From: Azorinus chamasolen
Taxonomy: Eukaryota > Mollusca > Bivalvia > Cardiida > Solecurtidae
Reading direction: 5' to 3'
Assembly (NCBI GenBank): GCA_963576725.1
Contig: OY755241.1
Location: forward strand, 24,092,449-24,156,448
Length of the DNA: 64,000 nucleotides
Part shown: piece after piece, positions 1 through 64,000 of the stretch
How the letters are laid out: each line of letters opens with the position of its first letter
How positions within the stretch are numbered: position 1 is the stretch's first letter
Program-made: the position numbers and the translations under genes
Notes under the pieces: model-generated
Seen by the model: the letters and a program-made list of their open reading frames with translations, nothing else
Told to the model about the DNA's origin: nothing
Database searches by the model: none

Positions 1-244
1 GTTTTTTCGGTTTTTCGGTTCTAGCTGGAATACCAGGCGGTACGGCCAGCTGCCTTTGTCTTTCTAACGGTATATCTCGCGACACCTTGATCTGGCGTTT
101 TATGGGAGCGGTTCGCTTCTCCTTCGATTGGGGAATGACTCTATCCCGCACCCTTTCTGTAGTCTCTTCGCTAGTAGATACTCCGACGATTAGTCGTTGA
201 TATTTGTCGAATGGTAGTAGCACCGACTTTCGCACAGCGCTCAT
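1..244 (-). CDS. Partial unknown ORF of the Polinton-like element
   Basis: A reading frame opens with ATG at 244 and stays open to base 1, giving the first 81 residues of a longer protein. It begins MSAVRKSVLLPFDKYQ and is basic and polar, with no domain I can name. Its ATG overlaps the TGA of the upstream gene as ATGA (241-244), so the two genes are back to back on the minus strand. A short 'K-x-LLP-x-D' style start occurs in small structural ORFs near Polinton ATPase genes, but I cannot tie it to a named family. The 3' end is outside the window. Confidence 0.55.
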   Translation of the reverse strand, partial: MSAVRKSVLLPFDKYQRLIVGVSTSEETTERVRDRVIPQSKEKRTAPIKRQIKVSRDIPLERQRQLAVPPGIPARTEKPKK

Positions 245-570
245 TTTTTCAAGTAAGCCTTCAACGGGGTTTCCGCGGCTCTCAGGAACAGGAAAACCGC
301 TTTCGCTCTCCTTCTCAATATTTTTCTTTTATCCTTTAGAGTGACTGTCGTATCTGCCAGACGTCTTAACAGACGTTTGTAAGGTTTCAACGTAGCGATT
401 ACCGAAGGCTGTACCGTCAGAACTCTTTGCAGAAAGTTGACGATAATTTGTATCAGAGCCCTTAGTTGTTCTTTGGTGATGGTGTCTAGTAAGGCTTGTC
501 TCTGCTTGTCGGACGATTTTGATACAAACAACCCGAAAAAAGGCCACTGACTTTTTACCAGATCGCTCAT
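241..570 (-). CDS. Small basic protein of the Polinton-like element (copy 1)
   Basis: This 109-residue protein is strongly basic, with Lys/Arg clusters such as KRLLRRLAD and KRKILRRRAK in its second half. It carries a pattern also present in the ORF at 1,669-2,025: RQ-x-LL, then T-x-x-Q, then a helix, a basic K/R-x-LLR-LA stretch, and a further basic KK/RR-x-LL segment. The two look like paralogues. Small basic proteins of this layout accompany packaging ATPase and PolB genes in Polinton/adintovirus-like elements; a virion-core or DNA-condensing role is inference only. The gene overlaps the next ORF by ATGA. No signal peptide or transmembrane segment is seen. Confidence 0.6.
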   Translation of the reverse strand: MSDLVKSQWPFFGLFVSKSSDKQRQALLDTITKEQLRALIQIIVNFLQRVLTVQPSVIATLKPYKRLLRRLADTTVTLKDKRKILRRRAKAVFLFLRAAETPLKAYLKK

Positions 571-605
571 AGTTAGACGTTAGGTGACTGAAAGGTATGT
601 GCCTC

Positions 606-1615
606 TTATAAACATTTGTAAATGACGATGTCTTCGTCACGGAACACCCTGGTTCTAAGACGATATTCGTCTAGTCCTCTGGGAGACAGATCGATGACTA
701 GATAGCCGAATGGTATTTTCGTGGCATCTTGGAAAGCTTCAGTCAAACACCCAGCTTTCCCCGGAAATAACTGACGTCCCAAGTGTTGAATCTGAGATGT
801 ACCCCGAATGTTCTTGAATAGTATCATATACCAACAATTGAGAGCTATGGTTCTCGCCGACTTCCCCTGACCGTAAACGTTCTGAGTGATAAACACGACG
901 CTTAGTTTTCTATGATGACAGCCTCGCGTAAACAGTAGTTCGGCGGTTTTACTTTCCAGTACCTCGTGCATCAAGTCATCCAATATTATTAGGTCGTGCT
1001 GTACCCCGGCGAATTCTTCGATTTCTGTCGCGGTAGGTAACCCCTGGTGTAAGGTCAAATTAGGCAGTCGTCTTTCCATGTCTTCGAAGAGCGATTGGTA
1101 AATTCCGTAACAGTACAGAATCTTTGAAGGAGGCGTCTGATACAAATAATCGAGTTGCCGAAGAAAATTAAACGTCCATCGCGTTTTACCGGAACCCGTG
1201 GGTCCCGCGACCATGATACTAGAACAGGGTTCGAATGGTAGGAGACTTTTGTCGAGGTTCGAATGCGGCGGCGGTGAAATATACGCTTCGGCACTCTGCG
1301 GCGGCGGCGGTGAAATATACGCTTCGGTACTCTGCGGCGGCGGCGGTGAAATATACGCTTCGGCGATGCGTCTTCTCTATAACCGCGTGACAGCGGCGGC
1401 GGCGGTGGCGATGCGTCTTCTCTATAACCGCGTGACAGCGGCGGCGACCATCGCATCAGGGCAGGTCCAGACCTATATCGGGATGGCGGCGATGACGGCC
1501 TGTCTAACGTATATCGTTGCCGCGACGGTGTCACTTCTCGGTGTATATTTCTCAGATGGCGTAACATGACGTCCCTTCTGGAAAACGAATTGTAACACTC
1601 CGGACAAGTATTCAT
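606..1615 (-). CDS. C2H2 zinc finger plus A32-like packaging ATPase, split over two frames
   Basis: Two overlapping minus-strand frames appear to make one gene. The first starts at 1,615 and carries a C2H2 finger near its N terminus (CPECYNSF, then HLRNIH), followed by a proline/arginine linker. The second is open from about 1,380 down to 606. It carries Walker A GPTGSGKT, Walker B with LIILDD, and a VFITQN sensor-like motif, the signature of FtsK/HerA-type A32 packaging ATPases that load viral DNA into capsids. The ATPase frame also continues upstream of the ATG at 1,214 through repeated EAYISPPPPQS units. The frame change falls inside a GC-rich tandem repeat (1,261-1,459). No good GT-AG intron was found there, so an indel, an assembly error or ribosomal slippage are the options. 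A finger-plus-ATPase fusion is my recollection of related invertebrate elements. Confidence 0.75.
1261..1459. repeat. In-gene tandem repeats within the ATPase linker
   Basis: Read on the minus strand there are two copies of a roughly 45-bp unit containing CTGTCACGCGGTTATAGAG, then three copies of a 36-bp unit containing GAAGCGTATATTTCACCG. Both units end in runs of CCG. The frame switch of the C2H2-ATPase gene lies here, so copy number and CCG-run length decide whether the gene is intact. Confidence 0.85.
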
Positions 1616-1668
1616 GACGTTCGATAGACCGAGAAAAAAAATAAATCTACAGATGGTCCCTCTTATTA

Positions 1669-2025
1669 TTATTGTTCGCGATTCATTCTAGCTAGTCTCA
1701 ATTCGTCAGCGATGGTGACTATGACGTAACGTTCCCTCAGGATGATAGGGACCACAGAGTGGTGTGTCCTAAGTAGTTGTTTTTTTCTGGACACGCTGAC
1801 GAGATCGGAAGCCAAGGTTCTTAGCAGGGTTCGTTTCCTCTCGAAGGTCTGTACGTCACGTCGTAAAGGGTTGATGGTGCCATCGACGATCCGTTTTATC
1901 ACTTCGCATACGGCTTTGGTTTGGGCGGGAGTGATGTTCGATAACAATTGTCTTCGGCCTCTGGTCACTCTCAGGGCTGCCAAATAATGCAAGTGGACGT
2001 ACACTCTAGACCGATTCATCGTCAT
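1669..2025 (-). CDS. Small basic protein of the Polinton-like element (copy 2)
   Basis: This 118-residue basic protein lies between the polymerase and the ATPase genes. It shares with the 241-570 product the order RQLL, T-x-Q, helix, KRTLLRTLA, and RKKQLLR. The two genes therefore look like an ancient tandem duplication now separated by the ATPase gene. Nothing identifies an enzyme activity. The product is predicted soluble, without signal peptide or membrane span. A DNA-binding or core role is possible from charge and context but not shown. Confidence 0.6.
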   Translation of the reverse strand: MTMNRSRVYVHLHYLAALRVTRGRRQLLSNITPAQTKAVCEVIKRIVDGTINPLRRDVQTFERKRTLLRTLASDLVSVSRKKQLLRTHHSVVPIILRERYVIVTIADELRLARMNREQ

Positions 2026-2078
2026 TTGTTTTATCGACCGATTCGTTGTTTTCTTGGCGTAAAAGTTCCTCTTATAAC

Positions 2079-5000
2079 CTAATAACCGTAGGGCAGTGTG
2101 TCCAAGTTATCCAAGACCACTCGTTTGTCGTATACCACCCTGTACCGTTTTCTTTCTTCTCTACTATACAAAAGACGAGTGCTTTTGTCCCTAGTGATCT
2201 TGGACGGATTACTGACCACGATGACCTTGGAGGCCGGGACTTCCAAATCGTCATCTTCTCTCTTCCTTTTCCCGTAGGTGGTAGGACGGTCCGGGTCGAC
2301 GTGCCCTACCATTTCTCTAACGCTGCCAAAATTCAGCAATAGGCCATTGGCGTGGTTCAGACTAAAACCCCGGATCTTGCACGTCCGTTTGCCTTTAGCG
2401 GTCTCGTATGCGTAGTTTTTGGGCCCTCCGCTCACAAACTCGACGATGTGGTCCCCTTGACTTAATTCGTCGGTCAGTTCCCCTGCGAGGTACAAATGTA
2501 AAAAAAAAAACACCCAGTAAGTATAGACCAACGTTAGCGGTAGAGAGTTTTCGTCAAGACTATATACGCGAGATTATCTGACAGTGTATTATTTGTAACG
2601 TAATCCAACTTACCTAAATAATCGCCCAGAGGAGGGTCGTATTGGTCTGGTCTGCTAACGTAGATGACCGAGTCCGTGTCGTAGTACAGGACCCGGTCTC
2701 CGAGATGATCCAGGACGTCGTACAATTTGAGCCGGGCCCAGCAGGTTGTGAAGGTGGCCAAGAAGATGTTGGTTTTCATATCTTCCGGCACAAACCCCGA
2801 CTGGTGCTCGTACTCAACGTGAAGGTTTTCCTCGTTGATTATATGAAAATCCTTCATCTTTTTCGTACGGTCCGTCAGCAATTTGTAAAACTTATCAATT
2901 TCGGAGTCGTGGATAAATTCGCAGACCCCTTGGTTGAGTCGCTGACCGAATTTTCCCCAGAAACTGCGAAAAGAGATACGAAACCGGTGATAAAATCTAT
3001 GCGAAGAAGGCACATCTATGAGATACAAAATGAAATAAGCTCACGGAATAGGTTGGAAAGAGGAACTATATTTACCTGTTCAGACAAAGTTTGGCCAAGG
3101 CTCTGAGTCCGGGGTTCTTTTTTATGTTTTCCGGGTCCAGCTGAACGCCCTCGTTACGAAAATAGTCCCTGACATATTTCTCTTTGTCTGTTTCCGTCTT
3201 ACACCAATCGGGCCACCCCGAAGCTTCCTGTTTGAACTTGAGGAAGGTATTCACGTAAGCGGTAAACAACCCTCCGGTGCCAGTGACCCTATCGTACTTG
3301 GTGGAGTCGTCCCAGTGGTACATCTCGTAGATTTTAAGGAGAGTATACCCTTTCTCCAGGGCCTTCTGGATTTCGGGCGTGCACCATGTTCCCACGAAGG
3401 CTCTCTGATCATCGGTGTGACTACAGCTCCGGGCGCTTTCTTTATCGGCGCAGGATCGACAAAGCGGGAACTTGAGTTTGCCGTTGGACCTATACGGTAA
3501 TACCGGATGGTATAGGCCGCGGGGCGCCAGGATTTTGACTTTGGCCAGTCCGAAGTAGGACCGGATGTCTCCGAAATCGTCAGTAACGATTTGAGGATGC
3601 CCGATGGGGTACCGGCTGTATTTGTTGACGTACGGGTACAAGCTGCGAAGAGAAAAAAAACACAGTCTACGAGGCAATCTGGTTTTAACGTCGAAATGTT
3701 TTCAATGCATTAAGGTCAATGTCACGCGTACTAAATCGTACCACGCGGATAGATACCTAGTAAAGTCCACGTAGTTGATTTTCTCCGACTCCTTGGCCAC
3801 ATAGTGAAGTTTGGCGGCATTGGTCCGGCCGCCGAAGAAGGAGTCTCGCGGGTCCAACCTATCCTGGATGTCCAGGGTAGCTACAAAGTCTCGAACGTCG
3901 GGATCCTCTTCCATTCGTTTCTGCCATTCGTGTTCCCATATACACACGTACCGGAATCGGAGGTCACGAGTCAACACCTTTTTCTTAATTTGGGTCAAGG
4001 CGTACAATTGATCCATGCTTTGACCGGTTTTCGAATTCTTGACGGTGCGTTCCGGATAACACTGGGGGCATCCGTGCCACAAACAACCTGAAAAGAATAA
4101 GGATTATTTTAGTTTACATCGTTATGTATAACAAAAGGTGGAAAATGTATGCGTAGTTTGCGGTTAATATAATAATACTGTAGCATCTGTTCGCACTTAC
4201 CGTGGTATTCGTACGCGGTGTTGCCAGCCCGCCCGTCCAATTTGTAGGAGGTACCTACCACCCTGACCTCACCCCCGTTCATCGCGTGTTCTATGTGAAG
4301 GGACTCTCCGTTTCTTCTGGCCAGTTCCATTTGGTACTCTAACCATTGAATGGAGGCGTTGCTAAAGGTGTCCCGTTGGACGTACCCGGCGCTGGGGACC
4401 TGGGCGATGGGGGATGTCAGTGGCCTCTTGCTCTGCACTTCCGCCGAGGAGGGTAGAGGGCGCCAATCGTTCGAACGTTTGTCGAATTTCAGCCAGCCCT
4501 CGGGCGTTTTTTTCAGGGTGGCTTTACTGGAAACATCGCCCTGAAGCATGACACGCGCTCCGTAGTCGGCTTCCAGAAACCTTGTTTTGTAGATTCCCAT
4601 GCAGACGCTGGCGATGGTAACGTACTGGAACGGATCTACCTCGGTGGCATTCAACATCAGACGTCTGAATTGGAGGCAAGCCCGCCGCAAAATGTCTACA
4701 TCAGATCGGCAATAGGCCTCCATTTCCCGTCGGAAGTCGAAAAGGGCGCCGCTTTCCGTCTTCTCTCGGTGCCATGTCAAGAAGGCCTCTCTGTCGACGG
4801 TAGACATGTAGTCGACCCCGTAAGACTTCGTATCCGGCAAGGGTCCAACGTAAGATTGGTTTTCCCTTTTGTTGAAAAAGTGGGGGAAGTAACCCTTGCA
4901 CAATTCCGACAGTCCGAATGCTTTGGGAAGCGCCGCTAACTTCATGGGTAGGAAGTTCAGGGAGTCGAGGACCCGGATGTGAAGCCCTTTAGCCACTTCC

Positions 5001-7619
5001 ATGTACATGATTTTGGACCCGTTGTATATGACTTTGGAGGGACGTACGCTATGGCCGACCAGATATTCTAGGAGGAAGACGCCGTCGTAGCCCTGTAACG
5101 ATACAGAAATAAGCGCGACTTTAATTTTCGTAAATATTAATGTCATGTTGTTTTGTTTTTTGTTGTTGTTTTTTTTGAATATCGATACATTGATGTCCAT
5201 TTTATACATTATAGATTGGTAGAGTCTGCCTTAATACTGACCTTCATGTTGTGAGCCAAGACGGTAGCGTCTTTATGTTGGGCGCTGAACAGCCAGTTGC
5301 CAAAATCTTCGAGGGTCTGGTCTCCTCGGAATAAGATTTCTCGCAAGCCGCACCTATCGGGGCAAGGCGGGCGAACGAAGGCCGACGTCTCTTTATCCCA
5401 GGCGTCACATCTGTGACACCGGCTGCCGCACTGGTCGCACCTGGAATGCGGGGTCAATTCCTGGTCTTTACAAACGTCGCAGACCGTTTGGGCTACCACG
5501 AAGTTGGGGACGTGTCTAGGTTGGCCGCACCAAGACTTGAAGCACCGTTGACATTTGGCGCCAGGTTGCTCCGGGGCGTATCCTTCCGAGCACTGAGCGA
5601 GCGTGTCCTGGGTGGCCTCGAAGTCGAAGAAAATGAATTTGGACGAGGGTTTCTTGGGCTCCTCGGGAAACAAATAACATCGATGGTGTCCCGTCACCCA
5701 GGACTGGCAACACTTACAGAGCCATTCGTCGCACTGGTGCAATTTCGCTGGCCTCTTGAAACGATTTATCACCTTCTTGCAGGTGGTACACCGCCAGTAC
5801 TCGTCGCATTGAGAGAGGATGACGTCCCCTTTATCGCCGTTCTTCCGGGTAGTCTTGACCAGATGCCTCTCGAAACAATCTCTCGACCTACAGACCATGT
5901 GGCATGACCGACAAGACATCGTGGTATCCGTTTCGGAGCAGTTCCGACTCTTGCAGGTCAGACACGTGGTCTGGCAACGATGCTTGGTATTTTGATCATA
6001 CTGCTTGAAGCACCGCTCGCAAAAGTAGATAGCCGAAAAGAACCCGGCGATGTTAGTAATGGCGTGGAAATGACTGACACCTTCGTGGTCCACTAAGTAT
6101 AAATAGAGAAGAGGCCAGTCCTCGTGCTGGTTGTCAGGTACCCGAATAAATTTATTGCCCAGGGACGCGGCCACCACGGCTATTCGAATATGGAGGGCTT
6201 CTTCGAAAGCCGGAAGGTCGTTGAGGGACCCGGGCCGATCGGTAGGCACGCCGGCTTTTTCGCAGAGGAGCAGGGCCAGATGCTTTTGTTCTTGACGTTT
6301 CTTGTTTTTTATATGTTTGAATGACCCCTTGGAGATCTGAGAATTTTGGACCAGAATCTCGAGGTTGGTCATTTCTCTTTGTTCGTCTTTCAACCTTTTC
6401 CAATCGTCGTCAGAGACCAGACACAGCTTCGTGAACCCTACCCCGATCGCTCTAGCCATACAGAGTTGATCATCGTTGACTATCTGAACCATGGATGTCT
6501 TTTTATGGATACAATTATCCGGTCCGGTCAGCTTAGTCACTCTCCTCCTTGGCCCCCCTGCGCCTCGAGGGATATGTAAGGCCCCGACGATGACTGAAAG
6601 AAAACAAAATGCTTCAGATAATGCCATTTTAAAGTTATTCTGTATTTTGATATTAAGATTTATATTTTTTAAAACATTTTTGAACAACGTATGTAGTTGG
6701 TTATGCGCATTTCACGGAAATTGTGCTTACCTTGAAAGGAGTCGTCCACTGCCAAGTTCTCCTCGCTCTGTAATACGTTTTCTATTTTGGTTAAAATCTT
6801 TTCCACGTCCATGTCCCCGGCCTCCTGGAGGGGGATCACAATGGCGTGATTGAGGGCGTCGTGCCGCAAGACGACCCTCAGAAGATCGTTGTCGTTAATC
6901 CCCTCTCGGGCTCTAACCAGCAGCTCCTCGAAAAGACGATGCAGTTGCGCCCTCAAGTCGGCCAAACGTCTCCCCTGCCATTGATCATTAAACCGGACAC
7001 GGTACGTGGACTCGACCGCCGTGGCACGGGCAAACCGGCGAACCCCCGACAACTCGATCTGATAGGGGGCCTCTCGCCGAGGTTCGTCCGCTCCTCCCCT
7101 CTGCTCGAAGGAAGGTCCAGCCACGGGGGAATCGGTGGGCTCTGGTGTCTCCATCGCGTACTTTGATCTGAATCAGATAAGAATGCGGGTTTATGTGAAC
7201 TGTCTCTTAAATATAGAGCCGGAGAGTTGATGTTACGTAACATAAGGCTAAAACGAGATGATAATGTCAGCTTACTTCTCAACATGGGCTGCGGCGAGGG
7301 ATATCGCTTGGGCCTCGGTCCTCGGAGACCAGGGTTGAAACTCCGCGTCGGCAAGGGTTATAGCCGCCTCGGTAGCGCGGGGAGACCAGGGTTCAAACTC
7401 ATCAACTTGGGGAGAAGGAAGTGCAGCTAATAAAGCGTCCGCGTCTTCCACGTCCCAAGGGACGGTAGGACCAGTTAAGGTCTCACTAACCAATAATTGG
7501 TAGTAAGCGTCCCTTATGAGACTGTGGCCCCTTAAACCGATAGAAGAGAAAAACTCTAAAAAATCCTCTGCAGAGATACCCTCGGAAATCATACCGGCGA
7601 CGATATCTCGTAGAGCCAT
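2079..7619 (-). CDS. polB: Protein-primed family B DNA polymerase, eight exons
   Basis: Exons (minus strand, coding order): 7619-7276, 7167-6731, 6593-5242, 5092-4201, 4087-3757, 3642-3076, 2963-2614, 2482-2079. All seven introns are GT-AG and 108-149 bp; exon lengths sum to 4,677 bp, exactly 1,559 codons including stop. Exon 1 (residues 1-114) has a doubled 'E-x-PWSPR' segment. Exon 3 carries a long Cys-rich zinc-binding region and Exo I (FFDFEAT). Exo II (GYDG) opens exon 4, with Exo III (YCRSDVD) later in that exon. Exon 5 has DPRDSFFGGR. Motif A (SLYP) spans the exon 5/6 junction, motif B spans the 6/7 junction, and motif C (YDTDS) is in exon 7. All exonuclease and polymerase signatures are present. 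The family replicates linear Polinton/adintovirus-type DNA by protein priming. The start at 7,619 sits in a strong GCCATGG context. The gene looks intact. Confidence 0.88.
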
Positions 7620-7650
7620 GGCGTTCTGGAAAAAAAAGATACAATGTATA
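7620..7650 (-). promoter_or_regulatory. Probable splice acceptor of an untranslated leader of polB
   Basis: Immediately upstream of the polymerase ATG, the minus strand has a pyrimidine tract ending TTTTTTTTCCAG, with AG at 7,627-7,626, then AACGCCATGG. This is a good 3' splice site, so the mRNA may carry an untranslated 5' exon further right. No donor was assigned. Confidence 0.4.
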
Positions 7651-7679
7651 TGTCTGTATTTATAGTTTAACATATTTAC

Positions 7680-8289
7680 AGTTTATGGAGAATACTTGTA
7701 AAGCTCAGGACCTTATCAATTTATTAGATATAAAAAATATAATAATACTCTTCGCTTCTTTTATGGGTCATATTTTCCCCGTCAACTTTGCAGCGAAATG
7801 GATATTTAAGAAGTATATTTTAAGCTGAAGTCGTTTTAAGCATAAAAGTAGTGTATATGGAGTGTCCGGGACATATCATACTTTACTGTAGAGTTCCTCT
7901 ACACCATACATTAGCTGAAGATTAGCTGTAGGAACAACATAAAATGGCGTTTAGGATACAAATGATCTACGACACACCGTCTAGCAGTAGAGCCGACATT
8001 ATAGTTTCTAAAGACATTCTGAAATGATAACAAGAGAGACAACTAAGCCTGGTATGTCACAATTTCAGTAATATGGCGTATGGCTTTTTCTCTGTCTAAA
8101 TTGTAAATGAATGCTAATCCAAAGCGACCTACTTCTACCGGTTAAAATTGTTTAACTGTTACCTTTATCGTTTTATCAAATTGACTCGATCTGGAACTTA
8201 TAACAAATTAGATAACGGTATGTTTACAGAGCAAATGGTTTAAGTTAAGATAAGATGTTTGAGTTACAAGACTCATTCAGTAAGGAACC
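7680..8289. other. AT-rich spacer with one tiny ORF
   Basis: No clear gene, terminal repeat or target duplication of the Polinton-like element is visible. A 27-codon plus-strand ORF (7,944-8,027, starting MAFRIQMIYD) has A at -3 and G at +4 of its ATG, but no homology or splice support, so I do not call it a gene. The element's right end probably lies in or near this stretch, but I could not locate it. Confidence 0.4.
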
Positions 8290-9134
8290 ATGTCCGGTTA
8301 TGTACGTATTCAAGTTGGTTACTTTTTATTTTTTTTAAAAAAACAACAACAAAAACCACCAAAAAACAACAACAAACTTTTGTATTGCTTAAAAAGTGTA
8401 GTGTTTTTTAGTGTTTTTTTTCAGATTTACGGATTAATATTTTTTTTAAATATTTTATTATTACAGTACACAAGATATCAGAGACGGTTGAGAAAGGGAA
8501 GGGGTACAGAGGATTCCCCAGTTATTGTTGACACGGTAAGACATTTAGTATTAGAATATATATGTATGTGCGCGCGTGTATGCGTGTAATGTATATAGTT
8601 TACAAGTACATTTTTGCTTATGAATAGCTTATGATTATTTGGATCATACTGTTTAATAACTTAATAGCATGTATAAATGTATATATCTATACGAATACAA
8701 ATATTAGGTATTTCTCTGTGACTACGCGATATTTTGATTCAATGTTTTAGTAGTGACTTGATGACAATTGATCAACCCATGACTTTCCCTTACGTGTTAT
8801 AGTCTAAATGATATGTAGGGAGATTTTTTTATTTCATTTACTTAAATCATATAGTTTTTTATCTACGAAGTAATTTATAAGAAAACATGTAAGGTAGAAA
8901 GGCATATTAATGGAAATTGGAATTGATGAGCAAAGATGAAATTTCAGTAAAGATAAGGATTTCAGAAATATCATATTCTAACGTTGTTGGTTGGTGATTG
9001 ACAAGTTAAATAAAGCTTTTGTTTTATTCATTTATAGCCTGATGAAGTGCCTAGAAAACGCTTGTTCTCTTCTGTAAGTATTTTACACACATTTCACTCT
9101 GTAATTCATTTAATGGTAATGAATGTTAATGGTA

Positions 9135-9205
<71 letters not shown>

Positions 9206-10249
9206 TATTGTAGACTAGTTGTTATTGTTTTCTGATTACACTATTAAAAATATTAATTTAAGTATGATATTTTAAGAAAAAAGGAATCATTAGTACTGAT
9301 GTCTTTGCAATTTAAGAATTATGTGACATTGTTAAAACTCATTTGGTTTCACCTAGCGACTAGTCAGTATTTATAGAGATAATGTCAATACATAAAAACT
9401 CAGTACTGATATAATGTCATTGTATAATTGAGTATATCTAGTTTGTAATTGTATCCTTTTTATAATAAGTCTACATAAGTGTACCTTTAATGCTGTACAT
9501 TTATTATACATCGCTGTAATTACTTTTAACTGATATTGTAGACTTATCATGCAGTTTTTTCTATTATTGTTTACTTTTCAATTTCATTTCAGACGCCTTA
9601 CTCCAGTCCTACAGAGAAGTTGGACTGGTCCAATTCCGTTAGTATATTATGCAAAATTAATTGTTTGGCTTTACGCATACACACATACACGAGTACGCAC
9701 GTGCACGTACGTATTCACGCACGCGCACACACACACACACACAAGTGCGTACTCGTACTGTTAGGGCTATGTGTATTTATATGTATTCTAAACATATTAA
9801 AAATTCTGAAGGGTGGTGATCCCGCGAAAGCAAAAATTGCAACACAAAAAGAGAAAATTGCAGACTCGGTTTTATTGAGTCTGTTCATGAAGAAAATAAT
9901 CAATGGATACTTTATTCTTTCTTGAGTAATAAGAGGTATTTAGTATTACGCCATTCTGCTGTATAAGTGATTATTATTATAATTTCATGTTTTAACATAA
10001 TACTACCAATTTTCTCCATTATTTCAGACTATCAGATGGGAGGTTGACTGTAAACTGGTAAGTCATTTACATTGTGTTTCAGTCAATTAATTCGTAGACT
10101 ATAAACGAAACATTTTTAACGATTAAAACCGAACGCATTAGGTACTAAACTTTATTTTTATGGATATGTACTTTCAGGAGATGGCCAGGGCACAATTAAA
10201 CATCATAAAAGCGGAAGTGCGACGGCTGGAAAATTTGCTTGATATGTAA
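8290..10249 (+). CDS. Small gene made of phase-0 mini-exons, unknown function
   Basis: Five exons are bounded by AG and GT sites: 8467-8535, 9038-9073, 9593-9637, 10028-10057 and 10178-10249. They are 69, 36, 45, 30 and 72 bp, all multiples of three and all in phase 0, and the last ends in TAA. A possible first coding exon is 8290-8301 (ATG with A at -3, followed by GTACGT), giving a product of about 87 residues; this first exon is the least certain part and more 5' exons may exist. The product has a basic start (RYQRRLRKGR), short Ser/Pro-rich pieces and a C-terminal amphipathic helix (AEVRRLENLLDM) that could form a coiled coil. I do not recognise the family. The last three exons recur as a pseudogene at 35.1-35.7 kb, which supports the exon calls. 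Confidence 0.6.
9137..9202. repeat. CA then TA dinucleotide microsatellite
   Basis: A run of about 17 CA units passes directly into about 15 TA units, inside the intron between the 36-bp and 45-bp mini-exons. A second short CA-type run lies at 9,721-9,742 in the next intron. Confidence 0.95.
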
Positions 10250-11940
10250 AAAAATCAAGGAATTAAAACATATAAAAATGTGGCAATTTATGTATTTTAT
10301 ACTCAAAACCTAGAAACAACGATAATACAAGCGTTATTCTAAGCTAAATACCAGATTTGGAGGATGTATTGCCGGAGTTTCATACTAGTTTACAATAGTC
10401 AATGTCATAGACCAAAGGAATCGGGTCTTAAGCTTAGAATATCGTTTTTATTACGATGCATCAAACATATATAGTGTTTTGTTAAGCGGGGAAAACACGA
10501 GGTTCTGTACCAGACTTGACATCTGCTCAGAGAATTTCGTCTACTAAATGTATCGTTCTGTTTCTAATCGGAAATTACAAGATTTTCCCAATTTTGATGA
10601 GAACATTTTTTAGATATTAAGTATATCAAAAAGTAAAGAGGAGGATACTTTAAGCGGGCGAAATTTTTTAGGCAACATCCTTCCTTAGGGTTGTCTTCAA
10701 AGGTATACCATCAGTCATAATCATTAACCTTTATGTATCTGGAGAGTATCGAGTTTTTGGATCACGATGTGAGGTAGGAAAATGGGTCTCATCTGCATAA
10801 TCGTGGCTAAGTACAGTTCTGTTGGGTTCTAAGATAGTCATCTAATCTAAAGTAGCGCTTATGTCCTTCGTCAGTTGGAAACCCGTAGTCAGCTATAAAA
10901 TAACTATCGGTTTGGAGCTGAACGTCGGTGCCTTTGTCATTTTCTAGAGGTATAAAGGTGGAGAAAGGGTTAACTCGGTATAGATCCTGATGAGTGGTGT
11001 AGAGTTACGCCGCCGGAGCTGGATATCTTACTTTTTCTACTTCGACGGTGATACAACTTTAGCGATTTGAAAGAGAAAACAGAGAATAGTTTCCAAACTA
11101 ATTGCCACTGGTATTTTGAAATAAATGATACCTTTTTCTAGAAACGACGAATTTTTCTACGGACGATTGAATCACGTTTCGAGTTTTAGGTTTTAAAAAC
11201 GGAAAAGAGGTAAAAAGTGTAGGTTAAGGGTTCAATCGGAATGTAAACATTCGCCATGGCTACGGTTAGTTAATCGCTTAGCTGCCCTTTCGCTGAACGG
11301 GGAAAATGCGGTCTGCTGTTAGTGACGATCGTCTATTTAAGAGCATCTAAGTTGAATTTTCGTTTTATTTTCGACGATTAGGTTACAGACCCGAAAGAGA
11401 AGGGGAGTTAGGTCTAGATCCACCCTATAAAGACTGGCTATTATAGTAGATTCATCCGTAAGGTATAAAGGAAAGGAGAGAGAACGACGGTCTACTTACC
11501 TTTTTTTTCTGTCGTCTGCTGGATATTTATTCCGAAAAGAACTATCCGTTTAGAGTACGTTCGACGCGGGTGTCAAAATCGAGATGAGTAAAAAAGGTAT
11601 CTGGGCGTCGGTACTTATAACCGTGGACGGCGTTGGCGGGAAAAATAGCGTCCTTTTCCTTATACGGATGTACGGTTTCCGACGTCGACGTGGCGATGGC
11701 CAGTACCGTTAGCATCTTTTCTATAAAAGGCTATAGCATTTCCGGCGGAGGCTGGTAATTTTCCGTCTACGTCGGAAAGGTACCGTTAACGTACGTTTCT
11801 TTAGAAAAGGGTTAGGATGTAATGGAAATTTTCCGTGCCAGGTAGCGGACGTGGCATATTTTTCTCTCGATACGGTCGGGACATTTCCGGCTGGAATTTT
11901 TTCCGTACCGCGTCGTTGAGGCGAAAGAAACGAATGACCG
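10250..11940. other. No gene recognised
   Basis: The stretch after the mini-exon gene has no convincing exon or repeat. It becomes less AT-rich rightwards and contains many short TTTTCCG/CGGAAAA words without clear periodicity. A minus-strand frame at 11,721-11,990 is basic and has no domain; I treat it as chance or as leader sequence of the promoter-like cluster beside it. Confidence 0.5.
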
Positions 11941-11956
11941 TTCTCACGCTCCGTTA

Positions 11957-12076
11957 CTATATATAGACGATGACTCGTCCCCTGACTCATCCCTTCTAAG
12001 GGGAGGGGCTAAGCGTGACTCGCTGTTACGTGGCGTCGATGACGCGGAGACGCTGTGACGTCACAGGGGGCGGGGC
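11957..12076 (-). promoter_or_regulatory. Promoter-like cluster: TATA, AP-1, CRE, GC box
   Basis: A CTATATATAG palindrome lies at 11,957-11,966. An AP-1-type TGACTCA is at 11,983-11,989, a perfect CRE TGACGTCA at 12,056-12,063 and GGGGGCGGGGC at 12,066-12,076, with further TGACTCG and TTACGTGG words between. The order GC box/CRE, then TATA, fits transcription to the left from about 11,930. These are sequence matches only; no transcript is shown. Confidence 0.4.
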
Positions 12077-12227
12077 TTGTCACCTGTCAATCAATGGCTC
12101 CAAACCGACGCCACTGTAGTTGAAGCATATCAAGTCACCTGACCGTAGTTAATGAGCTAAACCTATTTTCCCGCTTCCTATATTCTGGCTATAACTCTCG
12201 TACTAGACGGACGTCTTTATTATAGAA

Positions 12228-12365
12228 TGAATGAATGGTGTTTTACGGCCCATCGACACTGATGGTCATATAGAGCCGAATAAATAATGTAAATAAATCT
12301 ATATGATGAAATCAAATAGAGACAATCTCACTACTAGATTATGTAAATGTCAGACCCGATCCGAT
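12228..12365 (-). mobile_element. LINE-A 3' end fragment
   Basis: The fragment begins with GAATGAATGAATGG and continues TTTTACGGCCCATCGACAC, the 3' UTR seen at the end of every LINE-A copy here (tail ATTC-type on the minus strand). Only the 3' UTR is present, so this is a strongly 5'-truncated insertion. Confidence 0.8.
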
Positions 12366-12806
12366 CCGATCTTTATTGTTCTCTTAATGGGCTGTAATGT
12401 AGAAGAAAACCACATGCATCTCATATATGAATGCATTGATGGTCCCAACTTTGATGAGCTTCTAAGAGAATCATAACTCACCATACATGTGCAGCAGTAA
12501 CATACCTACACAATCGAGATCCATTGATAGTTCACAGAGATTAAACCTGACGACAGACACTGTGCTAACCAAATCTCTTAACACAGCCAAGTTGTGTGAC
12601 AAAGGCCTATCACAATTTAAATAAATGAACACAATGCTAACAACAATGGCGTCTGGACATTTATCGCAATCAGGTATACCTGCATATCAGGCTCCGGAAG
12701 TTTTGTTGCACATGTGCGCTTCCCCAAATACAGACATTTGGAGCCTGTGTGTTGTGCTTGTAGAGCTATTCTCAGAAGAAACTGACTGGGACAATACAGA
12801 TTACTT

Positions 12807-12968
12807 TGACCGTTCAAAGGCGGTACATCCATCTTTCCCCTATTGTATGTTTGTTTTGTCTTTGTGCGTCATTTGATGTTTTTAGAGTTATGTACATTTG
12901 CTGTTTCCATGTGTTGCTGTTCGGGCGACTGTTCGTTCTGTATGTGGTGTTTCCTGCACGACTCATGT
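12807..12968 (+). mobile_element. S repeat, short copy
   Basis: The sequence from GACCGTTCAAAGGCGG to CACGACTCATG matches the copies at 31,311-31,602 and 61,633-62,345. It is the shortest of the three and interrupts the kinase pseudogene. Confidence 0.75.
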
Positions 12969-13066
12969 TTGACATTGATGGTCATATAGAGTCGAACAAA
13001 TAATGTAAATAAAACTATAATATGAAATCAAATAGAGACAATCTCACTAGAGTATGTAAATGTCAC
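12969..13066 (-). mobile_element. LINE-A 3' UTR fragment
   Basis: The segment with ATGGTCATATAGAGTCGAAC and the following AATAATGTAAATAAA matches the LINE-A 3' UTR. The usual ATTC-type tail is missing because the S repeat abuts it. Confidence 0.7.
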
Positions 13067-13249
13067 AAGAGATCCGTGATTCGATGAAAAAGGAAAAGTG
13101 CCAGATGGCATTTCAGTCCTTCTTTCAATGGACCTGGACTGCATGTCAAGAGAATGTAAAGCTGATAAATCTGGACGTAAAGTATGAGTATGTGTTAAGG
13201 CCAGCAGCATTAGAACTGTGTCGGACACTCAAGGAAATGCGAGATGTTA

Positions 13250-13440
13250 ACAAGAGGGCCATGATGGCCCTGGAATCGCTCACCAGAGGGAAAGATTTTT
13301 AAACTTTTAACTACAGGTATGTTTCTAAACAAAACTGGACACCTGTTTTAAGGGGTGTTATTTGACCCTTTGTGGATCCAAACTCTGTGCCATACCTGAT
13401 GGTCTTAATTCTGTTGAAAAGGGCCAGGAAGCAGTCGATC
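13250..13440 (+). mobile_element. Helitron-like repeat, 5' end fragment (family 1)
   Basis: The fragment begins ACAAGAGGGCCATGATGGCC, the palindromic 5' end of family 1, directly after the last kinase-pseudogene codons. No 3' hairpin end follows, so only a 5' piece remains. Confidence 0.65.
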
Positions 13441-13467
13441 TTTAATAAACTTTTGGACCTTTAAAAC

Positions 13468-13570
13468 CCTTTCCTTCATATAAATGTGATTTGATGCATT
13501 TGCAAACAGAACATACCCGTATCAGATGGTTTCTATAGGAGCTGGCTGACCAGGTTGTGCTCTGCCGGCT
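13468..13570. repeat. Dispersed hairpin repeat (AACCCTTTCC type)
   Basis: This unit has the order AACCCTTTCC, TTTGCAAACAGA, then a stem around CTATAGGAG and a TCTG-rich end. Related units occur at about 24,741, 30,650-30,760, 32,468-32,580, 32,640-32,725, 33,711-33,825, 45,062-45,180, 57,434-57,545 and 57,560-57,650. All are short palindromic, MITE-like sequences without coding capacity. Confidence 0.65.
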
Positions 13571-13621
13571 AATAGAATACGCTTTCCTCCATAAAAACGC
13601 CTTTCTACGCCTCTGTAATAG

Positions 13622-14101
13622 TCACTTTATTAAACCATTGTGATAAATAGAGCATTTGTTCCATAGGAGTATTTATCACAATGGTTTCAAATCTAAACCA
13701 TTCTGAAATTTTCCTTGTCTCTAATTAATTCTCCTTATCAGTAGTTTGATTCAAAAAGGTAGGATCTGAAAAAAGCCTTTGTGATAAATAGAGCATTTGC
13801 TCCATAGGAGTAAATGCACTATTTATCACAATGGTTTCAAATCTACACAATTCTGAAATTTTCCTTTTCTCTAATCAATGCTCCTTATCAGTAGATTTAT
13901 TCAAAGAGGTAGGATCTGAAAAAAGTCTTTGTGATAAATAGAGCATTTGCTAACCATTGTGATAAATAGAGCATTTGTTCCATAGGAGTAAATGTTCTAT
14001 TTATCACAATGGTTTCAAATCTACACAATTCTGAATTTTTCCTTTTCTATAATTAATGCTCCTTATCAGTAGATTTATCTAAAGAGGTAGGATCTGAAAA
14101 A
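13622..14101. repeat. Tandem hairpin repeat (GTGATAAATAGAGC type), left block
   Basis: About three units of roughly 150 bp each contain GTGATAAATAGAGCATTTG, a short TCCATAGGAGTA loop and the inverted arm CTATTTATCACAATGG, then a shared spacer. The same repeat resumes at 24,459-24,982. LINE-A copy 1 was inserted between the two blocks; ATCTGAAAAA at 14,092-14,101 is its left target duplication. Confidence 0.8.
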
Positions 14102-17100
14102 TGAATGAATGAATGAATGGTGTTTTACGGCCCATCGACACTGATGGTCATATAGAGCCGAATAAATAATGTAAATAAATCTATATGATGAAACCAAATA
14201 AAAACAATCTCACTTCTAGATTATGTAAATGTCAGTCCCGATCAACAGAAAATAAGGACAAAACATAATCGACATTCTAAAAATATACCTTTTAAATTTT
14301 AGAATATATATTAATGGCTTTTAAAAAATCAAATATTTTTGGTATTTCTACCAGCTCAAACAGTTCCCTCAGGGAATCTGCTTGAAAGAACCTATCTCTG
14401 ATTAAGATTAAATCAGGACATTCAATGAGAATGTGCTGAATTGAATAAGGCTCAAAACAAAATAAACATTCAGGTTGAACTTCGCCTTTCAGTAAAAATG
14501 AATGAGTTAAAAAAGAATGTCCAATTCTTATTCTGGCCAATACGACCTCATCACGCCGAATTGGCAAGCATGAACAAAAATGTTCACCTAAAATATGTTT
14601 AACAGCATGGAGCTTGTTATGAATTTCCTCATTCCAAGACTCCTGCCATTTATATAGAATTTGTCTAGTAATTTGTGGTTTGAAATCCCAAATACGGTAA
14701 TCTCATATCAGATTCAGGCGATTCAAGCGCAGACTTCGCTGCAAGGTCCGCCCTCTCGTTGCCCTGTATTCCACAATGACTAGGTATCCAACAAAATATT
14801 ACATCTTTTGAATTAGACATTTCATGGTATTTTAAAACAAGTTTTTTTTAATAAGAACATTTTTTGTAGAACATTTACTCAGAGATTGTAAAACAGAAAG
14901 AGAATCCGAAAAGATTATATGTTTACTATATGATTTTCCAGCAATATAATCAAGAGCTAAATCAATAGCTTTGATCTCTGCTGAAAAAATGGAGGCATTA
15001 TCAGGAAGCCGAAATTTTGTCTCTGTGTCATCAGCCACAAATGCAGCTGCGACTCTCTCATCATCTTTTGAACCATCAGTATAAACTTGTTCATAATCTT
15101 CAAATCTTGAAATTATTTCATTTAAAAAAGAACTGAATTCAAGCGAGCTTGTTTCAGACTTTTTATGCCGTGTTAGTTCAAAGATAACTTTTGGTGGTTT
15201 AATAGTCCAAGGCGGTATAGATTCAACTATAGTCTTTTCAACTAAAGACAAATCTATATCACTATTTTGAAAACTGTTTTTCATACGTATTCCGAAAGGT
15301 GGAATTACTTTTTCACGACGAGAGTAAAGTGATGGCTCATTCGCCTCAACATATAAACTTTTAGCAGAGGATGTCATAAAGGCACCCAATGCTAAACGTA
15401 AACCTTGGTGATGAATTGGATCAAGCATCTGCAAGTATGATTTCCTTGCAGAGCCATATACAACACTACCATAATCCAGTTTGGACCTCACTAAACTTCT
15501 ATACAATTTGAGCATTACATTGCGATCTGCACCCCATTCGGTATGTGCAAGAACGCGAAGCAATTTCAAAGTTTTCTGGCATTTAGCCTTTAAATATTTA
15601 ATACGAGGTATAAAGGAAAGTTTTTTGTCAAAAATGACACCGAGAAATTTCGCCTGGTCTACAACAGGAATGGGATCACCATTCAAGTGAAACTCCGGGT
15701 CATTGTGAAATTTTCTCAGTTGACAGAAATGTACACAATTTGTTTTAGACTTGGAAAATTTAAAACCGTTTTCAGTAGCCCATTTTTGAGCTTTATCAAT
15801 GGACTGTTGAAGTTGACGTTCAACAGTACGCATGTGTTTAGAACGGTAACAAATTAAAAAGTCATCAACATACAATGAACAATCCGTGTCATTAGAAATA
15901 GATTGAACAATATTATTAATTTTAACATTAAATAGAGTAACTGACAAAATACTTCCTTGTGGAACACCCATTTCCTGTTTTTGCATATCAGAAAGAGTAG
16001 TTCCAACGCGGACTTGAAATTCCCTATCATTTAAAAAGTTTTCAATAAAAACTGGAAGTCGACCTTTAAGTCCTGATTCATGAAGGTCTTTCATTATGCC
16101 ATACTTCCAAGTTGTATCGTAAGCTTTCTCAAGATCAAAGAAGACAGCAACCAAGTGCTCCTTCTTGATGAAAGCTTCGCGAATAAATGTTTCCAACCTA
16201 ACTAAATGATCATTTGTACTTCTTTGGCTCCTGAATCCACTTTGATACTCCGTAATGAGGTTACCAAACAAGTCTTGCGTTAATCATGCGCTCTAAAGTT
16301 TTACATACGCAGCTCGTCAAGGCTATGGGACGATCATTATTTGGATCTGTGTTATCTTTCCCTGGCTTTGGAACAGGAATAACTGTTGCCTGTTTCCAAA
16401 ACTTGGGCAATTTACCACTTGACCATATATGGTTAAAAATATCTAAAAGAACATGCATACAATTTGAGGGCAAGTGCTTAAGAAATTGATAATGAATATC
16501 ATCAGGTCCAACAGCTGTATCGTGCGATTTATTAAGAGAATCAAACAATTCTCTCTCAGTAAAAGGTAAATTGTAGCTTTCAGTGTTATGAGAGGTAAAA
16601 TTAAGTTTTTCCTTTTCTTTACTCTTTTTAATGTTTCTAAATTCAGGAGTAGACTTAGCTGATGAAGAGTTTTTAGCAAAAGCATCAGCTAAGGAATTGG
16701 CTATATCTTTTACATCTGTTATTTTTTTTATCATCTGCATTTAAATGTCCAAAAGAAGATTTACCTTTACCACTTATTTTACGCACCATATCCCATACCT
16801 TCTTTACTGATGAACGACAATTTAATATAGAAACATATTTCTTCCAAGACTGTGATTTAACAGTCTTGATAGTACGACGAGCTTTAGCCCTAAATACTCT
16901 AAAATGATTTAAATTTTCCTGAGTAGGACTGACTTTAAATTTTCTAAGAGCTGCTTTACGCTTTCTAATAGCCTCCTTACATTCATCATCATACCATGGT
17001 TTAGGAGGTTTCTTTGGGTTTGATGAGGACTTTGGAATGCATTCTTCTGCCACTGAATATAAATTGGATGTAAATGTTTCAATGGGGTCATCACTATTTT

Positions 17101-18142
17101 CAAATACATCTGATCTTATCGTTTCCCTACACAATATTTCAAACTTTTCCCAATTTGCTTTCTTGAGTTTCCAGCGAGGAACACATTCCTCGACTGGAGT
17201 AGCAATATGGTTTAGAAATATTGGAAAGTGGTCACTTCCACATAGGTCGTCACCAACTTTCCAATCATAATCTAAGTAAATGGTAGGGTAACAAATAGAA
17301 AGATCAATGCAAGTAAAAGTTCCTGATGCCGGGTGAAGGTAAGTTGGGGACTTATTGTTGGAGATGCACAAATCGTGCTCACCAACAAAATCCTCAACAA
17401 TTTTACCTAAAGCATTTGTATTTGTAGATCCCCATAGAGGATTATGGCTATTAAAATCCCCTAACAATATAAATGGGGCAGGCAATTGTTCAACAAGGGA
17501 GTCAAGTTCTTTCTTGTCAACTGTTGTCCTTGGCGGAATATAAATAGAACAAAATGTAATGACCTTATGAAGGGTGACACTGACAGTAACAACTTGCAAA
17601 TTAGTTTTAATAGGTAAAAGACTATGAACAACAGAGTTGTTCACAATAATTGATGAGCCGCCAGCAGCTCTTTCACCATCGTTAAAAATATGATTATAAA
17701 TAGAATAATTTCTAAAGTTGACTTGATCAGTGTCCTTCAAGAATGTTTCTTGAAGACACATTATGGCCGGGTCATATTTATTTAGCAACAGAAGAATTTC
17801 ATTATAATTTGCCTTAAGTCCTCTACAATTCCATTGTATTACACAATTTTTCATTATTGATTAATGAAAATATATATTTAGTTAGGTTGGAGGTTTAACA
17901 GGAACAATCTTTGATTTGTCTTTTTTCTTTTTGGGGGATTTGGAAGAAGGAACAATGGATGTATGAACATCCATCACTTCTTCCTCATCCAAGCTGCCAT
18001 ACGTGTTGTGCAGCTTCACGGGATTGCCTTTACCATTTGGTAAAGAATCACTACAAACAACTTTCTTTTTAATGTTTTCCTGACTCCGAGGTAGTTCCTG
18101 GTCCGCCTGACATGCCATGTCAGACTTGCCAGGAACAGCAGA
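14102..18142 (-). pseudogene. LINE-A copy 1, main part: broken ORF2 and ORF1 end
   Basis: On the minus strand the 3' end (ATTC tail) is at 14,102. ORF2 is nearly complete but broken. The endonuclease part (16,685-17,854) has GDFN and SDHF; a T-run expansion near 16,725 changes frame. A deletion near 16,265 and another near 15,313 remove residues, and a T-run near 14,845 breaks the RNase H region. YVDD is kept. Positions 17,882-18,142 are the end of ORF1. The rest of ORF1 lies at 23,918-24,458, because LINE-A copy 2 inserted between. Target duplications ATCTGAAAAA flank the whole (14,092-14,101 and 24,459-24,468). Confidence 0.85.
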
Positions 18143-18340
18143 ATGAATGAATGAATGAATGGTGTTTTACGGCCCATCGACACTGATGGTCATATAGAGC
18201 CGAATAAATAATGTAAATAAAACTATATGATGAAATCAAATAAAGACAATCTCACTAGATTATGTAAATGTCAGTCCCGATCAACAGGATTGTAAATAAA
18301 ATAAGGACAAAACATAATCGACATTCTAAAAATATACCTT

Positions 18341-21300
18341 TTAAATTTTAGAATATATATTAATGGCTTTTAAAAAATCAAATATTTTTGGTATTTCTAC
18401 CAGCTCAAACAGTTCCCTCAGGGAATCTGCTTGAAAGAACCTATCTCTGATTAAGATTAAATCAGGACATTCAATGAGAATGTGCTGAATTGTATAAGGC
18501 TCAAAACAAAATAAACATTCAGGTTGAACTTCACCTTTCAGTAAAAATGAATGAGTTAAAAAAGAATGTCCAATTCTTATTCTGGCCAATACGACCTCAT
18601 CACGCCGAATTGGCAAGCATGAACAAAAATGTTCACCTAAAATAGGTTTCACAGCATGGAGCTTGTTATGAATTTCCTCATTCCAAGACTCCTGCCATTT
18701 ATATAGAATATGTCTAGTAATTTGTGGTTTGAAATCCGAATACGGTAATCTCATATCAGATTCAGGCGATTCAAGCGCAGACTTCGCTGCAAGGTCCGCC
18801 CTCTCGTTGCCCTGTATTCCACAATGACTAGGTATCCAACAAAATATTACATCTTTTGAATTAGACATTTCATGGTATTTTAAAACAAGTTTTTTAATAA
18901 GAACATTTTTTGTAGAACATTTACTCAGTGATTGTAAAACAGAAAGAGAATCCGAAAAGATTATATGTTTATTATATAATTTTCCAGCTATATAATCAAG
19001 AGCTAAATCAATAGCTTTGATCTCTGCTGAAAAAATGGAGGCATTATCAGGAAGCCGAAATTTTGTCTCTGTGTCATCAGCCACAAAGGCAGCTGCGACT
19101 CTCTCATCATCTTTTGAACCATCAGTATAAACTTGTTCATAATCTTCAAATCTTGAAATTATTTCATTTAAAAAAGAACTGAATTCAAGCGAGCTTGTTT
19201 CAGACTTTCTATGCCGTGTTAGTTCAAAAATAACTTTTGGTGGTTTAATAGTCCAAGGTGGTATAGATTCAACTTTAGTCTTTTCAACCAAAGACAAATC
19301 TATATCACTATTTTGAAAACTGTTTTTCATACGTATTCCGAAAGGTGGAATTACCTTTTCCTTGGATTCAAATAAACGTTGATATTTAGGTCTAAAAACA
19401 TTTTTATGAGCGGGATTTGATGGGTTTGAAGCTAATTTAGAGGTATACTGCATGGATAGTTTTTCACGACGAGAGTAAAGTGATGGCTCATTCGCCTCAA
19501 CATATAAACTTTTAGCAGGGGATGTCCTAAAGGCACCCAATGCTAAACGTAAACCTTGGTGATGAATTGGATCAAGCATCTGCAAGTATGATTTCCTTGC
19601 AGAGCCATATACAACACTACCATAATCCAGTTTGGACCTCACTAAACTTCTATACAATTTGAGCATTACACTGCGATCTGCACCCCATTCGGTATGTGCA
19701 AGAACGCGAAGCAATTTCAGAGTTTTCTGGCATTTAGCCTTTAAGTATTTAATATGAGGTATAAAGGAAAGTTTTTTGTCAAAGATGACACCGAGAAATT
19801 TCGCCTGGTCTACAACAGGAATGGGATCACCATTCAAGTGCAACTCAGGATCATTGTGGAATTTTCTCAGTTGACAGAAATGTACACAATTTGTTTTAGA
19901 CTTTGAAAATCTAAAGCCGTTTTCAGTAGCCCATTTTTGAGCTTTATCAATGGACTGTTGAAGTTGACGTTCAACAGTACGCATGTGTTTAGAACGGTAA
20001 CAAATTAAAAAGTCATCAACATACAATGAACAGTCAGTGTCACTAGAAATAGATTTAACAATATTATTAATTTTAACATTAAATAGAGTGACTGACAAAA
20101 TACTTCCTTGTGGAACACCCATTTCCTGTTTTTGCATACCAGAAAGAGTAGTTCCAACACGGACTTGAAATTCCCTATCATTTAAAAAGTTTTCAATAAA
20201 AACTGGAAGTCGACCTTTAAGTCCAGATTCATGAAGGTCTTTCATTATGCCATACTTCCAAGTTGTATCGTAAGCTTTCTCAGGATCAAAGAAGACAGCA
20301 ACTAAGTGCTCCTTCTTGATGAAAGCTTCACGAATAAATGTTTCCAACCTAACTAAATGATCATTTGTACTTCTTTGGCTCCTGAATCCACTTTGATACT
20401 CCGTAATGAGGTTGTTGGATTCAAGATACCAAACAAGTCTTGCGTTAATCATGCGCTCTAAAGTTTTACATACACAGCTCGTCAAGGCTATAGGACGATA
20501 ATTATTTGGATCTGTATTATCTTTCCCTGGTTTTGGAACAGGAACAACTGTAGCCTGTTTCCAAAACTTGGGCAATTTACCACTTGACCATATATGGTTA
20601 AAAATATCTAAAAGAACATGCATACAAATTGAGGGCAAGTGTTTAAGAAATTGATAATGAATGTCATCAGGTCCAACAGCTGTATCGTGCGATTTAGTAA
20701 GAGAATCAAACAATTCTCTCTCAGTAAAAGGTAAATTGTAGCTTTCAGTGTTGTGAGATGTAAAATTAAGTTTTTCCTTTTCTTTACTCTTTTTAATGTG
20801 TCTAAATTCAGGAGTAGACTTAGCTGATGAAGAGTTTTTGGCAAAAGCATCAGCTAAGGAATTGGCTATATCTTTTACATCTGTTATTTTTTTATCATTT
20901 GCATTTAAATGTCCAAAAGAGGATTTACCTTTACCACTTATTTTACGCACCATATCCCATACCTTCTTTACTGATGAACGACAATTTAATTTAGAAACAT
21001 ATTTCTTCCAAGACTGCGATTTAACAGTCTTGATAGTACGACGAGCTTTAGCCCTAAATACTCTAAAATGATTTAAATTTTCCTGAGTAGGACTGAATTT
21101 AAATTTTCTAAGAGCTGCTTTACGCTTTCTAATCGCCTCCTTACATTCATCATCATACCACGGTTTAGGAGGTTTCTTTGGGTTTGATGAGGACTTTGGA
21201 ATGCATTCTTCTGCCACTGAATATAAAATGGATGTAAATGTTTCAATGGGGTCATCACTATTTTCAAATACATCTGATCTAATCTTTTCCCTACACAATA

Positions 21301-22018
21301 TTTCAAACTTTTCCCAATTTGCTTTCTTGAGTTTCCAGCGAGGAACACATTCCTCGACTGGAGAAGCAATGTGGTTTAGAAATATTGGAAAGTGGTCACT
21401 TCCACATAGGTCGTCACCAACTTTCCAATCATAATCTAAGTAAATGGTTGGGTAACAAATAGAAAGATCAATGCAAGTAAAAGTTCCTGATGCCGGGTGA
21501 AGATAGGTTGGGGACTTATTGTTAGAGATGCACAAATCGTGCTCACCAACAAAATCCTCAACAATTTTACCTAAAGCATTAGTATTTGTAGATCCCCATA
21601 GAGGATTATGGCTATTAAAATCCCCTAACAATATAAATGGGGCAGGCAATTGTTCAATAAGGGCGTCAAGTTCTTTCTTGTCAACTGTTGTCCTTGGTGG
21701 AATATATATAGAACAAAAAGTTATGACCTTATGAAGGGTGACACTGACAGTAACAACTTGCAAATTAGTTTTAATAGGTAAAAGACTATGAACAACAGAG
21801 TTGTTCACAATAATTGATGAGCCGCCAGCAGCTCTTTCACCATCGTTAAAAATATGATTATAAATAGAATAATTTCTAAAGTTGACTTGGTCAGTGTCCT
21901 TCAAGAATGTTTCTTGAAGACACATTATGGCCGGGTCATATTTATTCAGCAACAGAAGAATTTCATTATAATTTGCCTTAAGTCCTCTACAATTCCATTG
22001 TATTACGCAATTGTTCAT
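18341..22018 (-). CDS. LINE-A ORF2: endonuclease, reverse transcriptase, RNase H
   Basis: This 1,225-residue ORF is intact. An APE-type endonuclease fills the first 230 or so residues (QWNCRGLKAN, LQETFL, LLGDFNSHNP, GSDHFP). The reverse transcriptase follows, with YRPIALTS, GFRSQRSTND, KAYDTTW, GVPQGSILS and the catalytic YVDD. RNase H is C-terminal (VYTDGSK, SAEIKAI, FSDSLSVL, WIPSHCGIQGNERAD), with all acidic residues visible. A Cys-rich end (PECLFCFEPYTIQH) follows. The product copies the element into DNA at nicked target sites. One motif A neighbour reads FFDPEKAYD, where the other copy has FFDLEKAYD. The gene starts 25 bp after the ORF1 stop. Confidence 0.92.
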   Translation of the reverse strand: MNNCVIQWNCRGLKANYNEILLLLNKYDPAIMCLQETFLKDTDQVNFRNYSIYNHIFNDGERAAGGSSIIVNNSVVHSLLPIKTNLQVVTVSVTLHKVITFCSIYIPPRTTVDKKELDALIEQLPAPFILLGDFNSHNPLWGSTNTNALGKIVEDFVGEHDLCISNNKSPTYLHPASGTFTCIDLSICYPTIYLDYDWKVGDDLCGSDHFPIFLNHIASPVEECVPRWKLKKANWEKFEILCREKIRSDVFENSDDPIETFTSILYSVAEECIPKSSSNPKKPPKPWYDDECKEAIRKRKAALRKFKFSPTQENLNHFRVFRAKARRTIKTVKSQSWKKYVSKLNCRSSVKKVWDMVRKISGKGKSSFGHLNANDKKITDVKDIANSLADAFAKNSSSAKSTPEFRHIKKSKEKEKLNFTSHNTESYNLPFTERELFDSLTKSHDTAVGPDDIHYQFLKHLPSICMHVLLDIFNHIWSSGKLPKFWKQATVVPVPKPGKDNTDPNNYRPIALTSCVCKTLERMINARLVWYLESNNLITEYQSGFRSQRSTNDHLVRLETFIREAFIKKEHLVAVFFDPEKAYDTTWKYGIMKDLHESGLKGRLPVFIENFLNDREFQVRVGTTLSGMQKQEMGVPQGSILSVTLFNVKINNIVKSISSDTDCSLYVDDFLICYRSKHMRTVERQLQQSIDKAQKWATENGFRFSKSKTNCVHFCQLRKFHNDPELHLNGDPIPVVDQAKFLGVIFDKKLSFIPHIKYLKAKCQKTLKLLRVLAHTEWGADRSVMLKLYRSLVRSKLDYGSVVYGSARKSYLQMLDPIHHQGLRLALGAFRTSPAKSLYVEANEPSLYSRREKLSMQYTSKLASNPSNPAHKNVFRPKYQRLFESKEKVIPPFGIRMKNSFQNSDIDLSLVEKTKVESIPPWTIKPPKVIFELTRHRKSETSSLEFSSFLNEIISRFEDYEQVYTDGSKDDERVAAAFVADDTETKFRLPDNASIFSAEIKAIDLALDYIAGKLYNKHIIFSDSLSVLQSLSKCSTKNVLIKKLVLKYHEMSNSKDVIFCWIPSHCGIQGNERADLAAKSALESPESDMRLPYSDFKPQITRHILYKWQESWNEEIHNKLHAVKPILGEHFCSCLPIRRDEVVLARIRIGHSFLTHSFLLKGEVQPECLFCFEPYTIQHILIECPDLILIRDRFFQADSLRELFELVEIPKIFDFLKAINIYSKI

Positions 22019-22043
22019 TATCGATTAATGAAAATATATTTAG

Positions 22044-23300
22044 TTAGATTGGAGGCGTAACAGGAACAAGCTTCTTGTCCTTTTTCTTTTTGGGGGATTT
22101 GGAAGAAGGGACAATGGATGGATGTACATCCATCACTTCTTCCTCATCCAAGCTGCTATACGTGTTGTGCAGCTTCACAGTGTTACCTTTACCATTTGGT
22201 AAAGGACCACTACCATTATGGTTTTTAGAGTTTTTCTGTTTCTGGGTGGAGTTTGAGTTCTTCGGACTCTGAGGTGATCTCTGAGTCGCCTGACATGCCA
22301 TGTCAGACTTGCCAGAGTCAGAAATATTTTTGTAATTTGGCGCACCGTGTGGCCAGGTGATTATTGTCCGAGTTTCAGCGTTCCTAGTTTGAATTTTACA
22401 TGTATTTTCCTTCACCTTATCTGCATAAGATGAGCCCGCAACAGTGGAAGGTTTTGAAGCTTCCACAATTTTACGGGCTTCAGGAAAGGACACATTCTGT
22501 AGAACACGAATTCTCTGGATTTCCTTTTCCTGCTTCCACTTTGCACACTCGTTCGAGTAGACAAAGTGATCCCCTTTGCAGTTAAAACACTGCACAGGGT
22601 TTTCACAGGTCGAGGAATCATGATCTTCCTGACCACAACGGGCACATATTGATTTCTTGGTGCATTTGTCCTTATGATGTCCAAACCTCTGACAGTTAAA
22701 ACACCGAAGAGGATTTGGAATGAAAGGGTCAACGTCGAGGCTTAAGTAGCCACACATGATTCTTGGTGGAACGAACGGGACGTTAAACTTCAGAATGAAA
22801 GTATTGGTCACTATATCTCTACCGTCTCTAACAAACTTGATACGTTTAACTTCCGTAACATTCTGATTGTTAAGTTCTGCTAGCATTTCTTCCTCATTGG
22901 TGTGCTGAAGATCACGGCTTCGCACAACTCCTTTGCAGAAATTCAAGGACTGATGAGGAGACACTTGTATCGAAATACCAGCAAACGTTTTACTTTTAAG
23001 TAAGTTGTCAGATTGTTGCTTTTTTGCACATTCCACCAGAATCTTTCCTGACCGTAAAACTTTTATGTCTTTTAGCTCACCTGCCAGTCCCTGCAGTGCT
23101 TTCGCAACAGCGAAGGGAGACAACTTTGCCAAAGATTGTGCATCATTTACTGGACAAATTACCAAGAATCTTGGCCAATAATTGATTGATTTTGGTTGAT
23201 TGGTATGTTCACGGTCAGACTCTGATGACTCAGAGTCCTTCCGTGATCTTTTGAAAGTATTTGAATTTGAATTTGAGCGTTTTTTGGCGGGGGTTGCCAT
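22044..23300 (-). CDS. LINE-A ORF1: CCHC zinc-knuckle RNA-binding protein
   Basis: This 418-residue ORF begins MATPAKKRSNSN with a basic Ser-rich region. A central folded domain follows (about 40-190). Then come three zinc knuckles (CFNCQRFGHHKDKC, CARCGQEDHDSSTC, CFNCKGDHFVYSNEC), as in gag-like ORF1 proteins of I/Jockey-group LINEs. The C-terminal 130 residues are polar and basic and end with KSPKKKKDKK. The protein is expected to coat LINE RNA. The ORF is intact; a partial relative lies at 23,918-24,458 in copy 1. Confidence 0.9.
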   Translation of the reverse strand: MATPAKKRSNSNSNTFKRSRKDSESSESDREHTNQPKSINYWPRFLVICPVNDAQSLAKLSPFAVAKALQGLAGELKDIKVLRSGKILVECAKKQQSDNLLKSKTFAGISIQVSPHQSLNFCKGVVRSRDLQHTNEEEMLAELNNQNVTEVKRIKFVRDGRDIVTNTFILKFNVPFVPPRIMCGYLSLDVDPFIPNPLRCFNCQRFGHHKDKCTKKSICARCGQEDHDSSTCENPVQCFNCKGDHFVYSNECAKWKQEKEIQRIRVLQNVSFPEARKIVEASKPSTVAGSSYADKVKENTCKIQTRNAETRTIITWPHGAPNYKNISDSGKSDMACQATQRSPQSPKNSNSTQKQKNSKNHNGSGPLPNGKGNTVKLHNTYSSLDEEEVMDVHPSIVPSSKSPKKKKDKKLVPVTPPI

Positions 23301-23917
23301 AGCGCTTAATTACAGTTCATCACCCATGCTCCCCACCCACCTCGGAGCCCAACAAGGGGATGCCTTCGGGATATCTCCAGCGAAAGACACCGGGGTTACA
23401 TGGGTGATATACTCAGATAAATAGCAAAGTCGAGCCAACGCCGTACCTCCAATGCGCTACCGCTAAATAGAACACCTTCTGGCCAATAGGTTAATCGACG
23501 CAGGAATCGCTGGTCAACCATACACAAAATCTACCTGATTAGCCCTAAACCACCGCCTTCAAAGACACTTCAGCATATAGTTAATATTAGCAAAACTAAT
23601 GAAATGTATTAAAATAGAGAAAACAAGTCATTAATAGAGAAATGACGAACTCTCAAGATATGAAGTATCATTGGGCAAGACATGGTAAGCCGATTGATCA
23701 GACTGGGCCAGGCCTGACCGCTCGTCTGCGCCCAGGTTAAGGGCCAAAGCAGTGTGTTGCATTAGAGGTCATACGCTCAGAGACGCTCTTTTGCTCAACT
23801 ACCAGGATCCCATCACCTGGACGATTCGAGTCGCAACCCACGGCAAACAGGTTGCTCCTATTCGGGGGGGATCTTACCCCTCTGCAGGAGATGCAGCTGG
23901 CGAATTCTAACCCCCGC

Positions 23918-24458
23918 CAATCTTATGATAGTTTGGCGCACCGTGTGGCCAGGTGATAACTGTCTGAGTCTCAGCGTTCTTAGTATTAGCTTTAGTTTCC
24001 TTCACCTTATCTGCATAAGATGAACCGCAGGTAACTGTGGAAGGTTTTGAAGCTTCCACAATCTTACGGACTTCAGGAAAAGATACATTCTGTAGAACCC
24101 TAATTCTCTGAATTTCCTTTTCCTGCTTCCACTTTGCACACTCTTTCGAGTAAACAAAGTGATCCCCTTTGCAGTTAAAACACTGCACAGGGTTTTCACA
24201 GGTCGAAGAATCATGATCCTCCTGACCACAACGGGCACATATTGGCTTCTTGGTGCACTTGTCCTTATGATGACCAAATCTCTGGCAGTTGAAACACCGG
24301 AGAGGATTTGGAATGAAAGGGTCAACGTCGACGCTTAAGTAGCCGCATTTGATGTTTGGTGGAACAATCGGGACGTTAAACTTAAGTATGAAAGTATTGG
24401 TTACAATTTCTCTACCATCTCTAACCTCCGTAACATTCTGATTACTAAGTTCTTCCTC
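23918..24458 (-). pseudogene. LINE-A copy 1, ORF1 middle part
   Basis: This is the upstream portion of the ORF1 whose end lies at 17,882-18,142. The zinc knuckles are recognisable but cross two frames. The piece stops near the APNY codons where copy 2 inserted, and is truncated on its 5' side at 24,458, directly at the ATCTGAAAAA target duplication. Confidence 0.8.
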
Positions 24459-24468
24459 ATCTGAAAAA

Positions 24469-24982
24469 GCCTTTGTGATAGAGCATTTGCTTCCTAGGAC
24501 TAAATGTTCTATTTATCACAATGGTATCAAATCTACACAATTCTGAAATTTTCCTTTTCTCTAATAAATGCTCCTTATCAGTAGATTTATTCAAAGAGGT
24601 ATAATAGTCACTTTATGAAACCAATGTGATAAATAGAGAATTTGCCTTTGTGATAAATAGTTGCTCCATAGGAGTAAATGTACTATTTATCACAATGGTT
24701 TCAAATCTACACAATTCTGAAATTTTCCTTTTCTCTTAATTAACCCTTTCTCTAATATAAACATGTTTTCACGAATTTGCAAACGGAGTATACCCAGATT
24801 TACCTCTTTGAATAAGCAGACACCATTTCTAACAGATGACTACCCTATCACTGCTTAGCACGACTTGACCGAAATTAGCACACAGTTTGGATTCTGATCT
24901 GACGCATACCGGTATGTAACTTTATATGTGGTTTGTATATGAGTTAATTTACTCCTATGAAGCAAATGCTCTATTTATCAAA
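24469..24982. repeat. Tandem hairpin repeat (GTGATAAATAGAGC type), right block
   Basis: This continues the repeat of 13,622-14,101 on the far side of LINE-A copy 1, with at least two hairpin units and an AACCCTTTCTC-type hairpin near 24,741. It ends in GCTCTATTTATCA where LINE-A copy 3 begins. Confidence 0.75.
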
Positions 24983-27038
24983 AATGAATGAATGGTGTTT
25001 TACGGCCCATCGAACACTGATGGTCATATGGAGCCGAATAAATAATGTAAATAAAGCTATATGATGAAATCAAATAGACAATCTCACTAGTTTATGTAAA
25101 TGTCAGTCCCGATCAACAGGATTGTAAATAAAATAAGGACAAAACATAATCGACATTCTAAAAATATACCTTTTAAATTTTAGAATATATATTAATGGCT
25201 TTTAAAAAATCAAATAGTTTTGGTATTTCTACCAGCTCAAACAGTTCCCTCGGGTAATCTGCTTGAAAGAACCTATCTCTGATTAAGATTAAATCAGGAC
25301 ATTCAACGAGAATGTGCTGAATTGTACAAGGCTCAAAACAAATTAAACATTCAGGTTGAACTTCACCTTTCAGTAGAAAATGAATCAGTTAAAAAGGAAT
25401 GGCCAATTCTTATCCTGGCCAATACGATCTCATCACGCCGAATTGGCAAGCATGAACAAAAATGTTCACCTAAAATAGGTTTAACAGCACGGAGTTTGTT
25501 ATGAATTTCCTCATTCCAAGACTCCTGCCATTTATATAGAATATGTCTTATAATTTGTGGTTTGAAATCCCAATACGGTATTCTCATATCAGATTCAGGC
25601 GATTCAAGAGCAGACTTCGCTGCAATGTCCGCCCTCTCGTTGCTCTGTATTCCTCAATGACTAGGAATCCAACAAAATATTACATCTTTTGAATTAGACA
25701 TTTCATGGTATTTTAAAACAAGTTTTTTAATAAGAACATTTACTCAGAGATTGTAAAACAGAAAGAGAATCCGAAAAGATTATATGTTTACTATATGATT
25801 TTCAAGCAATATAATCAAGAGCTAAGTCAATAGATTTGATCTCTGCTGAAAAAATGGAGGCATTATCGGGAAGCCGAAACTTTGTCTTTGAGTCATCAGC
25901 CACAAAGGCAGCTGCGACTCTCTCATCATCTTTTGAACCATCAGTATAACCCTATTCATAATCTTCAAATCTTGAAATTATTTCATTTAAAAAAGAACTG
26001 AATTCAAGCGAGCTTGTTTCAGACTTTTCATGCCGTGTTAGTTCAAAAATAACTTTTGGTGGTTTAATAGTCCAAGGTGGTATAGATTCAACTTTAGTCT
26101 TTTCAACCAGAGTTTAGTCTTTTCAACCAGAGACAAATCTATATCACTATTTTGAAAACAGTTTTTCACACGTATTCCGAGAGATGGAATTAGCTTTTCC
26201 TTAGATTCAAATAAACGTTGATATTTAGGTCTAAAAACATTTTTATGAGCGGGATTTGATGGGTTTGAAGCTAATTTAGAGGTATACTGCATGGATAGTT
26301 TTTCACGACGAGAGTAAAGTGATGGCTCATTCGCCTCAACATATAAACTTTTAGCAGGGGATGTCCTAAAGGCACTCAATGCTAAACGTAAACCTTGGTG
26401 ATGAATTGGATCAAGCATCTGCAAGTATGATTTTCTTGCAAAGCCATACACAACACATCCATAATCCAGTTCGGACCACACTAAACTTCTGTACAATTTG
26501 AGCATTACATTGCGATCTGCACCCCATTCGGTATGTGCAAGAACGCGAAGCAATTTCAGAGTTTTCTGGCATTTAACCTTTAAATATTTAATATGAGGTA
26601 TAAAGGAAAGTTTTTTGTCAAAGATGACACCGAGAAATTTCGCCTGGTCTACAACAGGAATGGGATCACCATTCAAGTGCAAAATGAGCTTTATCAATGG
26701 ACTGTTGAAGTTGACGTTCAACAGTATGCATGTGTTTAGAACGGTAACAAATTAAAAAGTCATCAACATACAATGAACAGTCCGTGTCACTAGTAATAGA
26801 TTTAACAATATTATTAATTTTAACATTAAATAGAGTGATTGACAAAATACTTCCTTGTGGAACACCCATTTCCTGTTTTTGCATACCAGAAAGAGTAGTT
26901 CCAACACGGACTTGAAATTCCCTATCATTTAAAAAGTTTTCAATAAAAACTGGAAGTCGACCTTTAAGTCCAGATTCATGAAGGTCTTTCATGCCATACT
27001 TCCAAGTTGTATCGTAAGCTTTCTCAAGATCAAAGAAG
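24983..27038 (-). pseudogene. LINE-A copy 3, 5'-truncated
   Basis: The 3' UTR starts with the ATGAATGAATGG tail. ORF2 sequence follows from RNase H back into the reverse transcriptase (GVPQGSILS, YVDD in 26,760-26,860). It has stops, a short duplication around 26,100 and a deletion near 26,682. The element stops near 27,038 inside the motif A region, where LINE-B sequence begins. Confidence 0.85.
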
Positions 27039-27368
27039 ACGAGTCTCTTTCAAAAACGAAATTATATTCTCGTACGGAACTGTATTAAATAACTGTTGCA
27101 TAGAATCAACAGAAAAGTATTTATGTCTTATTATAGAAAGGTCAATACATTCAATCAAAAAATGTTTTACTGTGTATGGCTCTTGACAGAAGACACATTC
27201 TGGTTGAATTCCGCGCTTTAGTAAATAGGAATGAGTAATATGAGTGAGTGAGTGAGTGAGTTGGGTTTTACGGCACCGCGACACTGCGCTGTTTGCTTGT
27301 GATATGGCATTGGTACTGTTTTTTCAGTTTCTGCTATAGTAAAGGGTTCCATTGTTCATATCATTATA

Positions 27369-29207
27369 ACAAGAGGGCCAGAATGGCCCTGAAGCGCTCA
27401 CCAGACAATCAGAGGAGAAGATTTTCAAAGTTTTCACAATATGTTTCTATAGAGAACTAGCCGGCCCTGGGGCGGGCCAATTTTGACCCCAGGGGAATAA
27501 TTTAGAAAAACTTGTAGAGGACCTGAACATTATGCTATGAGCCAAATATTAAAGCTGAGATTAACCTTCCAGTTTCAGAGAAGAAGATTTTCAAAGTTTT
27601 CTCAATATGTTTCTATTGAAAACCGTCTACTACCCCTGTGGCAGGGCCAATTTTGACCCCAGGGTCATAATTTATATAACTTTTGTAGAGGACCTGAACA
27701 TGATGCTCTGTGCCAAATATGAAAGCTGAGAGCCTTCCAGTTTCAGAGAAAAAGATTTTCAAAGATTTCACTATTTGTTTCTATTGAAAACTGCCCACCC
27801 CTGGGGCGGGGCCAATTTTGACCCCAGGGCCCCATTATTTATATAACTTTTGTAGAGGACCTGTACATGATGCTATGTGCCAAATATGAGAGCTGAGAGC
27901 CTTCCTTCCAGTTTCAGAGAAGAAGATTTTCAAAGATTTCACTATTTGTTTCTATTGAAAACTGCCCACCCCTGGGGCAGGGCCAATTTTGACCCCAGGG
28001 CCATAATTTATATAACTTTTGTAGAGCACCTGAACATGATGCTATGTGCCAAATATGAAAGCTGAGAACCTTCCAGTTTCAGAGAAGAAGATTTTCAAAG
28101 ATTTCACTATTTGTTTCTATTGAAAACTGCCCACCCCTGGGGCGGGGCCAATTTTGACCCCGAGGCCATAATTTATATAACTTTTGTAGAGGACCTGAAC
28201 ATGATGCTCTGTGCCAAATATGAAAGCTGAGAGCCTTCCAGTTTCAGAGAAGAAGATTTTCAAAGATTTCACTATTTGTTTCTATTGGAAACTTCCCACC
28301 CCTGGGGCGGGGCCAATTTTGACCCCAGGGCCATAAATAATATAACTTTTGTAGAGGACCTGAACATGATGCTATGTGCCAAATATGAAAGCTGAGAACC
28401 TTCTGGTTTCAGAGGAGAAGATTTTCAAAGATTTCACTATTTGTTTCTTTTGAAACCTGCCCACCCCTGGGGCGGGTCCAATTTTGACCCCGGGGCCATA
28501 ATTTATATAACTTTTGTAGAGGACCTGAACATGATGCTCTGTGCCAAATATGAAAGCTGAGAGCCTTCCAGTTTCAGAGGAGACGATTTTCAAAGATTTC
28601 ACTATTTGTTTCTATTGAAAACTGCCCACCCCTGGGGCGGGGCCAATTTTGACCCTGGGGCCATAATTTATATAACTTTTGTAGAGGACCTGAACATGAT
28701 GCTATGTGCCAAATATGAAAGCTGAGAGCCTTCCAGTTTCAGAGAAGAAGATTTTCAAAGTTTGCACTATATGATTCTATTGAAAACTGCCCAACCCTGG
28801 GGCGGGGCCAATTTTGACCCTAGGGCCATAATTTATATAACTTTTGTGGAGGACCTGAACATGATGCTATGTGCCTATTATGAAAGCTGAGAAGCTTCTG
28901 GTTTCAGAGGAGAAGATTTTCAAAGTTTTACTTTATGTTTCTATTGAAAACAAGGCACCCCTGGGGCGGGGCCAATTTTGACCCCAGGGGCATAATTTAT
29001 ATAACTTTTGTAGAGGACCTGAATATGATGCTATGTGCCAAAGATGAAAGTTGAGATCCCTGTAGATTCAGAGGAGAAGATTTTTAAAGGTTCAAATTGT
29101 TGACGACGGACGACGAACGACGGACGACGCACGACGCACGCCGACGGACGACGGACAACGGGTGATCACAAAAGCTCACCCTGAGCACTTTGTGCTCTGG
29201 TGAGCTA
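27369..29207 (+). mobile_element. Helitron-like element, family 1, ten-unit tandem core
   Basis: The element starts ACAAGAGGGCCAGAATGGCC and ends with a hairpin (CTCACCCTGAGCACTTTG to GGTGAGCTA). Between them are about ten tandem units near 166 bp, each with a GGGGCGGGGCCAATTTTGAC box, then a GACGGACGACG-rich segment before the 3' hairpin. There is no coding sequence. It sits inside a small LINE-B tail (27,245-27,368 and 29,208-29,227) that itself inserted into LINE-B copy 1. The layout resembles non-autonomous bivalve 'pearl'/Helentron repeats with core tandem arrays. Confidence 0.75.
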
Positions 29208-29344
29208 AAAATACAGTTAGGTCATATAGTAATATGAGAGTGTCCGATGCGACAGCGAGCTAGGACCACCTCATCTCTTCGTACAGCTCTATAATTTAAA
29301 AGAGAATCACCAATGGTTGGTTTGATGGCATGAAGTTTATTGTT

Positions 29345-29880
29345 AGCTCAGGGTGAGCTTTTGTGATCACCTGATGTCCGTCGGCAACAATTTGAACCTT
29401 TAAAAATCTTCTCCTCTGAATCTATAGGGTGCTCAGCTTTCATCTTTGGCACATAGCTTCACCTATAGGTCCTTTACAAAAGTTATATAAATTATGTCCC
29501 TGGAGTCAAAATTGGCCCCACCCTGGGGGTGTCATGTTTTCAATAGAAACATATAGTGAAATTTTGAAAATCTTCTTCTCTGAAACTGGAAGGTTCTCAG
29601 CTTTGATATTTGGCACATAGCATCATCTATAGGTCCTCTACAAAAGTTATATAAATCATGTCCCTGGGGTCAAAATTGGCCCCGCTCTAGGGGTGGCAAG
29701 TTTTCCGTAGCTGACTGCTGTTTAAACACTAGTATCTTCTTGGCAAAAACTACATGTCCCAGAGCTTAGATATTTGGTGTATGGGTTTACTTAGTTTACC
29801 TTTAAGAATTTTGTTAATATCATAGTTCTGAGGTTAAAATTGGGCCTGCCCTTTGGGTCATACTTTAAAATAGGCTTTTT
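29345..29880 (-). mobile_element. Helitron-like element, family 1, inverted copy
   Basis: TAGCTCAGGGTGAGC at 29,345 is the reverse of the family 1 3' end with its hairpin loop lost. At least two core units follow in reverse. The last part is diverged and the 5' end is not identifiable. Confidence 0.65.
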
Positions 29881-30780
29881 CACTTCAGAAACTGCAGCTA
29901 AAGGTTTCTCCTACAACCCAGTCCACTGAGACTGACCAAGTATAGCCAGTTCCAGTGGTTTTACCCTTAGTCTAATCAGTAGAGTAGAAATTGTATTTAG
30001 CCAAATAAATAACAAACACTCATTTTAGATGGAGAAAACTAAGTGGATAATTCTCAAAATGCTCTTTGCATACCTATGTCCTGCATTAAGCTCTCTGATA
30101 TCAATATAGAGTCTTATCAGTATATCTTTTGTGAAGTTTAGCTGAATACAAGTCAAGTGTTCTATGCTGTAGCCTTCTTTATCAGTATTATAGTTGTTTC
30201 AGAATTGTTGTCTGCTTGTCTAAGATTGTTCGTATTGTTTTTTAATACATGTCAATCTTACAATTAACTCTTGTACAAACAATTATGAAGTACAATTATG
30301 AAGTACAGTATTGGATTCTGATCTGACACATATGTAATTTGAAGTTGCATATGCGTCAGATCAGAATCCAAACTTTGCTAGGTCTCCCTTTGCACTTTTG
30401 ATAACAACTGGGTTGCCTCCCTTCTGGGTAGACAACTGATATTTTTAGATCTGGCCTATTGCACAGACAATTAACCCTTTACTCCATAATTATGCATTTC
30501 TGCACCATTGCAAACAGATTAGATGGCTCATTTAGTAGCCATGTGATCAATCTGCTCCGTTTACTTATGATATTATATAGTGCAAATTGCATTAAATTAT
30601 TTCCATTTTTGTGTACAATATACAATGTACTTATAATATGTTTACTTAACCCTTTCCCTCATATAAATACCTTTTCATACATTTGCAAACAGAACAGATC
30701 CAGATCAGGCGGCTCCTTTAGCAGCTGTCTAATTAGGGTCTACTCTGTTTGTTAATGGAATTTGAAAGATGTTTTTCATT
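29881..30780. other. No gene; short hairpin repeats
   Basis: The stretch is AT-rich without coding signal. A hairpin with arms GGATTCTGATCTGACRCATA lies around 30,300-30,372 and an AACCCTTTCC-type hairpin at 30,650-30,760. Confidence 0.6.
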
Positions 30781-31310
30781 ACTTTCTTAAATGGCTTTAG
30801 AGGTATGAAATTTACTGACAGATGCACAACCGACTTTATTTTCATCTTTAGAACCATCAGTATATATGGGAATATGGTCAGGATACTGTGACGTGAGTTC
30901 TTCAAATTCTAGTGCATTTGTAGAAGACTTTAGCATTAGGTTTCCTTTCATAAAGCATTTCATAAGCAGGATTGGTAGGATTTGCCTTCACTTTAGTAAC
31001 ATAATTAAGAGCTGAATGTATTAAGATGGTTCATTTGCTTCTACTAAAAGACTTTCGATTGGTGAGGTTTTAAAAGCACTAAGGGAAAGCCGAAGTCCTT
31101 GATGGTGAATGGGGTCAAGAATCTTCAGGTAAGACTTTCTAGCTGATCCATATACAATGCTTCCATAGTTCAGTTTAGAACGAATTAATGATCGGTTAAG
31201 GCGCAGCAGCACTTTCCGATCAGCTCCCCAGTCAGTGTGAGCTAAAACTCTAAGATTAAGATTGTTTTTAAATGCTTAATATGAGGTATAAATGTCAACT
31301 TAGGTTGTTG

Positions 31311-31602
31311 TAGATTAGTCGGAGAGGGGATACGTTTATTTACACTGTTTGTCTTTTAGGGTGGGGATGGAATAAGGGTGAGGTTGGGCGCTCATAAACC
31401 GGTTTAACCCCCCGGTGACTTTTGTCACTGACCGTTCCAAGGCGGTACTTCCATCTTCCTCCTATTGTATGTTTGTTTTGTCTTTGTGCGTCTCTTGTTG
31501 TTTTTTCTACTTATGTACATTTGCTGTTTCCTTGTGTTGCTGTTCGGGCGAGTGTTTGTTCTGTATGTGGTGTTTCCTGCATGACTCATTTTTGTACTTT
31601 TT
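31311..31602 (+). mobile_element. S repeat, 0.29-kb copy
   Basis: The unit runs from GTTGTTGTAGATTAGTCGG to GACTCATTTTTGTACTT and interrupts the reverse transcriptase region of LINE-B copy 1. The copy at 61.6 kb has the same 3' end but extends about 420 bp further 5'. Confidence 0.8.
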
Positions 31603-32092
31603 GTTAAATATAAGTCCTAAAAATTTGGCTTGATCAACCACAGGGATTTGAATATTATTAAGATTTAAAACGGGGTCTTGGTGGCAATTTCTTAACTGAC
31701 AGAAATGAACACATTGCGTTTTTGACGTTGAAAATTTAAAGCCATTCTTATTATTCCATGTTTCAAGTTTGTTGAGACATTGTTGAAGTTGTCTTTCAAT
31801 AGTATGCATATTATTGGAACGATAACATATTAAAAAATCATCGACATACAAAGAACAGTCAACACCTGATTTTAAACATTTGACAATATTATTAATTTTT
31901 AAACCAAATAAAGTTACAGATAAAATGCTTCCTTGAGGGACGCCCTCCTCCTGCTGTTGCGTGTCGACCCAACTCGCACTTTAAATTTGTCAGAAAGGAA
32001 ATCCGCAATAAAAGTAGGTAGTCTACCTTTCAGACCTAGATCTTTCATAATTCCATACTTCCATGTTGTATCGTAGGCTTTCTCCATATCAA

Positions 32093-34508
32093 ACAAGAGG
32101 GCCATTGGCCCTATATCGCTCACCTGAGTTACAGTAATACATGTATATTGACATGTTAATTTTTCAGTGGACAACATTTCTAGCAGATGAAATAAGCTTA
32201 GTGCACTGCTTTCACTGCTGAATAAACTTGAACTGAATTCAGAACTAATACCAAGTGACTGGTTGACCAAGATCTAAACTGTTTACAACTTGTGCCATTT
32301 TTGCCTTAGCTCAAAATGCCTAAAACTGGTCTTTGAGAAATTCAAATGACTTCAATAAAGCTATGCAATTATACCTTGACCCAGGTATATAGGCAAATAG
32401 AGTGCTAGGCAGTACATAATGCCAGTTTTTGTGTGAAATGACCAATAAGAATATCTTTAAAAATCGTTTAACCCTTTCCCTCATATAAAGCTGTTTTTAT
32501 GCATTAGCAAACAGAGTAGACTCAGATCAGACGACTCCTACGGAAGCTGTCTGATCTGGGTCTTCTCTGTTTCTTTTGACACAATATAGATCGGATTCTA
32601 GTTTTTGTCAAAGCAAAAACTTCTCTTCAGAGAAATAATGTGTTTTACACATTAAAAATAAGAGTAGACTAGATCAGACGGCTGCTATAGAAGCTGTCTG
32701 ATCAGGGTCTGCTCTTTTTACATTTGACAAGATATAGATTTGATTTTACAGTTTTTTCAAAGCTAAAACATCTATTTATGGCATTAACAATTTTTTTAAG
32801 CATTAGCAAACAAGAGTAGTCCCAGATCAATTTTTGTCAAAGCAAACAGGTTAAGGGTTAATAGGTGTTTAGAAATAAGTCTAGCTCTAGGTGTGAATAT
32901 CTGATGATAATTCAATTAAACGGGTCATTAGTATTTTTAACAATTGAAATTGAGAAGAGTTACGTCTACTGTTATAATTAAGTTATATTTACTCAGTTAT
33001 TTCATTAATATCATACAAGATTCAGACATTTTAGGACTTTTTAATGCGTTGTCATCAAATTTTATAAAAAAAAGTTATATTTAAGATGCTTTTTGGGGCA
33101 GCAGACTTAATCCACAGTAGTAAGTTTAACACCTATCATTGTTAGGGGGGGGGATTATCATGTTTTCTTAAGAATTACCATGACTTATATCAGTTGGGCC
33201 ATTGCATAATCATGTTTTCACAGTTTTCTTAAACATTACCATGACTTACATCAGTTGGGTTTGGACCCAGATCAAAAGTATAGATGGTGATCATTTTCCT
33301 TGATTGGCTGAATTGTTACTTTCCTATATCTCTCACATCTAATTTGAGAGACATTGGAAGACACCATGTAACATCACTCACACTACACACTGGGGTTAAT
33401 GGGTCAAAATGCCTTTAATGTTTCGTCTGCAACAAAAAGTTATTGTCATCTGCTTCAATTCTTAAAATAAACTTACTTTCATTTTTTTGCAAAAATATGG
33501 TTAAGATGACAAACAGTTTGGATCCTGATGAGAAGCCGCAGTATGCGGCCTCTCATCTGGATCCAAACTGTTTGCATAGGTAATCACAGTTTCACCACTA
33601 GCATGCAAAGAGTTAAGAGTCATGCATTGACCTGGAGAGATTTTACTGCCCAGCAGCTGTAATCTTTGAACTGCTGCTGGTCTGCAGTTTAGGATCTGGA
33701 GTTGATATTTAACCCTTAATTTCTCTCATATAAACTTGTTTTCATGCATCTGCAAACAGAGTAGACCCAGATAAGGTGGCTCCTATAGGATCAAGGTCTG
33801 TTATTTGCTAATGGAATTTGATAGATGTTTCTATGCCTTCTAAAACAGCTACACTGATTCACCTTCAACATTTTACTAGAAATAGTTATAAATAGAATGA
33901 TACTAGCACTCCAATGCAGTTATCTCCCTTTGTCCCTTATGGCTATGCTGATGGGACAAGGGAAATAACTGTGAGGAAATTACCTTTTAAGTGTTACAGA
34001 TTCTGATGTTAAGTAGCATAAAACCCCAGGGTGAGACCATTTATGGCCCAGGGGTCATTATTTGAACACACCTGGTAGTGGTATATTAGGTGATGCTTCA
34101 TACCAAATATCTTAGCTCTAGATTATGTGGTTTCAGACAAAAAGATTTTTAAAGGTTTCCCTATATAAGTCTACAAGCCCCAGGGCAGGGCCATTTTTGG
34201 CCCGGGGGTCATCATTTTAACAAACTTGGTAAAGGACCATTAGATGATGCTATATACCAAATATCAAAGCTCTAGAAATTGTGGTTTCAGAGAAGAAGAT
34301 TTTTAAAGATTTAAAAAAAAACCCTGTAAAAGTAGTGGGGCGGGGCCACAAAACTGATAGAGGACATCCTAAGGTACATTTCTGTGAAATTTGGTTGAAA
34401 TCCTCCCAGTGGTTTAGGAGAAGAAGTCATTTGAAATAAAAGTGAACGGACAGACGGACGACAGGCGGTCACAATAGCTCACCTTGAGCCTTTGGCTCAG
34501 GTGAGCTA
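32093..34508 (+). mobile_element. Helitron-like element, family 1, 2.4-kb copy
   Basis: It begins ACAAGAGGGCCATTGGCC and ends with the hairpin CTCACCTTGAGCC to GGCTCAGGTGAGCTA. The core has several diverged units near the 3' side (34,020-34,440). The interior carries hairpin repeats (32,468-32,580; 32,640-32,725; 33,711-33,825) and a near-perfect palindrome at 33,513-33,580 with arms starting AACAGTTTGGATCC. LINE-B reads across the two edges without a clear target duplication, as expected for Helitrons. No ORF of note. Confidence 0.7.
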
Positions 34509-34813
34509 AAAATACTGCAACAAGATGTTATTTTTTAATAAAAGCTTCACGAATAAATGATTCTAAACGGACAAGATGATCGTTTGTACTGCGTCGATTT
34601 CTAAAACCACTTTGAAAGTTAGTTATAAGATTGTTGGATTCCAGAAACCAAACAAGACGTGCATTAATCATTCTTTCAAGTGTCTTACAGACACAACTAG
34701 TAAGAGCGATAATTAGTAGGATTAGATGCATCCTTACCTGGCTTTGCAACAGGGACAACAATGGCCTCCTTCCATGAAGATGCTATAAAAGAATATTTGT
34801 ATGCGGTACATAC

Positions 34814-35029
34814 CTTTGAACACACATAGAAGTGTTTTGCTTTGCTGTGATCACGCATAATCTCATCATTTAGTTGGTGATGGGGTCGTCCACAGAGTTT
34901 GATCCATCTTAGGCAGTTATCGTAGTTTGATTTTGGTTTCGGAAAAGGATAAAACTTAATATCACCGGCAAGTCTTTCCTTATAACGTGAGTCAGTATTA
35001 CATGTGCCGTAACAACAACGTTTAACAAT
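34814..35029 (-). pseudogene. THAP-like zinc-finger first exon with lost start codon
   Basis: A 72-codon minus-strand frame reads VKRCCYGTCNTDSRY, then KFYPFPKPK, RWIKLCGRPHHQLN and FYVCSK, and ends at a good donor (AAAG then GTATGT). This fits the first exon of a C2CH THAP-type DNA-binding domain (C-x3-C, central W, VCSK before the next exon). Where ATG would be expected before VKRCC the sequence has ATT at 35,029-35,027, and an in-frame stop lies a few codons upstream. It is therefore probably a dead gene or transposase relic. No downstream exon was found. Confidence 0.5.
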
Positions 35030-35122
35030 TTTATTAAGAAAACGTTAAATGGTGCCAGCGTTGGCTTATCGATTTTTGATTGGGTGATTAGTTGTCAATC
35101 AAACATCCTGGCGTAAGGTCAA

Positions 35123-35748
35123 TTGAGTATAGCTAGTTTATCCTTTTTTTAATTGTATCCTTTTTATGATAAGTCTACATAAGTGTACCTTTAATGCTGT
35201 ACATTTATTATACACTAACATACTTTAATTACTATAACTGATATTGTAGACTCACCATGCAGTTTTTTCCTATCATTGTTTACTTTTCAATTTCATTTCA
35301 GACGCCTTATTCCAGTTCATCAAAGAAAATGAACTGGTCCAATTCCGTTAGTATATTATACAAAATTAACTGTGACTTTACGCACACACAAACACACATC
35401 CGTACGCGCGCTCGTACTGTTATGTAGAATTATATGTAGTCTAAACATATTAAGAAAATAATCAATGGATAATTTATTCTTTCTTTAGTAATAAGAGGTA
35501 TTAAGTATTATGCCATTCTGCTGTATAAGTGATTATTATTATATTTTCATGTTTTAATATAATACTTTCAATTGTCTCCATTATTTCAGAGTATCAGATG
35601 AGAGGCTGAATGTAAAATGGTAAGTCATTTACATTATGTTTCTGTCAATTAATTTGTAGACTATAAACAAAACATTTTTATCGATTAAATCGAACGCATT
35701 AGGTACTAAACTTTTTTATGGATATGTACTTTCAGGAGATGGCCAGGG
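35123..35748 (+). pseudogene. Duplicate of the last three mini-exons
   Basis: Intron and exon sequence matches 9,425-10,190. The 45-bp exon (35,302-35,346) is open with altered residues. The 30-bp exon (35,590-35,619) has TGA in place of TGG. The last exon starts at 35,736 (GAGATGGCCAGG) but is cut after about 13 bp by a Helitron-like end. Splice sites are kept. The copy cannot encode the same C-terminus. Confidence 0.85.
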
Positions 35749-35751
35749 TCC

Positions 35752-35787
35752 CAATAGCTCACCTTGAGCTTTGCTCAGGTGAGCTAA
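35752..35787 (+). mobile_element. Helitron-like family 1, 3' hairpin end only
   Basis: Only AATAGCTCACCTTGAGC to GCTCAGGTGAGCTA remains, placed within the last mini-exon of the pseudogene. It looks like the residue of an internally deleted element. Confidence 0.65.
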
Positions 35788-35789
35788 AA

Positions 35790-38640
35790 AAGTTGAAAAA
35801 ACCAGGATTAGCTGCAACAAATCTCACAAAAACAGAGCTACCCAATTCAAGAAGTCGGTCCTCAGTCGCGACTGGTGAAGCGGGGCCAGATATCACACTA
35901 ACCAACCCATTCCTTCCACGTCTGGAAGCAAGTCCTCCATTAAGACCCGACTAACAAGGCAGAAGGCAAAAGATTTACAAGGAATTTATCTTCCATACAC
36001 TACGGCCAAAGACCATTGTCGATGAATGCCGGGCATTCAAAATTTGAAACTGGACGAGAATGTTATTGTGAATACGGGAAAAGTGGCCGAGCTTGTCAAA
36101 CGTGTACACGCATTCACATGGGAAACCCCTAGGGTTCGTGTTGATGTTGTGGACCGGATAGGCCTCTTGTGTATCTTTTGCTGTGAAATGTAGCACATGC
36201 CGACTCAGAGTACAGCCTGTGCAGATGTCGGATACAATGAAAAAGGCTAAAAAGTCCACCAGCTGGCGCACTCAATGAAATGGCGGTAATACCTACAGTC
36301 AAGACAAAAGTAAGCCTGACAGATATCACAACAGTCTTGACATGCTTAAACATTAAAGCTCCAAGCAAACGTGCAATGTAGAAAAAATTCAACTATGTGA
36401 TAAAATGACTGAGTTGAATGAGAGGCAAATGTTACTCTTCTCTCGGTCACCATGGATGTGTTGTAAAACTGGAGTTGAGTTGCCATTCTTGAACAGATCT
36501 GTGAATCTGTCTAGCTAGTTTTGATAGATCTTAATGATGATAGTTACGATACACAGTTACGTGCTTGACACTTTGTATATTTGGTGAAATTAATGTGTTT
36601 TAAGCTTGGAATTTGACTTTTGCTCTGATATCATTTCCTTCTATATAGCTTATATAGACAGATATGATCTAGAGTAGAAATACATCTTTTAATAGAAATT
36701 CTCTAAGATCTGTAACTTATTTTGATTTGTTTTAGTAAGAAAACATCTAATATACATTTATGTGAAGTGTCATTATCTATAATTAGAGCAATTAGCCATA
36801 ATCTTCTTTGTTTACATTCTGGGCAGTTGACCTACTTCTCAGTTAGACCCAAACTAATGTCATTTTAAACATGTTTGAGATTAGTTTGGACTATTTTGTA
36901 TGGCTAATATGTTGATTATTGTTGTTTAGATGATTTAGGCATATTACTTTTACAGTGACATGTTGTAGAGAGCCATAGTTTGCAATTATTGGAATATTTA
37001 GCAACAGGTGCCCTTAGGGTAATGGCCGCCATTAGGGGCTACAGAGCCTGAGAGCCACTTGTTTTTGCTATTTTTACAGTCAATAAGTTGTTATAAATTC
37101 TGGAAATATGTTCTTAGAGTTTATGAATATGCCAGATTTAAGATTGCTATTTTTCTAGAATTATTGAGATTATCTATATTCTGTAATTGATGATTTTCTA
37201 GAGTGAATGGGTCTGAAGCCTAGGGGCTGCAGGCTTGGACTAGAGGTTTTTCTTAGATGATTTTTGATTGCAATTTGGCACTCATATTTGATTATATTGA
37301 GATAAATAAGTCTATTTTCGTGTAAATTGGATTTATTGCATGTCTTAAGAAAAACAATTTAGTGTGAGATTTGGTGAGATCTTGGAGCCAGCCAATCAGA
37401 TAGCTTAGTTTAGGTCATGTGACATTTCTCTATATAAGCATGTCTGTTCAGTGCTTTTAGGATTCTCTCCAGAACCAGGGACCTGAAAGCTACTCTTCTT
37501 ACTATGTAGAAAGTAACTTTCAATGGTATTTACTATTTAGCATAATTTTACTTTACTGCTATTTGGTGAAACCTTAAGCATTTCTGATCTTTGGCATTTA
37601 ATATTTTTGATTCTAAATTGTTAGGGGAGAGAATCGCTCAATCAAAATCTAAATTATTCCCTAGTTCCATTTTTGGCTATTTTCTTCTATCTTTTAATTA
37701 GCAATTGGCTGCTGCACTTTTTGCTCATTTAAATTAGAACTAAGCTTGTGTACTTTTTTGGCTCTGGTGTAAATATGTGTAAATATTATTGTTTTTCATG
37801 TTTCTTAGATTAGATTGTTTACTTAGATTAGAGTTTGATTCAAAATACAGTTTAATCACACTTCGGTCTTCAGTTATTCTTTTATTTCTGACCCGAGAGG
37901 TCAGTGGTGTCATCCTGACGTTTAAGAACCCATACAACAGATGCCAGTACACAGCTTGCAAAAGACCTTCAGAATTACAAAAATGACACATTTAAACATA
38001 GCGCACTACAAATGTTTTAAACAGAAAGGCAGAACACTCGAATGAATGAAACATGTCAGAGCCCTTCAACTATGCAGCCTACCAAAACCATATGACAAAC
38101 AACAGTACCGACAGAAACTGGCCAGCTGCAAAAGGTCCCGAATTAGACTGGAGCTTAAAAAAGCATGCGCATTAAAAAGAACCGACTCTTTCATACGAGC
38201 CGGCTCGGCGGCTACCCACAACATAACATGCCTTTCGGGTCATCACATGCTTTGTTGAGAAATTTCCTACGTTTGCAAAAGGCTCCAAGCTACATACCCA
38301 CAACATAACAAAATGCCTTTTCGGTCATCACGGGCTTTGTCGAGAAATGTCCTCCGTTTGCAAAGGCCACCTAGCTACATACACTACAAGTCATCTACCG
38401 TATGGGGTACACTTAGAACTAAGTGAGAGAGAGTAATGCTGCACTGATTTAACACGAACATGTGCGAGAGCCTACATTCCACGGTATATAGAATGGCTCC
38501 AAAGTAGACTTGAAAGACCCGCAACTTTCCTGCTCTGTGTCATTCAGCGTTGCATACCAGATCATTAGGACCCAGCCGGTCAACAATACAAATTGCGCAA
38601 GCAGATGGCATCAAAGTTTACAATCAAAGGCCTTAATGGC
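35790..38640 (+). pseudogene. Mutator-like transposase, copy M1 (degraded)
   Basis: Segments match copies M2 and M3 in order. They are an N-terminal part (KSPPAGALNEM at about 36,250, then LNERQM), a middle part at 37,910-38,260 (YRQKLASCKRSRIRLELKK) and a C-terminal part at about 38,460-38,640 (CESL, then RNFPALCHSA). The general pattern fits the large Mutator-like transposase family common in molluscs and cnidarians, which I recognise from memory. Many stops are present. Roughly 36,440-37,900 shows no recognisable sequence and may be unrelated. Confidence 0.45.
38210..38395. repeat. Two-copy tandem duplication of about 90 bp
   Basis: The block from CTACCCACAACATAACA through GGTCATCAC and GAGAAAT to GCTACATAC is repeated once with a few changes, within copy M1. 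Confidence 0.75.
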
Positions 38641-38710
38641 GTTCGGGTTTGATATGGATGTAATGTGCAAGGGGGGAAATTGATGTACACGTTAATAACA
38701 ATATTCTTGA

Positions 38711-39716
38711 GTGAGTGAGTGAGTTCGGTTTTACGGCACCGCGACACTTAGTTGGTCATATAGCGCCAATGACGAAAATTATGATGAAAAGATGAAAATC
38801 AATAAAAAATCTCGATCAACGAGTATGTAAATCATTAAAATATACGAAGATGAAAATGTAGAAAGGAATACAGAAATAAAATAATAGAACTGGTTAAACA
38901 GATTTATATTATAGAATAAAGACCAGTCTTTTTCAAAAACGAAATTATATTCTCTTATGGAACTGTATTAAACAACTGTTGCATAGAATCAACAGAAAAG
39001 TGTTTACGTCTATTATAGAAAGGTCAATACATTCAATTAAAAAATATTTTACTGTGTATAGCTCTTGACAGAAGACACATTCTGGTTGAATTTCGCGCTT
39101 TAGCAAATAGGAATGAGTAATATGAGAGTGTCCGATGCGACAGCGAGCTAGGACCACCTCATCTCTTCGTACAGCTCTATAATTTAAAAGAGAATCACCA
39201 ATGGTTGGTTTGATGGCATAAAGTTCATGGTTAACATTGCTGTCCCAAGAAACCTGCCATTAGGAACACGTATGCTGTTTAATCAATGGTTTTAAATCAG
39301 TATATGGTATTTTGAAAACTGTCTCATTCAGATATGACTTGGCCGTTTTATCTGCCTCTTCATTTCCCCGAATTCCCAACATGACTAGGTAGAGTGTCGA
39401 CCCAACTCGCACTTTAAAATTTCTGTTAGAAAGGAAATCTGCAATAAAAGTAGGTAGTCTACCTTTCAGGTCTTTCATAATTCCATACTTCCATGTTGTA
39501 TCGTAGACTTTCTCCATATCAAAAAATAGTGCAACAAGATGTTCTTTTTTAAGAAAAGCATCACGAATAAATGATTCTAAACGGACAAGATGATCGTTTG
39601 TACTGCGTTGATTTCTAAAACCACTTTGAAAGTTAGTTATAAGATTGTTGGATTCCAGAAACCAAACAAGACGTGCATTAATCATTCTTTCAAGTGTCTT
39701 ACAGACACAACTAGTA
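38711..39716 (-). pseudogene. LINE-B copy 2 with internal deletion
   Basis: The GAGT-type tail begins at 38,711, followed by the 3' UTR (TTTTACGGCACCGCGACAC) and the Cys-rich C-terminus. At 39,260-39,685 a single open frame joins reverse-transcriptase fingers and motif A (EKVYDTTW) directly to the RNase H end (GIRGNEEADKTAKS). The palm and most of RNase H are therefore deleted in frame. The 5' end stops at about 39,716. Confidence 0.8.
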
Positions 39717-40085
39717 AGTTATCGTCCAGACAATAAAGCATTAAAGAAATGTACAAACTCTAAATTTATTGAAACTCGAGTTAAGGATCTTATGCATGAC
39801 ACTTTCTCTTTTCATGATCTTTCCATGTATGAAGTTTCACTCCAATGGCATGTGCCACATAAAAGTTATCAGCCGGACAAAAAATTGTGATTTTTTTTAC
39901 AAAGGGCAATTACTCCAATATTAATGAAGCCAGAGTTATGTACCTTGTGCATGACACTTCCTCTCATTATGCTCTTACCATATATGAAGTTTCAATCAAC
40001 TGGCATCAGGAACATTGAAGTTATCGTCCGGACAAAAAGTGTGACGGACAGACAACTCTCACGAAAATAATATGTTTCCCCCATA
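39717..40085. repeat. Diverged tandem repeat remnant
   Basis: Two units share AGTTATCRTCCGGACAAAAA and a GCATGACACTT segment with a spacing near 165 bp. The layout resembles the cores of the Helitron-like families but neither terminus is visible. Confidence 0.45.
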
Positions 40086-40089
40086 TAAA

Positions 40090-41415
40090 TATGGGGGGAG
40101 ACATAATAAATCAAGAATATGTAGCTCGCATCACGAAGCTTGCCGGAAAAGAGGAGTCGGCCAACACACAATTCGATGTCGCTAACATAAGCCGGCCACA
40201 GGGGTCGGCCAACACACAATTCGATGTCGCTAACATAAGCCGGCCACAGGGCGAAGGTGAAAGCCACCCAGAGGTTTGGCACTTTAATAGAACACACAAC
40301 TACTAGAAAACTGCCACTTGCAATAACCACTGCAAACAAACACTAAGAAAACAAAATGCAGCCATGACAACTGTTCAAAGAATTATCCAAGAGATGCCAC
40401 AATTGCATCCAGTGAGGGTGTACTACTACATCAGTCTCCGCAGAAAGTCGACGCTGCTATTGATGTGACAATAATCACGGATGCGAGTACACAGGCTGCA
40501 AACGCAATACATGACTACGGCAGACCGAGGGCAACTCGCTAGTGTTAAGTACACCAGTTCAGAGCACTTGAGAAGAGTATCCGCGTAGTTGCATGGAATT
40601 CCGAAGGACTGTGATAAGGCAGTATTCCATAGAAACCTTTCCTCTTGAATTGGGTCAAGACTTGGCCTTGAATTCAACAACTTGAGGGCAAAGCGATGCT
40701 CGGACTAAAAATTCATTAATGCAAGTCAATTAGCTTCTGAAACATCGCAAGTTGCTTTTCTGAGGACCATTGAGACTGTCGCAAAAAATCAACCGTCCGT
40801 ATCAGTCATCTTAAACCCTACAGCGCCAAATTCCTGCCAGTAGGAATGCACAACACCAACATGTGCGAGAGCCTAACTGCCGCTATATTCAACTATGCCC
40901 TAAAGTCTTCCTGTTGGACGAGAAACTTCACAGCCCTATGCTATTCCGCAGCACATTCTGGAGTTGTGGGTCCAGGGCAGCTATTAACACACAAAACCCC
41001 ATGTATCGGACACTGGTGCAGTAGGACAGACTACGGAAACTGCATGTCCTGCGAAAGTCCTCCGCAAATTACAAAAGAAAGCGGTTTTACCAACGAAAAC
41101 GACTAGCTAAAGCATCAATCTGTAATCTGTGAACGGCGCATATCTGTGGCGCATTGTTTATCCGAAAAGGCTCTTAAGACAAATGTAATGGATTTATACA
41201 TAACTTCTTGTGAAACAAGTGTGATACGTGAATTTTTTGATGTAGCTGCTTCAGTGCGAACAAGTAATATGCCAATCTGTGTTCGCTTATTTCTGGGAAA
41301 ATCTGTAAAAACCATATCCGCTTATTTCTGAGAAAATCTGTAAAACCCATATCCGCATCTGTCGACTGAACCAGTCCATACACAACAACGCTTAATTCTA
41401 CAAGACTTATCAGCT
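40090..41415 (+). pseudogene. Mutator-like transposase, copy M2 (degraded)
   Basis: Aligned with M3 it has the FDV-x-x-x-SRPQG region, the KDCDKAVFHR region and the CESLTAAIFNY, WTRNFTALCYSAAHS and VGPG region, followed by matching 3' sequence to about 41,415. Frameshifts are frequent. A 48-bp piece containing AACACACAATTCGATGTCGC is tandemly doubled at 40,156-40,251. At about 40,699-40,715 this copy has the uninterrupted version of the site occupied by a Helitron-like element in M3. Confidence 0.5.
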
Positions 41416-41423
41416 ATAACTGA

Positions 41424-41618
41424 TCTGCCCTGGGGACATAATTTGAACAATCTTTGTAGAGGACCATTACATCATACTACATACCAAATATCAAAGCTCT
41501 TGGCTTTGTAGTTCCAGAGAAGATGTTTAAGTAAATTGTTGACGCCCGCACGTACGCACGACGCCGGACATAGGATCATCCCAATAGCTCACCTTGGCAC
41601 TTTGTGCCAGGTGAGCTA
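41424..41618 (+). mobile_element. Helitron-like family 1, 3' fragment
   Basis: One core unit and the 3' end (CTCACCTTGGCACTTTG to CAGGTGAGCTA) are present. One base later a family 2 element begins, giving a head-to-tail junction. Confidence 0.7.
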
Positions 41619-41619
41619 A

Positions 41620-42347
41620 ACAAGAGCTGTCCGCAGACAGCGCGCTCCACTTTCTTTAGTGCTGGATAGTGTAGTGGAAGTCTAAGTCAGAAAGGGGAGA
41701 TAACAACAGCAAAATTAACTTTAGGGTTACCTACCCTTGTGAAATGGGTCCCCCTTGTAATAGTTAATATGTATACCAAAGATGAACCAAATATCTTGGA
41801 AGGTTTCTGAGACATGGACCTTAACATAAAACTTAACCAACAATGAAAATTGTAAGTCGAAAAAGGGGCATAACTATGGCACAATTAAATTTAGAGTTCC
41901 CTACCCTTGTGAAATGGGTTCCCCTTGTGATAGTTAATATGTATACCAAAGATGAACCAAATATCTTGGACAGTTTCTGAGACATGGACCTGAACATAAA
42001 ACTTAACCAACAATGAAATTCTAAGTCGAAAAAGGGGCATAACTATTGCAAAATTAATTTTAGAGTTACCTACCCTTGTGAAATGGGTTCCCCTTGTGAT
42101 AGTAAACATACATACCAAATATGAACCAAATATCTTTGATGGTTTCTGAGAAAAGGACCTGAACATAAAACTTAACCAACAATGAAATTCTAAGTTGAAA
42201 AAGGGACATAACTATGGCAAAATTAATTTTAGAGTTACCTACCCTTGTGAAATGGGTTCCCATGGTGATAGTAAATATACATACCAAATATGAACCAAAT
42301 ATCTTTGATGGTTTCTGAGAAAAGGACCTGAACAAAAAGGTTAACCA

Positions 42348-42380
<33 letters not shown>

Positions 42381-42432
42381 AGAGGGTCATGACAATAGCT
42401 CCACTTTTTGAAAAAGTGTCGCTAAAAATGGA
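41620..42432 (+). mobile_element. Helitron-like element, family 2
   Basis: It starts ACAAGAGCTGTCCGCAGACAG and ends CAATAGCTCCACTTTTTG to AAAAAGTGTCGCTA. There are about four tandem units of 168-172 bp starting TAAGTCGAAAAAGGGGCAT, then six GACGCC units before the 3' hairpin. It shares with family 1 the ACAAGAG start, a G+C-rich GAC-type run and a CAATAGCTC-hairpin-GCTAAAA end, but the core is unrelated. Confidence 0.75.
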
Positions 42433-42493
42433 ACTCGAAATTGGTTGCCTCAAACCACGGATTTTTCGACCGGTGAAATGTGTCATTTCATAG

Positions 42494-42555
42494 AATGAAT
42501 GAATGAATGGTGTTTTACGGCCGATCGACACTGATGGTCATATGGAGCCGAATAC
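42494..42555 (-). mobile_element. LINE-A insertion of only about 62 bp with target duplication
   Basis: The insert begins AATGAATGAATGAATGG and ends GAGCCGAATAC. CATTTCATAG occurs directly on both sides (42,484-42,493 and 42,556-42,565), so this is a bona fide but extremely 5'-truncated LINE-A insertion. Confidence 0.88.
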
Positions 42556-42565
42556 CATTTCATAG

Positions 42566-43599
42566 AGGCAAACACAAACATTGTTTTCCACAGACATTTG
42601 GTAATATATTCAAATAAAATTGTGTATGTATTAAGTATAGCATATAAGGATGTCAAATACACAAAAAATGAGAAGCATTTTTCTAACAGAAAATGAAACT
42701 ACAAAATGCAAAGACAGTGTACTAGTGTTTGGATAGTACCATATTTCGGACAGAAAGTGACAAATGTATTTATTCATTTCAGAATATAAATTTCTGGATA
42801 TATTGAATTACAAAAATAAATGAAAATAATAAAAACAATAATGTCAATAAATTATAATATAAGAATGAGAATAATAATAAACACAAGTCTATCCATTGGC
42901 CAGTAAAAAGAATAATTATTTAATAATAAACACAAGTCTATCCATTGGAATGGAATGGAATAGAAAGAAATAGTAATTAGAAGAGAGTATATGGAAATAT
43001 ATACTAGCATAAAAAGATAAAATAGAAAGGAATAGTAATTAGAATAGATTATTTATATGGGCACAGAATAGATAATAGATTGGAATGAAACACAAAGGAA
43101 GAAGAATAGATAAGAGGATGGGATGGAATGGATTAGAAAGGAATGGGAAATATAGTAGATGTGGATGGATGTAGAACAGAGAATAGTACAGACTAAGGAA
43201 TAGGATATAAATAGAATTAATAGAAACTAAATTACAGAGATGTAATGTGCTAGATAGGCAAAAAAGTTCCAATGCCCTAGTAAATAAGATGGTTTGTCGC
43301 GCATAAAAGTGCCTTTATCATACCTCCCTTTCAACCAGGGGTAAAGGGGGAGGGAGTGTTCTTTTCATATTTGCCCATTCAGAGACATATAAATATAGGT
43401 CTCTGACCTATTATACCAACAAATAACTCCATCCTAACTAACAAAATTTTCCATCCGCATAAATCTCCCTCTTCGACACCCATTCTCCCTCATTTGAAAA
43501 AGCTAATCTCCCTCTTTGCCTCGAAAAAATTATCACATGTATGGAGACAATAATTCTGAAAATCTGGAGGAAAATGTCATAAAATTACAGAAAATACGT
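42566..43599. other. No gene; purine-rich stretch
   Basis: From about 42,900 to 43,230 the plus strand is strongly purine-biased with GGAATGGAATGGAATAG and GAATAGAAAGGAATAG words, like degenerate pentanucleotide satellite. The rest is AT-rich without recognised features. Confidence 0.6.
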
Positions 43600-44490
43600 G
43601 AACTGTACAATAAAATGTTAACATTGCATCCATGCAGAGCTGCAGTCTAAGTAAAACTGGAAAAGAGAATAGGGCTGTGTGCGTTTTTGTCCCTAGAATG
43701 CCAACAGTGTAGACTTAAATCACCTGCTCAGCCAATGTCGGACATGGTTAAAAAGCCCAAGGGACCAGCTGCCGGGGCACTGAATGATATGCTGGCTTTG
43801 TCTATTATCAAGTCAAAACTTGGCCTGGAGGATGCAAGATCAGTACTGGCCTGTTTAAATATCAATCCGCCTAGCCGTACCACAGTGCAGTAGAAATTAA
43901 ACTGTATGGGCAGCACTGCAACAAATTTAAATGAAGAGGAAATGAAAAAAAATCAAGAATATGCAGCTGGCAACACGAAGCTTGCCAGAAAAGAGCAGTC
44001 GTCCGACACACAATTTGACGTCGCTTATACAAGCCGGCCACAGGGCGGAGGTGGAAGAGCCACACAGAGCTTTGGCACTTTCATAGAACACACAACCACC
44101 AGAAAACTGCCACTTGCAATAACCACTGCAAACAAACACTGTAAGAAAACAAAATGCAGCCATGACAACTGTTCAAAGAATTATCCAAGAGATGCCACAA
44201 TTGCATCCAGTGAGCGTGCACTACTGCATCAGTCTCTGCGGAAAGTTGACGCTGCTGGTCATTTGAAAATATCTTCAATAACTACGGATGCGAGTACACA
44301 GGCTGCAATACGCGACTACTATGACTACGGCAGACCGTACAAGTGTTTAGTACACCGGTTCAGAGCACTTGAGAAGAGTATCCGAAATGCTAAGCTACAT
44401 GGAATACCAAAGGACTGTGATAAGGCAGTATTCCATAGAAAGCTTGCCTTTTGTATTCAGTAACTTGAGAGCAAAGCGATGCTCGGACCA

Positions 44491-45923
44491 ACAAGAGGGC
44501 CAGAATGGCCCTGAAGCGCTCACCAGACAATCAGAGGAGAAGATTTTCAAAGTTTTCACTTTATGTTTCTATTGAAAGCTGGCTACTCCTGGGGCAGGGC
44601 CAAAATTTATATAACATTTGTAGAGGACCTGAACATGAAGCTATGTGCCAAATATGAAAGTTATGAACCTTCCAGTTTCAAAGAAGATTTTCAATGTTTT
44701 TACTATATATTTTTATTGAAAACTGACCACCCCTCGGGTGGGACCAATTTTAATCCCAGGGGCATAATTTAAACAAGGCCATACAAAGTTCTGACTAAAG
44801 GCGATCAACTGTTCTTCTGAACGGGTATGTGTACCCTTGCATTCCAAACTGATTTTTTGCATTTGAATATTATTACATAATAATTGCATAATCATAAGTA
44901 TAAATTAATAGTTTAAAGTAATACAATTTCATGTTAAAAAATATTTCATAATTTATTTGAAATCTTTAATTTGGCATTCTGGAGTCTTTACATGATTTAC
45001 CCTTCTTCTGAACTGCAGGGCAGGTTATAATAATATCATAATGCCAATCACTATTATTAATTAACCCTTCCCTCATACAAACGTGTTTTCACATTTTTGA
45101 AAACAGTAGACCCAGATTGGATGCCTCCTATAGGAGCCATCTGATCAGGGCCTGCTGTGTTTATACATCTGTTCCTTAAGTTTCTAAAATGGCTACAATA
45201 TGTTCCACCTACTATATTTCATTATAACTATTTTGTAGATGAATATTCAGTAGGTTGTGAAATTTGGGAAAAAATGACTACAATGTTCCACCTTCCATAC
45301 TTCATTTTAACTATTTTGTTCATGAATATGCAGTAGGCATTCAAATTAATAATAAACATAGAACAGGCAAAGGGTTAAGGCACAGAGCTCCAGCACCAGA
45401 TACAGGTGACCTAAAAATAGCCACTGGTCATCTATCCCACTGCTTGACTGGATGACCTATTTATGAGCAAAGAGAAGATGCTTAAAATGGCAGTCAGCTA
45501 TAAGTTTGCTAGAAAACTGTCCACCTTGTTGTGTAGCCAATTTTGACCACAGGAGCATAATTTATATAACTTTTGTAGAGAACCTGAACATGATGCTATG
45601 TGCCAAATATGAAGGCTGAGAACCTTCCAGTTACAGAGGAGATGATATTCAAAGTTTTCACTATATGTTTCTATAGAAAACAATGCACCCCTGGGGTGGG
45701 GCCAATTTTGACCCTAGGGACATAATTTATATAACTTTTGTAGAGGACCTACAGATGATGCTATGTGCCAAAGATGAAAGCTGAGACCCCTGTAGATTCA
45801 GAGGAGAAGAATTTTAAAGGTTCAAATTGTTGACGACCGACGACGGACGACGCACGCCGACGGACGACAGACATCAGGCTATCACAAAAGCTCACCCTGA
45901 GCACTTTGTGCTCTGGTGAGCTA
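44491..45923 (+). mobile_element. Helitron-like element, family 1, in M3
   Basis: It starts ACAAGAGGGCCAGAATGGCC and ends CTCTGGTGAGCTA. Core units lie at both sides, with an AACCCTTCCC-type hairpin and unique sequence in the middle. Copy M2 (about 40,699) supplies the empty site: GATGCTCGGACTA runs directly into AAAATTCATTAAT, which fixes the element edges within a base or two and shows no target duplication. Confidence 0.8.
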
Positions 45924-46150
45924 AAAATTCATTAATTAAAGTCAATCAGCTTCTGAAAACATTCTATGTTGCTTTTCTGGGGACCATCGACACTGTCGCA
46001 GCTTTTCTGGGGACCATCGACAATGTCGCAAAAAAAAAAATCAACCGTCTGTATCAGTCATCTCAAACGCTACAGCACCAAATTCCTGCCAGGAGGAAAG
46101 CACTTAAGCCTATGTGATGCTAACTATCAAATGCTTCAAAGCAAGTCTGA

Positions 46151-47395
46151 CGGTGAGTTGGGTTTTATGGCACCGCGACACTAAGTAGGTCATATAGCGC
46201 CAATGACGAAACGATGAAAATCAATAAAAAATCTCGGTCAACGAGTATGTTAATCATTAAAATATACGAAGATGAAAATGTAGAAAGGAATACAGAAATA
46301 AAATACAGTAAAATTACAATGAGTCGACATGCGTCGACTCGACAATCTTTAATGGTCCCGGGAACTTGCCTTCTAATCCCTATGTAAACTAATCCACACT
46401 GACTCGAAACACGGTGACTCGACATAGGTGCACAGCCCCGATAATTGTAATTACTATAATTGACAACACGCCGACTCGACATCAAAAACTGATCAGCCGA
46501 CAGAAGATTTTCGCACCTCTATCAGTGATCACGCCAAAACACAAGCAAACTGTGTTAATGACTGCAATTATTCACACATATGGCGGTTTTGACACCGTTC
46601 AATAAATTTTGATTGACATGACTATTTTGTATAAAAACAGCAGTTTCCACCAATGCTAAGCACATGTATCTTGACTATATATCGAAAACATCAGTAAATA
46701 CTTATTTATTCTGGATCCATTTTGTTAAAATGAATTATATGCAGTGTTGTGCATTATGCATATTGTTTAGACCTACATGACGCACTTATGTATAAACGTT
46801 AGGTGTAATGCTGTTGATATTTGTCATGTTTGTTCGTATGCACGGATTTAATTTTTTTATAGGTTTGTGTTATTTTTGTTTATATTTTGGTCTCATGTAT
46901 AATATGTAAGGAATAAAATGAGCAAACGGTTATTTTGTCATGTAATTACCAGACAGTACATCTCACGAAAAAGTAAGTATTATAAACGCCGAAAATCATT
47001 TCAGAACACAGTAACATGTCTACCATCGGAATCGTCTGCAGTCACGATGGATTTTCAATGCGTCGCGATTTCACTGTAATAGAACTGGTTAAACAGATTT
47101 ATATTTTAGAATAAAGACCAGTCTCTTTCAAAAACGAAATAATATTCTCGTACGCAACTGTTGCATAGAATCAACAGAAAAGTATTTATGTCTTATTATA
47201 GAAAGGTCAATACATTCAATCAAAAAATGTTTTACTGTGTATGACTCTTGACAGAAGACACATTCTGGTTGAATGTCGCGCTTTAGTAAATAGGAATGAG
47301 TAATATGAGAGTGTCTGATGTGACAGCGAGCTAGGACCACCTCATCTCTTCGTACAGCTCTATAATTTAAATGAGAATCACCAATGGTTGACAGT
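46151..47395 (-). pseudogene. LINE-B copy 3, 3' part
   Basis: The 3' end (GTGAGTTGGGTTTTATGGC) and Cys-rich C-terminus (PECVFCQESYTVKHF) are recognisable. The piece is 5'-truncated near 47,395 and is interrupted by a TA-flanked element at 46,306-47,076. Confidence 0.8.
46306..47076. mobile_element. Tc1/mariner-type element with TA duplication
   Basis: The insert begins CAGTAAAAT and ends ATTTCACTG, short imperfect inverted ends, with TA on each side (46,304-46,305 and 47,077-47,078). LINE-B copy 2 at about 38,868 shows the uninterrupted AAAATAATAGAACTGG. It is 771 bp with no transposase ORF, so non-autonomous. GACTCGACA or close variants occur several times near the left end. Confidence 0.75.
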
Positions 47396-48620
47396 GTTTT
47401 TGATGCCAATGAACTGAAAGAAGTTTGTCGTCTCTACAACCCTAAAATGTGTGAGAGCCAAAATGCCGCCATATTCAATTATGCCCCAAAGTCTACCTGT
47501 TGGACGAGAAACTTCACAGCCCAATGCCATTCCGCAGTACATTCCCGAGTTTAGAGTCCAGGGAATTCAGCTATAAAAATAGCCAGAGCAGTTGGGATAA
47601 GTGTAAACACACACAGCTCCATGTATCGGACACTGATGCAGAAGGACAGACTACGGAAACTACATGCCCTGCGAAAATCCTCCGCAAATTACAAAAGAAG
47701 GGGGTTTTACCTACGAAATTAAAAGAATATGTGTACAGTGCAGAGAATGTTTTTTCGAGCAGTAAATTATGGCTTCACTTCATAACAGACTGCAAATATG
47801 CAACATCAAACCTTGAAAATTCAAATAAATCGCAATATCCAAGTGAACAAAGTTAGTTACCGCAGGCACCAGGCATCTCGAATAACCTCTATGACCGATA
47901 CATTCACCCTCAGCAGCGCATATTTGCTGCGCATTGTTTATCCGAGAAGGTGTGACCCCGGTGAGCAATTGCTTCCGGAGGTCGTAGTACAGTAAGAAGT
48001 AGTTCTTTAGAACTGCAGTGCTTTAAATATGAGCTAATAAGTGTCTCTTAAGAACTTGACAGGCTGAATAATTGCATATTTTCAAGTTATTGTGTGTATT
48101 CTCTGCCCATTGGGGTCATTTTTTGTGACTCTCTTGCAGGACTACTTCCTCTGGTGGATGTTGGGAAATATGTGTGTGGAGCGTCAGAATGGCCCAAATT
48201 TAAAGCGAAAATAGACGGTGTGTACATACTTTTGTGTATAGCGAAAAAAGTCAACGTTCTTGACCTTGTTTTCTGGTGATCTAGAGACTGTGTTTGGACT
48301 AAATATGAACGTGTTAAGAGGGTATAACCCAAATCTATGCCTGGAAGTAGCTATGGGATGCAGAAAATGCCTGTTTTTACATAGAATAAAGAAGGGCAAA
48401 AGTGACCGGGCTCACACCAGAAGGCTCGCAAGACAAATGTACTGGATTTATACATAACTTCCTGTGACAAAAGTGCGATACATTATTTTTTGGATCTAGC
48501 TGCTTCAGTGTGAACATGCACATTTATTCGCTTATTTCTGAGAGAAAACCTATAAACGCCGACGGACAAATGTCCATACACAACAACGCTTAATTCTACA
48601 AGATTTATCAGTTATAAACG

Positions 48621-49164
48621 AAGAAAGTTGCTCAACAATTGCCCGGCTGGAAACGACTGTGAAAAATGCAATAGCCACAGGAAATTATACGGAATCCAGA
48701 TCTGGAAATACATAAAAAGGGGGTAAATTTCTATCATATCTACTTATTTTGGCTATTTTGTATCATTTCCCTTTTTTCCTTTCATATACATATTTAAGGC
48801 TTTTTTGTGGTAAGGAAATGTTACTCTTCATAACGTTCTGAATTACTTCCCTTGTTTAAATCCTTATTTCATGAACATAAAACTCAAAAAAGCTATAAAA
48901 ATGTTGATTTTGAACAGTACAAGAATTGGCCTGTCTCACAAATAATCATACAGTAGATTTTGAAGAAGTTAATTTTTCTACAATTTACCCTTAAGGGGGC
49001 AGGCAACGGAAGATCCTTGTTTTTCGCCGACAGATTACCACGTACCAGTGTCTATAGCTCCTCTTGGCTTCCAATCCAGATTCTAAAATAAGATTATGAC
49101 CTAGATAAACAAATATGTCCATAAGCATTGTAAAACACTGTTATTGCTTTCACACTGTGCCAAG
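48621..49164. other. No gene recognised
   Basis: AT-rich sequence without exon, repeat or terminal structure that I can support. Confidence 0.5.
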
Positions 49165-50338
49165 CAGGGTTGGGCGGTAAATACCGGTCCGGTAAATACT
49201 CCCAAAATGGCCAATACTGGCATTTACAAGCAAATACTCCCGAAAAGGTAGAATATATATTATTTCTCTGAAGTTAATTGTTTTAATTGGCCGTTTTAAA
49301 TTGCTGGTTAGTGGAATATTGATAAGTTTATTTATTGATTTCTAACCATCATTTTACTGAGGGTTTAACCCGTTTCATGCCTGCCAAGGGTACTCATCAG
49401 ATGGCTTATATATATAATCTTATCTAGGAGTTTCATCTGGTTTACAGAAAAGTCCTGTATAGCTCTAAATTTCAAATAATGGCATGATTCTGCTGGTATG
49501 TGTTAAAATCATCAGTACAATAGACCAACTCCTTTGTCTGATACTGCAGTTTGATTGGTTTAATCTGAATCATTTCCCCCTCCAAATTGTCTATATTGTG
49601 TTTGACACTTCATGGTTCATTAAGTGTATCTCTTAAATGAAAAGTGTGTATGTTTTTAGAACAATAACCATAGTGGCTAGTAGAGGTGTCAAAACTGTTG
49701 TTTTGAGAGGTGACCTGACAGTAATTTGCAGTGGGTTAGGTGGCCAGTATTGTTTCTCTTATCTGTTACTCAGTTTTCTACAACTGACTGCCAGTCTTTT
49801 GATTTTCATGAGACTTGGTTCATTCAAAATTCAGCTTAAACTAGAAAACTGACTCAGTCACAGAGAGAGAGAGCCCTGTAATCAAGGGCAGATAACTCTA
49901 GACATAGTGATCAGATTCAACTCAAAAACTATAGACGTTATCCTCTGATGATACTAAGAATATGCCTTAAAATGAAACCAATATGTGAAGTACTGTTTGA
50001 GTTATCATGTCAGTCACATCAAAAGTCAATATGTGAAGTACTGTTTGAGTTATCATGTCAGTCACATCAAAAGTGCTAACAGATGGACAGAAATTGTGAT
50101 TCCTATAGGGCTCCTGCATTTCCAAGCAGGGCCCTAATTACACCTTTTATTTTATTTTTTGGGTTGTTTACACTGCAAATACATAAGGTAAAATTTGTTT
50201 ATATAATTAAGCACATCAGGACGGTTTAAATATGTGCTAAGCCCCTAGACAATTCAAATACCAGTAAATGCCAGTAAATCCCGGTATTTACCGCCGGCAT
50301 GGTAAATACTCATAAATGCCGGCATTTTGCCAACCCTG
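49165..50338 (+). mobile_element. hAT-type element, copy 1
   Basis: The termini are CAGGGTTGGG and CCAACCCTG, typical hAT-like inverted ends. Imperfect 8-bp flanks GTGCCAAG/GTGCCCAG (7 of 8) form the target duplication. Several GGTAAATACCGG and CAGTAAATG words sit near both ends as subterminal repeats. The interior has a 71-codon frame (49,637-49,852) also kept in copy 2, but nothing like a transposase. At 1,174 bp it is a non-autonomous element. Confidence 0.88.
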
Positions 50339-50392
50339 GTGCCCAGAGTGAATTTTCTGCTTGTCCGAGCCGCAAACATGTGACAAAAACCC

Positions 50393-50588
50393 AATGAGTG
50401 AATGGTGTTTTACGGCCCATCGACACTGATGGTCATATAGAGCCGAATAAATAATGTAAATAAATCTACATGATGAAATCAAATAAAGACAATCTCACTA
50501 GATTATGTAAATGTCAGTCCCGATCAACGGGATTGTGAATAAAATAAGGACAAAACATAATCGACATTCTAAAAATATACCTTTTAAA
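50393..50588 (-). mobile_element. LINE-A 3' end fragment
   Basis: AATGAGTGAATGG, the LINE-A 3' UTR and its boundary at CCTTTTAAATTT are present. No coding sequence is included. Confidence 0.8.
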
Positions 50589-50627
50589 TTTAACCCAACA
50601 AAACGACACTTTTCACCATAAGATTTG

Positions 50628-50689
50628 AGCGAGTGAGTTGGGTTTTACGGCACCACGACACTAGGTAGGTCATATAACACTGATGGATT
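50628..50689 (-). mobile_element. LINE-B 3' end fragment
   Basis: GAGCGAGTGAGTTGGG and TTTTACGGCACCACGACAC mark a short 5'-truncated LINE-B tail just before a Helitron-like element. Confidence 0.7.
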
Positions 50690-50785
50690 TACTATGTTTC
50701 TATTGAAAACAAGGCACCCCTGGGGCGGGGTACATTTCGACCCCAGGGCCAAAATTTATATAATTTTTGTAGAGGACCTGAATAT

Positions 50786-53349
50786 GACGCATGCTTGGAC
50801 TCATCCATGGAACACCCCCCCCCCCCCCAAAAAAAAAAAAAAAAATTGTGTTCGAAGTATGTTCAACTGGCCTAAAACTATCTATTTGAACCTTAAACCA
50901 CTCCGAAAAACGAGTTAAACAAGACACGGAAAATTTTCCTATCGGGTCTATATATGTATTGAAAGGTAACTACGACAGATCAGCGGTGGAAAATACAACA
51001 GTCATGTTTTTCAAAGTCTTACAGCAAAGCCAATTCAACACCGATTTCAATCAGTTTGGTCTTGATCCGTTCCAAATTCCATATGCTAAGCGGCACAATT
51101 AGTGCTTTCCTTAAATATTGCTCAGTCTTGTCGCTGCAAGACCGCGAATTTGAAACAAGAGGGCCATGAGGCCCTGAAGCGCTCACTTGAGATACCCCAG
51201 GGACGGGGCCATCATTTGTACAACCTTCGTAGAGAACCAAAAGGCAAAGCAGTATGCCATTAATTAAAGGTCTAAGCCTTATGGTTTCAGAGAAAAATGA
51301 TATATTTTTCCCATGAAAACTGATAAGCCAGGGCCAAGTTTCGCCCAGAGGTCATGGTCGTAAGTTGAACAATCTTGGCAGAGGACCACAAGCCAAAGCT
51401 ACGATCTAGGCCTTGCAGTTTCAGAGAAGATTTTTAAAGATTTTCCTATGAAAAACTGATAAGCCCTTGGGCGGGGCCATTTTTTGCCCGGGGTCATAAT
51501 TTGAACAATCTTTGTAGAGGACCATTAGATCATGCTACATACCAAATATCAAAGGTCTAGGCCTTAGTTTCAGAGAAGAATAATGTTAAAGATTTTCCTC
51601 AAGGGCTTGGCCATTTTTTGCCCGGGGTCATAATTTGAACAATCTTTGTAGAGGACCATTAGATCATGCTACATACCAAATATCAAAGGTCTAGGCCTTA
51701 CAGTTTCAGAGAAGAATAATGTTAAAGATTTTCCTATGAAAAACTGATAAGCCCTTGGGCGGGGCCATTTTTGGCCCAAGGGGCAAAATTTGAACAATCT
51801 TTGTAGAGGACCACTAGATCATGCTACATGCCAAATATCAAAGGTCTAGGCCATACAGTTTCAGAAAAGAAGATTTTCCTATGAAAAACTGATAAGCCAT
51901 TGGGCGGGGCCATTTTTGGCCCGGGTGTCATAATTTGAACAATCTTTGTAGAGAACCATAAGATCATGCTACATGCCAACTATCAAAGATCTAGGCCTTA
52001 CAGTTTCAGAGAAGATTTTTAAATAGTTTCTTATGAAAAACTGATAAGCCCTTGGGTGGGGCCATTTTTGGCCCGGGGGTCAGAATTTGAACAATCTTTG
52101 TAGAGGACCATTAGATCATGCTACATGCCAAATATCAAAGGTCTAGGCCTTAGTTTCAGAGAAGATTCTTAAAGATTTTCCTATGAAAAACTGATAAGCC
52201 ATTGGGCGGGGCCATTTTTGGCCCGGGGGTCATAATTTGAACAATCTTTGTCGAGAACCATTAGATCATGCTACATGCCAAATATCAAAGGTCTAGGCCT
52301 TACAGTTTCAGAGAAGAAGATTTTTAAAGATTTTCCTATGAAAAACTGATAAGCCCTTGGGCGGGGGTCATAATGTGAACACCGTTTCGTTCCCCCTAGC
52401 CAATGATGCTTCTGACAAAATTTGGTTAAAATCGGGTCAGCAGTTTCAGAGATGTCGTTTGAAAATGTGGACGGACACCGGACGACGGACAAATAGCGGT
52501 CACAATAGCTCATCCTGAGCCGAAGGCTCAGGTGAGCTAAAAAACGCTAGAGCGAAACGATGTGACTCCCGCCAGGATGCAATAGACGTATAATGGGGGA
52601 TCTGTATTCGTTAATCTTTTCAACAAAAACGCGAATTATGGTTAAAACACTATCTAAAAACATTTAACTCGCCGCAATTAAATGGTGCTTACTATATCCA
52701 GTCAGCTACGAGGCGCCAGTTTTCTTTCTCTTACTTTCCTTTTGAACGGATGCGACCATTTTGCTGTGACCTGACTCATAAACTATTCGGTATGCAAATT
52801 GACTACTACTTCCGGGACACAGCGATTTGGCCACCTCCGTTCAAAACGAAAATAGGAGAAAGAAAACTGGCGTCTCATAGCAGACTACAAATAGCCAGCA
52901 CCGTTTTAACTGCGGTAAGTTGAATGTTTTTCGAATGTGTTTCAGCATAATTCGCGTTTTTGCTGAAAAGTTTAAAGAATACAGATCCACCTATATACTT
53001 CTATGCATCCTGGCGGGAGTCACATGTTTCGCTCTAGCGTATTTTCAAATTCGCGGTCTTGCAGCGACAAGACGGGGCAATATTTAAGGAAAGCACTTAC
53101 TGTGCCGCTTAGCATATGTAATTTAGAACGGATCAAGACCAAAATGATTAAAATTGGTGTTGAATTGGCTTTGCTGTACGACTTTGAAAAACATGACTGT
53201 TGTATTTTCCGCAGCTGATATGTCGTAGTTGGATACCTTTCAATACATATATAGACCCGATAGGAATTTTTTTCCGGGTCGTGTTTTTCGGAGTGGTTTA
53301 AGGTTCAAATAGATAATTTAAGGCTAGTTAACATACTTCGATCACATTT

Positions 53350-53380
<31 letters not shown>

Positions 53381-53412
53381 GTTGTTTCCATGGGCGAGTC
53401 CAAGCATGCGTC
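50786..53412. mobile_element. Long inverted-repeat (foldback) element, split by a Helitron-like copy
   Basis: The outer ends GACGCATGCTTGGACTC (50,786) and GAGTCCAAGCATGCGTC (ending 53,412) are reverse complements. The left arm is 50,786-51,154 plus 52,540-52,750; the right arm is about 52,836-53,412. The loop is about 85 bp. Arms are near 580 bp with high similarity, including poly-C/poly-A and poly-T/poly-G runs in matching places. No ORF is conserved. No target duplication was found. Confidence 0.8.
51155..52539 (+). mobile_element. Helitron-like family 1 copy inside the foldback arm
   Basis: It starts ACAAGAGGGCCATGAGGCC and ends CTCATCCTGAGCCGAAGG to CTCAGGTGAGCTA. About six to seven core units near 150 bp carry GGGGCCATTTTTGGCCC and ATCTTTGTAGAGGACCATT. 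The right foldback arm preserves the unoccupied sequence (GCTCTAGCGTATTTTCAAAT), showing it inserted after the foldback formed. Confidence 0.85.
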
Positions 53413-53563
53413 GAGCACCTTTGATGCTATGTGCCAAAGATGAAAGTTGAGATCCCTGTAGATTCAGGAGAAGGTTTTTAAAGGTTCAAATTGTTGACGA
53501 CGGACGACGAACAACGGGCGATCACAAAAGCTCACCCTGAGCACTTTGTGCTCTGGTGAGCTA

Positions 53564-54660
53564 AAAATGCATAGATATGGTCAAATCAACATATTCCCGT
53601 TGTATAATCAAAGCGTTGTAGACGCTGCAGTATCCTTTGCATGATATCAATCTGATATCGAATAAGTTCGCTTTGGCATTGAATTGCGTATCTATAAGGG
53701 AAAACATTAACACTCCATCCAGTTGATGATAGTTGCAGCTGACACTTCAGCCGTTTCCCACTATGCTTATTATCGCACTGACCACTCGCAGATATGGGCG
53801 TGATTACCTAATCGCTTGCATAAGGTCATCCGACTCGCGCTTCTTTATTCATTGAGTATTTTCATTCATGTTATGATCACGTGATTTGTTCATGTGACTG
53901 ATATTTGTATATGCGTGTGCCCTTCTTATTACACATTGCTATATTTTGTCGGTTGTGTTGATTTTTGCACATACTAAGCCGAAGCTTGAGTTACGAAGCT
54001 TTTTCATGTCAGATATAGTATACCACGATTGGTTCCGGATGCCATGTTATTAAACAACCTTTGTATCCATCGAATGCAGATCAGTAATTTGCACGATTTT
54101 GTCAGGCCGGCGAGGGTACCATGGTTTGGCTGTGGAACGCCACCATTGTATTCTATTGCTTCGCAAAGAATACAAAAACCGTAATCGGGTTCTACAACGT
54201 AAAAGATACAGATACAGAATATAGCATAACCAGTTTCTGACAAACGCCTCTTGGCGTCAAAATATATTGTGACGGACGGAACACGCGGATCCGCACGCAG
54301 CAGACGCATTCAGCATCTGCTGCACGTGGACGCGTCTGCTATATTGTTGTTGTAGTAAGTTTCCTCCGCTGACTTGTCGGAGTACCCAAGTAGTCTTGGT
54401 GATGTGGCCTCCTGGTATCTGAATATGGTCTCAACACTAAGCACGGGAGAATATATTATGTATCCGTTCACCGTTTTAGCATGCCTATATACAACATTAA
54501 GCTGATAAAACTCATAAGACCACTAAAAACAGTTCTCTGCCTAAAACTTACGTACTACTGCATATGCATATAAAGTCCTTTGTATATACTCAAGATTAGG
54601 TATCACCACAAGGAGTAGATCTAGTTAAAATATATCCTTACCCTCATTATCTGTCAGAGG
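53564..54660. other. No gene recognised
   Basis: Mixed AT-rich sequence. A minus-strand frame at 54,004-54,309 has no domain or splice context. GTCAGAGG at 54,653-54,660 is the target duplication of the next hAT element. Confidence 0.5.
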
Positions 54661-55833
54661 CAGGGTTGGCAAAATATGCCGGCATTTATGAGTATTTACC
54701 GTTCCGGCGGTAAATACCGGGATTTACTGGCGTTTACTGGTATTTTGAATTGTCCAGGGGCTTAGCACATATTTAAACCATCCTAATGTGCTTTATTAGT
54801 TCTCTAATCATATATACAAGTTTTGCCTTATGTATTTGCAGTGTAAACAACCCAAAAAATAAAATAAAAGGTTAATTAGGGCCCTGCTTGGAAATGCAGG
54901 AACCCTATAGGAATCACAATTTCTGTCCATCCGTTAGCACTTTTGATGTGACATGATAACTCAAACAGTACTTCACATATTGGTTTCATATTAAGGCATA
55001 TGCTTAGTATCATCAGAGGAAGACGCCTATAGTTTTTGGGTTGAATCTGATCACTATGTCTAGAGTTATCTGCCCTTGATTACAGGGCTCTCTCTCTCTG
55101 TGACTAGTCAGTTTTCTAGTTTAAGCTGAATTTTGAATGAACCAAGTTTCATGAAAATCAAAAGACTGGCAGTCAGTTGTAGAAAACTGAGTAACAGATA
55201 AGAGAAACAATACTGGCCACCTAACCCACTGCAAATTACTGTCAGATCAGCTCTCAAAACAACAGTTTTGACACCTCTACTGGCCACTATGGTAATTGTT
55301 GTAAAAACATACACACTTTTCATTTAAGAGATACATGTACACACAATGAACCATGAAGTGTCAAACACAATATAGACCATTTGGAGGGGGCAATGATTCA
55401 GATTAAACCAATCAAACTGCAGTATCAGACAAAGGAGTTGGTCTGTTGTACCGATGATTTTAACACATTATACCAGCAGAATCATGCCATTATTTAAAAT
55501 TTAGAGCTATACAGGACTTTTCTGTAAACCAGATGAAACTCCTAGATAAGATATATAAATATAAGCCATCTGATGAGTACCCTTGGCAGGCATGAAACAG
55601 TTTAAACCCTCAGTAAAATGATGGTTAGAAATCAATAAATAAACTTATCAATATTCCACTAACCAGCAATTTAAAACAGCCTTTATAAAAACAATAAACT
55701 TCAAAGAAATAATATATATTCCACCTTTTCTGGAGTATTTGCCAGTAAATGCCAGTATTGGCCATTTTGGGAGTATTTACCGGACCGGTAAATACCGGTA
55801 TTTACCTCCCCCGGTATTTACCGCCCAACCCTG
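54661..55833 (-). mobile_element. hAT-type element, copy 2, opposite orientation
   Basis: The ends CAGGGTTGGC and CCCAACCCTG are flanked by a perfect 8-bp duplication GTCAGAGG (54,653-54,660 and 55,834-55,841). It is the reverse complement of copy 1 along its length (1,173 bp). The shared 71-codon frame is at 55,108-55,323. It is non-autonomous. Confidence 0.92.
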
Positions 55834-55841
55834 GTCAGAGG

Positions 55842-56602
55842 GGTATACTGAACTTAATAACAATAAAATTGTGTGGCCATTGTTGCTATCAGTGAACCCT
55901 TATAGTAGTTAAGGGCACTTTGCTAGCTCACGGGATCTCTGCAGGTGGATGTTCCAGATGAACTCCCTGGATAACAACTCCATTTGTGTCTATACAAATA
56001 TAAATAGAGAAGCGAGTAGCGGGACGGGAGAGTCGGTTGGAGAACTTGATGAATAAAGGCAGAAAGTGTGTTATCTTTGAGACTCGTTTATTGTGTATTT
56101 GAGACTGTCGTTTATTGTGTATTTCCCTCATGTAACAATATCGTAGGAAGGTAGACATGAAAACCCAGTGGAAATCACCACCGTACTTGCTCTAAAGCCT
56201 GTAACTTGGCTAAATCTTGATCAATCTTAACAATTGATGGCTCTTTTTCGTGGAAAAGATGCCTTTATTGAAATAATAACCAACAATAATCACTGCCCTT
56301 TTAATACAATAACTACTAAAAACACAAGTTGGTCGGACAAGATCTAATAAAACATGCGAGAGCACCATTTGACAAGAGGAAAAAACCAATGATCTGGATC
56401 CACCTTATAAGTTCATTTTATTGATTAATGAAAAATAGGTGCCGAATCGTCTATGGTAAATTTTAGAAAGGGGCCGATTTGACAATGGTGCCGAATCGTC
56501 TTGGGCCCCGAGTTGGTTTGGTGCAGAGTCGTCCAGAAACCAGATTACCGATGATAATATACGGAGTATGCACGAGTCTCGGGTCAAGTTGGGAGGATAA
56601 TA
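55842..56602. other. No gene; possible regulatory or solo-LTR sequence
   Basis: TATAAATAGAGAAG lies near 55,998 and AATAAAGG near 56,053, followed by two TCGTTTATTGTGTATTT words and CATGTAACA near 56,128. This order is LTR-like but no flanking duplication or primer site supports it. The rest shows no coding signal. Confidence 0.3.
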
Positions 56603-58502
56603 ACTACAGTAGTACAACGATCAGATGGCGTTGTTTACAAAACAGTGTGTATGTAAACACAGAAAATTAACGATAAGTACAACTGTGGCATGTATATTAG
56701 GATAGGAAGAAGTGGTGAAGCCACACAAGTCAACTGCCTGGATTAACCGGGAGCCGGTCAAAACGTACCCAATACCAAAACGTACCCACATTTTTGGGTC
56801 AAAATGTACCCATTTTTGGGGGTCAAAACGTACCAAATTATTATATTATTAGTTATACTATAATTATACCTTAATTATTATACTAACAAATTTATGAAAA
56901 AATATATATTTGAAAAACGATACACAAAAGAAAATGTTGACAGTACTGGAGTAATGAATTGGACCATTTCTATTATTTTAGATAAAAAACTTTTACCTCA
57001 TATGAATTTTCCATTAGTATACCAAAAAATATTTCACTGAAATGTAACATCCTGCATGTCCAAAAACAAACTTAATAATGACTTGATCTGTTTCATATGA
57101 TTCACACCTAAAAAGGTGTGAAATTCCTGTGTGACAAAACTTGTGAATATACCTTAGAATTTTACTTTGTTCCCACTTTCACCACATTTCTAGGTTGACA
57201 CCTATTACTCAAATTTTGTAAAGCAGACCATAAAGGAGCCATCTGATATGGGTCTTCCCTGTTTTTAATGTTAATTGTTGCGCGTAATGTTCTCTACTTT
57301 CTAACTTCATCCATTTTCATGAAAATGGATTATTCAAAAAATAAAGAAAACAAAATGATAGTTTTCTAATTTTGGAAATATAATAAAAATGAAAATTATT
57401 CATATATTTCAAAAATTAAAATCGGTTTTCTTAACCCTTTCCCTAGTGTAAACATCTACCGGGGTATTCACTAGTTTGCAAACAGTATACCCAGATCAGA
57501 TGGCTCCTGTATGAGCCGTCTGATCAGGGTCTGTGCTGTTTGCTAATGGATTATAAACATCTTTTCAAGCATTTGTAAACAGAGTAGACCCAGACCAGAC
57601 TGCTCCTATAGGAGTCGTCTGATCAGGGTCAGCTCTGTTTACTTATGGAATCAATCATTTCATTACAACTAATTTGTCCATGTAAGTATTGCAATTTGGA
57701 CTAAATAGGGAAAGGGTTAAGGGAGGGAATAATCTTTTTTTTGGTCTCGATCAATTAACCCATTACTCCATGAATATTAAAGTGAGAAATAAGAACATCA
57801 TGGATATAGTTTAGATCAATTGCTATAAAACCGTGATGGACAGAGAAATTTGTTGCCATGGCAGAAACGGTAGAAGCAGGGTAGATATGCACTGTAGAAG
57901 TAGGATGATCTAGGTCTATTCTGTTTACAAAGGCAAATAAAAGTATATTTATGGAGTAAAGGGTTAACAGGGCATTAAGCATGCTAGTTCTGATATTTGA
58001 TAGTTAATATATAAATTAAATACAAAATGGTATTTTGATGTGATTATTATACGTAATTTATGAAATATAAAAAAAACATATATAGGATCAATAATGATAT
58101 AGTATCAGTTCACCTTATAGTATAATGTAGTTTCATTTTTGTATTTCCCATGTCAGATTGATTATATATACATTACTTATTAATATTTCATATATATTCA
58201 TAGTTCCATTTCAGAATTATTTTATATATTCATTGCTTTTTAAAAAAAAATACTTGCATAAATATAATTTGAAATTGGGTACGTTTTGACCAATAGGTGG
58301 GTACGTTTTGACTCCATTTGGGTACGTTTTGACTCCATTTGGGTACGTTTTGACCTGGGTACGTTTTGACCTTGGGTACGTTTTGACTATAACCCGATTA
58401 ACCTATCTACAACATGTCGCAGTTTAATTTATCATTAATTTTCTGTGTTTACATACGTACTGTTTTGTAAACAACGCCATCTGATCGTTGTACTACTGTA
58501 GT
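56603..58502. mobile_element. TIR element with subterminal GGGTACGTTTTGAC arrays
   Basis: Inverted ends starting ACTACAGTAGTACAACG run for about 75 bp with few mismatches, and similarity continues further in with gaps. Next to the left end are four GTCAAAACGTACCC-type words (56,757-56,837); next to the right end are six in inverted orientation (58,278-58,390). The interior is AT-rich and holds two AACCCTTTCC-type hairpins (57,434-57,650). There is no transposase. Such arrays are typical transposase-binding sites. No target duplication was resolved. Confidence 0.75.
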
Positions 58503-58851
58503 ATTGTTTATATTCATGACGAAAATAAGTAAACAAATAAGGAGACTCAGACAATAAGCACCATGAAACTAAGTTTTGGCGTCGAAAACCGGTGTCGAAA
58601 ACGGATAATATTTTTTTTTGCAGTTTTATACACCGACATTAAAATGTAACGGTTTATGGTGAATTCGCCTAACGACCAATTCGCCTACAATTAGATGGCC
58701 CCCTTTATTTGGGAAAAGTTATCTTCTTACAGAAGGACTGAATTACGTAATCTCTTTTTGCAATCCAAAAGATAAACAAACACTTTGATATAGCATAGCA
58801 ATTTCAGCCATATTCCGTAGCTGGTTAGGTATAGGAGATATGCTCCGGACA
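58503..58851. other. No gene recognised
   Basis: A short AT-rich spacer before a LINE-A fragment, with no supported feature. Confidence 0.5.
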
Positions 58852-58984
58852 ATGAATGAATGAATGAATGGCGTTTTACGGCCCATCGACACTGATGGTC
58901 ATATAGAGCCGAACAAATAATGTAAATAAAACTATAATATGAAATCAAATAGAGACAATCTTACTAGATTATGTAAATGTCAGT
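58852..58984 (-). mobile_element. LINE-A 3' end fragment
   Basis: AATGAATGAATGAATGGCG and the LINE-A 3' UTR up to TAAATGTCAG are present. It abuts the truncated start of the Ty3-type element. Confidence 0.8.
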
Positions 58985-59119
58985 TGTAGTAAAAGTGGGT
59001 TATCCTTTGTGTACGGTTCGGCTGGGACCGAATGGACTACGTCGGGAGCAGGTGGCGCATATTCCATACAATATGTACTCACCAGTTAGCTGAGGAGAGC
59101 TGTTTCTACTCGAGTGTGA

Positions 59120-59716
59120 ATGGTTCGGGAGCTGATGCCAGAGCTAAATGCAAACCATTTAGAGAGTTTAGCAGCTACTCGCTTCTGCCAGGGCTGCATA
59201 GACAAGAGTGCAGGGCTTGCTGTAATTGCTAACCCTAATCGCCCGGTGTCCGTGTATGGCGCAGTGAATGCTGTAAAATGGTATAGGTTGAACCATCAGG
59301 TGGTTTTTGGTGGCAAGAGAGAGGCGCGTTCTGTAAAGTCTGTGGCGGTGGAGGACAATTCCCTTGTGCAGGCCGTTACAAATGCCTCTCAACGGCCTCA
59401 GAGACCGGCTGGTGCTGAAAAATTCAGTCAACCGCAAAGAAATTATTCACCTTTATCTGAAAAGTTAGAGTCCCTTGATAAGAAAATGGAAACTTTGATT
59501 TCAATTATGCGCAATCTTGCAACTCCAAACCCCAAATCAGTCAGTTTCCAAGTACGTGATGGTACAAAAGCCAAGAGTGGTTGTTTCCATTGTGGCGATT
59601 CGGGACATTTTGCTCGTGAATGCCCGAAGCGTACCAGGCCTAGGAGAGTGTCACAGGTCCAAGGTGAGGAGCAAATCGAGTCTTTAAACGATTCCGGGTC
59701 AGAGGAGGAGGCCTAA
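59120..59716 (+). CDS. gag: Ty3-type gag, C-terminal part
   Basis: The frame gives 198 residues ending in TAA at 59,714-59,716. The first 75 residues include FCQGCIDKSAGLAV, like the end of a gag capsid region. A Pro/Ser linker with a predicted helix (KLESLDKKMETLISIM) follows. Then comes one CCHC knuckle CFHCGDSGHFAREC and a basic stretch (RTRPRRV). An in-frame TGA directly precedes the ATG, and a complete Ty3 gag is longer, so the 5' half is missing or out of frame. The 3' end carries the -1 frameshift signal (59,683-59,728) into pro-pol. Confidence 0.75.
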   Translation: MVRELMPELNANHLESLAATRFCQGCIDKSAGLAVIANPNRPVSVYGAVNAVKWYRLNHQVVFGGKREARSVKSVAVEDNSLVQAVTNASQRPQRPAGAEKFSQPQRNYSPLSEKLESLDKKMETLISIMRNLATPNPKSVSFQVRDGTKAKSGCFHCGDSGHFARECPKRTRPRRVSQVQGEEQIESLNDSGSEEEA

Positions 59717-59728
59717 ATCTGACCCCGG
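59683..59728 (+). promoter_or_regulatory. -1 ribosomal frameshift signal (TTTAAAC plus stem-loop)
   Basis: TTTAAAC (59,683-59,689) lies in the gag frame as T-TTA-AAC, the correct phase for -1 slippage. Four bases later a 10-bp stem can form: CCGGGTCAGA (59,694-59,703) with TCTGACCCCGG (59,718-59,728), one bulged C, loop of 14 nt containing the gag stop. The pro frame is -1 relative to gag and open from C59689 onward. Confidence 0.8.
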
Positions 59729-61053
59729 AGAGTAGTATTGGCCAGACTGATGCAAACAGTCAATTGAACGGTAAGGAAACTGAGATCAAACCTCCCACTA
59801 CGGATTCCTTAGCTGAGCTGGAGGCCTTAGACGATGTAATAATCTGTCAGCTTAGTTTAAGTTCTATGTTAAGGGTTCCTGTGTCTTTAAATGGGATTGA
59901 GTTGGCTGCTGTTGTGGACACCGCTGCTGAGGTTACTATCATATCTGATGGTATATACAGACAATTAGATCCAAAACCGAAACTCATTAAACATGTTAAA
60001 TTGCATACTGCGGGAAGGGATTTGGATATGGTTGGGTTTGTTGTTGGGCCAGTTTCTTTAGGTCTAGGTACTCCAGTGTCTTCAGAGTTGGTGTACGTAG
60101 CACCTATTGAAAGTGATCTACTTCTAGGTATCAATTTCTTGATGAAAAATAAGATCAAATTAGATTTGGAGAATTCTACTCTAGTTTTTGGGAAGGAAAC
60201 TCTACCTTTGTCTAGTAGCAAATCAACAAAAACTCCAACAGTAGCCAAAGTCAGTGTCCTTAAACGTAGGGTTATTCCACCAAACTCCATGGCCCATGTT
60301 CAATGTCGTATTGACTCTCCCATAGAGCAATATGTGGTGGAACCATCCACAGAATTAAGGGTGATGGTTTCCAAGTCTGTGCATCAGTCAGGTGACCAAT
60401 ACCCGCAAGTCTGTGTACTTAATCTTTCTGATAAGTACGTCACTCTAAAAGGAAACAGAGTAGTTGCCCAGGCATCTGTTGTGCAAGAGGTTCGCCCTGT
60501 TCCGGATGAATTTCTGGAGTCCACAGGTAGGGCCTGTTCAGCAACAGCGGAGAAGCTAGTTGTTGAGGACATGTTACCGGAGCATTTGCAGGAACTATTT
60601 GAAAAATCTTCATGTAATTTGTCTTCTTCAGAGAAATCAGACTTCAAAAATTTGCTCATTAAATTCCAGAATGTTTTTGCTCAATCTGATTTTGATTTAG
60701 GCGGTTTTACAGAAATTAAGCATCACATTGACACCAGTGATGCCAAACCCATCAAACAGAATATGCGTCTGACTCCTGCTTGCTTTGTGAAGGAGGAGGA
60801 AGCGCATCTGAAGATGTTGGATGCAAAGGTTATTAGACCGTCCTATTCCGACTGGGCATCTCCTCCTGTTTTGATTAGAAAACGTGACGGAACAGTACGT
60901 TGGTGTCTAGATTTTCGTGCACTGAACAATGTCACAATCAAAGATGTTTTCCCATTGCCAATAATTGAGGAATGTTTAGATACATTATCAGGAAATGTCT
61001 GGTTTTTCAAAATTGGATGCCAACTCGGCATACTGGCAAATCCCGGTTGCTGA
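59689..61053 (+). CDS. pol: Ty3-type protease and reverse transcriptase, first part
   Basis: The frame is entered by -1 slippage. The aspartic protease has AVVDTAAEVTIIS, so the active site reads DTA rather than the usual DTG, and its flap/C-terminal LLGINFL is present. After a spacer, RT motifs follow: KHHIDTSDAKPI, SPPVLIRKRDGTVRWCLDFR, LNNVTIKDVFPLP. The frame is lost at a T5 run (61,003-61,007), where one extra T ends it in a short wrong tail at 61,053. The true RT continues in the next frame. Confidence 0.85.
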   Translation, partial: RFRVRGGGLNLTPESSIGQTDANSQLNGKETEIKPPTTDSLAELEALDDVIICQLSLSSMLRVPVSLNGIELAAVVDTAAEVTIISDGIYRQLDPKPKLIKHVKLHTAGRDLDMVGFVVGPVSLGLGTPVSSELVYVAPIESDLLLGINFLMKNKIKLDLENSTLVFGKETLPLSSSKSTKTPTVAKVSVLKRRVIPPNSMAHVQCRIDSPIEQYVVEPSTELRVMVSKSVHQSGDQYPQVCVLNLSDKYVTLKGNRVVAQASVVQEVRPVPDEFLESTGRACSATAEKLVVEDMLPEHLQELFEKSSCNLSSSEKSDFKNLLIKFQNVFAQSDFDLGGFTEIKHHIDTSDAKPIKQNMRLTPACFVKEEEAHLKMLDAKVIRPSYSDWASPPVLIRKRDGTVRWCLDFRALNNVTIKDVFPLPIIEECLDTLSGNVWFFKIGCQLGILANPGC

Positions 61054-61632
61054 GGAGGATATTAAAAAGACCGCGTTTACCACAAAATATGGGCTTTTTG
61101 AATTTACCAAATTACCATTCGGATTATGTAACGCTCCCAGTACATTTTCGAGGGCAATGAGCTTAGTTTTAAGGGGTTTGACCTTGAATATTGTGCTTGC
61201 GTTTTTGGATGACATTTTGGTTTTAGGGAAAAGTTTTGAGGATCATTTGAAAAATTTGGAAGAAGTTTTTTCCCGGCTTAACCGGTATCATTTGATATTA
61301 AAACCTAGGAAATGTTTGATGTTTCAATATAAAGTAGAATTTCTTGGCAGAATAGTGTCTGAACAGGGCCTGGAAATGGGAGAAGCTGCAGTGAAATCTG
61401 TTCAGGATTGGCCGGTTCCCAAGTCTGGCAAAGATGTCGAGAGGTTTATGGGATTTGCCAATTACCATAGGAGCTTTGTTAAGGATTTTGCCAAGCTGTC
61501 CACCTCTTTGTATCAGGTAACAGGGAAAGATAATTTCAAGTGGGGGGTTGAGCAGAATGAGTCTTTTGTAGCTTTGAAAACTGCTTTCATTACAACTCCG
61601 GTATTATCCTTACCAACTCCTGATGGTATAAG
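60995..61632 (+). pseudogene. pol: Ty3-type reverse transcriptase, second part
   Basis: It continues the RT in another frame. KLDANSAYWQIP is the motif A region, followed by FGLCNAPSTFSRAM and the catalytic FLDDILV. The connection region follows (GFANYHRSFVKDFAK and TTPVLSLPTPDG), where an insertion breaks it at about 61,630. RT residues look conserved. Confidence 0.85.
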
Positions 61633-62345
61633 TACAAAAATGAGTCATGCGGGAAATACCACATACAGAACAAACACTCGCCCGAACAGCAACACAAGGA
61701 AACAGCAAATGTACATAGGTAGAAAAAACAACAAGAGACGCACAAAGACAAAACAAACATACAATAGGAGGAAGATGGAAGCACCGCCTTGGAACGGTCA
61801 GTGACAAAAGTCACCGGGGGTTTAAACCGGTTTATGGGCGCCCAACCTCACCATTATTCCATCCCCATCCTAAAAGACAAACAGTGTAAATAAACGTATC
61901 CCCTCTCCGACTAATCTACAACAACCGCGACAGCAAATACAGTGGTAAAGTGCATGTATAACAAAGAAACATTTAATTGAACATACTGTATCCACCTATC
62001 GCTAGTGTACTCAATGATTGAGCTGCAAACAGAGTAACTGTAGAAAAGTAATAAAGGGTACGACAAAAATGAAATAGTACAGATATCCGACGTTCTTCCA
62101 TTTCTGGATTTAAGAGGTCGCCTTCATAGAGTACTAAACCTTTCTTGTCGGCGTACATGGAAAGAGGCCAGCGTGATTTCCAACTGTAAAAGGGTTGACA
62201 ACCAAACATGCAGTATGTTGTAGTACTACAGGATCATATCCCTTTTTAATGAATTGTTTTATATATTTGATGAACAAAGTGAGAAAATGGGTATGTCCAA
62301 TAATTTTACGAAGTTTGAAAATCACATCACCATAAAATTCAGGAT
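61633..62345 (-). mobile_element. Long S-repeat copy carrying a protein-like fragment
   Basis: The insertion splits RT from RNase H. Its plus-strand left part (61,633-61,925) is the S repeat in reverse. Upstream in S orientation (minus strand, about 62,345-61,990) lie two overlapping frames with protein-like sequence: HPEFYGDVIFKLRKIIGH, GYDPVVLQHTACLVVNPFTVGN, and after a frame change DKKGLVLYEGDLLNPEMEE. I do not recognise the family. All three S copies share the 3' side and differ in 5' extent. Confidence 0.6.
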
Positions 62346-62347
62346 GT

Positions 62348-62620
62348 ATGTTCATTCTAGACACCGACGCGTCTGATCATGCAATAGGTGCTGAGCTTTC
62401 CCAAATCCAAAATGGAGTGGAGAAGGTCATCGCCTATGGCAGTTGCGCTCTGTCGTCTGAGCAAAGACGATATTGCACAACTCGTAAGGAGTTGCTTGCA
62501 ATTATCCGCTTTACCAGACAGTTTCGACATTACCTGCTTGGTCAGCATTTCCTTATTAGGTCAGACCATAGCAGTCTTAGGTGGCTTTTGAGCTTTAAAC
62601 ATCCTCAAGGGCAGCTCGCT
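62348..62620 (+). pseudogene. pol: Ty3-type RNase H
   Basis: FILDTDASDHAIGAELSQ, YCTTRKELLAI and IRSDHSSLRWLLSF give the RNase H fold with its D-E-D residues. The frame is lost at about 62,618, inside a repeated CTCGA word, where a few expected residues are absent, consistent with a short deletion between direct repeats. Confidence 0.85.
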
Positions 62621-64000
62621 CGAGGAGTTAAGTCAGTATAATATGACTGTCCAACATCGAGCTGGCTTGAAACATGGCAACGCTGACGCTTTATCTCGTT
62701 TGCCTAAACCTTGTCAGTGCGAGAACTATAAGCTAGGTTTCAGCCTGGAGCAGTTACCATGCGGAGGTTGTGCGTATTGTCAACGGGCCCACAAGAACTG
62801 GCACCAGTTCTCCCAGGATGTTGATGATGTCCAACCTTTGTCATCCGGTATTCAGGTATGTCAGGTAATCGAGGCAGAGGAGAATTGTCCTTTAAATAAG
62901 GAATCTGCATCAGTTACCAAGATCCTAGCTTTTCATGATAATGACACAGATTCTCTTGACCGTTGTGCCGAACTCAGTGACCCTTTGACTAGCCATTTTG
63001 AGGTGATAGTTCATTACTCTAACGGCTCCCCTGTGCCGGAAGAAGTGACTATTTCCTCAGTGGCAGGGGACTGGGGATCACAGAGTTATTGGGGTCTAGA
63101 CAGAAATATTCTTGTGGATCAGGTTCGTAATGATAAAGATCTAGGACTTTTATTGGACTGGTTAGTTAATGATGCAGAACCTTCGCAGTCTGTGTTAAAA
63201 TCGGCCTCTCCAGCTGAGAAGTTTTATTGGATTAACAGAGATTTATTCTTTTTGGAGGATGGCCTCCTTTGGAAATCTAATAATGAACACGAAGGTGAAG
63301 ACCGTGTGTTGGTCGTCCCCGAAGCCCTCCGAACGGAGGCTTTGAGAATGAACCACGATCTTCCTTCTACTGGTCATCAAGGTGTTGATAGGACTCGACT
63401 CCGAATGAAGAGCAAGTATTTTTGGTGTCGTATGAGCACAGCAGTTAAATTTTATGTTTCTTCTTGTTCCACTTGCAATCAAAACAAAAAGGCGTCCAGG
63501 AAGAGTAAGAGCCCTCTGATCCTACATCAAGCTGGAGCGCCCATGGAGCGAGTGCACATTGATTTCCTTGGTCCTTTACCTCGCACTGAGAAAGGTAATG
63601 AATATATTCTAATGATTGTTGATCAATTCACCAAATGGGTGGAGTGTATTCCATTGCCTTCCCAGAATGCGGAAACTACTGCTACCGCCTTGGTTAATGA
63701 ATTCTTCAGTAGGTTTGGATACCCTTTTGAAGTTTTCAGTGATCAAGGTAGTAATTTTCAAAGTCACCTGTTTACCAAACTGTGTGAGATTCTGAAAATT
63801 CATAAGGCACGAACCACGCCCTATAGACCCTCTGGCAATGGTCAAGTTGAACGCTTTAATAGGACTTTAATGGACGCTGTTCGATGCTTCATTCAGAGAT
63901 CCCCGAACTCGTGGGATACTTTCCTTCCGCAAATTGCCGGTGCGCTGAGGTCTTCGGTCAATCGTCAAACGGGTTATACACCTAATCGGCTCATGTTGGG
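62619..64000 (+). CDS. pol: Ty3-type integrase (runs off the window)
   Basis: A frame without its own ATG is open from 62,619 to the window end. It begins LEELSQYNMTVQHRAGLKHG, the RNase H/tether end with NADALSRLP. A Cys-rich spacer follows (CGGCAYCQRAH). The integrase HHCC zinc domain is present (MNHDLPSTGHQG, SSCSTCNQNK). The DDE core shows HIDFLGP, FSDQGSNF and GQVERFNR. All three catalytic acids and the zinc ligands are present, so the fragment itself is undamaged up to base 64,000. The C-terminal domain and 3' LTR are outside. Confidence 0.9.

Follow-up and report, generated by a model that had tools for sequence, protein, structure and literature searches.

The window, a 64,000-nucleotide stretch of the Azorinus chamasolen genome, holds a gene that we read as the DNA polymerase (polB) of a Maverick/Polinton that likely falls in group I, with seven introns that the host spliceosome would remove; judged from sequence, we give this reading a probability of roughly 0.88. 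The gene lies on the minus strand, where eight pieces (7619 to 2079), none of them interrupted by an internal stop, sum to 4,677 nt, or 1,559 codons: 1,558 residues and the stop. All seven gaps between them have GT-AG borders. Frame, phases and stop-free pieces thus bear out the first-pass annotation, which had proposed eight GT-AG exons of exactly 1,559 codons, introns of 108-149 bp throughout, and introns splitting the catalytic motifs A and B.

The split gene and its element

Exon 1 (E1, 7276-7619; start codon 7617-7619) is followed by intron 1 (7168-7275; 108 bp, phase 2) and by E2 (6731-7167), which is homologous to proteins P0252, P0258, P0259 and P0264. Beyond intron 2 (6594-6730; 137 bp, phase 1), E3 (5242-6593) comprises a Cys-rich region and, by eye, the beginning of the exonuclease domain. 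Intron 3 (5093-5241; 149 bp, phase 0) leads to E4 (4201-5092), whose 3' end forms the first part of a Vsr-like insertion; intron 4 (4088-4200; 113 bp, phase 1) falls within this insertion, and E5 (3757-4087) contains its remainder. At the end of E5, intron 5 (3643-3756; 114 bp, phase 2) interrupts DFT^SLYP, which we take to be motif A, and at the end of E6 (3076-3642), intron 6 (2964-3075; 112 bp, phase 2) interrupts KLCLN^SFWGKFG, presumably motif B. E7 (2614-2963) carries YYDTDS, in our assumption motif C, and after intron 7 (2483-2613; 131 bp, phase 1), E8 (2079-2482) ends with the stop codon at 2079-2081. Introns 2 to 6 are supported by frame, outside proteins and sister copies, and intron 7 by frame, two intronless loci (L001 and L002, below) and sister copies. 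When the exons were searched singly, Pfam DNA_pol_B_2 matched E4 (9.4e-20) and E6 (2e-8), and an E6 profile matched only the PDB entry 1xhx, 'DNA polymerase' (E=0.017), which we take to be that of phi29.

The GC content is 0.53 in the exons, 0.34 in the introns and 0.379 in the DNA right of the element (12127-64000). Introns 5 (GTATCT) and 6 (GTAAAT) have weaker donors than the consensus. Only introns 1 and 3 have a branch-point-like YTRAY motif no more than 45 nt from the acceptor, at distances of 5 and 44 nt, respectively. We rejected an introner origin, as matches among the seven introns are short (longest listed, 15 bp).

The surrounding element is 18,918 bp long and shows the hallmarks of a Maverick/Polinton: a family B polymerase of the organellar/viral type, predicted to be protein-primed, an rve integrase (L029:8626-9765, minus strand; rve 8.5e-13, Chromo 5.6e-7), terminal inverted repeats (TIRs) and a 6-bp target site duplication (TSD). 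Its right TIR (431 bp, 11690-12120) ends the element at window position 12,120 and is 97% identical to the inverted sequence at L029:3203-3625; the TSD, TGAAGC, occupies 12121-12126, with its left copy at L029:3197-3202. The first-pass annotation had contrasted the short polB introns with those of a 'nearby' mini-exon gene (about 8.46-10.25 kb), a comparison that fails because this gene belongs to the same element. An ATPase-like frame (606-1376, minus strand), a candidate for the packaging ATPase, has a Walker A motif, GPTGSGKT, recognized by eye, while its AAA_22 (4.2e-4) and Pox_A32 (0.0015) scores both fall under the curated Pfam cut-off. An adenovirus-like cysteine protease likewise scores under the cut-off of 21.3 bits (Peptidase_C5, E=0.0026, 17.9 bits). 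Two ORFs beside the integrase and the protease (420 and 137 aa), candidates for the major and minor capsid proteins, had no match in Pfam (E<=0.1) or PHROGs (E<=0.01), and a TBP-like gene is present in the element as well as on contig L001. Since its ATPase and zinc-finger frames are not joined, the window copy may be decaying.

According to PMC8097293 and PMC10328495, group I vertebrate Mavericks share with this element a Vsr-like insertion in the family B polymerase, an rve-type integrase, TIRs and a 6-bp TSD; the insertion, of about 140 aa, is what defines group I PolB in PMC10328495. A profile built from 25 relatives matched only Vsr structures (1odg, 1vsr, 1cw0; E 0.0045-0.0063), a second profile reached the Vsr structures at E 0.058-0.082, and Pfam Vsr was found in one of the 25 members, at 0.23. 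The conserved residues also occur in E4/E5 of the window. This weak but specific sequence match suggests an assignment to group I.

Introns in the sister copies

Nine further copies (L011-L019) in the same genome, with E4 proteins 94-97% identical to that of the window, bring the intron-bearing copies to ten. Introns 2-7 keep GT..AG in seven of the nine (L011-L016 and L019). Intron 1 occurs at the same place in L011, L012, L013 and L015 (111-112 bp), a pattern match found its phase-2 donor after exon 1 in six of the nine, and the exon 1 DNA is matched at 81% by L016 and L018 over most of its length. The evidence for exon 1 and intron 1 comes from these sister copies, which share the phase-2 donor. 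The 268 fetched outside proteins gave them no support, and in comparisons of exon 1 with two outside proteins there was no signal (129 and 29 of 500 shuffles reached the score).

Among the six least damaged copies (L011-L016), the net length of E3-E8 differs from the window in 12 of 36 comparisons, every time by -6, and that of introns 2-7 in 24 of 36, of which 20 are not multiples of three; the comparisons within each set are not independent. Calculated piece by piece over E4-E8, dN/dS between the window and L011, L014 and L016 is 0.14, 0.17 and 0.16. At a dS of about 0.10, intron divergence from the sister copies is about 0.07: amino-acid changes in the exons are few relative to silent ones, and the introns diverge at about the silent-site rate. 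The copies may be mosaics, because dN/dS among sister pairs reaches 0.28 (L011-L014) and L011-L016 intron divergence (0.008) lies below dS (0.034).

L011 is 99.7, 99.9 and 99.5% identical to L012, L013 and L015 over 8.3 kb with sharp ends, and TSDs flank L011 (gttaga) and L012 (aatatc). The near-identity of these four copies, spread over three contigs, makes it likely that the intron-bearing family moved recently and carried its introns along. Purifying selection on the polB exons would also suit a Polinton polymerase domesticated by the host, with introns gained once mobility had ended. Yet the element around polB has TIRs, a TSD and an integrase, and near-identical sister copies occupy different sites, each of the two that were checked having its own TSDs, which leaves domestication highly improbable.

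Damage is found in some copies: an intron is partly missing in L017 and in L018, L017, L018 and L019 have exon damage, and L013 has a stop codon in E5. Besides, decay has affected most vertebrate Maverick loci, whose insertions are called introns by gene-prediction software (PMC8097293). One could thus regard the gaps as random insertions into a decaying single-ORF polymerase. We consider this hardly credible, given that all seven gaps start with GT and end with AG and match each other only over short stretches, that the sister copies mostly retain splice sites and frame at a dN/dS of 0.14-0.17 against the window, that the gaps at junctions 2-7 (J2-J7) sit exactly where relatives join, and that relatives from other sources have splice-like breaks at the same residues.

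Intronless relatives at the same junctions

Contiguous relatives among the 268 fetched proteins numbered 4 at J2/3, 51 at J3/4, 27 at J4/5, 40 at J5/6 and 16 at J6/7. By the same counting rule none of the 268 was contiguous at J7/8, which is supported instead by L001, L002 and the single-frame copies. In other fetched proteins the text turns donor- or acceptor-like at the window's junctions. Named relatives among the protein matches include oyster, mussel and Solemya, also spiders.

A scan of genome contigs returned two loci. L001 and L002 both carry polB and an rve integrase on the same contig, like the window element (rve 4.5e-10 for L001; 2.3e-4, under the cut-off, for L002); their contigs, binned with bacterial MAGs, are likely contaminants there. 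In L002, E2-E8 adjoin in one polB frame of 1,325 aa; in L001, E4-E8 adjoin, but there is a stop inside E5 and a frame change before E4. At junctions 2 to 7, the residue counts of intronless relatives agree with expectation. In L001 a single codon separates the pieces at each of J4-J7 (G, S, S, G), as it does in L002 at J4, J6 and J7; at J5, L002 has two codons, as expected, its match stopping one residue short of the E5 end, and at J3 (E3/E4) it reads AHYGK-GYDF. No relative was confirmed in the viral contigs, which were scanned with E4, A1, A2, A3 and an L002 piece.

The A. chamasolen genome itself holds further polB genes (L020-L025), homologous to that of the window across E2-E8 yet without introns at J2-J7 and 36-49% identical to it in E4. 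Their open frames measure 1,552, 1,555, 1,405, 1,597, 1,410 and 1,385 aa; five of the six fetched families (L020, L021, L023, L024, L025) have E2-E8 in a single open frame, and L022 has a frame change inside E7. Single-ORF relatives had been named in the first-pass annotation as potentially refuting the introns. They exist, but they lack the intron sequences instead of reading through them, and therefore do not refute this interpretation. Its proposal that a Polinton polB acquired introns in a host nucleus finds support in the TIRs, 6-bp TSD and rve integrase, the introns of the sister copies and the intronless relatives.

The genes of intact vertebrate Mavericks have no introns in the account given in PMC8097293, in contrast to the seven in the window polB, although intronless genes are an observed and not a defining trait of vertebrate group I Mavericks. 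The literature matches listed included no report of spliceosomal introns in a Maverick polB. A large survey chose an intron-blind gene finder, reasoning that endogenous viruses contain no introns (PMC10120064); such gene finding would fragment and undercount intron-bearing, recently mobile Mavericks.

Proposed gain, loss and inheritance of the introns

We infer that the element would be transcribed in the nucleus and its polB RNA spliced by the host, while the element itself would replicate as DNA through its own polymerase and integrate through its rve integrase. Introns would be inherited and not erased, because copying would take place at the DNA level. They were likely gained piecemeal, and sometimes lost, within a polymerase family whose starting point was likely a single open frame. 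Further, introns through motifs A and B might make splicing a kind of licence, tying replication to the host nucleus, since unspliced RNA would then yield no active polymerase; that this is a spliceosome-dependent Maverick lineage, in which introns were repeatedly gained at or beside the motifs and persisted through DNA-only copying, strikes us as rather improbable.

Conversely, the introns could be ancestral to group I polymerases and have been lost in the single-ORF families. In the E6 tree, tips with intron 6 (33 of 108) and with intron 5 lie scattered among intronless ones, and in the E4 tree two separate clades have intron 4, as such a history would predict. These trees, however, were built on short pieces and have many weak nodes as well as a tip sample biased by the search length limit, and the intron states on them are text rules on protein fragments (the '5+' labels of P0146, P0153, P0185 and P0218 look wrong). 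Against ancestral introns, the more distant relatives known as DNA (L002, L024, L025) are single frames, and other clades seem to have shifted introns, 15 nt downstream of intron 4 and also upstream of motif A, thus indicating separate gains. All in all, we regard an ancestral origin as unlikely, though worth keeping in view beside piecemeal gain. Polymerases with introns and single-ORF polymerases of the same family coexist here in a single genome, a natural system for studying by what route and at what rate a mobile DNA element gains introns. An extra intron ('3b') follows E4 residue 171 in nine relatives and is absent from the window; a tree grouping the nine carriers to the exclusion of the window had an AU p of 0.28.

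The polymerase gene and the element around it

The first-pass annotation had proposed an eight-exon DNA polymerase gene (polB) with GT-AG intron borders, and both parts of this model held: stop-to-stop frames (window 1-9500) confirmed eight exons (E1-E8) on the minus strand, from 7619 to 2079, and all seven introns begin with GT and end with AG. The exons sum to 4,677 nt, or 1,559 codons including the stop, with no internal stop in any of them, and pyrimidine-rich text precedes most acceptors (e.g. TTTGTTTTCTTTCAG at intron 2). GC content is 0.53 in the exons, 0.34 in the introns and 0.38 in the DNA right of the element. Splice sites alone are no proof of a gene model, because overlapping frames always supply some GT..AG pairs (here, 4 to 25 in-frame pairs per polB junction); we therefore turned to comparison with relatives.

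The gene resides in an element of 18,918 bp (C7:24085651-24104568) bounded by a 431-bp terminal inverted repeat (97% identity; window 11690-12120 and L029:3203-3625, the latter on a same-genome stretch covering the element's left part). A perfect 6-bp duplication flanks it, with ..TGAAGC preceding ACTACAG in L029 and ..CTGTAGT preceding TGAAGC in the window. Left of the window, the element carries PC4-like and TBP-like frames (L029 4400-5489), an rve integrase with a chromodomain, an adenain-like protease frame whose match lies below the cut-off, and capsid-sized ORFs without family matches. Four of the features tested for Maverick/Polinton membership are present; the protease, ATPase and capsid genes are candidates. 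Besides, a profile of 25 relatives hit only Vsr endonuclease structures (E 0.0045-0.0063), while the Pfam Vsr model matched one of the 25, at E 0.23. This Vsr-like stretch is the one split by intron 4, and a Vsr-like insertion is what sets group I Mavericks apart according to PMC10328495.

A zinc-finger frame (1055-1687) and an ATPase frame (606-1376) lie on the minus strand in different reading frames, with tandem repeats of 36 and 45 bp (1265-1444) in their midst; the ATPase gene of the window copy may be broken. The small mini-exon gene (8467-10249), previously described as nearby, falls within the bounds of the element: polB lies on one side of it and the right terminal repeat on the other. 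By eye, its pieces (8467-8535, 9038-9073, 9593-9637, 10028-10057 and 10178-10249) run on the plus strand, opposite polB, separated by introns of 120-519 bp, and polB is thus not the sole element gene that looks spliced. Right of the element, at 14292-27049 and 59120-61804, ORFs resembling LINE reverse transcriptases, one of them 1,227 aa long, and a gag-pol stretch resembling Gypsy were named by eye.

Sister copies within the genome

The gene structure of polB recurs in the same genome, with introns that are both shared and variable and exons under selection. Searching the 1.72-Gb assembly (window at G000:C7:24092449-24156448) with E4 returned at least 123 matches, and nine additional loci that closely resemble the window (L011-L019) were all fetched. 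Eight of them contain the full E4 at 94-97% protein identity, one with a stop, and the remaining locus has a deletion in E4 with 96-97% identity on both sides. Introns 2-7 are present with GT..AG in seven of the nine (L011-L016 and L019). Decay is visible in L017 (most of E5 gone, along with the end of intron 4), L018 (start of intron 7 gone; stops and frame changes), L019 (E4 short by 84 nt; stop in E7) and L013 (stop in E5). For L011-L016, net exon length (E3-E8) differs in 12 of 36 comparisons, every time by -6, and intron length (introns 2-7) in 24 of 36, 20 of these not by a multiple of three, although such changes are not independent events because the copies share ancestry. Relative to the window, dS is about 0.10, the introns diverge by about 0.07, and dN/dS, estimated piece by piece over E4-E8, is 0.14 (L011), 0.17 (L014) and 0.16 (L016); among the sisters it is 0.28 (L011-L014), 0.17 (L011-L016) and 0.17 (L014-L016). 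The introns of L011 and L016 differ less than their silent sites (0.008 versus 0.034), which hints at mosaic copies.

The phase-2 donor of exon 1, AA^GTAAG, is common to L011, L012, L013, L015, L016 and L018, and an intron 1 of 111-112 bp ending in TTTCAG to L011, L012, L013 and L015. A pattern search gave no simple match in L014, L017 and L019; by eye, L014 has AA^GTGAG at this donor. The region upstream of E3 (exons 1-2) is far more diverged among copies than the rest of the gene. By eye, exon 2 has a zinc-finger-like start in L011, L014 and L016, which the window lacks.

Intron-bearing sister copies have target duplications of their own. Over 8.3 kb, L012 (C18), L013 and L015 (both C1) are 99.7%, 99.9% and 99.5% identical to L011 (C17), and at one end the similarity breaks off sharply. 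The window copy, which shares 93.8% identity with L011 over 5 kb, is a less closely related sister. At their other ends, L011 and L012 carry the terminus in inverted orientation (in L011, 98.9% identity over 351 bp), and 6-bp duplications (gttaga and aatatc, respectively) surround both elements, which measure 16,424 and 16,190 bp. This family's 200-bp terminus has at least 56 genome matches (40 of 70 candidates scored); none of those scored falls at the window's copy, whose element has different termini. Several form inverted pairs ∼6-10 kb apart (e.g. G000 C6:85540308-85548068, C12:3411000-3418163 and C9:27592152-27599085), likely shortened derivatives of the family. We infer that polB would be transcribed, its introns spliced by the host and the element replicated by this polymerase; the introns might also play some regulatory role.

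Uninterrupted relatives and probable intron turnover

According to PMC8097293, 134 intact vertebrate elements have intronless ORFs ('No introns were observed'), stated there to agree with Kapitonov and Jurka 2006. Polinton-like viruses are reported to contain group I self-splicing introns (PMC12220804), which are a different thing from those of the window, and for a dinoflagellate element introns were considered and GT-AG boundaries not found (PMC12721341). In a literature search that covered few subscription papers or Repbase annotations, nothing turned up on spliceosomal introns in the polB gene of Mavericks, so that such reports may still exist.

Protein searches with E4, E6 and E3, run separately and limited to 0.55-1.75 times the query length, yielded 516, 432 and 28 matches, and 268 proteins among the matches listed were compared (120, 120 and 28). 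By rule, at least 4 are uninterrupted across junction J2/3, 51 across J3/4, 27 across J4/5, 40 across J5/6 and 16 across J6/7, and none of the 268 listed across J1/2 or J7/8; these are lower bounds, because some proteins labelled one-sided are contiguous by eye, and owing to the length limits they cannot give the true proportion of intron-bearing forms. Other relatives end at the residues of the window's junctions, or pass there into text resembling a donor or acceptor (e.g. AHNMK^VS.., ..FFQ^GYDG, YEYH^GK.., ..FFS^LYPYVN and AKLCLN^R-stop). Two outside DNA contigs, likely contaminants binned with bacterial genomes, hold polB relatives. L001 has 3 nt between pieces at J4-J7, encoding G, S, S and G, the same residues as the window's split codons. 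L002 holds E2-E8 within a single 1,325-aa frame, with 6 nt at J5, the expected number since the match stops one residue short of the E5 end. L001 also has a TBP-like gene (7189-7755); this and the PC4-like and TBP-like frames of the window element are cases of transcription factors carried by Mavericks.

Within the genome itself, 25 of the at least 123 E4 matches lie in open frames above 1,000 aa, representing 18 distinct frames. Of six such loci fetched (L020-L025), five have E2-E8 in one frame, and L022 switches frame inside E7; intron-bearing and single-ORF polymerases therefore exist side by side in one genome. Trees built from the E4 and E6 pieces show a patchy distribution of intron states: intron 6 occurs in 33 of 108 tips (E6 tree) and intron 4 in two clades (E4 tree), with a third clade having an intron displaced by ∼15 nt. 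We read this pattern as repeated turnover, whether by gain or by loss. Nine relatives (P0005, P0006, P0008-P0012, P0014 and P0041) have an extra intron-like break after E4 residue 171, which the window lacks; the data do not require that the window once had it and lost it (p-AU 0.28).
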